NCBI GenBank assembly: GCA_949152475.1
Contig: CASCJZ010000520.1
Coordinates: forward strand, 682,001 to 746,000
DNA: 64,000 bases
From: Terebella lapidaria
Taxonomy: Eukaryota > Annelida > Polychaeta > Terebellida > Terebellidae
Direction: 5' to 3'
Below are positions 1 to 64,000 of this stretch, in pieces. The notes beneath the pieces are model-generated. The model had not been told where the DNA came from. It ran no database searches and saw nothing but the letters and a program-made list of their open reading frames with translations. Positions within the stretch are counted from its first letter, which is position 1. Each line of letters begins with the position of its first letter. Position numbers and translations under genes: made by a program.

Positions 1-755
1 AGCACAATCTCCAGCCAGGGTTCAGTTGCATGAATGCAGTAATTCGGGGCGGAATCCAGGCCTGATACTTATAATGTAAATATCTAGAATGGGCAAGGTG
101 GGTGTTTTTTGTTGTGTAGTATCATGGGTCATACAACGAAATTGTATGAACATTCTCTGCTGACAGAGGATACTTCTTGAAAGCGTATTATACTTTGTTG
201 ACTGCATTAGTCTTCCCACACTGTTCCTATACTTTGGGGCTTGTGTTTTCTCTGGAAATCTTACTTATATTTAAATGTAAATCTCAATCTATTACCACCG
301 ATACAGCCAAATTTTGATGATTCCAATAACAAACGTAAAACACAACATTTTGCAATCGTAGCATTATATTACTCGCCTATTATGTTGCCACACTTTGACG
401 TATTCGTATCCAGATGTTTCTTGTTGTTAAAAATATTCTATATTTTGTCGTCGTGCAACTTATTTCATTTCATACTTTTATCATCGGAATGTTGATCGTT
501 TTATATATAACCCTGCCGGTAGCACTGAAATTGGAAGAAGCAAGAGGGGCAAGGGTTTCATCAGTATTTGGAAGTGTACGAATATCAGAGGGCCTGCACT
601 TAACAGTCATGTATCATCCAATTTAAGAAAAATAATGGATGCTGAATCAAAATTCATAACAAACAAGAATTTCCAGTGTGAAAGCATTTATTCACGTCCA
701 TCATGCATTTGCCATCAAGTGAAAAAATACCATCGTTGAATGATAATCAATAAAA
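1..755. repeat. Tandem unit, copy 1, left part (interrupted at 755)
   Basis: This stretch matches 21406-22160 almost base for base; the first clear difference is a 2-3 base change near position 20. No reading frame here looks like a gene: the short open frames are AT-rich and unlike any family I know. The unit continues at 15223, after the 14.5-kb composite. In copy 2 the same flanks are joined directly (CAATAAAAGCTATAC near 22156-22170), which fixes the insertion point. The unit starts left of position 1, because 21303-21405 has no counterpart inside the window. Confidence 0.85.
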
Positions 756-3131
756 TCGGCCATAGGCCAACACTTGACGAAATAACTAAACATTTGTTTA
801 CATTTAAAACATTTACTCATTAATTACACATTGAAAAGATATACTGAACAACTTCTAGCATTAGAAATTGGCACTTTTAAGACACCTCCTGAGCATCACC
901 CAGCAGAAAAATTCACAATTTTAGAAATTAGACAAGAGTTGCTTCATTTTCACAGTGACCTTGGACCTTGAATTCTGAATTTTCACAAATTTGTTAGAAT
1001 TAATAATGCACAACTCCTGAGCAGACATACATATTGAATCTTTATGACGTCTCCTGAGCAAGACCCAGCCATTTGAGACTGACTCATTCAAAACATTCAA
1101 TCGATGTGTGTATCAACATAATATATACTACTAACAGCACAAAATTTTGATGATGTCAATATAAGAAAAATTATAGAATACAACACTGCTATAAATGTTC
1201 GTTACTACAACTTGGTAACTTTCATATCATGATGCTGCATCTTCGGAGAACTATCTAATGAGTTCAAGCAGATCGTGATGGCCGTTTTTGCATGCCATAC
1301 TGGTGTTATATGACAGAGGCAACGATAATTTTTGCACGCCATATTCGTACCAAATGATCATTCAACAGTGTATATTCATAATACTATAATAGATTATAAT
1401 GGTAATGGATATTCTTGAAAAAAATAAAGAGCAAAAAAAAATATTTAAAAGCAGGTAGATTCGAACTCGCAGAGTCAAAAGCCTACGTGTTAGAGAGCAA
1501 GCGCTGGAACCACTCGGCCACCGAGCCATCATACAATAAATTGCCATATTCCCCTTACCCATGGAGAACAACATTTACTGTACATGTATGACCGCATGCA
1601 TGTCGGCATGACTGCACGAAGTAATCGATCCAAAATAACTGTAACTTTATAACCCAAACTAGTATTGATAACCAACTTTCACAGTCAACTCAATTGGAGA
1701 ATTAGGGCAAGAAAAGTCCACGTTTCACATTTGTGTATTCAAAGCTGCATAAAACATTTCATATCTCCTATAAATTGGCAACTTATGTGAGGTAATTTTG
1801 CGGCCACTACACTAGGGCTACCACTATGCAACTTGCACATGACCCCCAGATTTTCGGCACCGGGCGATAATCGGGACTTTTGGTCGTACGACCATCGCAC
1901 ATACACCATTTGACGCCGAATTAACCATATAAAAATACAAAAATACTGACAAAAATTAATGTTGATCAAAAGTGGAGTTATTGCGATTTTTCGATTTTGA
2001 CCTTTTACATGACCTTGACCTTAATTTTCAACCTTGAGTTAAGAAACTCCACAGATTTGTTCAATTTGATAAGGCACAACTCCTGAGTAAAAATCAATAA
2101 CCCATATCAGAAATTGGCCTCGCAATATGGGGTTGAAGGTTGCGAGACATGAAACCATAAAATCATGACCCTCAAATTTTCGACCTGGACCGAAAATCGG
2201 GACTTTTGGTCGTACGACCATCGGGCATGCACCACAGGGCGCGGAATTGACCATAAAAAAATATAAAAATACTCAGAAAAAATAACATTGAATAGAAACG
2301 GAGTTATTGCGATTTTTCGATTTTGACCTTTACTATGACTTTAACTGTAATTCTTGATCTTGAGTCCTACATTTTTACACATATGTTCAGTATGATAAGA
2401 CACACCTACTGATTAAAAATCAGCGACTTCTATCGGATTCTGACTGCACAATAACGGTTTGAATATTGCACAAAATACAAATGATCTGAAAACCCCCAAA
2501 TGTTCAACCATGGGCGATAATCGGGAGTTTTGGTCGTACAACCATCGGACATACGTCAGCTGATGTCGAATTGACCAAATAAAAATACAAAAATGTTCAG
2601 AAAAATTAATTTTGATCAAAAGCCAAGTTATTGCAATTTTTCGATTTTGACCTTTACTATGACCTTAACTCTAATTCTTGACCTTGAGTCCTATAACTTC
2701 ACAATCGTGTTTTGTGTGATAAGGCACAACTTCTGAGTGAAAATCAGCAACATATATCGGGAATTTGCTCTATAATATGGTTTTGAATATTGCGAGGTAG
2801 AAAAAAACCTAAATTCGTGACCCCCAAATTTTCGACCTGGACCGAAAATCGGGAGTTTTGGTCGTACGACCATCGGGCATGCATCATATGATGCGGAATT
2901 GACCATAGAAAAATATAAAAATAGCTACAAAAAATAACATTGATTAAAAACGGAGTTATCGCGATTTTTCGATTTTGACCTTTTGCTTGACCTTGACCTC
3001 AATTTTTGACCTTGACCTCCCAAAAGTTAATCACTTGGTCGAGTACTGACTGCACAACTTCTGACAAATTTTCAGCACTCTACGATCAAAATTGTGACCT
3101 GTAGAGCGCTAACAAACAAACAAACAAAAAA
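756..3131 (+). mobile_element. Unit B1 (type 1, no tail hairpin)
   Basis: The head is TCGGCCATAGGCC followed by AACACTTGACGAAAT. The first ~1 kb is AT-rich and holds a tRNA-like module (1454-1527, minus). The second part has four tandem blocks of about 325 bp, each carrying GGTCGTACGACC (a perfect 12-bp palindrome at 1882, 2208 and 2860, degenerate near 2540) and TTGACC-rich lines. It ends in a short CAAA microsatellite and runs straight into the next head at 3132 with no tail hairpin. It is about 98-99% like unit B5 by eye, apart from a ~39-bp gap near 1380. No coding sequence. Confidence 0.7.
1454..1527 (-). repeat. tRNA-derived module in unit B1
   Basis: Read on the minus strand it begins GGCTCGGTGGCCGAGTGGTT, with an A-box-like TGGCCGAGTGG, and carries GAGTTCGAATC, a B-box-like sequence, about 40 bases further on. 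That is the spacing of a class II (Ser/Leu-like) tRNA. The acceptor ends do not pair and the anticodon arm is unclear, so this is a SINE-type or tRNA-pseudogene module rather than a working tRNA gene. The same module sits at 3902-3975 and 13433-13496. Confidence 0.6.
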
Positions 3132-3901
3132 TCGGCCATAGGCCAACACTTGACGAAATATCTACACATTTGTTTATTTACATTTAAAACATTTACTCAT
3201 AATTTACACATTGAAAATATTTACTGAACAACTAGCATTAGAAATTGACACATTTAAGACACCTCCTGAGCATCACCCAGCAGTAGAATTCACAATTTTA
3301 GAAATTAGACAAGAGTTGCTTCATTTACACAGTGACCTTGGCCTTAATACTTAATACTTAATACTTGGTCCCTGAATTCTGAATTTTCAAAAATTTGTTA
3401 GAATTAATAATGCACAACTCCTGAGCAGACATACATATTGAAATTTTATGACGTCTCCTGAGCAAGACCCAGCCATTTGAGACTGACTCATTTAAAACAT
3501 CCAATCGATGTGTGTATCAACATAGTATATACTACTAACAGCACAAAATTTTGATGATGTCAATATAAAAAAAATCATAAAATACAGTATTGCTATTAAT
3601 GTTTGTTACTACAACTTGGTAACTTTCATATCATGATGCTGCATCTTTGGAGAACCATCTAATGAATTCAAGCAGATCGTGATGGCCGTTTTTGTATGCC
3701 ATACTGGTATTATATGACAGAGGCGACGACAATTTTCGCACGACATAATGCCCATATTCCTACCAAATGATCATTCAACAGTGTATATTATTAATATATC
3801 ATAACACATTGCAAAAAGTTCTTGGATAACCGCTATAATAGATTATAATGGTACTGGATATTCTAAAAAAAAACAAAGAGCAAAAAAAATATTTACCAGC
3901 A

Positions 3902-3975
3902 GGTAGATTCTAACCCACAGAGTCAACAGCCTACGTGTTAGAGAGCGAGCACTGTAACCACTCGGCCACCGAGCC
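3902..3975 (-). repeat. tRNA-derived module in unit B2
   Basis: A minus-strand A-box-like TGGCCGAGTGGT and a degenerate B box; it is the diverged counterpart of the module at 1454-1527. Not a functional tRNA by eye. Confidence 0.5.
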
Positions 3976-5614
3976 ATCATACAACTTGTTGCCGTATTCC
4001 CTTCCCCATTGTGAACAACTTTTACTGTACATGTATGACCGCATGCATGTCGGCATGACTGCACGAAGAAATCGATCCCAAAATAACTGTAACTTTATAA
4101 CCCAAACTAATATTGATAACCAACTTTCACAGTCAACTCAATTGGAGAATTAGAGCAAGGAAAGTCCACATTTCATATTTGTGTATTCAAATCTGCATAA
4201 AACATTTCATATTTCCTATAAATTGGCAACTTATGTTAGGTAATTTTGCGGCCACTACTCTAGGGCTACAACTATGCAACTTGCACATGACCCCCAGATT
4301 TTCGGCATCGGGCGATAATCGGGAGTTTTGGTCGTACGACCATCGCACATACACCATTTGACGCCGAATTGACCATACAAAAATACAAAAATACTGACAA
4401 AAATTAATGTTGATCGAAAGTGGAGTTATTGCGATTTTTCGATTTTGACCTTTTACATGACCTTGACCTTAATTTTCGGCCTTGAGTTAAGAAACTCCAC
4501 AGATTTGTTCAATTTTATAAGGCACAACTCTTGAGTAAAAATCAATAACACATATCAGAACCTGGCCTCGCAATATGGGGTTGAAGTTGCGAGTCATGAA
4601 ACCATAAAATCAAGACCGTCGAATTTTTGACCCGGACCGAAAATCGAGAATTTTGGTCGTACGACCATCGGGCATGCACCACAGGACGTGGAATTGACCA
4701 TAAAAAAATATAAAAATACTCACAAAAATTAACATTGAATAGAAACGGAGTTATTGCGATTTTTCGATTTTGACCTTTACTATGACTTTAACTGTAATTC
4801 TTGATCTTGAGTCCTACACCTTTACACATATGTTCAGTGTGATAAGACACACCTACTGATTAAAAATCAGCAACTTATATTGGATTTTGACTCCACAATA
4901 ACGGTTTGAATATTGTACAAAATTCAAATGATCTCAAAACCCCCAAATGTTCGACCTTGGGCGATAATCGGGAGTTTTGGTCGTACAACCATCGGACATA
5001 CGTCAGCTGATGTCGAATTGACCAAATAAAAATACAAAAATGTTTAGAAAAATTAATTTTGATCAGAAGCGAAGTTATTGCGAATTTTCGATTTTGACCT
5101 TTACTATGACCTTAACGCTAATTCTTGACCTTGAGTCCTATAACTTCACAATCGTGTTTTGTGTGATAAGGCACAACTTCTGAGTAAAAATCAGGAACAT
5201 CTATCTGGAACTTGCTCTATTATATGGTTTTGAATATTGTGAGGCAGGAAAAACCTAAATTCGTGACCCCCAAATTTTCGACCTGGACCGGAAATCGGGA
5301 GTTTTGGTCATACGACCATCGGGCATGCATCATATGATGCGGAATTGACCATAGAAAAATATAAAAATACCTAGAAAAAATAACATCGATTAGAAACTGA
5401 GTTATTGCGATTTTTCGATTTTGACCTTTTCCTTGACCTTGACCTCAGTTTTTGACCTTGACCTCCCAAAAGTTAATCACTTGGTCGAGTACTAATTGCA
5501 CATCTTCTGACAAATTTTCGGGACTTTACGATCAAAATTGTGACCTGTAGAGCGCTAACAAATAAACAAACAAACAAACAAACAAACAGACAGACAAACG
5601 CAACTGACCAACAT

Positions 5615-5641
5615 ACTTGACGAAATTTAATTTCGTCAAGT
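5615..5641 (+). repeat. Tail hairpin of unit B2
   Basis: A perfect inverted repeat, ACTTGACGAAAT / ATTTCGTCAAGT, with a three-base centre. The left arm also matches the CACTTGACGAAAT just inside each head, so the head can pair with the tail. The same hairpin lies at 10944-10970, 15134-15160 and 15195-15221. Confidence 0.8.
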
Positions 5642-5646
5642 AAAAA

Positions 5647-7823
5647 TCGGCCATAGGCCAACACTTGACGAAATGACTAAACATTTGTTTACATTTAAAA
5701 CATTTACCCATAATTTACACATTGAAAAGATTTACTGAACAACTCCTCGAAATTTGAAGAAAGATACTTTTTTCATGAAATTTTTACGTTGGGCAAACTT
5801 TTCAAGGTCAAGGTCAAAGTGCACATTCAAGGTCAGCGGACAAAGACCTTTTGATATGCTACAATATGGTCCCAGTTTGAACTTTCTATGACGAATAGTT
5901 CCGAAGTTATGGCAATTTTTGTGATTTTGACCTTTTCTTTGACCTTGGCCTTGACCCTTGACCTTGGGTCACGAAAATTGTGCATTGCCCATGCATGAAG
6001 ATATAAATTATACTTGAACAATTCCATCAGAATCGAACAAGAATTCCGGACACTGTGGCTTTTCCAAATTTCGAAAAATTTACGTACATGAGGTCACTGT
6101 GACGTCAATAAACGTCACATTTGAAAACTGATGGGAAACTATTTATCATGGGTTCAAGGCCTTCCATTTGATATATTACTTGATAGGTTTTAGTTAGTTT
6201 GAAAATTTGACCTTGAAGTTTGCTCATGTGACCTCATTTTTCCGATCAAGTTCAAGGTTAATCATGGAATTGACATATAAGTCTGATTGCTATACCTCTT
6301 CTGAATGATATGGTTCAAATTTTATGAGACTACAACGATTCAAACAGATGTTATAACCGAAAAGGTGTTTTTCTGGGATTTCGATGACCTTGACCTTTGA
6401 CCTTGTATTTCAGTTCATAAAGGTAAATGCTATTAATATGCATGTCAAGTTTCAAGGTATTCCATACAGTATTGACGCTGTTATGGCCTTTTGAAATTTC
6501 GGTAATTTGACGTTTATGGCGTCATTGTGACGTCAGTGTACGTCGCAGCGCCGAAAATAGGGTATCACTGCAATCAGGGGCTCAAAACCTTTCCAACGAT
6601 ATACTATTCGTTATGGTGCGCTGACTTTCGTACTTGACCTTGACATTCACCTCATGACGAACTTCTCAAGGTCAAATGCCAAGGTCAAGGACACAGAAGA
6701 TAGGACTCGAGTTTATCTACAATATGACTTGGTTTGAAGTCTCTATAACAAATAGAACCGGAGTTATGGCCACTTATGTGTTTTTAACATTTTGCGTGAC
6801 CTTGACCTTGATCTTTGACCTTGAGTCACGAAAATTGTGCATTGCCTGTGCATGAAGACATATATTATACCTGTGTAATTTCATTAGAATCAAACAAGAT
6901 TTGTGGACACTATGACCATTTGAAATTTCGAAAAATTAACGTTTATGACGTCACTGTGACGTCAATAAACGTCACATCTCAAAACTGATGAGAAAGTATG
7001 TACCAGGGAATCAAGACCTTTCATTTGATATACTACTTGATAGGTTTCAGTTAGTTTGAAAATTTGACCTTGAAGTTTTCCTCATATGACCTTATTTTCC
7101 TGACAAAGTTCAAGGTCAATCATAAAATTGACATATACACTCGGTTACTGTACATCTTCTGAAGGATATGGTTCAAAATTCATGAACCTACGACAAATCA
7201 AACGGATGTTATTACCGGAAACGTGTTTTTCTGGGATTTCGATGACCTTGACCTTGACCTTTGACCTTTGTACTTTAATTCGTAGAGGACATTGCTGTCA
7301 ATATGCATATCAAGTTTCGAGAGATTCCATAAAGTATTGACGATGTTATGGCCTTTTGAAATTTCGGAAATTTGACGTTTGTGACGTCATTGTGACGTCA
7401 GTGTACGTCGCAGCGCCGAAAATAGGGTATCACTGCAATCAGGGGGTCAAGACCTTTCCAACGATGTACTACTCGATATGGTGCGCTGACTTTCGTACTT
7501 GACCTTGACATTCACCTTAGGCGAACTTCTCAAGGTCAAGGTCAAATGCCAAGGTCAAGGTCACAGAAGATAGAACTCGAGTTTATCTACAATATGAACT
7601 TGGTTTGAAGTCTCTAGGACAATTAGAACCGGAGTTATGGCCATTTATGTGGTTTTATCGTTTTGCGTGACCTTGACCTCAATATTTGACCTTGACCTTC
7701 CAAAAATGAACTCATCCATCTATAATTGATTGCACATCTTATGACCTAATTCCATGATTCTACGATCAAAATTGTGACCTGTGGAGCGCTAACACACAAA
7801 CAAACAAACAAACAAACAAAAAA
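5647..7823 (+). mobile_element. Unit B3 (type 2 core, no tail hairpin)
   Basis: It has the same head as B1 but a different core: two tandem blocks of about 0.86 kb, full of TGACCTTGACC lines and of TGACGTCA (CRE consensus) pairs, for example near 6090-6120, 6525-6545 and 7380-7400. It ends in (ACAA)n and joins the next head at 7824 without a tail. No coding sequence. Confidence 0.7.
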
Positions 7824-10800
7824 TCGGCCATAGGCCAACACTTGACGAAATGACTAAACATTTGTTTACATTTAAAACATTTACCCATAATTTACACATT
7901 GAAAAGATTTACTGAACAACTCCTCGACATTTGAAGAAAGATACTTTTTTCATGAAATTTTTACGTTGGGCAAACTTTTCAAGGTCAAGGTCAAAGTGCA
8001 CATTCAAGGTCAGCGGACAAAGACCTTTTGATATGCTACAATATGGTCCCAGTTTGAACTTTCTATGACGAATAGTTCCGAAGTTATGGCAATTTTTGTG
8101 ATTTTGACCTTTTCTTTGACCGTGACCTTGGAGTTTGACCCTGGGTCACGAAAATTGTGCATTGCCCGTGCATGAAGATATAAATTATACTTGAACAATT
8201 CCATCAGAATCGAACTAGAATTCCGGACACTGTGGCTGTTCAAAATTTCGAAAAATTTACGTACATGAGGTCACTGTGACGTCAATAAACGTCACATTTG
8301 AAAACTGATGAGGAACTATTTATCATGGGTTCAAGGCTTTCCATTTGATATATTACTTGATAGCTTTTAGTTAGTTTGAAAATTTGACCTTGAAGTTTTG
8401 CTCATGTGACCTCATTTTTCCGATCAAGTTCAAGGTTAATCATGGAATTGACATATAAGTCAGATTGCTATACCTCTTCTGAATGATATGGTTCAAATTT
8501 TATGAGACTACAACGATTCAAACAGATGTTATAATCGAAAAGGTGTTTTTCTGGGATTTCGATGACCTTGACCTTGACCTTTGACCTTTGTATTTCAATT
8601 CGTAAAGGTCAATGCTATTAATATGCATGTCAAGTTTCAAGGTATTCCATACAGTATTGACGCTGTTATGGCCTTTTGAAATTTCGGTAATTTGACGTTT
8701 ATGACGTCATTGTGACGTCAGTGTACGTCGCAGCGCCGAAAATAGGGTATCACTGCAATCAGGGGCTCAAAACCTTTCCAACGATATACTACTCGATATG
8801 GTGCGCTGACTTTCGTACTTGACCTTGACATTCACCTCATGACGAACTTCTCAAGGTCAAGGTCAAATGCCAAGGTCAAGGACACAGAAGATAGGACTCG
8901 AGTTTATCTACAATATGAACTTGGTTTGAAGTCTCTATAACAAATAGAACCGGAGTTATGGCCACTTATGTGTTTTTAACATTTTGCGTGACCTTGACCT
9001 TGATCTTTGACCTTGAGTCACGAAAATTGTGCATTGCCTGTGCATGAAGACATATTTCATACCTGTATAATTTCATTATAATCAAACAAGATTTGTGGAC
9101 ACTATGACCGTTTGAAATTTCGAAAAATTAACGTTTATGACGTCACTGTGACGTCAATAAACGTCACATCTCAAAACTGATGAGAAAGTATGTACCAGAG
9201 AATCAAGACCTTTCATTTGATATACTACTTGATAGGTTTCAGTTAGTTTGAAAATTTGACCTTGAAGTTTTCCTCATATGACCTTATTTTCCTGACAAAG
9301 TTCAAGGTCAATCATGAAATTGACATATACACTCGATTACTATACATCTTCTGAAGGATATGGTTCAAAATTCATGAACCTACGACAGATCAAACGGATG
9401 TTATCACCGGAAACGTGTTTTTCTGGGATTTCGATGACCTTGACCTTGACCTTTGACCTTTGTACTTGAATTCGTAAAGGTCATTGCTGTCAATATGCAT
9501 ATCAAGTTTGAAGAGATTCCATACAGTATTGACGATGTTAGGCCAAAAAAAAAATATTCTATGTTTCTGGTTATCGCGCGCGTCACTCCAAACCCCGCGC
9601 ATCATTTCCTTTTTAAAAAAAAAAAATCGCGCGCATCACTTAAAATACCGCGCGTCACTTCGTTTTTTATATTTTTTTTACCGCCGCCCTCGACATTTGG
9701 TTATTGAATGATAAAAGAGCACATACAATGTCATATTCTACATGTTTTACAATCAGTAGCAGTTATTAAGCTATGCAAATGTGTGAGTTGTGTTTGTGTT
9801 GAAGAACATAGGCTTACTAAAAGTTCATCAATACATAAATGTGGCCGTATTCGTGTTGTGTTGTGTGTCAGCTCAAATATCACAAACGATGATATTAATA
9901 ACAATGTAGATTAGTCGGTGCGGCAATTTGAAAGCAATAATAATGTCGAGTGAGTAACTGTGCGGTGTAATCGTCAATAGTATGCAAATCGCGGCTACGA
10001 ACGGGTAACAAACTGTTTTATACGTGCGCGGCCGGCAATACTTACCTGTTATCACACCCATGGGATGAATGAAATGCAGATGCAAATTGATATGAATATG
10101 GACGAACGGAAATAATAAAACACGGAAGCAACTTGGACAACCTTATGTACAACACATGCGTAATGCTACAAAGCATCAGGGCAACATAAAGCTTAGGTAA
10201 TATGAAGTTTATCAAAGAATACAAATGTTTTGTTTAGAATATAAAAAAAACAGTAGGATGTTCTATGCACATAATATATTTAACATAGGTAGGTGTTTTA
10301 CTGAGGCAAATGTAGCTTTCATGGCTTCGGTTAACACGACTCGTGCCGATTTAGGAAAAAAAAAAGAAAAAAAAAAATTCGCATCACCGCATCACTTTTG
10401 GAAGACCATTGTAACCAGAAACATAGAATTTTTTTTTTTTGGCCTTATAGCCTTTTGAAATTTCGGAAATTTGACGTTTATGACGTCATTGTGACGTCAG
10501 TTTACGTCGCAGCGCCGAAAATAAGGTATCACTGCAATCAGGGGGTCAAGACCTTTCCAACGATATACTACTCGATATGGTGCGCTGACCTTCGTATTTG
10601 ACCTTGACATTCACCTTAGGCAAACTTCTCAAGGTCAAGGTCAAATGCCAAGGTCAAGGTCACAGAAGACAGAACTCGAGTTCATCTACAATATGAACTT
10701 GGTTTGAAGTATCTAGGACAATTAGAACCGGAGTTATGGCCATTTATGTGTTTTTATCGTTTTGCGTGACCTTGACCTCAATATTTGACCTTGACCTCCC

Positions 10801-10972
10801 AAAAATGAACTCATCCATCTATATTGGATTGTACATCTTCTGACCTAATTCCATGATTCTACGATCAAAATTGTGACCTGTGGAGAGCTAACACACAAAC
10901 AAACAAACAAACAAACAAACAGACAAACGCAACTGACCAACATACTTGACGAAATTTAATTTCGTCAAGTAA
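7824..10972 (+). mobile_element. Unit B4 (type 2 core, with tail; hosts a MITE)
   Basis: This is a near copy of B3 that adds the full tail (hairpin at 10944-10970). A MITE at 9541-10444 splits its second block; without the MITE its length is about 2.24 kb. No gene. Confidence 0.7.
9541..10444. mobile_element. PIF/Harbinger-like MITE with TTA target duplication
   Basis: Terminal inverted repeats of about 34 bp start GGCCAAAAAAAA and share ATTCTATGTTTCTGGTTA. The flanks are TTA at 9538-9540 and TTA at 10445-10447. The uninterrupted sequence (GATGTTATGGCCTTTTG) is present in sister unit B3 near 7340, so the target and the 3-bp duplication are read directly. A TWA duplication is the mark of the PIF/Harbinger superfamily. 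The interior holds CGCGCG-rich patches and A-runs but no transposase frame, so the element is non-autonomous. Confidence 0.75.
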
Positions 10973-10976
10973 CAAA

Positions 10977-12685
10977 CGAGAGCCCCTAGGGCACCCACTT
11001 GCCGGAACGCATACTCATGATTTTTGACAGGTTTCAATGAGTTTGTAAACTTGACCTTGAAAACTTATTCATGTGATTCCATGGATTTAACATATAAGCA
11101 TGAGTGCCATGCCTGTTCTGAATATGATTCAAATTTCATGAAACTACGACGATTCGAGCAGAAGTTATCACCAGTAATGTGTTTTTCTGGGATTTCGATG
11201 ACCTTGACCTTTGACCATGTGGTTCATGTCGTAGAGGCCAACGCTGTCAATATGCATATCAATATCCAAAAGATTCCCTCCAGTATTGATGTTAGAACCT
11301 TTTGAAATTTCAGATATTTGACATTTCTGTCGTCATTGTGACGTCACTGAACGTCATAGCGCCAAAATTAAGACATCACTATAATCAGGAGACCGAGACC
11401 TTTCCAACGGTATCCTATTCAGTATGGTGCACTGAACTTTGTACTTGACCTTGATATTGACTTGTGGCGAACTTCTGAAGGTCAAGGTCAAAGGTCACAT
11501 TCAAGGTCACCTAAGAAAGGCCTTTTGATATGTCACAATATGGTCTTAGTTTGAACTCTCTGCGATCATTAGTTCCGACGTTATGCTTTTATGTGATTTT
11601 GACCTTTTCCTTGACCTTGACCTCGACCTTTGACCTTTGGTCACGAAGATTGTGCATTGTCTGTGTATGGTGATACAGACTATACTAGAATAATTCCGTC
11701 GGAATCGAACAAGAATTGTGGACACTATGGCCTTTTGAAATTTCGAAAAATTGACGTTCATGACGTCACTGTGAGGTCAATGAACGTCACATCTCAAAAC
11801 TAATGAGATACTATGTATCAGGGAATCAAGACCTTCCATTTGATATACTACTTGATAGGTTTCAATTAGTTTGAAAATTTGACCTTGACGTTTTGCTAAT
11901 GTGACCTCATTTTTCGACTAAGTTCAAGGTCAATCATCGAATTGACATATACGTCTGATTGGGATACCTCTTCTGAATGATATGGCTCAAATTTCATGAG
12001 CCTACGACGATTCAAGCAGATGTTATTACTGAAAAGGTGTTTTTCTAGGATTTCGATGACCTTGACCTTGACCTTTGACCTTTGTACTTCAATTCGTAGA
12101 GGTCAATGCCGTCAATATGCATACCAAGTTTCAAGAGATTCCAAACAGTATTGACGATGTTATGGCCTTTTGAAATTTCGGAAATTTGACGTTTATGACG
12201 TCATTGTGACGTCAGTTTACGTCGCAGCGCCAAAAATAAGATATCATTGGAATCAGGGGCTAAAGACCTTTCCAACGATATACTACACGATATGATGCGC
12301 TGACCTTCGTACTTGACCTTGACATTCACCTCATGGCGAACTTCTCAAGGTCAAGGTCAATTGTCAAGGTCAAAGTCACGGACGATAGAACTCGAACCTT
12401 TCTACAATATAAACTTAACTTGAAGTCTCTAGCACAATTAGAGCCAGAGTTATGGCCATTTATGTGTTTTCATTGTTTTGCATGACCTTGACCTTGACCT
12501 TTGACATAGAATCACCAACAGTGTGCAGTCGCGAGCCATAAACCTACAGATTATGCACACAAGGTTTGGAAGAAATCAAGCGAGAATTGTGGATGCTAGA
12601 GGGCGAACAACCAAACAAACGGACACATCCACAAACAAACCGACCAACATACTTGCCGAAATCTTTAGATTCCAGCAAGTAAAAA
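10977..12685 (+). mobile_element. Unit C1 (sister family of B)
   Basis: The head is CGAGAGCCCCTAGGGC followed by ACCCACTTGCCGG; the tail hairpin at 12651-12680 is ACTTGCCGAAATCT / TAGATTCCAGCAAGT. Head and tail both differ from B in the same segment (ACTTGCCG against ACTTGACG), as expected if one enzyme must recognise both. The core is like the B3 core but older. The tail is followed directly by the B5 head. Confidence 0.65.
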
Positions 12686-15222
12686 TCGGCCATAGGCCAA
12701 CACTTGACGAAATAACTAAACATTTGTTTACATTTAAAACATTTACTCATTAATTACACATTGAAAATATATACTGAACAACTTCTAGCATTAGAAATTG
12801 GCACTTTTAAGACACCTCCTGAGCATCACCCAGCAGAAAAATTCACAATTTTAGAAATTAGACAAGAGTTGCTTCATTTTCACAGTGACCTTGGACCTTG
12901 AATTCTGAATTTTCACAAATTTGTTAGAATTAATAATGCACAACTCCTGAGCAGACATACATATTGAATCTTTATGACGTCTCCTGAGCAAGACCCAGCC
13001 ATTTGAGACTGACTCATTCAAAACATTCAATCGATGTGTGTATCAACATAATATATACTACTAACAGCACAAAATTTTGATGATGTCAATATAAGAAAAA
13101 ATATAAAATACAACACTGCTATAAATGTTCGTTACTACAACTTGGTAACTTTCATATCATGATGCTGCATCTTTGGAGAACTATCTAATGAGTTCAAGCA
13201 GATCGTGATGGCCGTTTTTGCATGCCATACTGGTGTTATATGACAGAGGCAACGATAATTTTTGCACGCCATATTAGTACCAAATGATCATTCAACAGTG
13301 TATATTCATAATATATCAAAACAAATTGCAAAAGGTTCTTGGATAAAACCACTATAATAGATTATAATGGTACTGGATATTCTTGAAAAAAATAAAGAGC
13401 AAAAAAAAAATATTTAAAAGCAGGTAGATTCGAACTCGCAGAGTCAAAAGCCTACGTGTTAGAGAGCGAGCGCTGGAACCACTCGGCCACCGAGCCATCA
13501 TACAATACATTGCCATATTTCCCTTCCCCATGGAGAACAACATTTACTGTACATGTATGACCGCATGCATGTCGGCATGACTGCACGAAAAAATCGATCC
13601 AAAATAACTGTAACTTTATAACCTAAACTAGTATTGATAACCAACTTTCACAGTCAACTCAATTGGAGAATTAGGGCAAGAAAAGTCCACGTTTCACATT
13701 TGTGTATTCAAAGCTGCATAAAACATTTCATATCTCCTATAAATTGGCAACTTATGTGAGGTAATTTTGCGGCCACTACACTAGGGCTACCACTATGCAA
13801 CTTGCACATGACCCCCAGATTTTCGGCACCGGGCGATAATCGGGACTTTTGGTCGTACGACCATCGCACATACACCATTTGACGCCGAATTAACCATATA
13901 AAAATACAAAAATACTGACAAAAATTAATGTTGATCAAAAGTGGAATTATTGCGATTTTTCGATTTTGACCTTTTACATAACCTTGACCTTAATTTTCAA
14001 CCTTGAGTTAAGAATCTCCACAGATTTGTTCAATTTCATAAGGCACAACTCCTGAGTAAAAATCAATAACCCATATCAGAAATTGGCCTCGCAATATGGG
14101 GTTGAAGGTTGCAAGACATGAAACCATAAAATCATGACCCTCAAATTTTCGACCTGGACCGAAAATCGGGAGTTTTGGTCGTACGACCATCGGGCATGCA
14201 CCACAGGACGCGGAATTGACCATAAAAAAATATAAAAATACTCAGAAAAAAAAACATTGAATGAAAACGGAGTTATTGCGATTTTTCCATTTTGACCTTT
14301 ACTATGACTTTAACTGTAATTCTTGATCTTGAGTCCTACATCTTTACACATATGTTCAGTATGATAAGACACACCTACTGATTAAAAATCAGCAACTTCT
14401 ATCGGATTCTGACTCCACAATAACGGTTTGAATATTGCACAAAATACAAATGATCTGAAAACCCCCAAATGTTCAACCATGGGCGATAATCGGGAGTTTT
14501 GGTCGTACAACCATCGGACATACGTCAGCTGATGTCGAATTGACCAAATAAAAATACAAAAATGTTTAGAAAAATTAATTTTGATCAAATGCCAAGTTAT
14601 TGCAATTTTTCGATTTTGACCTTTACTATGACCTTAACTCTAATTCTTGACCTTGAGTCCTATAACTTCACAATCATGTTTTGTGTGATAAGGCACAACT
14701 TCTGAGTGAAAATCAGCAACATATATCGGGAATTTGCTCTATAATATGGTTTTGAATATTGCGAGGTAGAAAAAAACCTAAATTCGTGACCCCCAAATTT
14801 TCGACCTGGACCGAAAATCGGGAGTTTTGGTCGTACGACCATCGGGCATGCATCATATGATGCGGAATTGACCATAAAAAAATATAAAAATAGCTAGAAA
14901 AAATAACATTGATTAAAAACGGAGTTATCGCGATTTTTCGATTTTGACCTTTTGCTTGACCTTGACCTCAATTTTTGACCTTGACCTCCCAAAAGTTAAT
15001 CACTTGGTCGAGTATTGACTGCACAACTTCTGACAAATTTTCAGCACTCTACGATCAAAACTGTGACCTGTGGAGCGCTAACAAACAAACAAACAAACAA
15101 ACAGACAGACAGACAAACGCAACTGACCAACATACTTGACGAAATTTAATTTCGTCAAGTAACAAACAGACAGACAAACGCAACTGACCAACATACTTGA
15201 CGAAATTTAATTTCGTCAAGTA
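12686..15222 (+). mobile_element. Unit B5 (type 1, doubled tail)
   Basis: A near copy of B1 carrying a tRNA-like module (13433-13496, minus) and four ~325-bp blocks. It ends in two consecutive tails: hairpins at 15134-15160 and 15195-15221, each with its own CAGACAGACAAACGCAACTG lead-in. The second tail abuts the host flank at 15223-15227. Confidence 0.7.
13433..13496 (-). repeat. tRNA-derived module in unit B5
   Basis: The minus strand carries TGGCCGAGTGG and GAGTTCGAATC, as in B1; the third copy of the same module. Confidence 0.55.
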
Positions 15223-15226
15223 AAAA

Positions 15227-16408
15227 GCTATACACTAGCGGACGGAGATATCCAGGATTACAATATAGTTCATGCCATACCATGCATGTAACAATAATCT
15301 TTAATTATATACAATAATTATATACACAGATGAAAATGCTCAAGTCGCGAGCCTTACATAACTGCTACACTACTACATCAGCGGGTGGGTAAATATGGGA
15401 TGAATAGCAGGTGGGTGCATACATCTCTTGATAACAACTATCGTGTGAATATCGATGATAAGTAATTTACTCAGCAGTGAAGCGCAATCATATGATTAGG
15501 AATCATTCTGCCAGACATTTACTATCAAAGCTTCCACATAGTGATATGGGCATTGATGTAATAACTTGGTGTCGCACACCATGTACTGTTCCTCCCGGTG
15601 TGCGTCTTGCGTACAAGCCCCAGTCACGTGTTCGCTGTCCTGTCTCTGACAAAATTTGTTACATGTACCTGTGAGTGTGTGGTCGGATTCGATGGCTTCC
15701 AGTAAGAAGACTATTTCGTCAGCACATGTAGCCTTATCTCTTTCCGGAATAACCTCGTCAGCGGCCTGAAACATTTTGATTGAATGAATGAATGAATAAA
15801 TATTGTTTATTTTACATCGCATATAAGGCAGGTATAGATGTACACACATGTAGCTTATGTGACAAGATACAACCAAGCATATATATGAGTATACATTATT
15901 ACATTTACATCGCGCAAAGCAATGAAACACACACGAAAATTCATTGTTGAAAGAGAGAAGCACATAATCGAGCACAAGATATCTATAAAAATGTTTCTGC
16001 TTGTGGAATTCTTTCAATTCAGCCATTGTTTTACATTAGAACATGGGACATGATGCCTCGTATAGGCGAAAAATGAAAGGTGACTGTAGGTAAAAAAAAA
16101 TATAAAATCAAAAATTATTATTCTATAATTACCCAGAATTTCATACTAATCATCAACGGCTGTTTATACCAGTTTTGCTGGATTTCCACTTGAGGGCAAT
16201 TATATAAATTCAGTACCTTGGAAATCAATAATCTGAAGAAAGGCTTACTAGATTTTCTAGAGGAGTTTGATAGTCAAAACTCAATAGGCCAAAACTAAAC
16301 ACTACAATTATTATAAACTGCTCGTATTCCAAGCTATGGGCGGGGCCAATATATGGGCCAATAAAGGGACCGCTATACACTAGCGGACGGATATACCAGG
16401 GGCTCTCG
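15227..16408 (-). mobile_element. Possible minus-strand element D carrying an exon-like piece
   Basis: On the minus strand both ends carry nearly the same motif: CCGTCCGCTAGTGTATAGC at 15227-15250 and at 16369-16392. The right end goes on into GAGAGCCCCTGG, which resembles the C-family head GAGAGCCCCTAGG. The left end closes with the small palindrome GCTAgtgtaTAGC before a T-run, where the composite later inserted. This suggests another non-autonomous rolling-circle-like element about 1.2 kb long. Its true 5' edge is uncertain and could instead lie inside a larger element. It contains a (TGAA)n microsatellite and the exon-like 15669-15765. Confidence 0.4.
15669..15765 (-). pseudogene. Exon-like fragment, unknown gene (copy 1)
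   Basis: On the minus strand AAAATGTTTCAG (acceptor) is followed by 97 bases open in one frame and then by GTACATGT (donor). The peptide starts AADEVIPERDKATCADEI and goes on VFLLEAIESDHTLT. It begins in phase 0 and ends in phase 1. The wider frame 15496-16026 (176 codons) is open on both sides, but its flanks look like AT-rich non-coding DNA. I do not recognise the family. It could be a real exon, a gene piece captured by element D, or chance. An identical copy lies at 22606-22702. Confidence 0.35.
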
Positions 16409-16868
16409 CTCCAGCAACATCTCTAGGCAGGCGCGCCCTGTGCGACCGACCGGCTTCATTTAATTACCAGGTGTGCTATCCTCCCCTTCCCCTTGCAACT
16501 AGTAGGCCAGATATTCCAGCACGTGCAACATTTATTTTCCATAGGGTCAGGCAAATACTGGATTTATACCACACAGAGACTTTATTATTTTTCTGACGAC
16601 AACGTCGTCTTTCTGCGGCCGATACAGTGTTTTATTACCGACACTCTCTTCTATAAATTAGCAGTCGTGTTATCTCCTAATGTGTGTTGTTCTTTTCCTC
16701 TGTTATTAGGCCAAATGTAGACCACTTTAACAATAGTTGGTCAATTGTGAACCATAAGAACAACATTTACTGCAAACAGTGGCCACACTGACAACATAGG
16801 ACCGAAAGTAGGATGCATCGACATTAATATGCCAAAAGTAGGCAATAATACGATAGGACACTGACAAT

Positions 16869-16906
16869 AATCATAGACATAGAGTGTATATTCTATGTCT
16901 ATGATT
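16869..16906. repeat. Perfect 15-bp hairpin
   Basis: The arms are AATCATAGACATAGA and TCTATGTCTATGATT with an 8-base loop; it also occurs at about 23816-23853 in copy 2. It could be the footprint of a tiny inverted-repeat element or simply a hairpin; no function is visible. Confidence 0.7.
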
Positions 16907-17035
16907 AGTAGGTCACACTGGCAATATTAGCTCAAGGTAGGACATACAATTTCGAGATGCAACTACTATATATGATTTATATATATATATATATATATAT
17001 GATTTATTTCGTAACTTTTAGTTCATCTTGATTTA

Positions 17036-17140
17036 TTATCTAGAAATTTTGAGTTACTATCTAGAAATTTTGAGTTATTATCTCGAAATTTTGAGTTATT
17101 ATCTCGAAATTTCGAGTTATTATCTAGAAATTTTGAGTTA
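17036..17140. repeat. 21-bp tandem repeat
   Basis: About five units of TTATCTAGAAATTTTGAG(TT), alternating TCTAGAAATTTTGAG and TCTCGAAATTTCGAG. Copies 1 and 2 differ in which variant fills one position. Confidence 0.7.
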
Positions 17141-17996
17141 ACTAAATTTCTCCCTTGGCAGCAATACGGCACCATACACACGCACAATATTAGGCAATAA
17201 AAGAATTAGGCCAGAGGCAAGACACTAATAATATTAGGCCAAAAGTAGGGAGTACCGATGATGTCACTCCACAAGTAGGATATACTGACAATATACGAGC
17301 CAAGAGCAGGACCAAAATTCGGACACACTGACAATGTTATATCAAGTGCGCCCAGGGATTCGGAATTTTGAATTATCAAAACGCACTATCATTACTGAAA
17401 AACAAGCCCAATTACTAAACCAACTATTTACACACAGATACCGAACACAATAGTGTCCAGAGTACAATAAATCTAATACTGTTCTGTCTGGGTGACCAAT
17501 ATCGCACAGTCTGCATTCAGACTGGAGTGAGTTGTAAACAAATGAGTTATTGTTCTACGTCTTTCGCTTGCTAATTGTGCTCGCCTAGCGGCTCGCACCA
17601 GTAAGCGAAAGTTCGAGACATAATACAATGATCTATACTTATTATATATCTATATATTTTTTTAAAAAGCAATCGTTTCGATTATGCTTCTAAGAATTTG
17701 GAGAATGAGTGTGATCATCAAAATGGGCTCTCAGTACTGGTAGAAAATATGAATATTTTACACCATAAAAATCTTGCAGTTTTTGTATAAAATGTCATGA
17801 AATTAAACAAAGTATTGCATGTCTAGGTGTCCACTACGGGACTAATCATATGTTTGTGATGAAACGGTGTCGATCTACCTATGATTCTGATATAAACAAC
17901 ACCACTTTTTTCTGAAATAGATCGATTTTGTTTCTACGTTATGTTCTTTGTTTTTCTAGCTGAACATTTTAAAGTACACGGAAATATAAAACTTAC

Positions 17997-18180
17997 CTAG
18001 CTTCTGTTCAATCCTGAGAGCAAGGCAATTAGAACGCAAAGAGGAACCGCAGTCATGAATCCTCAGAACTTTGGGATATTTCACTATGTCACGTGGCCTG
18101 AGCCTCGATGGTTTGAGATAAGCAGCATAAAATGCAGTTTTATTAAAATAAGATCCGCTTCTTCGAATTATCTTATACAT
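17997..18180 (-). pseudogene. Exon-like fragment, weak mTERF-like motif (copy 1)
   Basis: On the minus strand an ATG at 18180 opens 61 codons and one base, followed by a strong donor (CTAG|GTAAGT, 17997/17996). The peptide holds LRPRDIVKYPKVLRIHD and a later LALRIEQKLG. 'DIxKYPxxLxx' followed by a leucine-rich stretch resembles one mTERF repeat, but one repeat is weak evidence. The donor is phase 1, while the acceptor of 15669-15765 is phase 0, so the two pieces would not join directly. It may be a first exon, a leftover of a gene, or chance. Copy 2: 24932-25115. Confidence 0.3.
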
Positions 18181-19148
18181 AGCTACTTTAGTACTACTAG
18201 AGTAGCTATACTGACTTCTCGTCAGAAATCGTTATAACATATTATAATTATATGTTCCCTTACTTATACTCAGTGGGTATCCCTCATTTATATCCCGGGA
18301 GTATTTTTACATATTAACAGATAAATCACCACACCAAAGTTGCTAGTTTGTCCGCGGAAATGATATGGCTCTTTTGTGAACAGGGTGTAAACAAACAAAT
18401 ATCTTGGCAGCGGTATCATATAAAACATCTGTGGGTATCGTAAAACCTTCAGGACTGCCATAGATCTAATCATCATTAGCGCGGGCGCGGCTTCACTGAG
18501 TACAAGTTGCTTGCGCTACCTGTTGATATCGTCATGTATATCTTCTAGAGAGAATGTCTTGGGAAAATGAGCTGGGATAAGCGTTGTCAATTATCTAATT
18601 ACGTGGGAAATATATTAGCAGTCTATATTTTGATAAATTAACGACCCCCTCAATGTTAATGCATCGCGATGGCAGGGCATACATCGAATGATTAGAGTTT
18701 ATAACATCGATTTTTTAAAACATACATGTAGGTACCCAGGCCACCGATACATGTCAACCAGTTTAGACAGTTAGGTGTTATAATAAAGTAATAAAATAAT
18801 ATAAACTCGATAAAATTGCGTATTAGAACATTCACGTGTATCATTACCAACAAAATATTGAGTAATAACCTGTCATTACGATGAAATGTGTGTTCCGCAA
18901 CCCTGATTGAAACACATGCCTAGTTACACTCGATCATCGCGTTACACGTATTTTTGAACGGCACGGATAATATTGATGCTTGACCATACACGTAGACGCA
19001 GAAACTAGCATTTATTGGCTTATAATCATGACTAATGGGCTCATTATGGGTGTGTGAATCGAAGTGAATATAATATTATTTCCGAAATTTATTACATCCC
19101 AGGATAATCACAAATAGACCAATCACCAGAGAGCAGCACTGATGATGC
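18181..19148. other. AT-rich non-coding stretch
   Basis: No gene, RNA or named repeat seen. Reading frames are short and there is no tandem structure. It is duplicated at about 25116-26083. Confidence 0.5.
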
Positions 19149-19262
19149 CCACCTGGTACGACTGTATGGGCACCAGATATATTACAGTATACGCATAAGA
19201 CGATCTGGTACCCATTATCATGGGGACCAGGTTTCGACCTGGTACCCATCTTATCGTACCAG
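19149..19262. repeat. Imperfect ~114-bp palindrome (GGTACCAGG-rich)
   Basis: CCTGGTACGA at the left pairs with TCGTACCAGG at the right. Between them TATGGGCACCAGAT pairs with ATCTGGTACCCAT-type segments, and ACCAGGTTTCGACCTGGT forms a hairpin with a TTCG loop. The whole can fold as a long stem or cruciform. Just beyond it, near 19305-19345, AATAGACGC / GCGTCTATT is a further inverted repeat. Copy 2 lies at about 26084-26197. Confidence 0.65.
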
Positions 19263-19354
19263 GAATATGAATCGGGTGACGTATGAATATCAGGTATATC
19301 GTAACATAATAGACGCACCCCCTTAGCTTTTGCAACGCGCCCGGCGCGTCTATT

Positions 19355-19692
19355 AGGACATATACGGTATGGCACAACTAATGATGACCTTGAACTAGAC
19401 CTCAGTAGACCTTGAGTGCCAAATGTCTGACTGGGAATGTGTACATTGGCCTGAGTGGCCTATACTTTTGCACCCAGACGTATCTTTGTATTATGAACAT
19501 ATAGAAAATCAAATACCGCAACCGTACCTGTAATGGTGACATTGAAGTTCACATTGATGACCTTGATTGGTAAATCTCATGGTCATAATGTTCACACTGA
19601 TAACCTTGATTGATAAATCTCAAGGTTTGTTACATTCCATTATCCAAACCAAAATTGTCCGGTAACCTATCTTAGACTTTGGGCTAATTTTT
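19355..19692 (+). mobile_element. 3' fragment of a family A element
   Basis: It matches the right third of the complete A element (near 28230-28537), including the TTGATTGGTAAATCTC lines, the tail TTGTCCGGTAACC and a GGGCTAA end followed by five T. It abuts the next A head at 19693. The left part is missing. Confidence 0.7.
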
Positions 19693-21254
19693 AGGTTACC
19701 GGACCTATGGTCCGTAACCTATTGGCGTGGCGATGCGTCCGGCGTCGTCGTCGTCGTCCGTCGTCGTCGTCGTCCGTCAACAATTTTATCTTTAAAGTTT
19801 ACGATCAAATTTTTCTGAAATTTTGCACAAAAATGCCTAAAAATATTTCGAGAGGGAGGTATTTTTTAGTTTTTTTATTTTCGCATTTTTTTCAAAATGG
19901 CAGCCGTTTTCGTCGAAAAACGGTCAATTTTGGACTTTGGCGGCCATTTTCTCAAAATCTGTTCAATAACTTTTTTTTTATTGATGCATAACACTCCTCA
20001 TATGTACCCCTGTGACATGTATAAATTTCGTTGCGCTTGAATCGCTCGAAGTGGGCCATTTTGGGCCCAAACTCGGCCCAAATGGGACTTTCCCATGTTA
20101 AATTCTCCTATGCTTTATAATGGGACACATTAAAGCCTAATATCTCACTTAATATTGAGATTAGAGACTAGGAATCAATTGTGGACATATAGGAAATGAT
20201 ATATGCTGAATATTGTCGTGACCTTGAATTTGACCTCTGACCTTGGTTTCAAGGTCAGAGCAGCCGTTTTCGTCGAAAAATGGCCAATTTTGGACTTCGA
20301 CGGTCGTTTTCTCAAAATCTGTTCAGTAACTTTTTTTTCTTATTGATGAAAAACACTCCTCATATGTACCCCTGTGACATGTATAAATTTCGTTGCGCTT
20401 GAATCGCTTGAAGTGGGCCATTTTGGGCCCAAACTCGGCCCAAATGTGACTTTCCCATGTTAAATTTTCCTATGCTTTATAATGGCACACATTAAGCCTA
20501 ATATCTCACTTAATATTGAAATTAGAGACTAGGAATGAATTGTGGACATACAGGAAATGATATATGCTGAATATTCTCGTGACCTTGAATTTGACTTTTG
20601 ACCTCATTTTCAAGGTCACAGGACAAAATGGCTAATATCTCGCTTATTATCGACTTTACAGTTTAGGAATCAATTGTGAACATATAGGAAATGATATATG
20701 CTGAATATTTTCGTGACCTTGAATTTGACCTTTGACCTCATTTCCAAGGTCGCAGGACAAAATTGCTAATATCTCGCTTATTATCGACTTTACAGCTTAG
20801 GAATCAGTTGTGAACATATAGGAAATGATATATGCTGAATATTTTCGTGACCTTGAATTTGACCTTTGACCTCATTTCCAAGGTCGCAGGACAAAATTGC
20901 TAATATCTCGCTTATTATCGACTTTACAGCTTAGGAATCAGTTGTGAACATATAGGAAATGATATATGCTGAATATTCTTGTGACCTTGAATTTGACCTT
21001 TGACCTCATTTTCAAGGTCACATGACAAAATGGCTAATATCTCGCTTATTATCGACTTTACAGTTTAGGAATCAATTGTGAACATATAGGAAATGATATA
21101 TGCTGAATATTTTCGTGACCTTGAATTTAACCTTTGATCCCATTTTCAAGGTTAGAGATATGGCGATTTCAGTGGTCACCTTGAATTTGACCTTCAACTT
21201 CCTCGGCTTAACTCTGTATATTTCTCCGGTAACCTTTCTAGCCCATTGGGCTAA
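19693..21254 (+). mobile_element. Family A element, copy 1
   Basis: The head AGGTTACCGGACC is followed by its own palindrome arm GGTCCG..AACC and a GTCGTC microsatellite. Two unlike spacer blocks (with CAAAATGGC and CTCATATGTACCCC lines) follow, then an array of ~134-bp repeats (TATCTCGCTTATTATCGAC ... TGACCTTGAATTTGACC). The tail TCCGGTAACC is followed by the hairpin TAGCCcattGGGCTA and a run of T. It is non-coding, with one more ~134-bp repeat than its partner at 26627-29684. Confidence 0.75.
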
Positions 21255-22605
21255 TTTTTTTTTTTTGGATTGAATCAATTATGCAGTGATGGCGGCCATT
21301 TTCGGCATATGTATTCATCTATTATTTATGCATGATTATTATTCGCTATTAATAATGCGTGCCAGCATTTTTATGCACTGGGTAAAAATGCTAGATATGT
21401 TTTGTAGCACAATCTCCAGCCAGGAGATTCAGTTGCATGAATGCAGTAATTCGGGGCGGAATCCAGGCCTGATACTTATAATGTAAATATCTAGAATGGG
21501 CAAGGTGGGTGTTTTTTGTTGTGTAGTATCATGGGTCATACAACGAAATTGTATGAACATTCTCTGCTGACAGAGGATACTTCTTGAAAGCGTATTATAC
21601 TTTGTTGACTGCATTAGTCTTCCCACACTGTTCCTATACTTTGGGGCTTGTGTTTTCTCTGGAAATCTTACTTATATTTAAATGTAAATCTCAATCTATT
21701 ACCACCGATACAGCCAAATTTTGATGATTCCAATAACAAACGTAAAACACAACATTTTGCAATCGTAGCATTATATTACTCGCCTATTATGTTGCCACAC
21801 TTTGACGTATTCGTATCCAGATGTTTCTTGTTGTTAAAAATATTCTATATTTTGTCGTCGTGCAACTTATTTCATTTCATACTTTTGTCATCGGAATGTT
21901 GATCGTTTTATATATAACCCTGCCGGTAGCACTGAAATTGGAAGAAGCAAGAGGGGCAAGGGTTTCATCAGTATTTGGAAGTGTACGAATATCAGAGGGC
22001 CTGCACTTAACAGTCATGTATCATCCAATTTAAGAAAAATAATGGATGCTGAATCAAAATTCATAACAAACAAGAATTTCCAGTGTGAAAGCATTTATTC
22101 ACGTCCATCATGCATTTGCCATCAAGTGAAAAAATACCATCGTTGAATGATAATCAATAAAAGCTATACACTAGCGGACGGAGATATCCAGGATTACAAT
22201 ATAGTTCATGCCATACCATGCATGTAACAATAATCTTTAATTATATACAATAATTATATACACAGATGAAAATGCTCAAGTCAGCGAGCCTTACATAACT
22301 GCTACACTACTACATCAGCGGGTGGGTAAATATGGGATGAATAGCAGGTGGGTGCATACATCTCTTGATAACAACTATCGTGTGAATATCGATGATAAGT
22401 AATTTACTCAGCAGTGAAGCGCAATCATATGATTAGGAATCATTCTGCCAGACATTTACTATCAAAGCTTCCACATAGTGATATGGGCATTGATGTAATA
22501 ACTTGGTGTCGCACACCATGTACTGTTCCTCCCGGTGTGCGTCTTGCGTACAAGCCCCAGTCACGTGTTCGCTGTCCTGTCTCTGACAAAATTTGTTACA
22601 TGTAC

Positions 22606-22702
22606 CTGTGAGTGTGTGGTCGGATTCGATGGCTTCCAGTAAGAAGACTATTTCGTCAGCACATGTAGCCTTATCTCTTTCCGGAATAACCTCGTCAGCG
22701 GC
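22606..22702 (-). pseudogene. Exon-like fragment, unknown gene (copy 2)
   Basis: The duplicate of 15669-15765, with the same frame, acceptor and donor. Identity here reflects the recent duplication and says nothing about function. Confidence 0.35.
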
Positions 22703-24931
22703 CTGAAACATTTTGATTGAATGAATGAATGAATAAATATTGTTTATTTTACATCGCATATAAGGCAGGTATAGATGTACACACATGTAGCTTATGTGAC
22801 AAGATACAACCAAGCATATATATGAGTATACATTATTACATTTACATCGCGCAAAGCAATGAAACACACACGAAAATTCATTGTTGAAAGAGAGAAGCAC
22901 ATAATCGAGCACAAGATATCTATAAAAATGTTTCTGCTTGTGGAATTCTTTCAATTCAGCCATTGTTTTACATTAGAACATGGGACATGATGCCTCGTAT
23001 AGGCGAAAAATGAAAGGTGACTGTAGGTAAAAAAAAATATAAAATCAAAAATTATTATTCTATAGTTACCCAGAATTTCATACTAATCATCAACGGCTGT
23101 TTATACCAGTTTTGCTGGATTTCCACTTGAGGGCAATTATATAAATTCAGTACCTTGGAAATCAATAATCTGAAGAAAGGCTTACTAGATTTTCTAGAGG
23201 AGTTTGATAGTCAAAACTCAATAGGCCAAAACTAAACACTACAATTATTATAAACTGCTCGTATTCCAAGCTATGGGCGGGGCCAATATATGGGCCAATA
23301 AAGGGACCGCTATACACTAGCGGACGGATATACCAGGGGCTCTCGCTCCAGCAACATCTCTAGGCAGGCGCGCCCTGTGCGACCGACCGGCTTCATTTAA
23401 TTACCAGGTGTGCTATCCTCCCCTTCCCCTTGCAACTAGTAGGCCAGATATTCCAGCACGTGCAACATTTATTTTCCATAGGGTCAGGCAAATACTGGAT
23501 TTATACCACACAGAGACTTTATTATTTTTCTGACGACAACGTCGTCTTTCTGCGGCCGATACAGTGTTTTATTACCGACACTCTCTTCTATAAATTAGCA
23601 GTCGTGTTATCTCCTAATGTGTGTTGTTCTTTTCCTCTGTTATTAGGCCAAATGTAGACCACTTTAACAATAGTTGGTCAATTGTGAACCATAAGAACAA
23701 CATTTACTGCAAACAGTGGCCACACTGACAACATAGGACCGAAAGTAGGATGCATCGACATTAATATGCCAAAAGTAGGCAATAATACGATAGGACACTG
23801 ACAATAATCATAGACATAGAGTGTATATTCTATGTCTATGATTAGTAGGTCACACTGGCAATATTAGCTCAAGGTAGGACATACAATTTCGAGATGCAAC
23901 TACTATATATGATTTATATATATATATATATATATGATTTATTTCGTAACTTTTAGTTCATCTTGATTTATTATCTAGAAATTTTGAGTTACTATCTAGA
24001 AATTTTGAGTTATTATCTAGAAATTTTGAGTTATTATCTCGAAATTTCGAGTTATTATCTAGAAATTTTGAGTTAACTAAATTTCTCCCTTGGCAGCAAT
24101 ACGGCACCATACACACGCACAATATTAGGCAATAAAAGAATTAGGCCAGAGGCAAGACACTAATAATATTAGGCCAAAAGTAGGGAGTACCGATGATGTC
24201 ACTCCACAAGTAGGATATACTGACAATATACGAGCCAAGAGCAGGACCAAAATTCGGACACACTGACAATGTTATATCAAGTGCGCCCAGGGATTCGGAA
24301 TTTTGAATTATCAAAACGCACTATCATTACTGAAAAACAAGCCCAATTACTAAACCAACTATTTACACACAGATACCGAACACAATAGTGTCCAGAGTAC
24401 AATAAATCTAATACTGTTCTGTCTGGGTGACCAATATCGCACAGTCTGCATTCAGACTGGAGTGAGTTGTAAACAAATGAGTTATTGTTCTACGTCTTTC
24501 GCTTGCTAATTGTGCTCGCCTAGCGGCTCGCACCAGTAAGCGAAAGTTCGAGACATAATACAATGATCTATACTTATTATATATCTATATATTTTTTTAA
24601 AAAGCAATCGTTTCGATTATGCTTCTAAGAATTTGGAGAATGAGTGTGATCATCAAAATGGGCTCTCAGTACTGGTAGAAAATATGAATATTTTACACCA
24701 TAAAAATCTTGCAGTTTTTGTATAAAATGTCATGAAATTAAACAAAGTATTGCATGTCTAGGTGTCCACTACGGGACTAATCATATGTTTGTGATGAAAC
24801 GGTGTCGATCTACCTATGATTCTGATATAAACAACACCACTTTTTTCTGAAATAGATCGATTTTGTTTCTACGTTATGTTCTTTGTTTTTCTAGCTGAAC
24901 ATTTTAAAGTACACGGAAATATAAAACTTAC

Positions 24932-25115
24932 CTAGCTTCTGTTCAATCCTGAGAGCAAGGCAATTAGAACGCAAAGAGGAACCGCAGTCATGAATCCTCA
25001 GAACTTTGGGATATTTCACTATGTCACGTGGCCTGAGCCTCGATGGTTTGAGATAAGCAGCATAAAATGCAGTTTTATTAAAATAAGATCCGCTTCTTCG
25101 AATTATCTTATACAT
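24932..25115 (-). pseudogene. Exon-like fragment, weak mTERF-like motif (copy 2)
   Basis: The duplicate of 17997-18180, with the same peptide and the same GTAAGT donor. Confidence 0.3.
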
Positions 25116-26626
25116 AGCTACTTTAGTACTACTAGAGTAGCTATACTGACTTCTCGTCAGAAATCGTTATAACATATTATAATTATATGTTCCCTTACTT
25201 ATACTCAGTGGGTATCCCTCATTTATATCCCGGGAGTATTTTTACATAATAACAGATAAATCACCACACCAAAGTTGCTAGTTTGTCCGCGGAAATGATA
25301 TGGCTCTTTTGTGAACAGGGTGTAAACAAACAAATATCTTGGCAGCGGTATCATATAAAACATCTGTGGGTATCGTAAAACCTTCAGGACTGCCATAGAT
25401 CTAATCATCATTAGCGCGGGCGCGGCTTCACTGAGTACAAGTTGCTTGCGCTACCTGTTGATATCGTCATGTATATCTTCTAGAGAGAATGTCTTGGGAA
25501 AATGAGCTGGGATAAGCGTTGTCAATTATCTAATTACGTGGGAAATATATTAGCAGTCTATATTTTGATAAATTAACGACCCCCTCAATGTTAATGCATC
25601 GCGATGGCAGGGCATACATCGAGTGATTAGAGTTTATAACATCGATTTTTTAAAACATACATGTAGGTACCCAGGCCACCGATACATGTCAACCAGTTTA
25701 GACAGTTAGGTGTTATAATAAAGTAATAAAATAATATAAACTCGATAAAATTGCGTATTAGAACATTCACGTGTATCATTACCAACAAAATATTGAGTAA
25801 TAACCTGTCATTACGATGAAATGTGTGTTCCGCAACCCTGATTGAAACACATGCCTAGTTACACTCGATCATCGCGTTACACGTATTTTTGAACGGCACG
25901 GATAATATTGATGCTTGACCATACACGTAGACGCAGAAACTAGCATTTATTGGCTTATAATCATGACTAATGGGCTCATTATGGGTGTGTGAATCGAAGT
26001 GAATATAATATTATTTCCGAAATTTATTACATCCCAGGATAATCACAAATAGACCAATCACCAGAGAGCAGCACTGATGATGCCCACCTGGTACGACTGT
26101 ATGGGCACCAGATATATTACAGTATACGCATAAGACGATCTGGTACCCATTATCATGGGGACCAGGTTTCGACCTGGTACCCATCTTATCGTACCAGGAA
26201 TATGAATCGGGTGACGTATGAATATCAGGTATATCGTAACATAATAGACGCACCCCCTTAGCTTTTGCAACGCGCCCGGCGCGTCTATTAGGACATATAC
26301 GGTATGGCACAACTAATGATGACCTTGAACTAGACCTCAGTTGACCTTGAGTGCCAAATGTCTGACTGGGAATGTGTACATTGGCCTGAGTGGCCTATAC
26401 TTTTGCACCCAGACGTATCTTTGTATTATGAACATATAGAAAATCAAATACCGCAACCGTACCTGTAATGGTGACATTGAAGTTCACATTGATGACCTTG
26501 ATTGGTAAATCTCATGGTCATAATGTTCACACTGATAACCTTGATTGATAAATCTCAAGGTTTGTTACATTCCATTATCCAAACCAAAATTGTCCGGTAA
26601 CCTATCTTAGCCTTTGGGCTAATTTT

Positions 26627-29600
26627 TAGGTTACCGGACCTATGGTCCGTAACCTATTGGCATGGCGATGCGTCCGGCGTCGTCGTCGTCGTCCGTCGTC
26701 GTCGTCGTCCGTCAACAATTTTATCTTTAAAGTTTACGATCGAATTTTTCTGAAATTTTGCACAAAAATGCCTAAAAATATTTCGAGAGGGAGGTATTTT
26801 TTAGTTTTTTTATTTTCGCATTTTTTTCAAAATGGCAGCCGTTTTCGTCGAAAAACGGTCAATTTTGGACTTTGGCGGCCATTTTCTCAAAATCTGTTCA
26901 ATAACTTTTTTTTAGGTTACCGGACCTTTGGTCCGATAACCTATTGGCATGGCGTTGCGTCCGTCGTCCGTCCGTCCGGGCAAACGGAACGGAGTTTTGG
27001 GGATTTCTTAGGGGGAATAAAGCTGAAAACGCCCCACAACCACAGTTTAAGCCAAAAGTGCGGTCTTATGGGGATTTTTTCAGGACTTATGGGGAAAGTT
27101 AAGATAGGAAATTTAACATTGGGTCCGCCCGTAACGCCCATCCGTTCACCCGTCCGTCCGTCCGTCCGTCCGGCGTTAACATTTTTATCTTTAAAGTTAA
27201 CGATCGAATCTTTCTGAAATTTTGCACAAAAATGCCTAAAAATATTTTGAGAAGGAGGTATTTTTTTGTTTTTTGATTTTCGCATTTTTTTCAAAATGGC
27301 GGCCGTTTTTGTCGAAAAACGCTGAATTTTGGACTTTGACGGCCATTTTCTCAAAAACTGTCTGATCAGTTTTGAGTTTTTGGTTTCAAAAGATTCCCCT
27401 CATATACCTCTGTGATATGTATAAGTTTGGTTGCCCTAAATCTGCCGGTTTCCGTGTGGCGGCCATTTTGAATTTTTGGCGGGTCGCCCTTTGAAAAAAA
27501 TTTTGGATTTAGAAAATTTTCGGCACTTTTTCCCTTCATAATGGGAGCTGTCCGGACTGTACTCATAGAACGCTTGAAGATAGAGCTTAGAAATTGGCAC
27601 TTTCAAATGGAAAGTCATATATGGCGACTTGTGTGGTGACCTTGAATTTGACCTTCGATGACCTTGAAAGGTCAAAACAGCCATTTTTGGGTCGAAAAAC
27701 GCTCAAATTTGCACCTGGTCTGTATTTTCTCAAAAACTGTCTGATCAGTTTTGAGATTTTTGCTTAAAAAGATTCCTCTCATATACCTCTGTGATGTGTA
27801 TAAGTTTTGTTGCCCTTGAATCGCCGATCTCAGTGTGGCGACCATTTTGAATTTTTGACGAGTCGGCGAAAAAAAAAATTTTCGCCCCAAATAACATTAC
27901 TATCCATTTTGGGCCATTTCTAGGCAAAAAAATTTTTTCACCCTTTGAAAAAAATTTTGGACTTAGAAAATTTTCGGCACTTTTTTCCTTCATAATGGGA
28001 GCTGTCAGGACTGTACTCATAGAACGCTTGAAGATAGAGCTTAAAAATTGGCACTTTCAAATGAGAAGTCATATATGCCGACTTGTGTGGTGACTTTGAA
28101 TTTGACCTTCGATGACCTTGAAAGGTCAAAACAGCCATTTTGGGGTCAAAAAATGCCCAGATTTGCCTTTGTAGATGAAATGCTTGCAGAGAGAGCTCAT
28201 GTTTGCATTATGAACATATAGGAAGACATATATGGCACAACTAATGATGACCTTGAACTTGACGTCAGATGACCTTGAGTGCCAAATGTCTGACTTGGAA
28301 TGTGTAAATTGACCTAGGCGGCCTAAACGATTCCACCCAACATATAGAATATCAAATGCCGCACACATACATGTAATGGTTACATCGAAGTTCATACGGA
28401 TGACCTTGATTGGTAAATCCCAAGGTCATATGTTTACACTGCGAACCTTGATTGGTAAATCTCAAGGTCTGTTACCTGCAAATGCTGCCATGGCCAAACC
28501 AAAATTGTCCGGTAACCTATCTTAGCCTTTGGGCTAATTTTTTATTGATGCATAACACTCCTCATATGTACCCCTGTGACATGTATAAATTTCGTTGCGC
28601 TTGAATCGCTCGAAGTGGGCCATTTTGGGCCCAAACTCGGCCCAAATGGGACTTTCCCATGTTAAATTCTCCTATGCTTTATAATGGGACACATTAAAGC
28701 CTAATATCTCACTTAATATTGAGATTAGAGACTAGGAATCAATTGTGGACATATAGGAAATGATATATGCTGAATATTGTCGTGACCTTGAATTTGACCT
28801 CTGACCTTGGTTTCAAGGTCAGAGCGGCCGTTTTCGTCGAAAAATGGCCAATTTTGGACTTCGACGGTCGTTTTCTCAAAATCTGTTCAGTAACTTTTTT
28901 TTCTTATTGATGAAAAACACTCCTCATATGTACCCCTGTGACATGTATAAATTTCGTTGCGCTTGAATCGCTTGAAGTGGGCCATTTTGGGCCCAAACTC
29001 GGCCCAAATGTGACTTTCCCATGTTAAATTTTCCTATGCTTTATAATGGCACACATTAAGCCTAATATCTCACTTAATATTGAAATTAGAGACTAGGAAT
29101 GAATTGTGGACATACAGGAAATGATATATGCTGAATATTCTCGTGACCTTGAATTTGACTTTTGACCTCATTTTCAAGGTCACAGGACAAAATGGCTAAT
29201 ATCTCGCTTATTATCGACTTTACAGTTTAGGAATCAATTGTGAACATATAGGAAATGATATATGCTGAATATTTTCGTGACCTTGAATTTGACCTTTGAC
29301 CTCATTTCCAAGGTCGCAGGACAAAATTGCTAATATCTCGCTTATTATCGACTTTACAGCTTAGGAATCAGTTGTGAACATATAGGAAATGATATATGCT
29401 GAATATTCTTGTGACCTTGAATTTGACCTTTGACCTCATTTTCAAGGTCACATGACAAAATGGCTAATATCTCGCTTATTATCGACTTTACAGTTTAGGA
29501 ATCAATTGTGAACATATAGGAAATGATATATGCTGAATATTTTCGTGACCTTGAATTTAACCTTTGATCCCATTTTCAAGGTTAGAGATATGGCGATTTC

Positions 29601-29684
29601 AGTGGTCACCTTGAATTTGACCTTCAACTTCCTCGGCTTAACTCTGTATATTTCTCCGGTAACCTTTCTAGCCCATTGGGCTAA
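26627..29684 (+). mobile_element. Family A element, copy 2, split by a second A element
   Basis: The counterpart of 19693-21254. It is interrupted at a T-run near 26913 by the complete element 26914-28537; its core then resumes at TTATTGATGCATAACAC (28543) exactly as in copy 1 at 19979. The tail is at 29656-29684. Non-coding. Confidence 0.75.
26914..28537 (+). mobile_element. Complete nested family A element with known empty site
   Basis: The head AGGTTACCGGACC is followed by a GTCCGTCC microsatellite, a GGGGAATAAAGCTGAAAACG block, a second CCGTCC microsatellite near 27150, then TTTTGAATTTTTGGCGGGTC-type lines in two tandem ~0.45-kb blocks. The tail is TTGTCCGGTAACC with the hairpin TTAGCCtttGGGCTAA. 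The empty site in copy 1 has nine T (19971-19979); the filled site has eight T before and six T after. Insertion inside a T-run without a clear duplication is Helentron-like. No transposase frame; minus-strand frames are repeat shadows. Confidence 0.8.
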
Positions 29685-29696
29685 TTTTTTTTTTTT

Positions 29697-30326
29697 GGAT
29701 TGAATCAATTATGCAGTGATGGCGGCCATTTTTATGCCGAAAATGGCCGTTTTTGCATGTTTTCAACTTTAAAAATTATTTTCTCAAAAACTGTTTCCCT
29801 GGTGTATAATGTGTATAAGTTTCGATGCTCTTGAATCGCCGGTCTGCGTGTGACGGCCATTTTGATGTTTTTTATGGGGCCCAAATAGGACTTTCCCATG
29901 TTAAATTCTCCTATGCTTCATAATGGGCCACAATGTTTTTGATATTTCACTTAATATTGAGATTAGAGACTTGGAATCAATTGTGGACATATAGGAAATG
30001 ATATACAACATGTATGCTGAATATTCTCGTGACCATGAATTTGACCTTTAGCCTCATTTTCAAGTTCAGATTACAAAATGGCCAATATCTCACTTATTAT
30101 TGACTTTACAGCTTAGGAATCAATTGTGCACATATAGGAAGTTATATATGCTGAATATTCTCCTGACTTTGAATTTGACCTTTGACCTCATTTTCTAGGT
30201 CAGAGCACAAAATGGCTAATATCTCGCTTATTATCGACTTTACAGCATAGAAATCTATTGTGACCATATAGGAAATGATATATGCCGAATTTTCTGATGA
30301 CCTTGAATTTGACCTTTGAGTTCATT
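29697..30326 (+). mobile_element. Family A remnant lacking its head
   Basis: It starts at a T-run directly after the previous tail and carries GGCGGCCATTTTTATG, GGTGTATAATGTGTATAAG and the ~134-bp array. It is then cut by element E and resumes at 32931-32966 and again at 44541-45662, where its tail TGTCTGGTAACC is found. Confidence 0.65.
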
Positions 30327-30401
30327 GTATCCCCCGAACAAAGTTCGGGCGGATACTATGGATTTGGCTTCGTCGTCCGCGTCCGCGTCCGCAGAGATTT
30401 T

Positions 30402-30800
30402 CTTGTGAACGCGCTACAGGCCGCAATTCTCACCCGATCACCATTATTTTTTGCAGGCATATATATGATGGTAAGATCCCGACACTAATCGATTTTGGTT
30501 GCCGTGGCAACTGAATTGGTCGTTTGGGGACACATTTTGCATTGAAAACAGCCTGTTTGAGACACATGGCTTGTGAACGCGCTACAGGCCGCAATTCTCA
30601 CCCGATCACCATTATTTTTTGCAGGCACATATATTATGGTAAGATCCCGACACCAACCGATTTTGGTTGCCGTGGCAACTGAATTGGTCGTTTGGGGACA
30701 CATTTTGCATTGAAAACAGCCTGTTTGAGACACATGGCTTGTGAACGCTCTACAGATGGCAATTTTTGACGAATCCCGATAATATTTGGAAGTGTTGTTA
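30402..30800 (+). repeat. 168-bp tandem repeat in E
   Basis: Starts of CTTGTGAACGCGCTACAG at 30402, 30570 and (variant) 30738; two full units and a partial third. The minus-strand frame rich in Cys (FQCKMCPQTTN) is a translation of this repeat, not a protein. Confidence 0.8.
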
Positions 30801-31004
30801 GGAAGGGCTGTCACACGAAACCAATCGTTTTTTAGAATGATCATATAAATATTAATATGTTAACAGCCTAACTTATTACAGAATTTTGAAATATCCATTT
30901 TGACATGTACGATCATTCCAATAGCCTGTACAGTGGAAGGTAATGACACTGGTTTCTTGTTCAGAATGGAGAACTGAAGTTTTCAGTGAAAACAGGACAA
31001 TATT

Positions 31005-32000
31005 ACTGAATAAGTTAACATTAGTTTTATTAGTTAAGTCTATTATTGTCTACAATAAAAATAGTTAAGACGAGAAACGTTTATTATTAAGCTCAACAAG
31101 GTAAAGGTTTTGTCCAGTACAAATTTCATGGGTGTAACTGAATAAGTTAACATTATTTTTAATAGTTAAAGTCTATTATTGACCACAATAAAAATAGTTA
31201 AGACAAGAAATATTTATTATTAACCTCAACAAGGTAAATGTTTTGTCCAGTACAAATTTCATTGGTGTAACCGAATAAGTTAACATTATTTTCACTAGTT
31301 AAGTCTATTATTGACCACAATAAAAATAGTTAAGTCTATTATTGACCACAATAAAAATAGTTAAGATGAGAAATATTTATTATTAAGCTCAACAAGGTGA
31401 AAGTATGTCCAGTACAGATTTCATGGGTGTACTGAATAAGTTAACATTATTTTTACTAGTTTAGTCTATTATTGACCACAATAAAAATAGTTAAGACAAG
31501 AAATATTTATTATTGGGCTCAACAAGGTAAAGATTCTGTCCAGTAGACATTTTATGTCTGTAACCAAATAAGTTAACATTTTTTTTGCTAGTTAAGTCTA
31601 TTATTGACCTCAATAAAAATAGTTAAGATGAGAAACAGTTATTATTGAGCTCAACAAGGTTAAAGATTTGTCCAGTACAAATTTCATTGGTGTAACCGAA
31701 TAAGTTAACATTATTTTCACTAGTTAAGTCTATTATTGACCACAATAAAAATAGTCAAGTTTATTATTGACCACAATAAAAAATAGGCAAGATGAGAAAT
31801 ATTTATTATTAAGCTCAACAAGGTGAAAGTATGTCCAGTACAGATTTCGTGGGTGTACTGAATAAGTTAACATTATTTTTACTAGTTTAGTCTATTATTG
31901 ACAACAATAAAAATAGTTAAGACAAGAAATATTTATTATTGGGCTCAACAAGGTAAAGATTCTGTCTAGTAGACATTTTATGTCTGTAACCAAATAAGTT
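31005..32000 (+). repeat. ~133-bp tandem repeat in E
   Basis: Units start near 31005, 31138 and 31270 with (C)TGAATAAGTTAACATTA and contain TCTATTATTGACCACAATAA; later units carry a 31-bp internal duplication. About seven units. Confidence 0.8.
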
Positions 32001-32009
32001 AAGAGTTAA

Positions 32010-32640
32010 AATATAACTTATGGTGAAAAATTCGATCTGGCTCCAATTTCGTCATCTTGAAATGCAGTTTTGGTCTACTTTTACTTTGAATTTCAACTTG
32101 AAAGCATGTTTGGCACATATTATAAGTCGAAATATAACTTATGGCGAAAAGTTCTATCTGGCTCCAATTTCGTCATCTTGAAATGCAGTTTTGGTCAACT
32201 TTTACATTGAATTTCAACTTAATACCAAGTTTGGCACATATTATGAGTTGAAATATAACTCATGGCGAAAAGTTTGATCTGGGTCCAATTTCGTCATCTT
32301 GAAATGCAGTTTTGGTCAACTTTTACTTTGAATTTCAACTTGAAACCAAGTTGGGCAGGTATTATGAGTTAAAATATAACTTATGACGAAAAGTTTGATC
32401 TGGCTCCAATTTTGTCATCTTGAAATGCAGTTTTGATTAACTTTTACTTTGAATTTCAACTTGAAACCATGTTTAGCCCATACATGTATTATGAATCGAA
32501 ATATAACTTATGGTGAGAAGTTCAATCTAGCTCCAATTTCGTCATCTTGAAATGCATTTTTGGTCAAATTTTACTTTGAATTTCAACTTGGAACCAAGTT
32601 TGTAAAATATTCTGAGTTGAAATATAAATAGGTGAAAAGA
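32010..32640 (+). repeat. ~122-bp tandem repeat in E
   Basis: Repeats of CCAATTTCGTCATCTTGAAA starting near 32044, 32166 and 32287, with about five units. The same repeat fills the truncated copy at 35051-35922. Confidence 0.8.
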
Positions 32641-33319
32641 TTGATCTATCTGTATTTTCGTTATTTTATCAAACATGTCGAATGGAAATTCATATAAAGA
32701 GATTTCAGTGGTGATTTTGAATTTGACCTTCAATAACCTCGGAAAATCAGTGCAGCAGTTTTGGTGGGGAAAAGAAAACAGTTGTGACTTGGGATTTAAC
32801 ATTTCTCTGGTAATCTTTTTTAGCCCTTGCTCTAGTTTTTCACACTTGACAGTGATATATTTGGGGCAACAGAGATGATAGGGCTACGGGGGATACACCC
32901 AAGCGGTCGTAGGCGACCGGAAGCGTCTAGTTTTCAAGGTCAGAGCACAAAATGGCTAATATCTCGAAATGCCCTATGGTTTTGTCAGAATTTTTTAAAA
33001 CTTTTTTCCGGACGATAACTTGAGAACGCCTTGACAAATCTTCGAGAAATTTTCACCAGTTATCACATATATTACATGATGAACCCTATCGTTTTGGAGC
33101 CGGCTCCGAGGTGGGGTTAGTCCGTGAGGATGAATCTTGTGTCAAATGGTTTCCGAATGATAACTCAAAAAGTACTTGTGCTACCATTCTGAAACTTGAC
33201 ATGTACGTTGATATAGTGTCTCAGAGGAACCCTATCGATTATGGAGTCAATCCCTCAAACGACCTTTGACCCAGGCGCCGAAAACAATTTTGGTGAGTCA
33301 TCCTTGAGGCTGATTGCAT

Positions 33320-33507
33320 ATCTCAGAAACGGTGCATCGTAGAGCGAAACGGACGTTATTTTCGGACTCGTGACACTAGACAAACATGTCTTAGGGGTAT
33401 GTTGGGTGAACTAGGCCTGGGGCCAAATTTTTTTTTGCTGAGTCGGCGTTTTTCATTTTCGGCCATATCTCGGAAACGGTGCGTCGTAGAGCGAAACCAA
33501 CATTATT
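33320..33507 (+). repeat. ~146-bp F repeat, left part
   Basis: Carries GGTGCGTCGTAGAGCGAAAC and TTATTTTCGGACTCGTGACA lines, cut at 33507 by a family A element. Confidence 0.7.
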
Positions 33508-35044
33508 AGGTTACCGGACCTATGGTCCGATAATCTATTGGCATGTCGTCCGTCGTCCGTCGTCGTCGTCGTCCACATTTTTATCTTTTTTGTTTACGGG
33601 CGAATTCTTCTGAAATTTTGCACAAAAATACTTAAAAATAATTCAGGAAGGAAGTATTTTGTAGTTTTTTGATTTTCACATTTTTTTCAAAATGGCGGTC
33701 GTTTTCGACGAAAAATGCCTGATTTTGGACTTTGGTGGCCATTTTCTCAAAATCTGTTCAGTAACTTTTTTTCTTTTTGATACATAACACTCCTCATATG
33801 TACTCCTATGATGTCTGTAAATTTCGTTGCGCTTGAATCGCTCGAAGTGGGCCATTTTGGCCCAAACTCGGCACAAATGGGACTTTCCCATGTTAAATTC
33901 TCCTATGCTTTATAATGGGACACATTATGCCTAATATCTCACTTAATATTGAGATTAGAGACTAGGAATCAATTGTGGACATATAGGAAATGATATATGC
34001 TGAATATCCTCGTGACCTTGAGTTTGACCTCTGACCTCAATTCAAGGTCAGAGCTTAAAATGGCTGATAGCTCGCTTATTATCGACTCTACAGCTTAGGA
34101 ATCAATTGTGGACATATAGGAAATGATATATGCTGAATATTCTGATGACCTTGAATTTGACCTTTGACCCCATTTTCAAGTTCATAGGACAAAATGGCTA
34201 ATATCTCGCTTGTTATCGACTTTACAGCTTAGGAATCAGTTATGAACATATAGGAAATGATATATGCAGATTATTGTCATGACCTTGAAGTTGACCTTTG
34301 ACCTCATTTTCAAGGTCACAGGACAAAATGGGTAATATCTCACTTATTATCGACTCTACAGCTTAGGAATCAATTGTGGACATATAGGAAATGATATATG
34401 CTGAATATTCTGATGACCTTGAATTTGACCTTTGACCGCATTTTCAAGGTCATAGGACAAAATGGCTAATATCTCGCTTGTTATTGACTTTACAGCTTAG
34501 GAATCAGTTATGAACATATAGGAAATGATATATGCAGATTATTGTCATGACCTTGAATTTGACCTTTGACCTCATTTTCAAGGTCACAGGACAAAATGTC
34601 TAATATCTCACTTATTATCGATTTTACAGCTTAGGAATGAATTGTGGACATGTAGGAAATGATATATGCTGATTATTCTCGGACCTTGAATTTGACCTCT
34701 GACCTCATTTTCAAGGTCCAAGGACAAACTCGCTCATATCTTCCTCCTTTATTGACTGTATGGCTTGGGAATCAATTGTGGACATGATATAGAAAATGAT
34801 ATACACTGAATATTTTGATGAATTTGAATTTGACCTTTGCCCCTTCATTTTCAAGGCCACAGCACAAAATTGCTAATATCTCGCTGATTATTGAATTTAC
34901 AGCTTAGCAATCAACTGTGGACATGATATATGCTTAATGTTATATATGCTGAATATTCTCTTGACCTTGAATTCAACCAGTGACCTGGCTAACATCTAAA
35001 ATATTAAACATTGTCCGGTAACCTATCTTCGGCCCTTCGCCTAA
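33508..35044 (+). mobile_element. Family A element inside F
   Basis: Complete by its ends: head AGGTTACCGGACC at 33508, tail TTGTCCGGTAACC with a changed hairpin (CGGCCCTTCGCC) at 35012-35044. The core is the ~134-bp array, about eight units. Non-coding. Confidence 0.75.
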
Positions 35045-35050
35045 TTTTTT

Positions 35051-35922
35051 CATCTTGAAATGCAGTTTTGGTAAACTTTTAGCTTGAATTTCAACTTGAA
35101 ACCAAGTTTGGCACATATTATGAGTTAAAATATAACTTATGACGAAAAGATCTATCTGGCTCCAATTTCGTCATCTTGAAATGCAGTTTTGGTCAACATT
35201 GAATTTCAACTTAATACCAAGTTTGGCACATATTATGAGTCGAAATATAACTCATGGCCAAAAGTTTGATCTGGGTCCAATTTCGTCATCTTGAAATGCA
35301 GTTTTGGTCAACTTTTAGTTTGAATTTCAACTTGAAATCAAGTTGGGCAGGTATTATGAGTTAAAATATAACTCATGACGAAAAGTTTGATCTGGCTCCA
35401 ATTTTGTCATCTTGAAATGCAGTTTTGATTAACTTTTACTTTGAATTTCAACTTGAAACCATGTTTGGCACATACATGTATTATGAATCGAAATATAACT
35501 TATGGTGAGAAGTTTAATCTAGCTCCAATTTCGTCATCTTGAAATGTATTTTTGGTCAAATTTTACTTTGAATTTCAACTTGGAACCAAGTTTGTAAAAT
35601 ATTCTGAGTTGAAATATAAATAGGTGAAAAGATTGATCTATCTGTATTTTCATTATTTTATCAAACATGTCGAATGGAAATTCATATGAAGAGATTTCAG
35701 TGGTGATTTTGAACTCGACCTTCAATAACCTCGGAAAATCAGTGCAGCAATTTTGGTGAGGAAAAGAAAACAGTTGTGACTTGAGATTTAACATTTCTCT
35801 GGTAATCTTTTTTAGCCCTTGCCCTAGTTTTTCACACTTGACAGTGATATATTTGGGGCAACAGAGATGATAGGGCTACGGGGGATACACCCAAGCGGTC
35901 GTAGGCGACCGGAAGCGTCTAG
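35051..35922 (+). mobile_element. 5'-truncated copy of element E
   Basis: It matches 32054-32930 (the 122-bp array, a spacer with TCAAACATGTCGAATGG, and the tail hairpin GGTCGtaggCGACC with GGAAGCGTCTAG). It begins abruptly after the T-run of the preceding A tail, so its left ~1.7 kb is missing. Confidence 0.75.
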
Positions 35923-36380
35923 TTCAAATCTACGTTATTTAAATGTTGAACATGAAATAAGGTACCAATCGACATGTATTGATGTGTACAGATGATCTTC
36001 TAGTACAGATTTTCTATTTTTAATTTGACATTCGCTAATTTATGTCGCATAAATCAACGAATTCACAATGGTGTATGATATGGACCTATTACAATATACA
36101 CGTATTAGGCCTATACCGTTAGGGAATCTCACTTTTGTCGTTGGTGAATCTTATCGCTAATTCTATTCCTCAACATATCTAAACAAAAAAGCGTGATCTG
36201 GTTGAAATAACTACGCATGTCTTTGACCAAAACACTAAGCTACCTTCAGAGTATCCATTTATCACAAATGGACCTATCATTTGATAAAATATGGTTAAAA
36301 ACCAAACTGACCGTGTTTACTGTCCGCCATTGCGGGATGCACTAACGATAGTTAGTGCATCCAGTATCACCACAGTGAGT
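35923..36380. other. Low-repeat stretch with a perfect hairpin
   Basis: No gene seen. It contains the perfect hairpin GGATGCACTAAC-gata-GTTAGTGCATCC at 36335-36362, which may be the end of another small element, followed within 20 bases by family A sequence. Confidence 0.55.
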
Positions 36381-37219
36381 TTTGAGATTTTTGTTTCAAA
36401 AGATTCTCCTTATGTACCTTTATGATGTGTATAGGTTTTGTTGCCCTTTAATCCCTGGTCTCCGTGTGGTGGCCATTTTGAATTTTTGACGAGTCGGCGA
36501 AAAAAAATTTTTCGCTCCAGATCGCATTACTATCCATTTTGGGCCATTTCTAGGCAATAAAAAATTTTCACCCTTTGAAAAAAATTTTGCACTTTTTTCC
36601 TTCATAATGGGAGCTGCCTGGACTGTACTCATAGAACGCTTGAAGATAGAGCTCGGAAATTAGCACTTTCAAATGGGAAGTCATATATGGCGATTTGTGA
36701 GGTGACCTCGAATTTGACCTTTGATGACCTTGAAAGTTCAAAACAGCCATTTTGGGTTCAAAAAATGCCCAAATTTGCCTCTGCAGATGAAATGCTTGTA
36801 GTTGTAGATAGAGCTTAAGATTGCATTATGAGCATATAGGAATCATATATGGAACAACTGATGATAACCTTGAGCTTGACCTTGGATGACCTTGAGTGCT
36901 AAATGTCTGATGTGAAATGTGTAGATTAGCCACTGAGGCTTAAACCCTTGCACATACAGGTTAAGATTGTGTATAAGCTTACATGAAGTCATGTATTTAT
37001 AGCACATCTTTTGGTAACCTCAAATTTGACCTTATATGTGACCTTGAAGGCCATTCTCACATGCAGCATACCTGCAAGTCATATGCAGCATACCTAATGA
37101 TGACATTGCAGTTCACAAACATGACCTTGATTGTTAAATCTCAAGGTCATATGTCAGTAATGTCACCCGCATTGCTTAAAACTAAAATTGTCCGGTAACC
37201 TTCTTAGCCCTTGGGTTAA
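36381..37219 (+). mobile_element. 3' fragment of a family A element
   Basis: It carries the right half of the 26914-28537 subtype (TTGAGATTTTTGTTTC, GTCGGCGAAAAAAA, TTGTTAAATCTCAAGGTC) and ends TTGTCCGGTAACC with TTAGCCCttGGGTTAA. The left half is missing. Non-coding. Confidence 0.7.
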
Positions 37220-37222
37220 TTT

Positions 37223-37870
37223 TTTCTATATCTAGGAAACAGTGCGTCGTAGAGCGAAATCGACGTTATTTTCGGACTCGTCACACTGGATAAAAATTTC
37301 TTAGGGGTATGTCGGGTGAACTTGGCCCTGGGCCAAATTTTTTTGCCGAGTCGGCGTTTTTCATTTTCGGCTATATCTCGGAAACGATGCGTCGTAGAGC
37401 GAAACGGACGTTATTTTCGGACTCGTGAAACTAGACAATCATGTCTTAGGGGTATGTTGGGTGAACTTGGTCGTGGGCCAAATTTTTTTTTGCTAGGTCG
37501 GCATTTTTCATTTTCGACCATATCTCAGAAAAGGTGCGTCGTAGAGCGAAACGGACGTTATTTTCGGACTCGTGACACTTGACAAACATGTCTAAGGGGT
37601 ATGTTGGGTGAACTTGGCCCCGGGTCAATTTTTTTGTTGTTGAGTCGGCATTTTTCATTTTCGGCCATATCTCGGAAACGGTGCGTCGTAGAGTGATACG
37701 AGCGTTATTTTCGGACTCGTGACACTTAGGTGTATATTGGGTGAACTTTGCCCTGGGCCAAATTTTTTTTCTGCTGAGTCGGCATTTTTCATTCGGCCAT
37801 ATCTCGTTTATTTTCATTTATATCTCAGAAACCGTTGTCTTAGAGTGAAATGGATGTATCTACGTAATAA
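37223..37870 (+). repeat. ~146-bp F repeat, right part
   Basis: About four to five units of TGCGTCGTAGAGCGAAA (near 37246, 37390, 37533 and 37680), each with a GGGCCAAATTTTTTT line. The frames on both strands here are repeat shadows. It is cut by the LTR element at 37892. Confidence 0.75.
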
Positions 37871-37891
37871 TTTTGGTTGCAGAATTGTCAG

Positions 37892-38701
37892 TGTAACAAA
37901 ATCCATACAACTGTCGCGCTAAAACGTTCGTTAGGAACGATGCCAGAAAACCACTGGTGAGAGCAGCCTTCGCGGAAGAATCGTTCGCGGAAGCACCAGC
38001 TGCGGAAGCACTAGCTGCGGAAGCACCAGCGGCGGAAGCACCCTTCGCGGAAGCACGTTCGCGGAAGAGTACTTCTCCTCGTGGTGACGGCTGCGGAAGA
38101 TAGGTTTGCGGACGAGGATGCGCGCGCAGCCACCCTGACTATATAAGGGAGAGCGGACGGCCGCTCTGAGAGCACTGCAACAGCGACATCGACCGTGGGG
38201 AGATCGTCACCGCCACAGCCAAGGGACTCGACGAACTCCGTGCGGACGATTCCTTCTTCAGGGCCTTAGAGTCAACCGGGATTTAGACCGACTACCTGGA
38301 GAAACCATTCGACTAAACGGGACGGGAAACTTCAACGGGAAGGGACAGAGAGACGCCGCCGGCTAAGAACTCTTTTTAGTTGTGCCCTCGTGCACTAGTT
38401 ATTTTTGAAATGTGATCATACAGTGCTCCATGTCAGAACTTCATATTTGTACGTCACGTGGGTGACCAGCCATACAATTGTAAGTTGATTTGATGTATAT
38501 AAATCTTCAATTTATTTGCATCTGAGTTGCTTCTTGCCTAAGTGAAGCCGGTGAGCTACTGTGATGATACACCAGCGTTGGGGAACGCCAGATTAGTGAC
38601 GGCTCTTGAATCACAACGATCGGGAGTTACAAAAGTCTATTCGATCAGAGAAACCAGGTTTTTTGGGCCACACCGAAAACAAGTCATTACTAAACGTCAC
38701 A
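37892..38701 (+). repeat. 5' LTR
   Basis: TG...CA ends. It contains repeated GCGGAAGCACC-type units (37970-38070), a TATA-like TATATAAGG at 38140 followed by the palindrome GAGCGGacggCCGCTC, and a second TATA-like motif near 38506. It is about 90 bp shorter than its partner because of the repeat-rich block. It is the likely promoter of the element. Confidence 0.85.
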
Positions 38702-38704
38702 ACT

Positions 38705-38719
38705 TGGTGCCGTGACCAG
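38705..38719 (+). promoter_or_regulatory. Primer-binding site of the LTR element
   Basis: TGGTGCCGTGACCAGG starts three bases after the 5' LTR, the usual place, and TGG matches the CCA end of a tRNA. I do not assign the primer tRNA. Confidence 0.65.
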
Positions 38720-38799
38720 GATCCCCGAGGGTTTACTGCCAGGGAACGAACCTCAGCATCACTTATGTCCGGAGAGAACAACGAAACTGCCCCAGGGAA

Positions 38800-39950
38800 G
38801 ACAGGAGGTGAAGAGGAAGACTCTTCGCGGACGGCCTCACTCGCGGAAGAGGACGACGACCGTTCGCGGAGGTCGACGTTCGCGGAAGACGACCGCTGCG
38901 GAAGAGCAGCTTCACAGCCGGGGAAGGACGTAGTGAGAAGCAACCAGGGAGGTTGAGACCTTCCATGGGTCAGTCGACGAGTCAGCAGAGACCGCGGAGC
39001 CAGACACCCGACAACCGTTTTCCTTTTAGGTCCAGCGGACACGACTCTGGGTGGCAGCATGAGCGTGACAGAGAGAGGTCGACCTACCTTCAGAACGTTA
39101 GGAGGGACCCCGAGTTACGACGAGTGCTGGGAGAGGAGTACGTCAATCTGGACGGGGAGGACGGCGAAATCTGGGCGAGGAGGGATCGGCTACAGCCACC
39201 GGAGCAGAGTGCGAGTGTGGCACCCTTGGAGAATGCAGCACTGAGGCGGCTTTGGGACCAGTCCCAGCAGCAGTCTGGTGCAACAGGGCAGCGGTCTAGT
39301 ACAACGAATCGACAGTCGGGAGTGACAGGAGGACGGGTTACTTGGGCTCCAACCCAAGAGAGCAGCTCGTGAGGGAGTGGACTCTTCACGGAAGAGAACG
39401 TTCGCGGACGAGAGACACTCTTTGGCGGCAGGGACGCTTGCAGCCGGGGATCCTTCGTGGATGAACGTGCTCGTGGGCGACTTTGGTGACGAGGACGCTT
39501 GTGACTGGAGAGGGCCCTTCGCGGACGACCACGTTCGCGGACGAGGACGACTCACGGACGAGAGTGTTCGCGGAATAGATGAGTCTTCACCCAGACGGTG
39601 GCTCAACGGAAGGAGTGATCCAGGCGACCAATCTTCTTTTCCAGTTTTTCAGAGTAGACGGGGAAGACCATTCGCGGATGGGGCTGTTCGCGGAAGACTA
39701 GAGGAAGACAACGTTCGCGGACGTACGTCTTTTGTGGAAGAACGTCTCTGAGGCATCTTAGCGGACGAGCCGGTTCGCGGAAGACTCGCGGAAGACATTG
39801 TTCGCGGAGGGGGCCTATTCGCGGAAGAACTTCTTCGGGAGCTGTTGGCGGAAGAGTCCGTTCGCGGAAGGTTAGCGGAAGAGTCCATTCGCAGAAGGTT
39901 CGCGGAAGACAGCGTTCGCGGAAGAGGGAGGTCTTCACCCAGTCGACCAC
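38800..39950 (+). repeat. GCGGAAG-rich leader of the LTR element
   Basis: Dozens of degenerate copies of TTCGCGGAAGA, spaced mostly 10-30 bases apart, also present in both LTRs. Reading frames across it on both strands are low-complexity (RGR, SSANV or RERC repeats) and probably only partly coding. The core TTCNNNGAA resembles a STAT-type site; this is a resemblance only. Confidence 0.6.
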
Positions 39951-40218
39951 CGAGTCAGCCAGCCTCCTGGAGGCATCAGACTTCCATTTCAGGCACCCAG
40001 AGAGGCCGGGGACAGCACCTTTCTCATCATCGGGCGATGAGGGGCTTTCATCAGAGGGAGGGACCGACAGCAGCAATGGTTACCCAGGACGGGGGAAGCG
40101 ACCACCGAGGCGGGGGCCACCGCTGCATCGACGAAGCCCTAGGCCCAGACGGAGGCAGGAGGACTCGTCGTCCGAGGACAGCACAGCCTGGAATCAGAGC
40201 GGCAGAAGGAACCGAAAG

Positions 40219-41144
40219 ATGCTGACACCTGACAAGTTTGATGGGACATCCATAGAGTGGCCGGTGTACTGGGCCCACTTTGACGTCATCGCAGAGGTCA
40301 ACGGATGGAGCAAGCGGGAACAGGGCGTCTACTTGGCCGGGAGCTTGACAGGAGAGGCGCGACGAATGCTGACCAGCCTGAGTCCTGCAGACCGGAGGGA
40401 CATCGACGTTCTGACCGACAAGCTGACCCTACGATTCGACCCTGACTGTCAGGAGGAGTCCTACAAGGCGACCTTGGGACAGAGAACCCGCAGGAAGGCA
40501 GAGACACCCCAGCAGTACGGCTATGAACTGCAACGACTGGCCGGCCGTGGTTACCCGGATCTGAACTCCGCAGCTCAGGAGCCTTAGACCACTTCTGGAA
40601 GGGCCATCCAGATGGGGACATGAAGGTGATGGCGCTCATGAAAAAGATGAAGACCATGGAGGAAGCCATAGCGTTCGTGACCCAGTACGAATGTGTCAAA
40701 CCCAAGCCTGGGAAGCCGGTGATGTCCATCGAGTCGGAAGACTCCGAGCCAGCAATGGGACGGGTCCTGCAGCTGTTAAAGAACCAGCAGGGAGGCGAGA
40801 CTACCACCAGTGGGCAGCAGAGCAACCAGCTGAACGTAGCGGGTCTACCCAGACTTCCCTACTTCAAGGGGCTCTTTGAGAGCCAAGACAGGAAGCTGGA
40901 TCGACTAATCGAGCTGTGTGAGCAGGTGCTATTCATCAAGCCAAGGGCCGCCACTGCTGAGAACAAGGGACCAAGCGCTAGGCCGGGACTGGATGACTGT
41001 TGGTACCGTGGGAAGCCGGGTCATCGGAAGTACCAGTGTCCAGATCGGCCGCCGCCTCGGACCAAGGAGGAGCGCTTGAGTCGACTAATCGAGGAGATTG
41101 GTGAGCGGGACAGTTCGACAGACGAGGAGTCGGAAAACCGGTAG
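40219..41144 (+). pseudogene. Gag-like region of the LTR element
   Basis: The left part has LTPDKFDGTSIEWPVYWAHF and a downstream QQYGYELQRLAGRGYP, the pattern of Ty3/Gypsy-type capsid domains (a 'W..F' helix, then Y....L..LA...YP). The right part has a zinc-knuckle-like segment with GKPGH, then a charged tail. It would make the structural protein that packages element RNA in the cytoplasm. It is a fossil and not expected to be host-functional. Confidence 0.6.
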
Positions 41145-41819
41145 GGCTCATACCAGCCCCCAACCGTATGGGCCATTGGCAGGTGTGTGCGCGGCTTCAC
41201 AGGCGAGAAGCACGACGAAGACGTGAAGAACACATTGCCAGGGGGGAATTTTTAGTTTCACAGATTTTTAATAGGTTTTTCCGGTGTGCATCCGAAGTGA
41301 CTGGATGGGCGCAGGAGGAGCTCGAGGATCGAATTCTCGACTATTTGGAGGGCAAGCCTGTCAACACAGACGGGAGTGCCAATGTACAGCAAATCGATGG
41401 AGCCGTGGAGCATCTAATGCCCCGCAGAGACATCGACGAAATGCAGACTGATGGAGCCGTGGAGCGTCTAAGGACCCGCGGAGACATCAACGAGGTTTCT
41501 GCTAGCAGCAAGGAAGACCAGCAAGTCACAACCTTGAGGCTAGAGGCTGCGATACTGCAGGGACCCCCCCCCCCCCCATTCAACTGAACCACAAGCGGCC
41601 GTGAAAGAGGAGACGGAGGGCCGGTGGAGCGGAATGACCAAGGGGCCAGCGCAGCAGCCGTTGCTGGTGGACGACTCATTACTTATCCGGAGCGGCGGTT
41701 CCGAGGGGAGTGATTCCCTTAAGACTGACAGAGAGGACCAGGGTGGTGCATCACTGTGGGTGGACGACTCAGTACTTATCCAGGGCGGTGTCCCTCAGGA
41801 GAGTGGCAGCTCTCTTAAG

Positions 41820-42450
41820 ATTGACAGAAATGGCCAGGTGGTGTCGTTGTCAGCCGGTGCCCGAGGCACATTGGCGTGGTATGCGGCGTGCCAAGTTATG
41901 GGGAAGGCGACTCGTATATTGGTGGACACGGGTGCCTCTTCCACCGTTCTGGACGAGTGTCTCTTCGACCAAATGATGACGAACATAAAGCAACGATAAG
42001 GCAGACGAGAATAAGGTTACGGGCAGCAACCGGAGACTACTTACAGGTTCAAGGAGAGATGACAGTTCAACTTCTACTGGGCACACGACTCGTGTCGGCA
42101 GACGTACTGGTAGCCAAACTAGGGATCCCGGGAGTGTTGGGGCTTGATGTACTTCAACAGATTGGGGGACAGCTGGATCTGCGTAAGGGCGAGTGGCAGG
42201 TGGGCGACACTACCGTAGTGATGAGCTCGGGCCACGAGGACGCCGTCTACACACTGGTGACGGAGGAGACGGTCATCTTGCCACCCTTTTCAGAGATGAT
42301 GGTGGACCTCAAGCTGACAGGAAGTGAGGGAGGAGTTCCGAAGGCCGGCCTCGTGCAGTCCGCAAGAGAGCCATTGGAGGACGACCCCCTCGTAGTGGGA
42401 CGAGCCCTTGTACGACCCCGAGGACGCCGGCGCTGGAGTTTGCACTGTGC
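41820..42450 (+). pseudogene. Retropepsin-like protease region of the LTR element
   Basis: It shows ILVDTGASSTVLDE, the D-T-G-A active-site motif of aspartic retropepsins, and downstream VLGLDVLQQIGGQLDLRKGE, which matches the conserved 'ILGxDxL' block that closes Ty3/Gypsy proteases. It would cleave the element's polyprotein. It is a fossil; reverse transcriptase does not follow. Confidence 0.6.
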
Positions 42451-42559
42451 TGATGGGGACCATCCTAGCCGAGCTTCACGGGATAGAGGCCGTGATCGAC
42501 CTGGGATTTCGTCCCGATGGGGGAAAAACAACCCAAGACGAACCTAAAAGGGAACAGTG

Positions 42560-43445
42560 GTACCGGGAGGAGCGCGGGAGGGAGCATGAGCCCCTTACTC
42601 AAAACTCCACCAAGTGGCGGAACCGGACGCCTGAGCAGCCCGAAACCAGAGTGCACGTCATGCGCGCCGAACCGTCGACGAAACACACACAGAAGGAGGG
42701 GCGGCATCTCTGCAGGGCCGACAGAGACCGGCACGAGACCTCCCATGCCAGCGGCAACACCCTGAAGCCGGGACGACGAAGGATGGCGACCGACACGCCC
42801 GTGTCCGACCCCCGGAATGGTCCGTCTACCGTACCTGCCCCTGAGTTGGCGACCGTCAGTTTTGACGCTGGTAGAGCGACCACAGCCACGCCGTCAAGCC
42901 CCCGAAAGGACACCCCCAAGTCGGCGAACGCCTCAGCCCCCGAGGTTGACCCGCCCAACAGCGAGGAGGAACCCGAGTCTCAGCAGGAGCGGAGAGAGGC
43001 GGAATCCCCGGAGGCCCCCAACCCCGAGGACGACGGACCCCCCGCTCCCAGGGACTCAGTACCTACCTACAAGCCCCTAGACTTGAGCTGGTACCTCAAG
43101 CCAGTTCCGGAGGAGGAGGACCAGCTGCGACTGTACGTGGAGGGCCTGGGCAGAGCGGTCACTGCCGGCGAGAAGGCCCTGGAGGACCTGGCGTCCACGA
43201 TAGCGATGGGACGACGCCACCTGAGCCAGGCGGAGGCTCGGCTCCAGTCCAAGAAGGAGCGGAGACAGCTCGAGGCCGAGGTGCTGCAGCTACGAGGGGA
43301 GGCCTCTCAACGAGAGAAGAGCCACCGGAAGGAGCTGCGAACCCACGTCAGGGAGACCAAGCTGCTCCGGGAACAGCTCCGAGCCTATAGAGACGCTCGG
43401 GACAGACTGGCGGAGACATCCGAGAGCAAGGTGGATCGCCAGTGA
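42560..43445 (+). pseudogene. Proline-rich and coiled-coil region of the LTR element
   Basis: The left part is rich in Pro, Glu and Arg (low complexity). The right part, about 43080-43440, is a long charged heptad-like helix (AEARLQSKKERRQLEAEV, REQLRAYRDARDRLAE), predicted coiled coil. No enzyme motif is seen where pol would be expected. It could be element-specific or a captured host piece; the function is unknown. Confidence 0.5.
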
Positions 43446-43484
43446 AGCGGAGGGAGAAAGCCCTGTATACGACAGACAGGCAGG

Positions 43485-43566
43485 AAAAGACGGAAGAAGG
43501 AGGAAGAGGAGAAGAGAAGAGAGAGAAAGGATCAACGGGGACGTTGATCTCCAGAAAGGGTGGAGT
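43485..43566 (+). other. Purine-rich tract before the 3' LTR
   Basis: A nearly pure A/G run at 43488-43531, the hairpin GATCAACGgggaCGTTGATC, then CCAGAAAGGGTGGAGT touching the 3' LTR. This is the expected place of the polypurine tract that primes second-strand synthesis. Confidence 0.6.
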
Positions 43567-44465
43567 TGTAACAAAATCCATACAACTGTCGCGCTAAAAC
43601 GTTCGTTAGGAACGATGCCAGAAAACCACTGGTGAGAGCAGCCTTCGCGGAAGAATTATTCGTGGAAGAAGCGTTCGCGGAAGCACCAGCTGCGGAAGCA
43701 CTAGCTGCGGAAGCACCAGCGGCGGAAGCACCCTTCGCGGAAGCACGTTCGCGGAAGAGTACGCGGAAGCACCGTTCGCGGAAGAACCGTTCGCGGATGC
43801 AGCCTTCTCCGGGGGGTCGGACACTGGCGTGTCGGTCGCCATCCTTCGTCGTCCCGGCTTCAGGGTGTTGCCGCTGGCATGGGAGGTCTCGTGCCACTGG
43901 CTATATAAGGGAGAGCGGACGGCCGCTCTGAGAGCACTGCAACAGCGACATCGACCGTGGGGAGATCGTCACCGCCACAGCCAACGGACTCGACGAACTC
44001 CGTGCGGACGACTCCTTCTTCAGGGCCTTAGAGTCAACCGGGATTTAGACCGACTACCTGGAGAAACCATTCGACTAAACGGGACGGGAAACTTCAACGG
44101 GAAGGGACAGAGAGACGCCGCCGGCTAAGAACTCTTTTTAGTTGTGCCCTCGTGCACTAGTTATTTTTGAAATGTGATCATACAGTGCTCCATGTCAGAA
44201 CTTCATATTTGTACGTCACGTGGGTGACCAGCCATACAATTGTAAGTTGATTTGATGTATATAAATCTTCAATTTATTTGCATCTGAGTTGCTTCTTGCC
44301 TAAGTGAAGCCGGTGAGCTACTGAGTGATGATACACCAGCGTTGGGGAACGCCAGATTAGTGACGGCTCTCGAATCACAACGAGCGGGAGTTACAAAAGT
44401 CTATACGATCAGAGAAACCAGGTTTTTTGGGCCACACCGAAAACAAGTCATTACTAAACGTCACA
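43567..44465 (+). repeat. 3' LTR
   Basis: The partner of 37892-38701; the TATA-like TATATAAGG is at 43902. It has more GCGGAAG units than the 5' LTR. It is followed by TCAG, the target repeat. Confidence 0.85.
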
Positions 44466-44539
44466 TCAGTAATAAACAGTTCACCTGTGATTGTGTTGTG
44501 TATCGAAATGCCCCAAGGCCTCTAGGCCTTTACGTCTAG

Positions 44540-45662
44540 TTATTCACTTTACAGCTTGGGAATCAATTGTGGACATATAAGAAATGATATAAGCTGAATA
44601 TTGTCATGACCTTGAATGTGACCTTTGACCTTATATTCAAGGTCAAAGCACAAAATGGCTAATATCTCGCTCATTATCGACTTTACAGCTTAGGAATCAA
44701 TTAGGGACATACATGTAAAAAAGTCATGTATAAGAAATGATATATGTCGAATACCCTGATGACCTTGAATTTGACCTTTGACCTAATTTTCAAGGTCAAA
44801 GCACAAAATAGCTATTATCTCACTTATTATCGACTTTACAGCTCAGGAATCAATTGGGGACATATAAGAAATGATATATGTCGAATACTCTGATGACCTT
44901 GAATTTGGTCTTGACCTAATTTTCAAGGTCAAAGCACAAAATGGCTATTATCTCACTTATTATCAACTTTAGAGCTCAGAAATCAAATGTGGACATATAG
45001 GAAATGATATACCAGGTGTGTTGGATATTCTGATGACCTCGAATTTGACCTTTCGCCTCATTTTGAAGGTCAGAGCACAAAATGGCTAATATCTCGCTTA
45101 TGATCACTTTACAGTTTGGGAATCAATTTTGGACATAAGAAATGATATATGCTGAATATTCTCATGACCTTGAATATGATCTTCGACCTCATTTTCAAGG
45201 TCAACACGCAAAATGGCTAATATCTCACTTATTATCGACTTTACAGCTTAGAAATCAATTGCGGACATATAAGAAATGATATATGGTGAATATTCTGATG
45301 ACATTGAATTCGACCTTTGACCTCATTTTCAAGGTCAATAGACAAAATGGCTAATATCTTGCTTCTCTATTGATAGCTTGGGAACCAATTATGGACATAT
45401 GAAAATGATATACACTGAATATACCGATGACCTTGAATTTGACCTTGACATTATTTTCAAGGTTAGAGCAGAAAATGGCTAATATGTTGCTTATCATCCA
45501 CTTTACAGCATAGGAATCAATTGTGAATGTACTAGAAATGATATGCTGAATATTCTCGTGACCTTGAATTGACCAATGACCTTAGTTTCAAGGTCATGGG
45601 ACAGAAGGCTACTATCTAAAATATATATTGTCTGGTAACCTTTCTTAGCCCTTGGGCTAATT
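44540..45662 (+). mobile_element. Family A array and tail (continuation of the 29697 remnant)
   Basis: About eight ~134-bp units (CTTTACAGCTTGGGAATCAA ... TTTTCAAGGTCA), then the tail TGTCTGGTAACC with TTAGCCCttGGGCTAA. It continues the array cut at 32966 by F. Non-coding. Confidence 0.65.
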
Positions 45663-45670
45663 TGATTTAT

Positions 45671-46045
45671 AGGTTACCGGACCTATGGTCCGATAACCTA
45701 TTGCCATGGCGTTGCGTCCGGCATCCGTCTGTCCGGGCATACCAGAAGGGTTCACGGGGATTTCTTAGGGGGAATAAAGCTGAAAACGCCCCACAACCAC
45801 AGTTTAAGCCAAAAGTGCGGTTTTATGGGGATTTTTTTCAGGACTTACAGGGAAAGTTAAGATAGGAAATTTAACATTGGGTCCGCCCGTAACGCCCGTC
45901 CGTTCGCCCATCCGTTCGCACGCCCGTCCGTTCGTCGACGTCGTCATCGTCGTCGTCCGTCCACATTTTGTCTTTAAGGTTTACGGTCCAATCTTTCTGA
46001 AAATCTGGGGGAAGACACCTTGGAATAACTGGAGGAGGTATTTTT
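45671..46045 (+). mobile_element. Family A head fragment
   Basis: The head AGGTTACCGGACC is followed by the GGGGGAATAAAGCTGAAAAC block and a CGTC microsatellite. It stops at GGAGGTATTTTT, where a second A head starts. Confidence 0.7.
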
Positions 46046-46170
46046 AGGTTACCGGACCTTTGGTCCGATAACCTATTGGCATGGCGTTGCGTCCGTCCGT
46101 CCGTCCGTCCGGACGGACGGACACGCCAATCTAATAGGCGGGTTGGTTGCACGCAACCCGCCCAAAAACT
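46046..46170. repeat. Second A head joined to a palindrome and hairpin
   Basis: The head AGGTTACCGGACC at 46046 runs into the perfect palindrome GTCCGTCCGTCC/GGACGGACGGAC (46107-46131), after which the orientation of A sequence flips. Next come GGCGGGTTG-gttgcacg-CAACCCGCC (46137-46162), a 9-bp hairpin, and an A-run. Confidence 0.65.
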
Positions 46171-46176
46171 TAAAAA

Positions 46177-47650
46177 TTAGCCCAAAGGCTAAGATAGGTT
46201 ACCGGACAATTTTGGTTTGGCCATGGCAGCATTGGCAGGTAACAGACCTTGAGATTTACCAATCAAGGTTCGCAGTGTAAACATATGACCTTGGGATTGA
46301 CCAATCAAGGTCATCCGTATGAACTTCGATGTAACCATTACATGTATGTGTGCGGCATTTGATATTCTATATGTTGGGTGGAATCGTTTAGGCCGCTCAG
46401 GTCAATTTACACATTCCAAGTCAGACATTTGGCACTCAAGGTCAACTGACGTCAAGTTCAAGGTCATCATTAGTTGTGCCATATATGTCCTCCTATATCT
46501 TCCTATATGTTCATAATGCAAACATGAGCTCTATCTGCAAGCATTTCATCTACAAAGGCAAATCTGGGCGTTTTTTGACCCCAAAATGGCTGTTTTGACC
46601 TTTCAAGGTCATCCAAGGTCAAATTCAAGGTCACCACACAAGTCGCCATATATGACTTCCCATTTGAAAGTGCCAATTTCTAAGCTCTATCTTCAAGCGT
46701 TCTATGAGTGCAGTGCTGACAGCTCCCATTATGAAGGAAAAAAGTGCCGAAAATTTTCCAAGTCCAAAATTTTTTTCAAAGGGTGAAAATTTTTTTTTCC
46801 CTAGAAATGGCCCAAAATGGATAGTAATGTTATTTGGGACGAAAAATTTTTTTTTCGCCGACTCGTCAAAAATTCAAAATGGCCGCCACACTGAGATCGG
46901 CGATTCAAGGGCAACAAAACTTATACACGTCACAGAGGTATATAAGAGGAATCTTTTTAAGCAAAAATCTCAAAACTGATCAGAGAGTTTTTGAGAAAAT
47001 ACAGACCAGGTGCAAATTTGAGCGTTTTTCGACCCAAAAATGGCTGTTTTGACCTTTCAGGGTCATCCAAGGTCAAATTCAAGGTCACCACACAAGTCGC
47101 CATATATGACTTCCCATTTGAAAGTGCCAATTTCTAAGCTCTATCTTCAAGCATTCTATGAGTACAGTCCGGACAGCTCCCATTATGAAGGGAAAAAGGG
47201 AAAAAAGTCCAAAATTTTTTTCAAAGGGTGAAAATTTTTTTTTGCTCTAGAAATGGCCCAAAATGGATAGTAATGCGATCTGGGGCGAAAAAAATTTTTT
47301 TCGCCGACCCGCCAAAAATTCAAAATGGCCGCCACACGGAAACCGGCAGATTTAGGGCAACCAAACTTATACATATCACAGAGGTATATGAGGGGAATCT
47401 TTTGAAACTAAAAACTCAAAACTGATCAGACAGTTTTTGAGAAAATGGCCGTCAAAGTCCAAAATTGAGCGTTTTTCGACAAAAACGGCCGCCATTCTGA
47501 AAAAAATGCGAAAATCAAAAAACAAAAAAATACCTCCTTCTCAAAATATTTTTAGGCATTTTTGTGCAAAATTTCAGAAAGATTCAATCGTTAACTTTAA
47601 AGATAAAAATGTTAACACCGGACGGACGGACGGACGGACGGACGGACGGC
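46177..47650 (-). mobile_element. Family A element in reverse orientation
   Basis: It reads as the reverse complement of 26914-28537: the tail (TTAGCCcaaaGGCTAA, GGTTACCGGACAA) is at its left and the GGACGGACGG microsatellite (about 47620-47650) at its right. Family A sequence in plus orientation resumes after it (GGGCTAACGGAACGGAG at 47654). Plus-strand frames here are repeat shadows. Confidence 0.75.
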
Positions 47651-47837
47651 CGGGCTAACGGAACGGAGTTGGGGGCCTGGGAAAAGCTGAAAACGGCCCC
47701 TAACTATGGTTTAGGCCAAAAGTTAGATTTTAGGGGCCAGTTTTACAATTTTAGGGGCCAGTCGAGATAGGAAATTTAACATGGGAAAGGCCCGTAAGTC
47801 CGTTCCGTCTGCCCGTCCGGCCGGCCGTCAACAATTT

Positions 47838-48505
47838 CTTGTGAACGCGATAACTTACAGAGTTTTTAACGAAATACCGCCAAAATCATACCAGAGGTGT
47901 ATCATGAGCAGATCTCGGACAAGTTCGATGATGGTGACCTTGACCTATTTTTCAGGGCGTGGCAGGACTTCGAACTTGACAATACATGAAAACAGGACTT
48001 TGTACCTTGTGAACGCGATAACTTACAAAGTTTTTAACGAAATACCGCCAAAATCATACCAGAGGTGCATCATGAGCAGATCTCGGACAAGTTCGATGAT
48101 GGGTGACCTTGACCTATTTTTCAGGTCGTGGCAGGACTTCGAACTTGACAATACATGAAAACAGGACTTTGTACCTTATGAACGCGATAACTTACAAAGT
48201 TTTTAACGAAATACCGCCAAAATCATACCAGAGGTGCATCATGAGCAGATCTCGGACAAGTTCGATGATGGGTGACCTTGACCTATTTTTCAGGTCGTGG
48301 CAGGACTTCGAACTTGACAATACATGAAAACAGGACTTTGTACCTTGTGAACGCGATAACTTACAAAGTTTTTAACGAAATACCGCCAAAATCATACCGG
48401 AGGTGCATCATGAGCAGATCTCGGACAAGTTCGATGATGGGTGACCTTGATTTATTTTTCAAGTCGTGGCAGGACTTCGAACTTGATAATACATGAGAAC
48501 AATGC
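47838..48505 (+). repeat. 169-bp tandem repeat, four units
   Basis: Units start with CTTGTGAACGCGATAACTT at 47838, 48006, 48175 and 48344 and carry TCATGAGCAGATCTCGGACA. The period is not a multiple of three, so the similar peptides read from it are not a protein. The segment to 48580 ends with GCAACCCGCC and GTCGTGggcaCGAC, which may be the tail of the element whose hairpin lies at 46137. Confidence 0.75.
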
Positions 48506-48580
48506 CAATTCCTTCCACTAACAGCCCTCCTCGATGCAACCCGCCCAATTGTCGTGGGCACGACTTATACTTGTTTTATT

Positions 48581-50869
48581 AGGTTACCGGACCTATGGTC
48601 CGATAACCTATTGGCATGGCGTTGCGTCCGTCGTCCGTCGTCCGGCGTCCGTCGTCGTCCGTCGTCGTCGTCGTCCACATTTTTATCTTTTTTGTTTACG
48701 GGCGAATTTTTCTGAAATTTTGCACAAAAATACTTAAAAATAATTCAAGAAGGAGGTATTTTTTAGTTTTTTGATTTTCACATTTTTTTCAAAATGGCGG
48801 CCGTTTTCGATGAAAAATGCCTGATTTTGGACTTTGGCGGCCATTTTCTCAAAATCTGTTCAGTAACTTTTTTTCTTTTTGATACATAACACTCCTCATA
48901 TGTACTCCTATGATGTCTATGAATTTCGTTGCGCTTGAATCGCTCGAAGTGGGCCATTTTGGGCCCAAACTCGGCCCAAATGGGACTGTCCCATGTTAAA
49001 TTCTCCTATGCTTTATAATGGGACACATTAAGCCTGATATCTCACTTAATATTGAGATTAGAGACTAGGAATCAATTGTGGACATATAGGAAATGATATA
49101 TGCCGAATATTCGTGTGACCTTGAAGTTGACCTCTGACCTCGGTTTCAAGGTCAGAGCACAAAATGGCTAATATCTCGTTCATTATCGACTTAACAGCTT
49201 AGGAATCAATTGTGGACATATAGGAAATGATATATGCTGAATATTCTGATAACCTTGAATTTGACCTTTGATCTCATTTTCAAGGTAAGGACAAAATGGC
49301 TAATATCTCACTTATTATCGATTTTACAGGCTAGGAATCAATTGTCAATATAAAGGAAATGATTGATGCTGAACATTCTCGTGACCTTGAATTTGACCCC
49401 TGACCTTGGGTTCATGGTCAGAGCATAAAATGTCTAATATCTCCCTTATTATCGACTTTACAGCTCAGGAATCAATTGTGGACATATAGGAAATAATATA
49501 TGCCGAATAATCTGATAACCTTGAATTTGACCTTTGACCTCATTTTCAAGGTCACAGGACAAAATGGCCAATATATCACTTATTATCGATTTTACAGCTT
49601 AGGGATCAATTGTGAACATATAGGAAATGATATATACTGAATATTCTCGTGACCTTGAATTTGACCTCTGACCTCAGTTTCAAGGTCAGAACAAAAAAAT
49701 GGCTAATATCTCGCTTATTATTGACTTTACAGCTTAGGAATCAATTGTGGACGCTGTTATCGACTTTACAGCTTAGGAATCAATTATGAACATATAGGAA
49801 ATGATATATGCCGAATATTGCTATGACTTTGAATTTGACCTTTGACCTCATTTTCAAGGTCGCAGGACAAAATGACTATCTTGCTTATTATCGACTTTAC
49901 AGCTTAGCAATCAATTATGAACATATAGAAAATGATATATGCCGAATATTGCTATGACTTTGAATTTGACCTTTGACCTCATTTTCAAGGTCGCAGGACA
50001 AAATGGCTAATATCTCGCTTATTATCGAGTTTACAGTTAGGAATCAATTATGAACATATAGGATATGATATATGCCGAATATTGCTATGACTTTGAATTT
50101 GACCTTTGACTTTCGACCCTAACCGCCTCTGTGGCCGAGTGGATTGGACTGGTGGCTCTTGAAGCAACGAAGCTCTGAGGCGGTAGGTGACGCTGGTTCG
50201 ATCCCCGTCACCGGCACAAAGTAGGTGGAGTTTTCATCCTGGCACCGCAAAGGTTTCTCCATTCGAATGTGCTTTCCAAATTCAAAATTGTCACCCGACG
50301 GGGGATGGGGAAGACAGGCAGAATTGCCTATCATCATGGACCGTCATTAAATAAATCTGATTATTATTATTATTATTATTATTATTATCATCATTTTCAA
50401 GGTCAGAGAACGAAATGGGTAATATTTTGCTTTTTATCGACTTTACAGCTTTGCAATCAATTGTGGACATATAGAAAATGATATATTCTGAACATTGTCA
50501 TGATCTTGAACTTCACTTTTGACCTAAAATTCAAGGTCACAGGACAAAATGGCAAATAACTTGCTTATTATCGACTTTACAGCTTAGGAATCAATCATGA
50601 ACACATAGGAAATGATATATGCTGAATATTGCTATGACTTTGAATTCGACCTTTGACCTCATTTTCGAGTTCATAGGAGATATGGCTAATATCTTGCTTA
50701 TTATTGACTTTACAGTTTAGGAATCAATTGTGGACATACTAGAAATGACATATGCCGAATATTATTGTGTCCTTGAATTGACCAATGACCTTATTTTCAA
50801 GGTCATGGGACAAAATACTATTATCTGAAATATATATTGTCCAGTAACCTTTCTCAGCCCTTGGGCTAA
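48581..50869 (+). mobile_element. Family A element hosting a SINE
   Basis: The head AGGTTACCGGACC is at 48581, the GTCGTC microsatellite at 48625-48675, then a long ~134-bp array, and the tail TTGTCCAGTAACC with the hairpin TCAGCCCttGGGCTAA. A SINE sits at 50120-50389. Non-coding. Confidence 0.75.
50120..50389 (+). mobile_element. tRNA-derived SINE with (ATT)n tail
   Basis: The head contains TGGCCGAGTGG (A box) and GCTGGTTCGATCCCC (B box), typical of a Ser/Leu-type tRNA. A ~120-base body follows with TTTCATCCTGGCACCGCAAA and GTCACCCGACGGGGGATGGG, then an (ATT)n tail at 50361-50389. Internal RNA polymerase III promoter boxes and the simple-repeat tail are the standard SINE plan. I see no clean target duplication. 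The minus-strand frame reading VTGIEPASPTASEL is the usual translation of a tRNA head, not a gene. Confidence 0.8.
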
Positions 50870-52395
50870 TTTTTTCTTATTGATGCATAACACTCCTCAT
50901 ATGTACCCCTGTGACATGTATAAATTTCGTTGCCCTTGAATCGCTCGAAGTGGGCCATTTTGGGCCCAAACTCAGCCCAAATGGGACTTTCCCATGTTAA
51001 ATTCTCTTATACTTTATAATGGGACACACTAAGCCTAATATATCACTTAATAGTGAGATTAGAGACTAGGAATCAATTATGGACATATAGGAAATGATAT
51101 AGGCTGAATATTCTTGTGACCTTGAATTTGACCTCTTACCTTGGTTTCAAGGTCAGAGCGGCCATTTTAGTAGAAAATGGCCAGTTTTGGACTTTGACGG
51201 TCGTTTTCTCAAAATCTGTTCAGTAACTTTTTGTCTTATTGATGCATAACACTCCTCATATGTACCCCCTGTGACATGTATAAATGTTGTTGCCCTTAAA
51301 TCGCTCGAAGTGGGCCATTTCGGGCCCAAACCCGGCCCAAATGGGACTTTCCCATGTTAAATTCTCATATGCTTTATAGTGGGACATATTAAGCCTAATA
51401 TCTCATTTAATATTGAGATTAGAGACTAGGAATCAATCGTGGACATATAGGAAATGATATATGCCGAATATTCTTGTGACCTTGAAGTTGACCTCTGACC
51501 TCGGTTTCAAGGTCAGAGCACAAAATGGCTAGTATCTCGCTTATCATCGACTCTACAGCTTAGGAATCATTTGTGGACATATAGGAAATGATATATGCAG
51601 AATATTCTTATGACCTTGAATTTGACCTTTGACCTTATTTTTAAAGTCATACCACAAAATGGCGAATATCTCGCTTATTATTGACTTTGCAGCTTAGGAG
51701 TCAATTGTGGACATATAGGAAATGATATACGCTGAATATTCTTGTGACCTTGAATTTGACCTTTGACCTGGTTATCAAGATCATAGCCCAAAATGGCTAA
51801 TATCTCGCTTAGTATCGACTTTACAGCTTAGAAATCAGTTGTGGACATGTATATAGAAAATGATATATGCTGAATATTGTCGTGACCTTGAATTTGACCT
51901 TTGGCTTCATTTTCAAGGTCACAGGACAAAATGGCTTATATCTCGCTTATGATCGACTTTACAGCTTACGAATCAACTGTGAAACATAGGAAATTATATG
52001 TGCCGAATATTCTTATGACCTTGAATTTGACCTCTGACTTTAATTTCAAGGTCATACCACAAAATGACTAATATCTCGCTTATTATCGACTTTACAGCTC
52101 AAGAATCAATTGTGGACATATAGGAAATGATATACGCTGAATGTTCTTGTGACCTTGAATTTAACCTCTGACTTAATTTTCAAGGTCATAGCCGAAAATG
52201 GCTAATATCTCGTTTAGTTACAACTTTACAGCTTAGGAATCAATTGTGGACATATAGGAAATGATATATGCTGAATATTCTTATGAGTTTGAATTTGACC
52301 AGTGACCTTATTTCTAAGGTAAACGGGATAAAATGGCTAAAATCTAAAATATAAATCATATATTGTCCGGTAACCTGCCTTAGCCTTTGGACTAA
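50870..52395 (+). mobile_element. Family A element lacking its head
   Basis: It starts at a T-run with CTTATTGATGCATAACAC (the same internal site that was hit in copy 2) and continues through two spacer blocks and a ~134-bp array to the tail TTGTCCGGTAACC with TTAGCCtttGGACTAA. Confidence 0.7.
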
Positions 52396-53066
52396 TTTTC
52401 TTACTAGGCCCCTTGTCATGGTCACATGAAGAAATGTGTAAAATTGACTATTTCAGACCATTTCACCATTAGACTTGGAAATACAGCTTAATATACTCTT
52501 CTCCATGGCCTAATAGTTTTGTTTGTTGCTTTTCAATTTCCAGTTTGATCAAGCATGGTGGCCATTCTGATCCTTCCGAATGGTTGGTGGAATAAATTAT
52601 TTTGGTCCTCAAGCAAGCTACTATGTGTTTTGAACCATTTCCAGTAAAAAAAACATTCAGATTTTTGGGTTTTATGGTTGTCATTGTTAGGAATGTTATA
52701 AATGTCAATAAATTACTGGTATGCTACATGTATTTATTTGCAAAGTCTCGACTTCTTGAACATGACTCACTTCATCAGTGATAGGCTGATAAAAGATAAT
52801 CCACCACTTGAGAATAAGGTTCCGATACATGAACTATCAACAAACTGCTATTCAAGTAACAAAAAGGTTTGATTATGGCTGCTATGGCAGCAAAATATAT
52901 TCATCTATGCATCAGGGATATACTGATACATGTACTTTGGTACATGTATGTTACAGCCTCGCCCCCGACTACTAATAGCTACTATTTCTAATGAGTGATA
53001 TTACGAAGCTCAGTCCTCTGAGAGGAAAAAAACAGTATCTTATTGAAATGTTTGTTCAATTTCCAG
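52396..53066. other. Low-repeat DNA, probably intron of the PARP14-like gene
   Basis: There is no family A sequence and no clear exon. If the exon at 53067 is real, this is the end of the intron before it. The acceptor region TTTGTTCAATTTCCAG ends at 53066. Confidence 0.45.
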
Positions 53067-53356
53067 CAACTCTCCATGGTAACGGGGTTTATTTCGCCCG
53101 TGACGCTTCTTACTCAGCCCGTGATGTGTACTCGCCTCCGAATACAAACAGCCACAAGCACGTGTACCAGTGCCGTGTACTGACTGGGGAGTACACTAAA
53201 GGAGCCAGTGGAATGAAGGTCCCGCCACCCAAAGACCCACAGGTGCCGCACATACAGTTTGATTCTGTTGCTGATAATACTGGCCCCAACCCTGGAATAT
53301 TTGTTATATTCCACGATACACAGGCCTACCCTGAGTACCTGATCACTTTCACATAG
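53067..53356 (+). CDS. Last exon of a PARP14/15-like mono-ADP-ribosyltransferase gene
   Basis: The exon encodes the C-terminal half of a PARP catalytic domain: [16 protein letters not shown] (with the catalytic Tyr of the H-Y-x triad), then [30 protein letters not shown], and the ending [11 protein letters not shown]. These blocks line up with vertebrate PARP14 and PARP15, whose proteins end in the same AYPEYLITF. It would transfer single ADP-ribose units from NAD+ to proteins. The third triad position (GIFVIF) reads Ile rather than Glu, which in this family goes with mono-ADP-ribosylation or inactivity. The acceptor TTTCCAG|CAACTC gives a phase 1 start, and the stop is at 53354. The frame is open back to an ATG at 52991, but the part before 53067 does not match the family. 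The NAD-binding His and all upstream domains (macro, WWE) lie in exons outside the window or unrecognised. Confidence 0.85.
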
Positions 53357-53928
53357 AATCGCGTTCAAGTTAATATGCTGAAAATTAAGGCATGATGGTG
53401 AAGAACTATGTGTATTCGCTATATATCATGTATATGGTGATAAGAACATGGTAATGTTTTTTGTTGGTAATCCATTTGTTGTGCATGGAGGCACTGACAT
53501 TAGTTTTACCAAGGACATTGATTTCAGCGCGTTAATCAAATATAAACAGCTTCATATTATGATTATGTTCACATGCGTAGTAAATCCCAATGTATTACTG
53601 AGTAACATATATATTAGTTTGTAAACTTCCTCTCTTTCGCATATGAAACGTATACCGTTACATGAACAATGTGTTTATCTAATATTTAGCTGAGAATTTG
53701 ATACCCAGTAGAATATCACCGTATATTTCTTCTTTGCTTAACTAGTGCAATGTTTTGTTTTGTGTGCACTGTGCAGGTAACCAAGATTGCAACCAATGTG
53801 TATCTATTGTGAACACAAATATGAAAAGAAAAACTGTGTATCTATTGTGAATACAAATATAAAAAAAAGATCCACTCACATTTCGAGCTAACAATTACCA
53901 ACTTCTCACGAGTTTTGGATATTGTTTT
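53357..53928 (+). other. 3' untranslated region or downstream DNA of the PARP14-like gene
   Basis: No frame. It holds a ~33-bp direct repeat (TGTGTATCTATTGTGAA at about 53799 and 53836). I see no AATAAA before the transposon remnant at 53929; the first one is near 54464. The transcript end is therefore unclear. Confidence 0.4.
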
Positions 53929-54753
53929 GTATCCCCTGAACAAAGCTTGGCGGAAACTATATGGATTTGTGATCGTCGTGCTGCAGCGTCCACTGTAGAG
54001 ATCTCCTTGTAAACATTCTAAGGATTGCAAATATGAACCGATCCTAATTATATTTTATATATATATGTCATATGGTAAATTCACGACACCCATTTTGGAA
54101 TGAACAACAAAATGCCTTCGTCCAGCAGAGATTTGGTGGCAGTAATTGAAATGTTAATGAAATAATATTACCCAATTTGTGGTGGTTGGAACATAGTCAG
54201 TGCTGGTGATCATAATGTGGATGTCATAATGATCGGTATTGATGGAACTGTAAGGAGGAATTTTACAGTTACATGTACCTCAAAATACGTGTTGAAATTC
54301 ACCTCATGGCGAATAATACGTAAGTGAATATGCTACTTGTTATATCTATTATAGCACACGCATTCTATTACCAACATCCGCATTGGCTTGTCAGTATAAA
54401 ACACTTTTGGGCTTCTTCTCTTCGTATCAGTTGATGTCAGATTTTGAGAAAATAAACGCAAATGTAAAATCTCATAAATTTTATTAAGTAATTGGAATTA
54501 TATGTTTGGTAGAATAACATGTATGAATGTTTCGCACCACACTGCATCTATTTTACCATCATTTCAATGCAAAAACCATTCTAAGAAAATATTCGGGGCA
54601 GATTACATGGCATTGCGCTAATGGGTTTGTATGTGTTTTTTTTCTCAGTGTTTCTCTGATGGTTGACATTATCTGCATTATATGTTTTGGGTGATTGGGC
54701 ACCAGGGGATACACCCACGCTGTCCTCATCGACCGGGGAGGATCTACATGTAG
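53929..54753 (+). mobile_element. Old degenerate relative of element E
   Basis: It starts TATCCCCTGAACAAAGCTTGG, close to the E head, with GGCGGAAACTATATGG and a GTCGTC-like bit. It ends AGGGGATACACCCACGC, TCATCGACCGG and a GGATCTACATG region, a decayed form of the E tail. No coding sequence. It is much older than the copies at 30327 and 35051. Confidence 0.6.
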
Positions 54754-55436
54754 TTAAATTTGTATACCACTAACCATATGTTGAAGTCCAACTCAAGTTA
54801 GAATACCTATTTTTCATGGATGATAAGATAACATACGAGAAGAAATATGTAATTTGACTATACATCGACTATGGATGGTGATGATAGCAGGATAAGCGAC
54901 AAATAGGAGACCGGAATCATAACTTGCATATATTAAACAATCGCCACGATATGTTTCGGGCCTAACCATTCGTGGATGAATTTTCCAAAACTACTAAACT
55001 TGTTCGTAACCTTGACATCGTTATTCAAATCATTCCAAATAGCTGGTACAACATTTATATCAACGTTTTGCGTACGTTATAGAGGGGAACACATGGATCA
55101 TTTTAGTTCATCACACTCAGCATGTTGAATTGATATCGAGATTAATTATGAAGATATCGTTTTAGTGCAAAATTACCTATTGTTTTAAAACTTAATTACT
55201 GACTATAATAAATATTCCTTATGTCATGATGTTACAAGTAAAGGTGTTGGCAAATAAAACTTTAATCGTTCCATATATATATGTGGCAATCTATAGCATG
55301 TACCTTAGATGTCGGGGTTCTTGAAGACTGTAAAAACAGCCTTTAATTTTCCGTTTCTCCAAACAGCTCACAATAATTCAAAATTATTTCGATTTGAGTT
55401 GGACTTCAACTTCTAGTGAGTTGGACTATTGAATTA
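54754..55436. other. Low-repeat AT-rich DNA
   Basis: No gene or named repeat seen. GTTGGACTTCAAC-like phrases occur near 54780 (GAAGTCCAACTCAAGTTAG) and 55398 (GAGTTGGACTTCAACTTC) in opposite orientations, so this segment may be a ~0.65-kb inverted-repeat element. Confidence 0.4.
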
Positions 55437-55690
55437 TGTGATGTCGACAATTATAATCCAACGTAATTCTAAATGTATTTTGTCAATCATAATCCAACGT
55501 AATTCTGCATGTATTTTGTCAATTATAATCCAACGTAATTCTGCATGTATTTTGTCAATTATAAGCCAACGTAATTCTAAATGTATTTTGTCAATTATAA
55601 TCCAACGTAATATCTAAATGTATTATGCCAATTATAATCCAACGTAATTCTACATGTATTTTGTCAATTATAATCCAACGTAATGTCGAA
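55437..55690 (+). repeat. 36-bp minisatellite, about seven units
   Basis: Units of TATAATCCAACGTAATTCT followed by (A/G)(A/C)ATGTATTTTGTCAAT. The period is a multiple of three, so a frame with a 12-residue repeat (IIIQRNSKCILS) stays open; it has no other coding sign. Confidence 0.8.
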
Positions 55691-56491
55691 TGTTTCAACT
55701 GTATTCCAGTTTGAGAGATATGTGGTAATAACTAAAACATGACGGACTTGTGAACTCCTAAGCCTAAAACTTATTGGAGAATAACCACTGGAATATTGCC
55801 ATATCTTCGGAGATACTTCAGAAAGTTCGAAATATTGTCAACATAAATGCACACCTTTGTCCAATTAAATCACAAACAATAAATAGTAGTGTATATGTCG
55901 TGATTACAAGCACTTGTTGTTGTTGTTGTTTCGTTTTGTCACTTAACTTCTCGTGGTTAACAGAGACACTGTCCAGAATCCGTTTTGGAAGAGGATATTG
56001 GGAAACGATATTTTTCGGTTGGGAAACGATATGTTCGATTGAGAAACGCCAAGCTGCAAGGAGGTATGTGTTGTTTTCCTCAATAATGTATGAAAAAATA
56101 GGTGTAATCGTTAATCTGAAAAAAAGACAGACATATGCTAATGTTGTATGAAGTCTTCAATGTCGACCAAACCTGCTATACTTGATATAAAATCGTTTTT
56201 GTGACGTGAAATGCGATGAAAATAACACCGTTTTGAACAAATGAACACTGATGCCCAAATATGTGTCTGATGCACACACAAAGTTACACGAGTCAAGAGA
56301 AAGGTGTATTACATGATCCCCACCGAAAAGAAACATTTTATATCGTTTTCTGATTTTCTGAACCATTGATGTTTTGGTGGGTAAACGATACTGTTCCGAT
56401 TGGACAACAGTTCTGATATGGGTGTCTCGATTAGTAAACGATATTTTATTGGGAATTTATGGCCCGTTAAGGCTCATTTTCGGCTATTTTT
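55691..56491. other. Low-repeat DNA
   Basis: It holds a short (TTG)n run near 55916-55930 and loose repeats of GGGAAACGATAT (55998-56030 and 56380-56445). One 125-codon frame (55774-56151) is open, but it is low in complexity and has no family match I know. Nothing else seen. Confidence 0.45.
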
Positions 56492-57887
56492 AGGTTACCG
56501 GACCTATGGTCCGATAACCTATTGGCATGGCGTTGCGTCCGTCGTCCGTCGTCGTCCGTCGTCGTCGTCGTCCACATTTTTATCTTTTTTGTTTATGGGC
56601 GAATTTTTCTGAAATTTTGCACAAAAATACTTAAAAATAATTCAAGAAGGAGGTATTTTTTAGTTTTTTTATTTTCGCATTTTTTTCAAAATGGCGACCG
56701 TTTTAGACGAAAAATGCCTGATTTTGGACTTTGGCGGCCATTTTCTCAAAATCTGTTCAGTAACTTTTTTTCTTTTTGATACATAAGACTCCTCATATGT
56801 ACTTCTATGATGTCTATAAATTTCGTTGCGCTTGAATCGCTCGAAGTGGGCCATTTTGGCCCAAACTCGACCCAAATTGGACTTTCCCATGTTAAATTCT
56901 CCTATGGGACACATTATGCCTAATATCTCACTTAATATTGAGATTAGAGACTAGGAATCAATTGTGGACATATAGGAAATGATATATCCTGAATATTCTC
57001 GTGACCTTGAATTTGACCTCTGACCTCAGATTCAAGGTCAGAGCACAAAATGGCTTATATCTTGCTTATTATTGACTCTACAGCTTAGGAATCAATTGTG
57101 GACATATAGGAAATGATATATGCTGAATATTCTGATGACCATGAATTTGACCTTTGACCCCATTTTCAAGGTCATAGGACAAAATGGCTTATATCTCGCT
57201 TATTATCGACTCTACATCTTAGGAATCAATTGTGGACATATAGGAAATGATATATGCTGATTATTCTGATGACCTTAAATTTGACCTTTGACCCCATTTT
57301 CAAGGTCATAGGACAAAATAGCTAATATCTCGCTTGTCATCGACTTTACGGCTTACGAATCAGTTCTAAACATATAGGAAATGACATATGCAAATTATTG
57401 TCGTGACCTTGAATTTGACCTTTGACCTCATTTTCAAGGTCACAGGACAAAGTGGCTAATATCTCACTTATTATCGGTTTTACAGCTTAGGAATCAATTG
57501 TGGACATATAGGAAATGATATATGCTGAATATTCTCGTGACCTTGAATTTGACCTCTGACCTGATTTTCAAGGTCCAAGTACAAACTGGCTCATATCTTG
57601 CTCCTCTATTGACTGTATGGCTTGGGAATCAATTGTGGACATATAGAAAATGATATACACTGAATATTTTGATGACCTTGAATTTTGCCCTCATTTTCAA
57701 GGCCACAGCACAAAATTGCTAATATCTCTCTGTTTTGAATTTACAGCTTAGCAATCAACTGTGGACATGATATGTGCTTAATATTATATATGCTGAATAT
57801 TCTTTTGACCTTGACTTTAACCAGTGACCTGGCTAACATCTAAAATATTAAACATTGTCCGGTAACCTATCTTTGACTCTCGGCCAT
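56492..57887 (+). mobile_element. Family A element
   Basis: The head AGGTTACCGGACC, the GTCGTC microsatellite (56535-56572), the GAAGTGGGCCATTTTGG block, about seven ~134-bp units, and the tail TTGTCCGGTAACC with a weakened hairpin. It is followed within ten bases by the H head. Non-coding. Confidence 0.75.
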
Positions 57888-57894
57888 ATTTTTT

Positions 57895-58835
57895 AGCTTA
57901 CCGGCCCTTTGGGCCGATAAGCTATTATCGTGGTGTTTCGTCCATCGTCCGTCCATCGTCCGTCGTCCGTCCGGATCTGTAACTTTTTTTTGGCATGATG
58001 AATTTCCCCATAAATTTGTCAGAATATACCTTAGGCCAATATCTAAAAACGTTTTTTTATTTTTTTGATTGAATCGTTTTTGCCGATTTGACGGCCATTT
58101 TTGACGAAAAATTGCCAATTTTGGACCTTGGTGGCCATTTTCTCAAAAACTGTCTGATCAGTTTTGAGATTTTTGTTTTAAAACATTCCTCTCATGTACC
58201 TCTATGACATGTATAGGTTTCGTTGCCCTTGAATCGCCGGTCTGCGTGTGGCGGCCATTTTGATTTTTTGACGGGTCGGCGAAAAAAAATTTTTTTGTCC
58301 CAAATCAAGTCACTATTCGTTTTGAGCCATTTCCAGCTAAAAAAAAAAAATTTTTTTTTTATCATTGAAAATTTTTTTGGACTTGGAAAATTTCACCCAA
58401 TTTTTCCTTCATAATGGGAGATATGCAGAGTAATCTCATAGAACACTTCAAGATAGAGCCTAAGTATTGGCACATTCAAATGGGAAATCATATATTGCGG
58501 TTTGAGTGGTGACCTTGAAAAAACGATGAATTTTGCTTTTGGTGGTCATTTTACCGAAATCTATTCAGACAGTTCTCAAAATCATGTATAAGATTATCCT
58601 TATGTACGTTTGTGATGTGACTATCTGTGAAAATTTGTCATTAGCAAAAAAAATCTTTCAAGACGTAACTTGATTTCGTATTATAGTCCATACAGAAAAT
58701 GTGTTTCTATCAACATTTACGAAGATGTTTTAACATATTGATTTTAACATCAGTGGAAAAATTTATATGTATTCAGTATTCTATGCAATCCACATGATTG
58801 CCGGTAAGCTACAGCACCCTTGGTGCTATGTTTAA
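57895..58835 (+). mobile_element. Family H element (sister of A with changed ends)
   Basis: The head AGCTTACCGGCCC has its palindrome arm GGGCCGATAAGCT, then a CATCGTCCGTC microsatellite. The tail is TTGCCGGTAAGCT followed by the hairpin AGCACCCttGGTGCT and a T-rich end. In A the same positions read GGTTACCGGAC / GTCCGGTAACC. The core shares TTTTGAGATTTTTG and GGCGGCCATTTTGA lines with A but has no ~134-bp array. Non-coding. Confidence 0.7.
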
Positions 58836-58838
58836 TTT

Positions 58839-59392
58839 GTTTTCAAAATTGCGGCCGTTTTTGTCAAAAAACGGTCAGTTTTGAACTTTGGCGGCCATCT
58901 TCTCAAAAACTGTCTGATCAGATTTGAGATTTTTGTTTCAACAAAAACTGATTATGACCTTGACCTTGACCTTGACCTCAGATGACCATGAGTGCTAAAT
59001 GTCCGATGTGAAATGTGTAAATTAGCCACCGAGGCTTAAACGCTTGCACCTACAGGTTTGGATTGTGTAAAAGCTTACAAGAAGTCATGTATTTATAGCA
59101 CATCTCTTGGAGACCTCGAATATGACCTGATTATGTGACCTTGAAATCCAAATCTCACAACCTTGCCTGACCTGACATGTGTAAATTGGCCTCTACAGAG
59201 AAAATACTTGTTGATAGAGCTTATATGTTTGTATTATGAACATATATGAAGTCATATGCACTATTATGCAGCATACCTAATGGTGATATTCCAGTTCACA
59301 AAGATGACCTCGATTGGTAAATCTCAAAGTCATGTCACTTGCAATGCTCAAAGCCAAAATTGTCTGGTAACCTATCTTAGCCCTTGGGCTAA
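58839..59392 (+). mobile_element. 3' fragment of a family A element
   Basis: It starts at a T-rich site with TTTTCAAAATTGCGGCCG. It ends TTGTCTGGTAACC with TTAGCCCttGGGCTAA. The head is missing. Confidence 0.65.
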
Positions 59393-59396
59393 TTTT

Positions 59397-59512
59397 CATT
59401 GATATCTTGGAAATGGTGTGTCGTACAGCCCGTGGCAAACATGTTATGAATATTATGAATAGTATTAACACCGAAATGCCTCGAAGGCATCTTCACGCCC
59501 TAACGTCCAGTT
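59397..59512 (+). mobile_element. Fragment of an F-like element tail
   Basis: TTGGAAATGGTGTGTCGTA matches the F repeat (GGAAACGGTGCGTCGTA). The end ATGCCTcgaAGGCAT with CTAACGTCCAG and TT parallels the F tail (AGGCCTctAGGCCT, ACGTCTAG, TT). Confidence 0.5.
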
Positions 59513-59525
59513 TGTTTTGTTGCAG

Positions 59526-59592
59526 AAGTAAGTCTGGACTCTGGAGCTGGCGGAGTGACAGAGCAGAAACTGTAAACGGCTATCAATGCAAG
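59526..59592 (+). CDS. Possible short exon, unknown gene
   Basis: TTGTTTTGTTGCAG (good acceptor) is followed by 67 bases and then GTCAGT (acceptable donor). One frame is open: SKSGLWSWRSDRAETVNGYQ then CK, entering in phase 2 and leaving in phase 0. Composition changes from AT-rich to balanced across exactly these bases. I do not recognise the protein. If real, the 17-bp minisatellite starts in the first bases of the next intron. Chance is the main alternative. Confidence 0.3.
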
Positions 59593-62500
59593 GTCAGTGT
59601 AACTGTGTGGCCGATGTAACTGTGTGGTCTGTCATAGTGTGACTGTGTGGTCTGTGTAACTGTGTGGTCTGTGTAACTGTGTGGTCTGTGTAACTGTGGT
59701 CTGTGTAACTGTGTGGTCTATGTAACTGTGTGGTCAGTGTAACTGTGTGGTCTGTGTAACTGTGTGGTCTGTGTAACTGTGTGGTCTGTGTAACTGTGTG
59801 GTCTGTGTAACTGTGTGGTCTGTGTAACTGTGTGGTCGGTGTAACTGTGTGGTCTGTGTGACTGTGTGGTCGGTGTAACTGTGTGGTCAGTGTAACTGTG
59901 TGGTCTGTGTCACTGTGTGGTCGGTGTAGCTGTGTGGTCGGTCTAACTGTGTGGTCTGTGTCACTGTGTGGTCTGTGTAACTGTGTGGTCTGTGTGACTG
60001 TGTGGTCTGTGTGACTGTGTGGTCTGTGTCACTGTGTGGTCTGTGTGACTGTGTGGTCTGTGTGACTGTGTGACTGTGTGTTCTGTGTGACTGTGTGGTC
60101 AGTGTCACTGTGTGGACTGTGTGACTGTGTGGTCTGTGTCACTGTGTGGTCTGTGTAACTGTGTGGTCTGTGTAACTGTGTGGTCTGTGTGACTGTGTGG
60201 TCAGTGTCACTGTGTGGACTGTGTGACTGTGTGGTCTGTGTCACTGTGTGGTCTGTGTAACTGTGTGGTCTGTGTAACTGTGTGGTCTGTGTAACTGTGT
60301 GGCCTGTGTGGTCTGTGTAACTGTGTGGTCTGTGTGACTGTGTGGTCTGTGTGACTGTGTGGTCTGTGTAACTGTGTGGTCTGTGTAACTGTGTGGTCTG
60401 TGTAATGATGTGGTCTGTGTAACTGTGTGGTCAGTGTAACTGTGTGGTCAGTGTGACTGTGTGGTCAGTGTTACTGTGTGGTCTGTGTGACTGTGTGGTC
60501 TGTGTAACTGTGTGGTCTGTGTGACTGTGTGGTCTGTGTAACTGTGTGGTCAGTGTAACTGTGTGGTCTGTGTGACTGTGTGGTCTGTGTCACTGTGTGG
60601 TCTGTGTAACTGTGTGGTCTGTGTAACTGTGTGGTCTGTGTAACTGTGTGGTCTGTGTGGTCTGTGTAACTGTGTGGTCTGTGTAACTGTGTGATCTGTG
60701 TAACTGTGTGGTCTGTGTAACTGTGTGGTCAGTGTAACTGTGTGGTCTGTGTGACTGTGTGGTCTGTGTCACTGTATGGTCTGTCTCACTGTGTGGTCTG
60801 TGTAACTGTGTGGTCTGTGTAACTGTGTGGTCAGTTTAACTGTGTGGTCTGTGTAACTGTGTGGTCTGTGTGGTCTGTGTAACTGTGTGGTCTGTGTAAC
60901 TGTGTGATCTGTGTAACTGTGTGGTCTGGGTAACTGTGTGGTCTGTGTGACTGTGTGGTCAGTGTAACTGTGTGGTCTGTGTAACTGTGTGGTCTGTGTG
61001 GTCTGTGTAACTGTGTGGTCTGTGTAACTATGTGATCTGTGTAACTGTGTGGTCAGTGTAACTGTGTGGTCAGTGTAACTGTGTGGTCTGTGTGACTGTG
61101 TGCTCTGTGTAACTGTGTGGTCAGTGTAACTGTGGTCTGTGTGACTGTGTGACTGTGTGGTCTGTGTAACTGTGTGGTCAGTGTAACTGTGTCACTGTGT
61201 GGTCTGTGTCACTGTGTGGTCTGTGTAACTGTGTGGTCTGTGTAACTGTGAGGTCTGTGTCACTGTGTGGTCAGTGTAACTGTGTGGTCTGTGTGACTGT
61301 GTGCTCTGTGTAACTGTGTGGTCTGTGTAACTGTGTGGTCTGTGTCACTGTGGTCTGTGTAACTGTGTGGTCTGTGTAACTGTGTGGTCTGTGTAACTGT
61401 GTGGTATGTGTCCCTGTGTGGTCTGTGTAACTGTGTGGTCAGTGTAACTGTGTGGTCTGTGTAACTGTGGTCTGTGTGGTCTGTGTAACTGTGTGATCTG
61501 TGTAACTGTGTGGTCTGTGTGACTGTGTGGTCTGTTTGGTTTGTGTGGTCTGTGTAACTGTGTGGTCTGTGTAACTGTGTGGTCTGTGTCACTGTGGTCT
61601 GTGTAACTGTGTGGTCTGTAACTGTGTGGTCTGTGTCACTGTGTGGTCTGTGTCACTGTGTGGTCTGTGTAACTGTGTGGTCTGTGTGGTCTGTGTAACT
61701 GTGGTCAGTGTAACTGTGTGGTCTGTGTAACTGTGTGGTCTGTGTGACTGTGTGATCTGTGTAACTGTGCGGTCTGTGTAACTGTGCGGTCTGTGTAACT
61801 GTGTGGTCTGTGTCACTGTGGTCTGTGTAACTGTGTGGTCTGTGTGGTCTGTAACTGTGTGTTCTGTGTCACTGTGTGGTCTGTGTGACTGTGTGGTCTG
61901 TGTAACTGTGTGGTCTGTGTGACTGGGTGGTCAGTGTTACTGTGTGGTCTGTGTCACTGTGTGGTCTGTGTCACTGTGTGGTCAGTGTAACTGTGTGGTC
62001 TGTGTGACTGTGTGGTCAGTGTCACTGTGTGGACTGTGTGACTGTGTGGTCTGTGTCACTGTGTGGTCTGTGTAACTGTGTGGTCTGTGTAACTGTGTGG
62101 TCAGTGTAACTGTGTGGTCTGTGTAACTGTGGTCTGTGTGGTCTGTGTAACTGTGTGGTCTGTGTGGCTGTGTGGTCAGTGTTACTGTGTGGTCTGTGTG
62201 ACTGTGTGGTCTGTGTCACTGTGTGGTCAGTGTAACTGTGTGGTCTGTGTGACTGTGTGGTCTGTGTGACTGTGTGGTCAGTGTCACTGTGTGGACTGTG
62301 TGACTGTGTGGTCTGTGTCACTGTGTGGTCTGTGTCACTGTGTGGTCAGTGTAACTGTGTGGTCTGTGTAACTGTGTGCTCTGTGTAACTGAGTGGTCTG
62401 TGTAACTGTGTGGTCTGTGTAACTGTGTGGTCTGTGTAACTGTGTGGTCTGTGTAACTGTGTGGTATGTGTCCCTGTGTGGTCTGTGTAACTGTGTGGTC

Positions 62501-64000
62501 AGTGTAACTGTGTGGTCTGTGTAACTGTGGTCTGTGTGGTCTGTGTAACTGTGTGATCTGTGTAACTGTGTGGTCTGTGTGACTGTGTGGTCTGTTTGGT
62601 TTGTGTGGTCTGTGTAACTGTGTGGTCTGTGTAACTGTGTGGTCTGTGTCACTGTGGTCTGTGTAACTGTGTGGTCTGTGTGGTCTGTAACTGTGTGGTC
62701 TGTGTCACTGTGTGGTCTGTGTGACTGTGTGGTCTGTGTAACTGTGTGGTCTGTGTGGTCTGTGTAACTGTGGTCAGTGTAACTGTGTGGTCTGTGTAAC
62801 TGTGTGGTCTGTGTGACTGTGTGATCTGTGTAACTGTGCGGTCTGTGTAACTGTGTGGTCTGTGTCACTGTGGTCTGTGTAACTGTGTGGTCTGTGTGGT
62901 CTGTGTAACTGTGGTCAGTGTAACTGTGTGGTCTGTGTAACTGTGTGGTCTGTGTGACTGTGTGATCTGTGTAACTGTGCGGTCTGTGTAACTGTGTGGT
63001 CTGTGTCACTGTGGTCTGTGTAACTGTGTGGTCTGTGTAACTGTGGTCTCTGTAGCTGTGTGGTCTGTGTGACTGTGTGGTCTGTGTAACTGTGTGGTCT
63101 GTGTAACTGTGTGGTCTGTGTAACTGTGGTCTCTGTAGCTGTGTGGTCAGTGTAACTGTGTGGTCAGTGTAACTGTGTGGTCTGTGTAACTGTGTGGTCT
63201 GTGTAACTGTGTGGTATGTGTCCCTGTGTGGTCTGTGTAACTGCGTGGTCAGTGTAACTGTGTGGTCTGTGTAACTGTGGTCTGTGTGGTCTGTGTAACT
63301 GTGTGATCTGTGTAACTGTGTGGTCTGTGTGACTGTGTGGTCTGTTTGGTTTGTGTGGTCTGTGTAACTGTGTGGTCTGTGTAACTGTGTGGTCTGTGTA
63401 ATTGTGTGGTCTGTGTCACTGTGGTCTGTGTAACTGTGTGGTCTGTGTGGTCTGTAACTGTGTGGTCTGTGTCACTGTGTGGTCTGTGTGACTGTGTGGT
63501 CTGTGTAACTGTGTGGTCTGTGTGGTCTGTGTAACTGTGGTCAGTGTAACTGTGTGGTCTGTGTAACTGTGTGGTCTGTGTGGTCTGTGTAACTGTGGTC
63601 AGTGTAACTGTGTGGTCTGTGTAACTGTGTGGTCTGTGTCACTGTGTGGTCTGTGTCACTGTGTGGTCTGTGTCACTGTGTGGTCTGTGTCACTGTGTGG
63701 TCTGTGTAACTGTGTAATCTGTGTAACTGTGTGCTCTGTGTGACTGTGTGGTCTGTGTAACTGTGTGCTCTGTGTAACTGTGTGGTCTGTGTAACTGTGT
63801 GATCTGTGTCACTGTGGTCTGTGTAACTGTGTGGTCTGTGTAACTGTGTGGTCTGTGTAACTGTGTGGTCTGTGTAACTGTGTGATCTGTGTAACTGTGT
63901 GGTCTGTGTGACTGTGTGGTCTGTTTGGTTTGTGTGGTCTGTGTAACTGTGTGGTCTGTGTAACTGTGTGGTCTGTGTAATTGTGTGGTCTGTGTCACTG
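59593..64000. repeat. 17-bp minisatellite with higher-order structure, to the window end
   Basis: The unit is GTAACTGTGTGGTCTGT with variants (GTCAGT or GTGACT, and shortened 15- and 9-10-bp forms). About 4.4 kb is visible, of the order of 250 units. Rare marker variants recur together: GTGGTATGTGTCCCTG at 61401, 62461 and 63211, and GGTCTGTTTGGTTTGTG near 61529, 62589, 63339 and 63919. Blocks of about 0.6-1.1 kb have thus been copied. Long minus-strand frames of Thr, His, Gln and Asp (HTVTQTTQ) come from the repeat and are not genes. Confidence 0.9.

Follow-up and report, generated by a model that had tools for sequence, protein, structure and literature searches.

A 14.5-kb chain of six elements, lodged in the genome of the annelid Terebella lapidaria, raises the question of whether such a string arrives as a single block or is built up where it stands. 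The chain lies in the window, the 64,000-nt stretch of contig CASCJZ010000520.1 analyzed here, and fills one of two tandem copies of a 6.9-kb unit. A preliminary description had proposed a 14.5-kb insert with an empty site in unit copy 2, and the flank matches and junction letters confirm this. The left host flank of unit copy 1 (1..755, plus strand) matches 21406-22162 at 99.60% over 757 bp, and the right flank (15224..19978, plus strand) matches 22162-26913 at 99.73% over 4764 bp; aligned against itself, the window pairs 15216-19978 with 22154-26913 at 99.73%. With the upstream flank included in the comparison, the duplicated unit begins at -98, equivalent to 21307. The empty site in unit copy 2 (22152..22169, plus strand) reads AATCAATAAAA followed directly by GCTATAC. 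In the filled copy, AATCAATAAAA is instead followed by the insert, TCGGCC...GTCAAGT, and then by AAAAAGCTATAC. Host sequence runs through 755, the final base of the element is 15221, and five additional A residues bring the total gain to 14,471 bp. The empty site, AATAAAAGCT, thus gains 5 A, and a target duplication is indistinguishable from those A residues.

The filled state is derived, with copy 1 having gained the insert, because unit copy 2 and 22 further places in the genome with a match to the empty flank continue uninterrupted across the site, one of these places beginning just 19 bases before it. The insertion "or its loss" had originally been considered; the gain holds and the loss does not. 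That copy 1 is ancestral and the chain was precisely deleted from copy 2 is extremely improbable and is rejected: gene conversion could occur between tandem copies, but no direct evidence for a precise loss was found, and the 22 paralogous places are likewise uninterrupted. The tandem unit could instead be an assembly join of filled and empty alleles, which would make the duplication false and leave the insertion real. Such a join is unlikely. It is favored by the identity of about 99.7% between the unit copies and by the size of the window's contig (C408), which at 981 kb is far below the largest seen (contig C1, 100.8 Mb). Against it stand the defined border at -98 = 21307 common to both unit copies and a private 1.6-kb insert in copy 2 at 26914-28537, although both are compatible with alleles too.

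The six elements earlier assigned to the insert are borne out. Five B heads (756, 3132, 5647, 7824, and 12686) and the head of element C1 (10978) were located, together with B ends at 5610-5641, 10939-10970, 15129-15160, and 15190-15221 and a C end at 12646-12680; the 64 kb contain no additional copies of these ends with up to five mismatches allowed. All six units are non-autonomous, lie on the plus strand, and show Helentron/HINE anatomy. B1 (753..3128, head at 756) is broken in its own (CAAA)n microsatellite and lacks its own right end here, and the complete element B2 (3129..5643) sits inside that microsatellite. B3 (5644..7820) is likewise broken in its own (CAAA)n microsatellite and without a right end, with the complete element B4 (7821..10972), delimited by its head, end, and self-match, inside it. 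Element C1 (10978..12682), identified by its own head and end, belongs to a related but distinct HINE-like family, and the complete element B5 (12683..15162) adjoins its end. After B5 comes an orphan right end of 61 bp (15163..15223, plus strand), a tandem copy with one CAAA, two CAGA, CAAACGC..., and the palindrome. The two missing ends and this second, orphan end were absent from the preliminary description. Its observation that B4 holds its own MITE is upheld: the MITE spans 904 bp (9542..10445, no strand assigned) and has GGCC-starting terminal inverted repeats of about 34-39 bp and a TTA target duplication. We take it to be of PIF/Harbinger type, a family whose rule is presumably a 3-bp TWA target duplication with terminal inverted repeats; TTA on both sides and inverted matches of 34-39 bp between the ends agree with this assignment.

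The closest anatomy, read on the minus strand of the window, is that described for Cg_HINE of Crassostrea gigas and for HINEs/DINE-1 (PMC7492417; PMC4067079). Shared features include a 5' subterminal inverted repeat with its inverted copy, a (TTTG)n microsatellite, central tandem repeats, a 3' subterminal inverted repeat, the palindrome GGCCTATGGCC, T-run borders, and a T-rich target without target duplication (PMC7492417; PMC4067079). In the window, the subterminal repeat ACTTGACGAAAT, within the 11-15 bp expected of HINEs, comes after the head in each of the five B units, and all four B ends contain the inverted version. Palindromes occur at both extremities, ACTTGACGAAATTTAATTTCGTCAAGT at one end and GGCCTATGGCC at the other. 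The (CAAA)n microsatellite lies near the right end in 5/5 B units, and 324-bp central repeats (3.6 copies) are present in B1, B2, and B5; in B3, B4, and element C1, a tandem-repeat scan found no central row except the microsatellite. The target is T-rich (TT) with variable T borders, and no duplication is separable from the 5 A gained. A canonical Helitron, with a 3' CTRR terminus and insertion between A and T, is rejected: the units end in ...GTCAAGT(A)n, and the insertion lies within an A-run. Cues to the 5' end conflict: going by HINE anatomy, the right end is the 5' one, but the Rep ORFs in the neighborhood of arrays point from head to end. Both ORF orientations are reported in PMC4067079.

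Close kin of most units have other neighbors or none. B2 shows 0 differences over 2515 bp from a copy on contig C1 (L080; G000:C1, ~33515.8-33518.3 kb) with other neighbors there. The kin of B1 (L002 and L005, 99.63% over 2148 bp) occur without its present neighbors, and one of its relatives (L007/L078) is flanked on both sides by non-element DNA. The last 521-524 bp of B3 are 100% identical to C17:18502887 and C7:27030211, both with intact ends of their own and without the neighbors seen here; the 5' part of B4 matches C16:22134962 at 99% over 797 bp. For the MITE, 29 other loci were extracted, and the closest of them is 99.45% identical over 905 bp. Among the fetched loci, element C1 is closest to a solo copy (L050) at 99.06% over all 1703 bp, gap-free. 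B5 is the exception, with full-length kin at only 98% (best, C3:23908233). The units had been described as long-time neighbors on the strength of their mutual divergence. This claim is not supported, and dating the neighborhood in this way is rejected, because B2 has a copy identical over its whole 2515 bp with other neighbors, the closest fetched kin of element C1 is solo, and the B3 end is matched by copies whose own ends are intact. As read from the sequences, the differences among the units reflect the subfamilies they belong to rather than the time spent adjacent.

The chain as a whole had been proposed to have moved as one block, taken from its first head to its last tail by a rolling-circle-like machine. 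Such a move, in which a rolling-circle enzyme would start at one outer end and pass four or five internal terminators before stopping at the other, is very improbable. In its favor are the exact outer borders, the presence of an empty site, and the mobility of short composites within the family. Short chains do move as blocks: counting the query place, 14 places on 10 contigs share an s/B2 junction that is 100% identical down to the filler, and this two-unit s-B2 composite has differing right neighbors at nine sampled places and differing left neighbors at five. Against a move of the entire chain, the donor locus that the preliminary description had suggested seeking failed to appear: in the one assembly covered, the B4-MITE, B4/C1 (element), and C1/B5 junctions do not recur at matching identity among the candidates scored. 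The best match to the B1/B2 junction keeps B2 at 100% but has B1 replaced by an element that differs by 5.5% (96/1744), and the best match to B3/B4 reaches 95%. Intact Helraiser captures flanking DNA in about 11.7% of events according to PMC4778049, and if this figure carries over, an unbroken series of four to five bypassed terminators should be rare. Of the mechanism first suggested, a rolling-circle-type family (by anatomy) and multi-unit movement (s-B2) are retained, and the block move of the whole chain is not supported, given the close kin elsewhere and the unmatched distinctive junctions. A ready-made nest moved in from an unseen haplotype would present the same picture.

Arrival in a few pieces is also quite improbable. 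In this scenario B1-B2 and B3-B4 came as two-unit composites, element C1 as a single unit, and B5 together with a doubled end, each piece settling against the one before it. A complete unit does follow each end-less one, which is also the layout of the mobile s-B2 composite, and composites with doubled termini arising by self-insertion are among the proposals in PMC5148889. However, no second B1-B2 or B3-B4 pair of matching identity turned up among the scored candidates. Replication of one circle into a concatemer is rejected, since the neighbors B2/B3, B4/C1, and C1/B5 are different elements.

The stretch is most probably a nest in which non-autonomous Helentron-type elements (HINEs) accumulated mostly or wholly one insertion at a time. 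This reading draws on the anatomy, the empty site, the broken microsatellites, the orphan end, the kin with other neighbors, and the same arrangement elsewhere in the genome. B1 would have landed first, in an A-run (TT on the opposite strand) of unit copy 1, through a putative rolling-circle enzyme. Later copies would have targeted either the (CAAA)n microsatellite beside one end of a resident or an A-rich element border. In the inferred order of events, B2 entered the microsatellite of B1 and B4 that of B3, B3, element C1, and B5 were added where an element borders or within leftover microsatellite, and the MITE entered B4. Each microsatellite insertion would shift the resident's ~61-bp end outward, so that ends stack on one side.

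Two displaced ends would be expected under single-insertion nesting, and the one orphan that remains counts against it, as does the 98% best kin of B5. The second end was probably lost, because adjacent 61-bp direct repeats can contract; locus L084 has no orphan end, and L088, with the same outer flank, has one. The 61-bp orphan is read, from its sequence, as an end displaced from either B3 or B1. It carries two CAGA units, as do the B3 kin L081 and L082, while the B1 kin L074 and L078 carry four; these counts do not assign the orphan to either unit, because they vary among B2 (two), B4 (one), and B5 (three). Alternatively, the orphan could have arisen by local duplication of 61 bp or belong to a two-ended B5 variant. 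The landing points likewise weigh against single-insertion nesting. At all five end-less junctions that follow GTAGAGCGCTAA (B1/B2, L004, L075, L080, and L095), exactly four CAAA remain, compared with one to six at the remaining seven end-less junctions with a pure CAAA run. The uniform count exceeds the expectation for random landing and may reflect a fixed landing point or shared descent.

The same arrangement recurs across the genome. A direct nest (L003/L074) has a B1-type copy bordered by microsatellite on the left and, on the right, by an end from a different family, and L082 and L089 carry a different end after their own. Outside the window, the fetched loci contain 48 heads, of which 24 lie in a CARA-type microsatellite, 17 just after the end of another element, and 7 elsewhere, in a non-random sample picked by similarity to stretches with the host flank of B1 or the end of B4, plus the chosen L080. 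Among the matches listed for contig C1 (exact matches only, heads to 63.7 Mb), stacked ends accompany 6/21 runs of at least two heads and 0/20 single heads (Fisher p = 0.012). Exact heads outnumber exact ends genome-wide (821 vs 457), a further point against the nest, since it implies that ends are often lost or mutated, or that another route yields end-less units. The chain's size, first described as unusually large, is not exceptional, since contig C1 holds similar strings, one array of which spans 49.6 kb. All 150 Rep (PF14214) places scored exceed the cut-off, and those near a typed HINE place share its direction in 18/18 cases within 20 kb and 33/36 within 50 kb.

Several known systems resemble parts of this picture. 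Unlike HINEs and Cg_HINE as described, to which the likeness is by anatomy, the elements here carry a microsatellite that is itself a frequent target for subsequent copies, which produces same-strand arrays tens of kb long (PMC7492417; PMC4067079). Helitron-like elements of Lepidoptera also disrupt microsatellites, of the (GAAA)n type (Coates et al. 2010); going by that title, the difference is that the microsatellite hit here is carried by a resident that is the same type of element as the newcomer. Units within units, doubled ends, abutting ends, and composites mobile as one are described for FoHeli (PMC5148889) and for Helraiser end bypass and abutting Myotis Helitrons (PMC4778049). Arrays here hold more units than in those cases as described, and landing is in an element-carried microsatellite. 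Tandem Helitron insertions are cited for bat, Drosophila, rice, and maize (PMC5148889). Truncated centromeric Helitron arrays in plants (Xiong et al. 2016, cited in PMC12628747 and PMC7492417) likewise have one end in many copies and the opposite end in few. In contrast to these, the units side by side here often come from different subfamilies and can be accompanied by displaced ends from other families, a pattern that a circle concatemer would not give. A resident also offers a preferred target in Drosophila transposon dimers formed by insertion-site preference (McGurk and Barbash, cited in PMC12628747) and in the shuffled, nested Helitron loci of C. gigas, with adjacent or nested copies (cited in PMC12628747). 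Unlike in those accounts, the specific target can be named here as the element's own microsatellite. At the level of titles and abstracts, no description of HINEs landing in their own microsatellites was found, which does not imply absence from print.

We tentatively propose that these elements carry their own landing pad, although the proposal falls somewhat short of an even chance. The end-adjacent microsatellite would be a preferred target, so that residents draw in same-orientation copies and arrays grow to tens of kb with Rep-coding copies nearby. Such arrays could in turn launch multi-unit composites, either when terminators are bypassed or when transposition begins at an outer end, making array growth and block mobility one cycle. 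An insertion preference for a self-carried repeat would offer a route to long same-strand arrays of non-autonomous rolling-circle elements without concatemer replication. The record of events in such arrays would be readable like brackets, with heads opening and displaced ends closing, and divergence between neighboring units should be treated with caution, as it is uninformative on how long they have been adjacent. Because ends, fillers, and microsatellite counts mark single events, this genome can serve as a natural experiment on the start and stop points of Helentron transposition.

The chain of Helentron-like units at 756-15222 interrupts copy 1 of a tandem unit of ~6.9 kb, in a window at positions 682001-746000 of the 981-kb contig C408 (genome 762 Mb, 438 contigs). 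The two unit copies have a common border (-98, corresponding to 21307) and are 99.6% identical between 1-755 and 21406-22162 and 99.7% identical from 15216 and 22154 onward. Copy 1 is longer by 14,471 bases, placed after 755, and the corresponding site of copy 2 holds no insert, as the preliminary description had observed. The flank around the insert is a dispersed repeat in its own right, and 22 other genomic places matching it run through the site uninterrupted, in one piece. Copy 1 therefore shows the derived, filled state, and the insertion is a real gain. Judged from the 0.3-0.4% difference between the tandem copies, the gain would be recent, unless gene conversion keeps the copies alike.

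Copy 2 carries a private insert of 1.6 kb at 26914-28537, within a T-run and with palindrome-like ends. No target duplication is evident around it, and by appearance it looks like another Helentron-type element. Both unit copies terminate near an array of a ~131-134 bp tandem repeat family that lies inside related elements and recurs across the window (20498-21152, 29062-29582, 33927-34973, 44729-45617, 49037-49752, 51395-52320, and 56916-57830). Direct repeats of ~569 bp, 98.6% identical, occur at 38135-38701 and 43897-44465; between them lie a G+C-rich region carrying 15-bp repeats of GCGGAAG type and an ORF at 42408-43445, the sole ORF of at least 250 aa listed in the window. A minisatellite with a 17-bp unit (GGTCTGTGTAACTGTGT-like) and strong asymmetry between the strands fills 59592-64000, more than 4.4 kb, up to the right edge of the window.

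Within the chain, AAATCGGCCATAGGCCAACACTTGACGAAAT is the common head of five units (B1-B5). A single end type, composed of (CAAA)n, CAGA units, and ...ACTTGACGAAATTTAATTTCGTCAAGTAA, is present in three of these units and in an orphan piece. The C1 unit belongs to a related family whose head and end both differ from the B type, and B4 contains a MITE of 904 bp with TTA at either side. A search of the whole 64 kb with up to five mismatches found no additional copies of these ends. Compared with the plan of non-autonomous Helentrons (HINEs) set out in PMC7492417 and PMC4067079, the chain units, read on the minus strand, show a 5′ subTIR with an inverted copy, a microsatellite, central tandem repeats, a 3′ subTIR with a palindrome, T-rich borders, a TT-type target, and no target duplication.

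The preliminary description proposed that the whole chain moved as one block, on the argument that divergence among its units exceeds that between the flank copies. That argument compares subfamilies; set beside their closest kin, the majority of units look young, with different neighbours. Over 2515 bp, B2 matches a copy on contig C1 with 0 differences; the neighbour to the left of that copy has 96 differences from B1 in 1744 positions, and the neighbour to its right is something other than B3. Among the fetched loci, the nearest to the C1 unit is a solo copy (99.06% identity over 1703 bp), and three copies match B1 at 99.6% over 2148 bp, one of them (L007/L078) with host-like flank on both sides. 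Two copies with their ends intact match the final 521-524 bp of B3 at 100%; B5 is the exception to this young look, with best kin at 98%.

Junctions were searched by scoring the best candidates only, and none of these apart from the chain itself crosses the B4-MITE, B4/C1, or C1/B5 junction with an identity to match. Candidates that do cross a junction peak at 81% (B4/C1) and 86% (C1/B5); at the B4-MITE junction, the other matches contain all or part of the MITE and no more than a few flanking bases. Two-unit junctions of B1/B2 type recur at 98% overall (the B2 part identical, the B1 part not), and those of B3/B4 type at 95%. A one-block move would also have to pass four or five terminators, a possible event, though a less likely one than landings one at a time. 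Such a move is very improbable for this chain, whose size, previously considered unusual, is ordinary for this genome, and stepwise nesting is quite probably the better reading.

Stepwise nesting predicts a recognizable order of heads and ends. A new copy landing in a resident's microsatellite would displace the resident's end outward, and heads and ends would be expected to pair as brackets. With H for head and T for end (h and t for the C1 unit), the chain reads H H T H H T h t H T T, six heads against five ends, or one end short. The (CAAA)n run is the breakpoint of B1 and B3, and the next head follows directly with three extra A. An orphan end of 61 bp directly follows B5; its owner is weakly suggested to be B3 because it contains two CAGA units, as do two B3 kin (L081, L082), whereas two B1 kin with intact ends contain four. 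End-less junctions after GTAGAGCGCTAA carry exactly four CAAA in 5/5 cases and the other seven listed carry 1 to 6, a uniformity that counts against random landing.

The same signature occurs elsewhere in the genome. At L003/L074, a B1-type copy has a microsatellite to its left and, to its right, another family's end followed by other sequence; L082 and L089 each have a different end after their own. The listed part of contig C1, up to 63.7 Mb, holds 55 exact ends and 100 exact heads (the first 100 of 821), and its strings include HHHTTTT and HHHHTTT. With clusters lacking an end left out of the count, stacked ends follow 6/21 runs of at least two heads and 0/20 single heads (p = 0.012), and the end run exceeds the preceding head run in 1/41 cases. 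The deepest stack among the contig C1 ends listed (G000:C1:41274507-41274720) has four B-type ends at 61-65 bp spacing after three exact heads. Among 48 heads at fetched loci outside the window, picked by similarity to chain stretches or by analyst's choice, 24 lie in a CARA-type microsatellite, 17 just after an end, and seven elsewhere, under a simple pattern that scores, for example, L007's A/C-rich host flank as microsatellite. L084 and L088 have a common outer flank, and the orphan end in L088 is missing from L084, so ends can be lost.

The Rep domain (PF14214) scores above cut-off at 150/150 scored places from 234 candidates, many in open frames of more than 2000 aa, and 36/150 lie within 50 kb of a typed HINE place. 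The 159 typed places come from searches with the chain's own sequences, many in the same array, and are neither random nor independent; in this sample, Rep and HINE directions agree at 18/18 places within 20 kb and 33/36 within 50 kb, and in 64/65 pairs, neighbouring HINE places separated by less than 100 kb share a strand. From this, the arrays appear to be nests oriented along one strand, with Rep-coding elements inside or nearby. Rep runs from head to end, at odds with the usual HINE polarity; both orientations are on record for Helentrons in PMC4067079.

Block mobility, very improbable for this whole chain, holds for a two-unit composite of B2-type units and an adjoining short unit, s (~700 bp), with ~28 bp of filler at the s/B2 junction. 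Counting the query place, 14 places on 10 contigs share the 261 bp spanning this junction at 100% identity, and 23/40 scored places share them at 98% or more. Twelve places score equally over ~1.5 kb of s-B2; right neighbours at nine of these represent at least seven contexts, and left neighbours at five sampled places vary in element or in microsatellite length, two being alike in sequence. This identity across varied neighbours therefore indicates that two-unit composites do spread. Match tables suggest s-s-B2 and longer forms sharing the right end, and composites of more than two units perhaps spread too. Composites could spread when transposition starts at an outer end and halts at the first terminator it meets, a route that PMC5148889 proposes for FoHeli, or when it passes a terminator; intact Helraiser captures flanking DNA in ~11.7% of events, according to PMC4778049. 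The wider interest lies in the possible landing-pad behaviour of the resident microsatellites and in nests existing alongside mobile composites.
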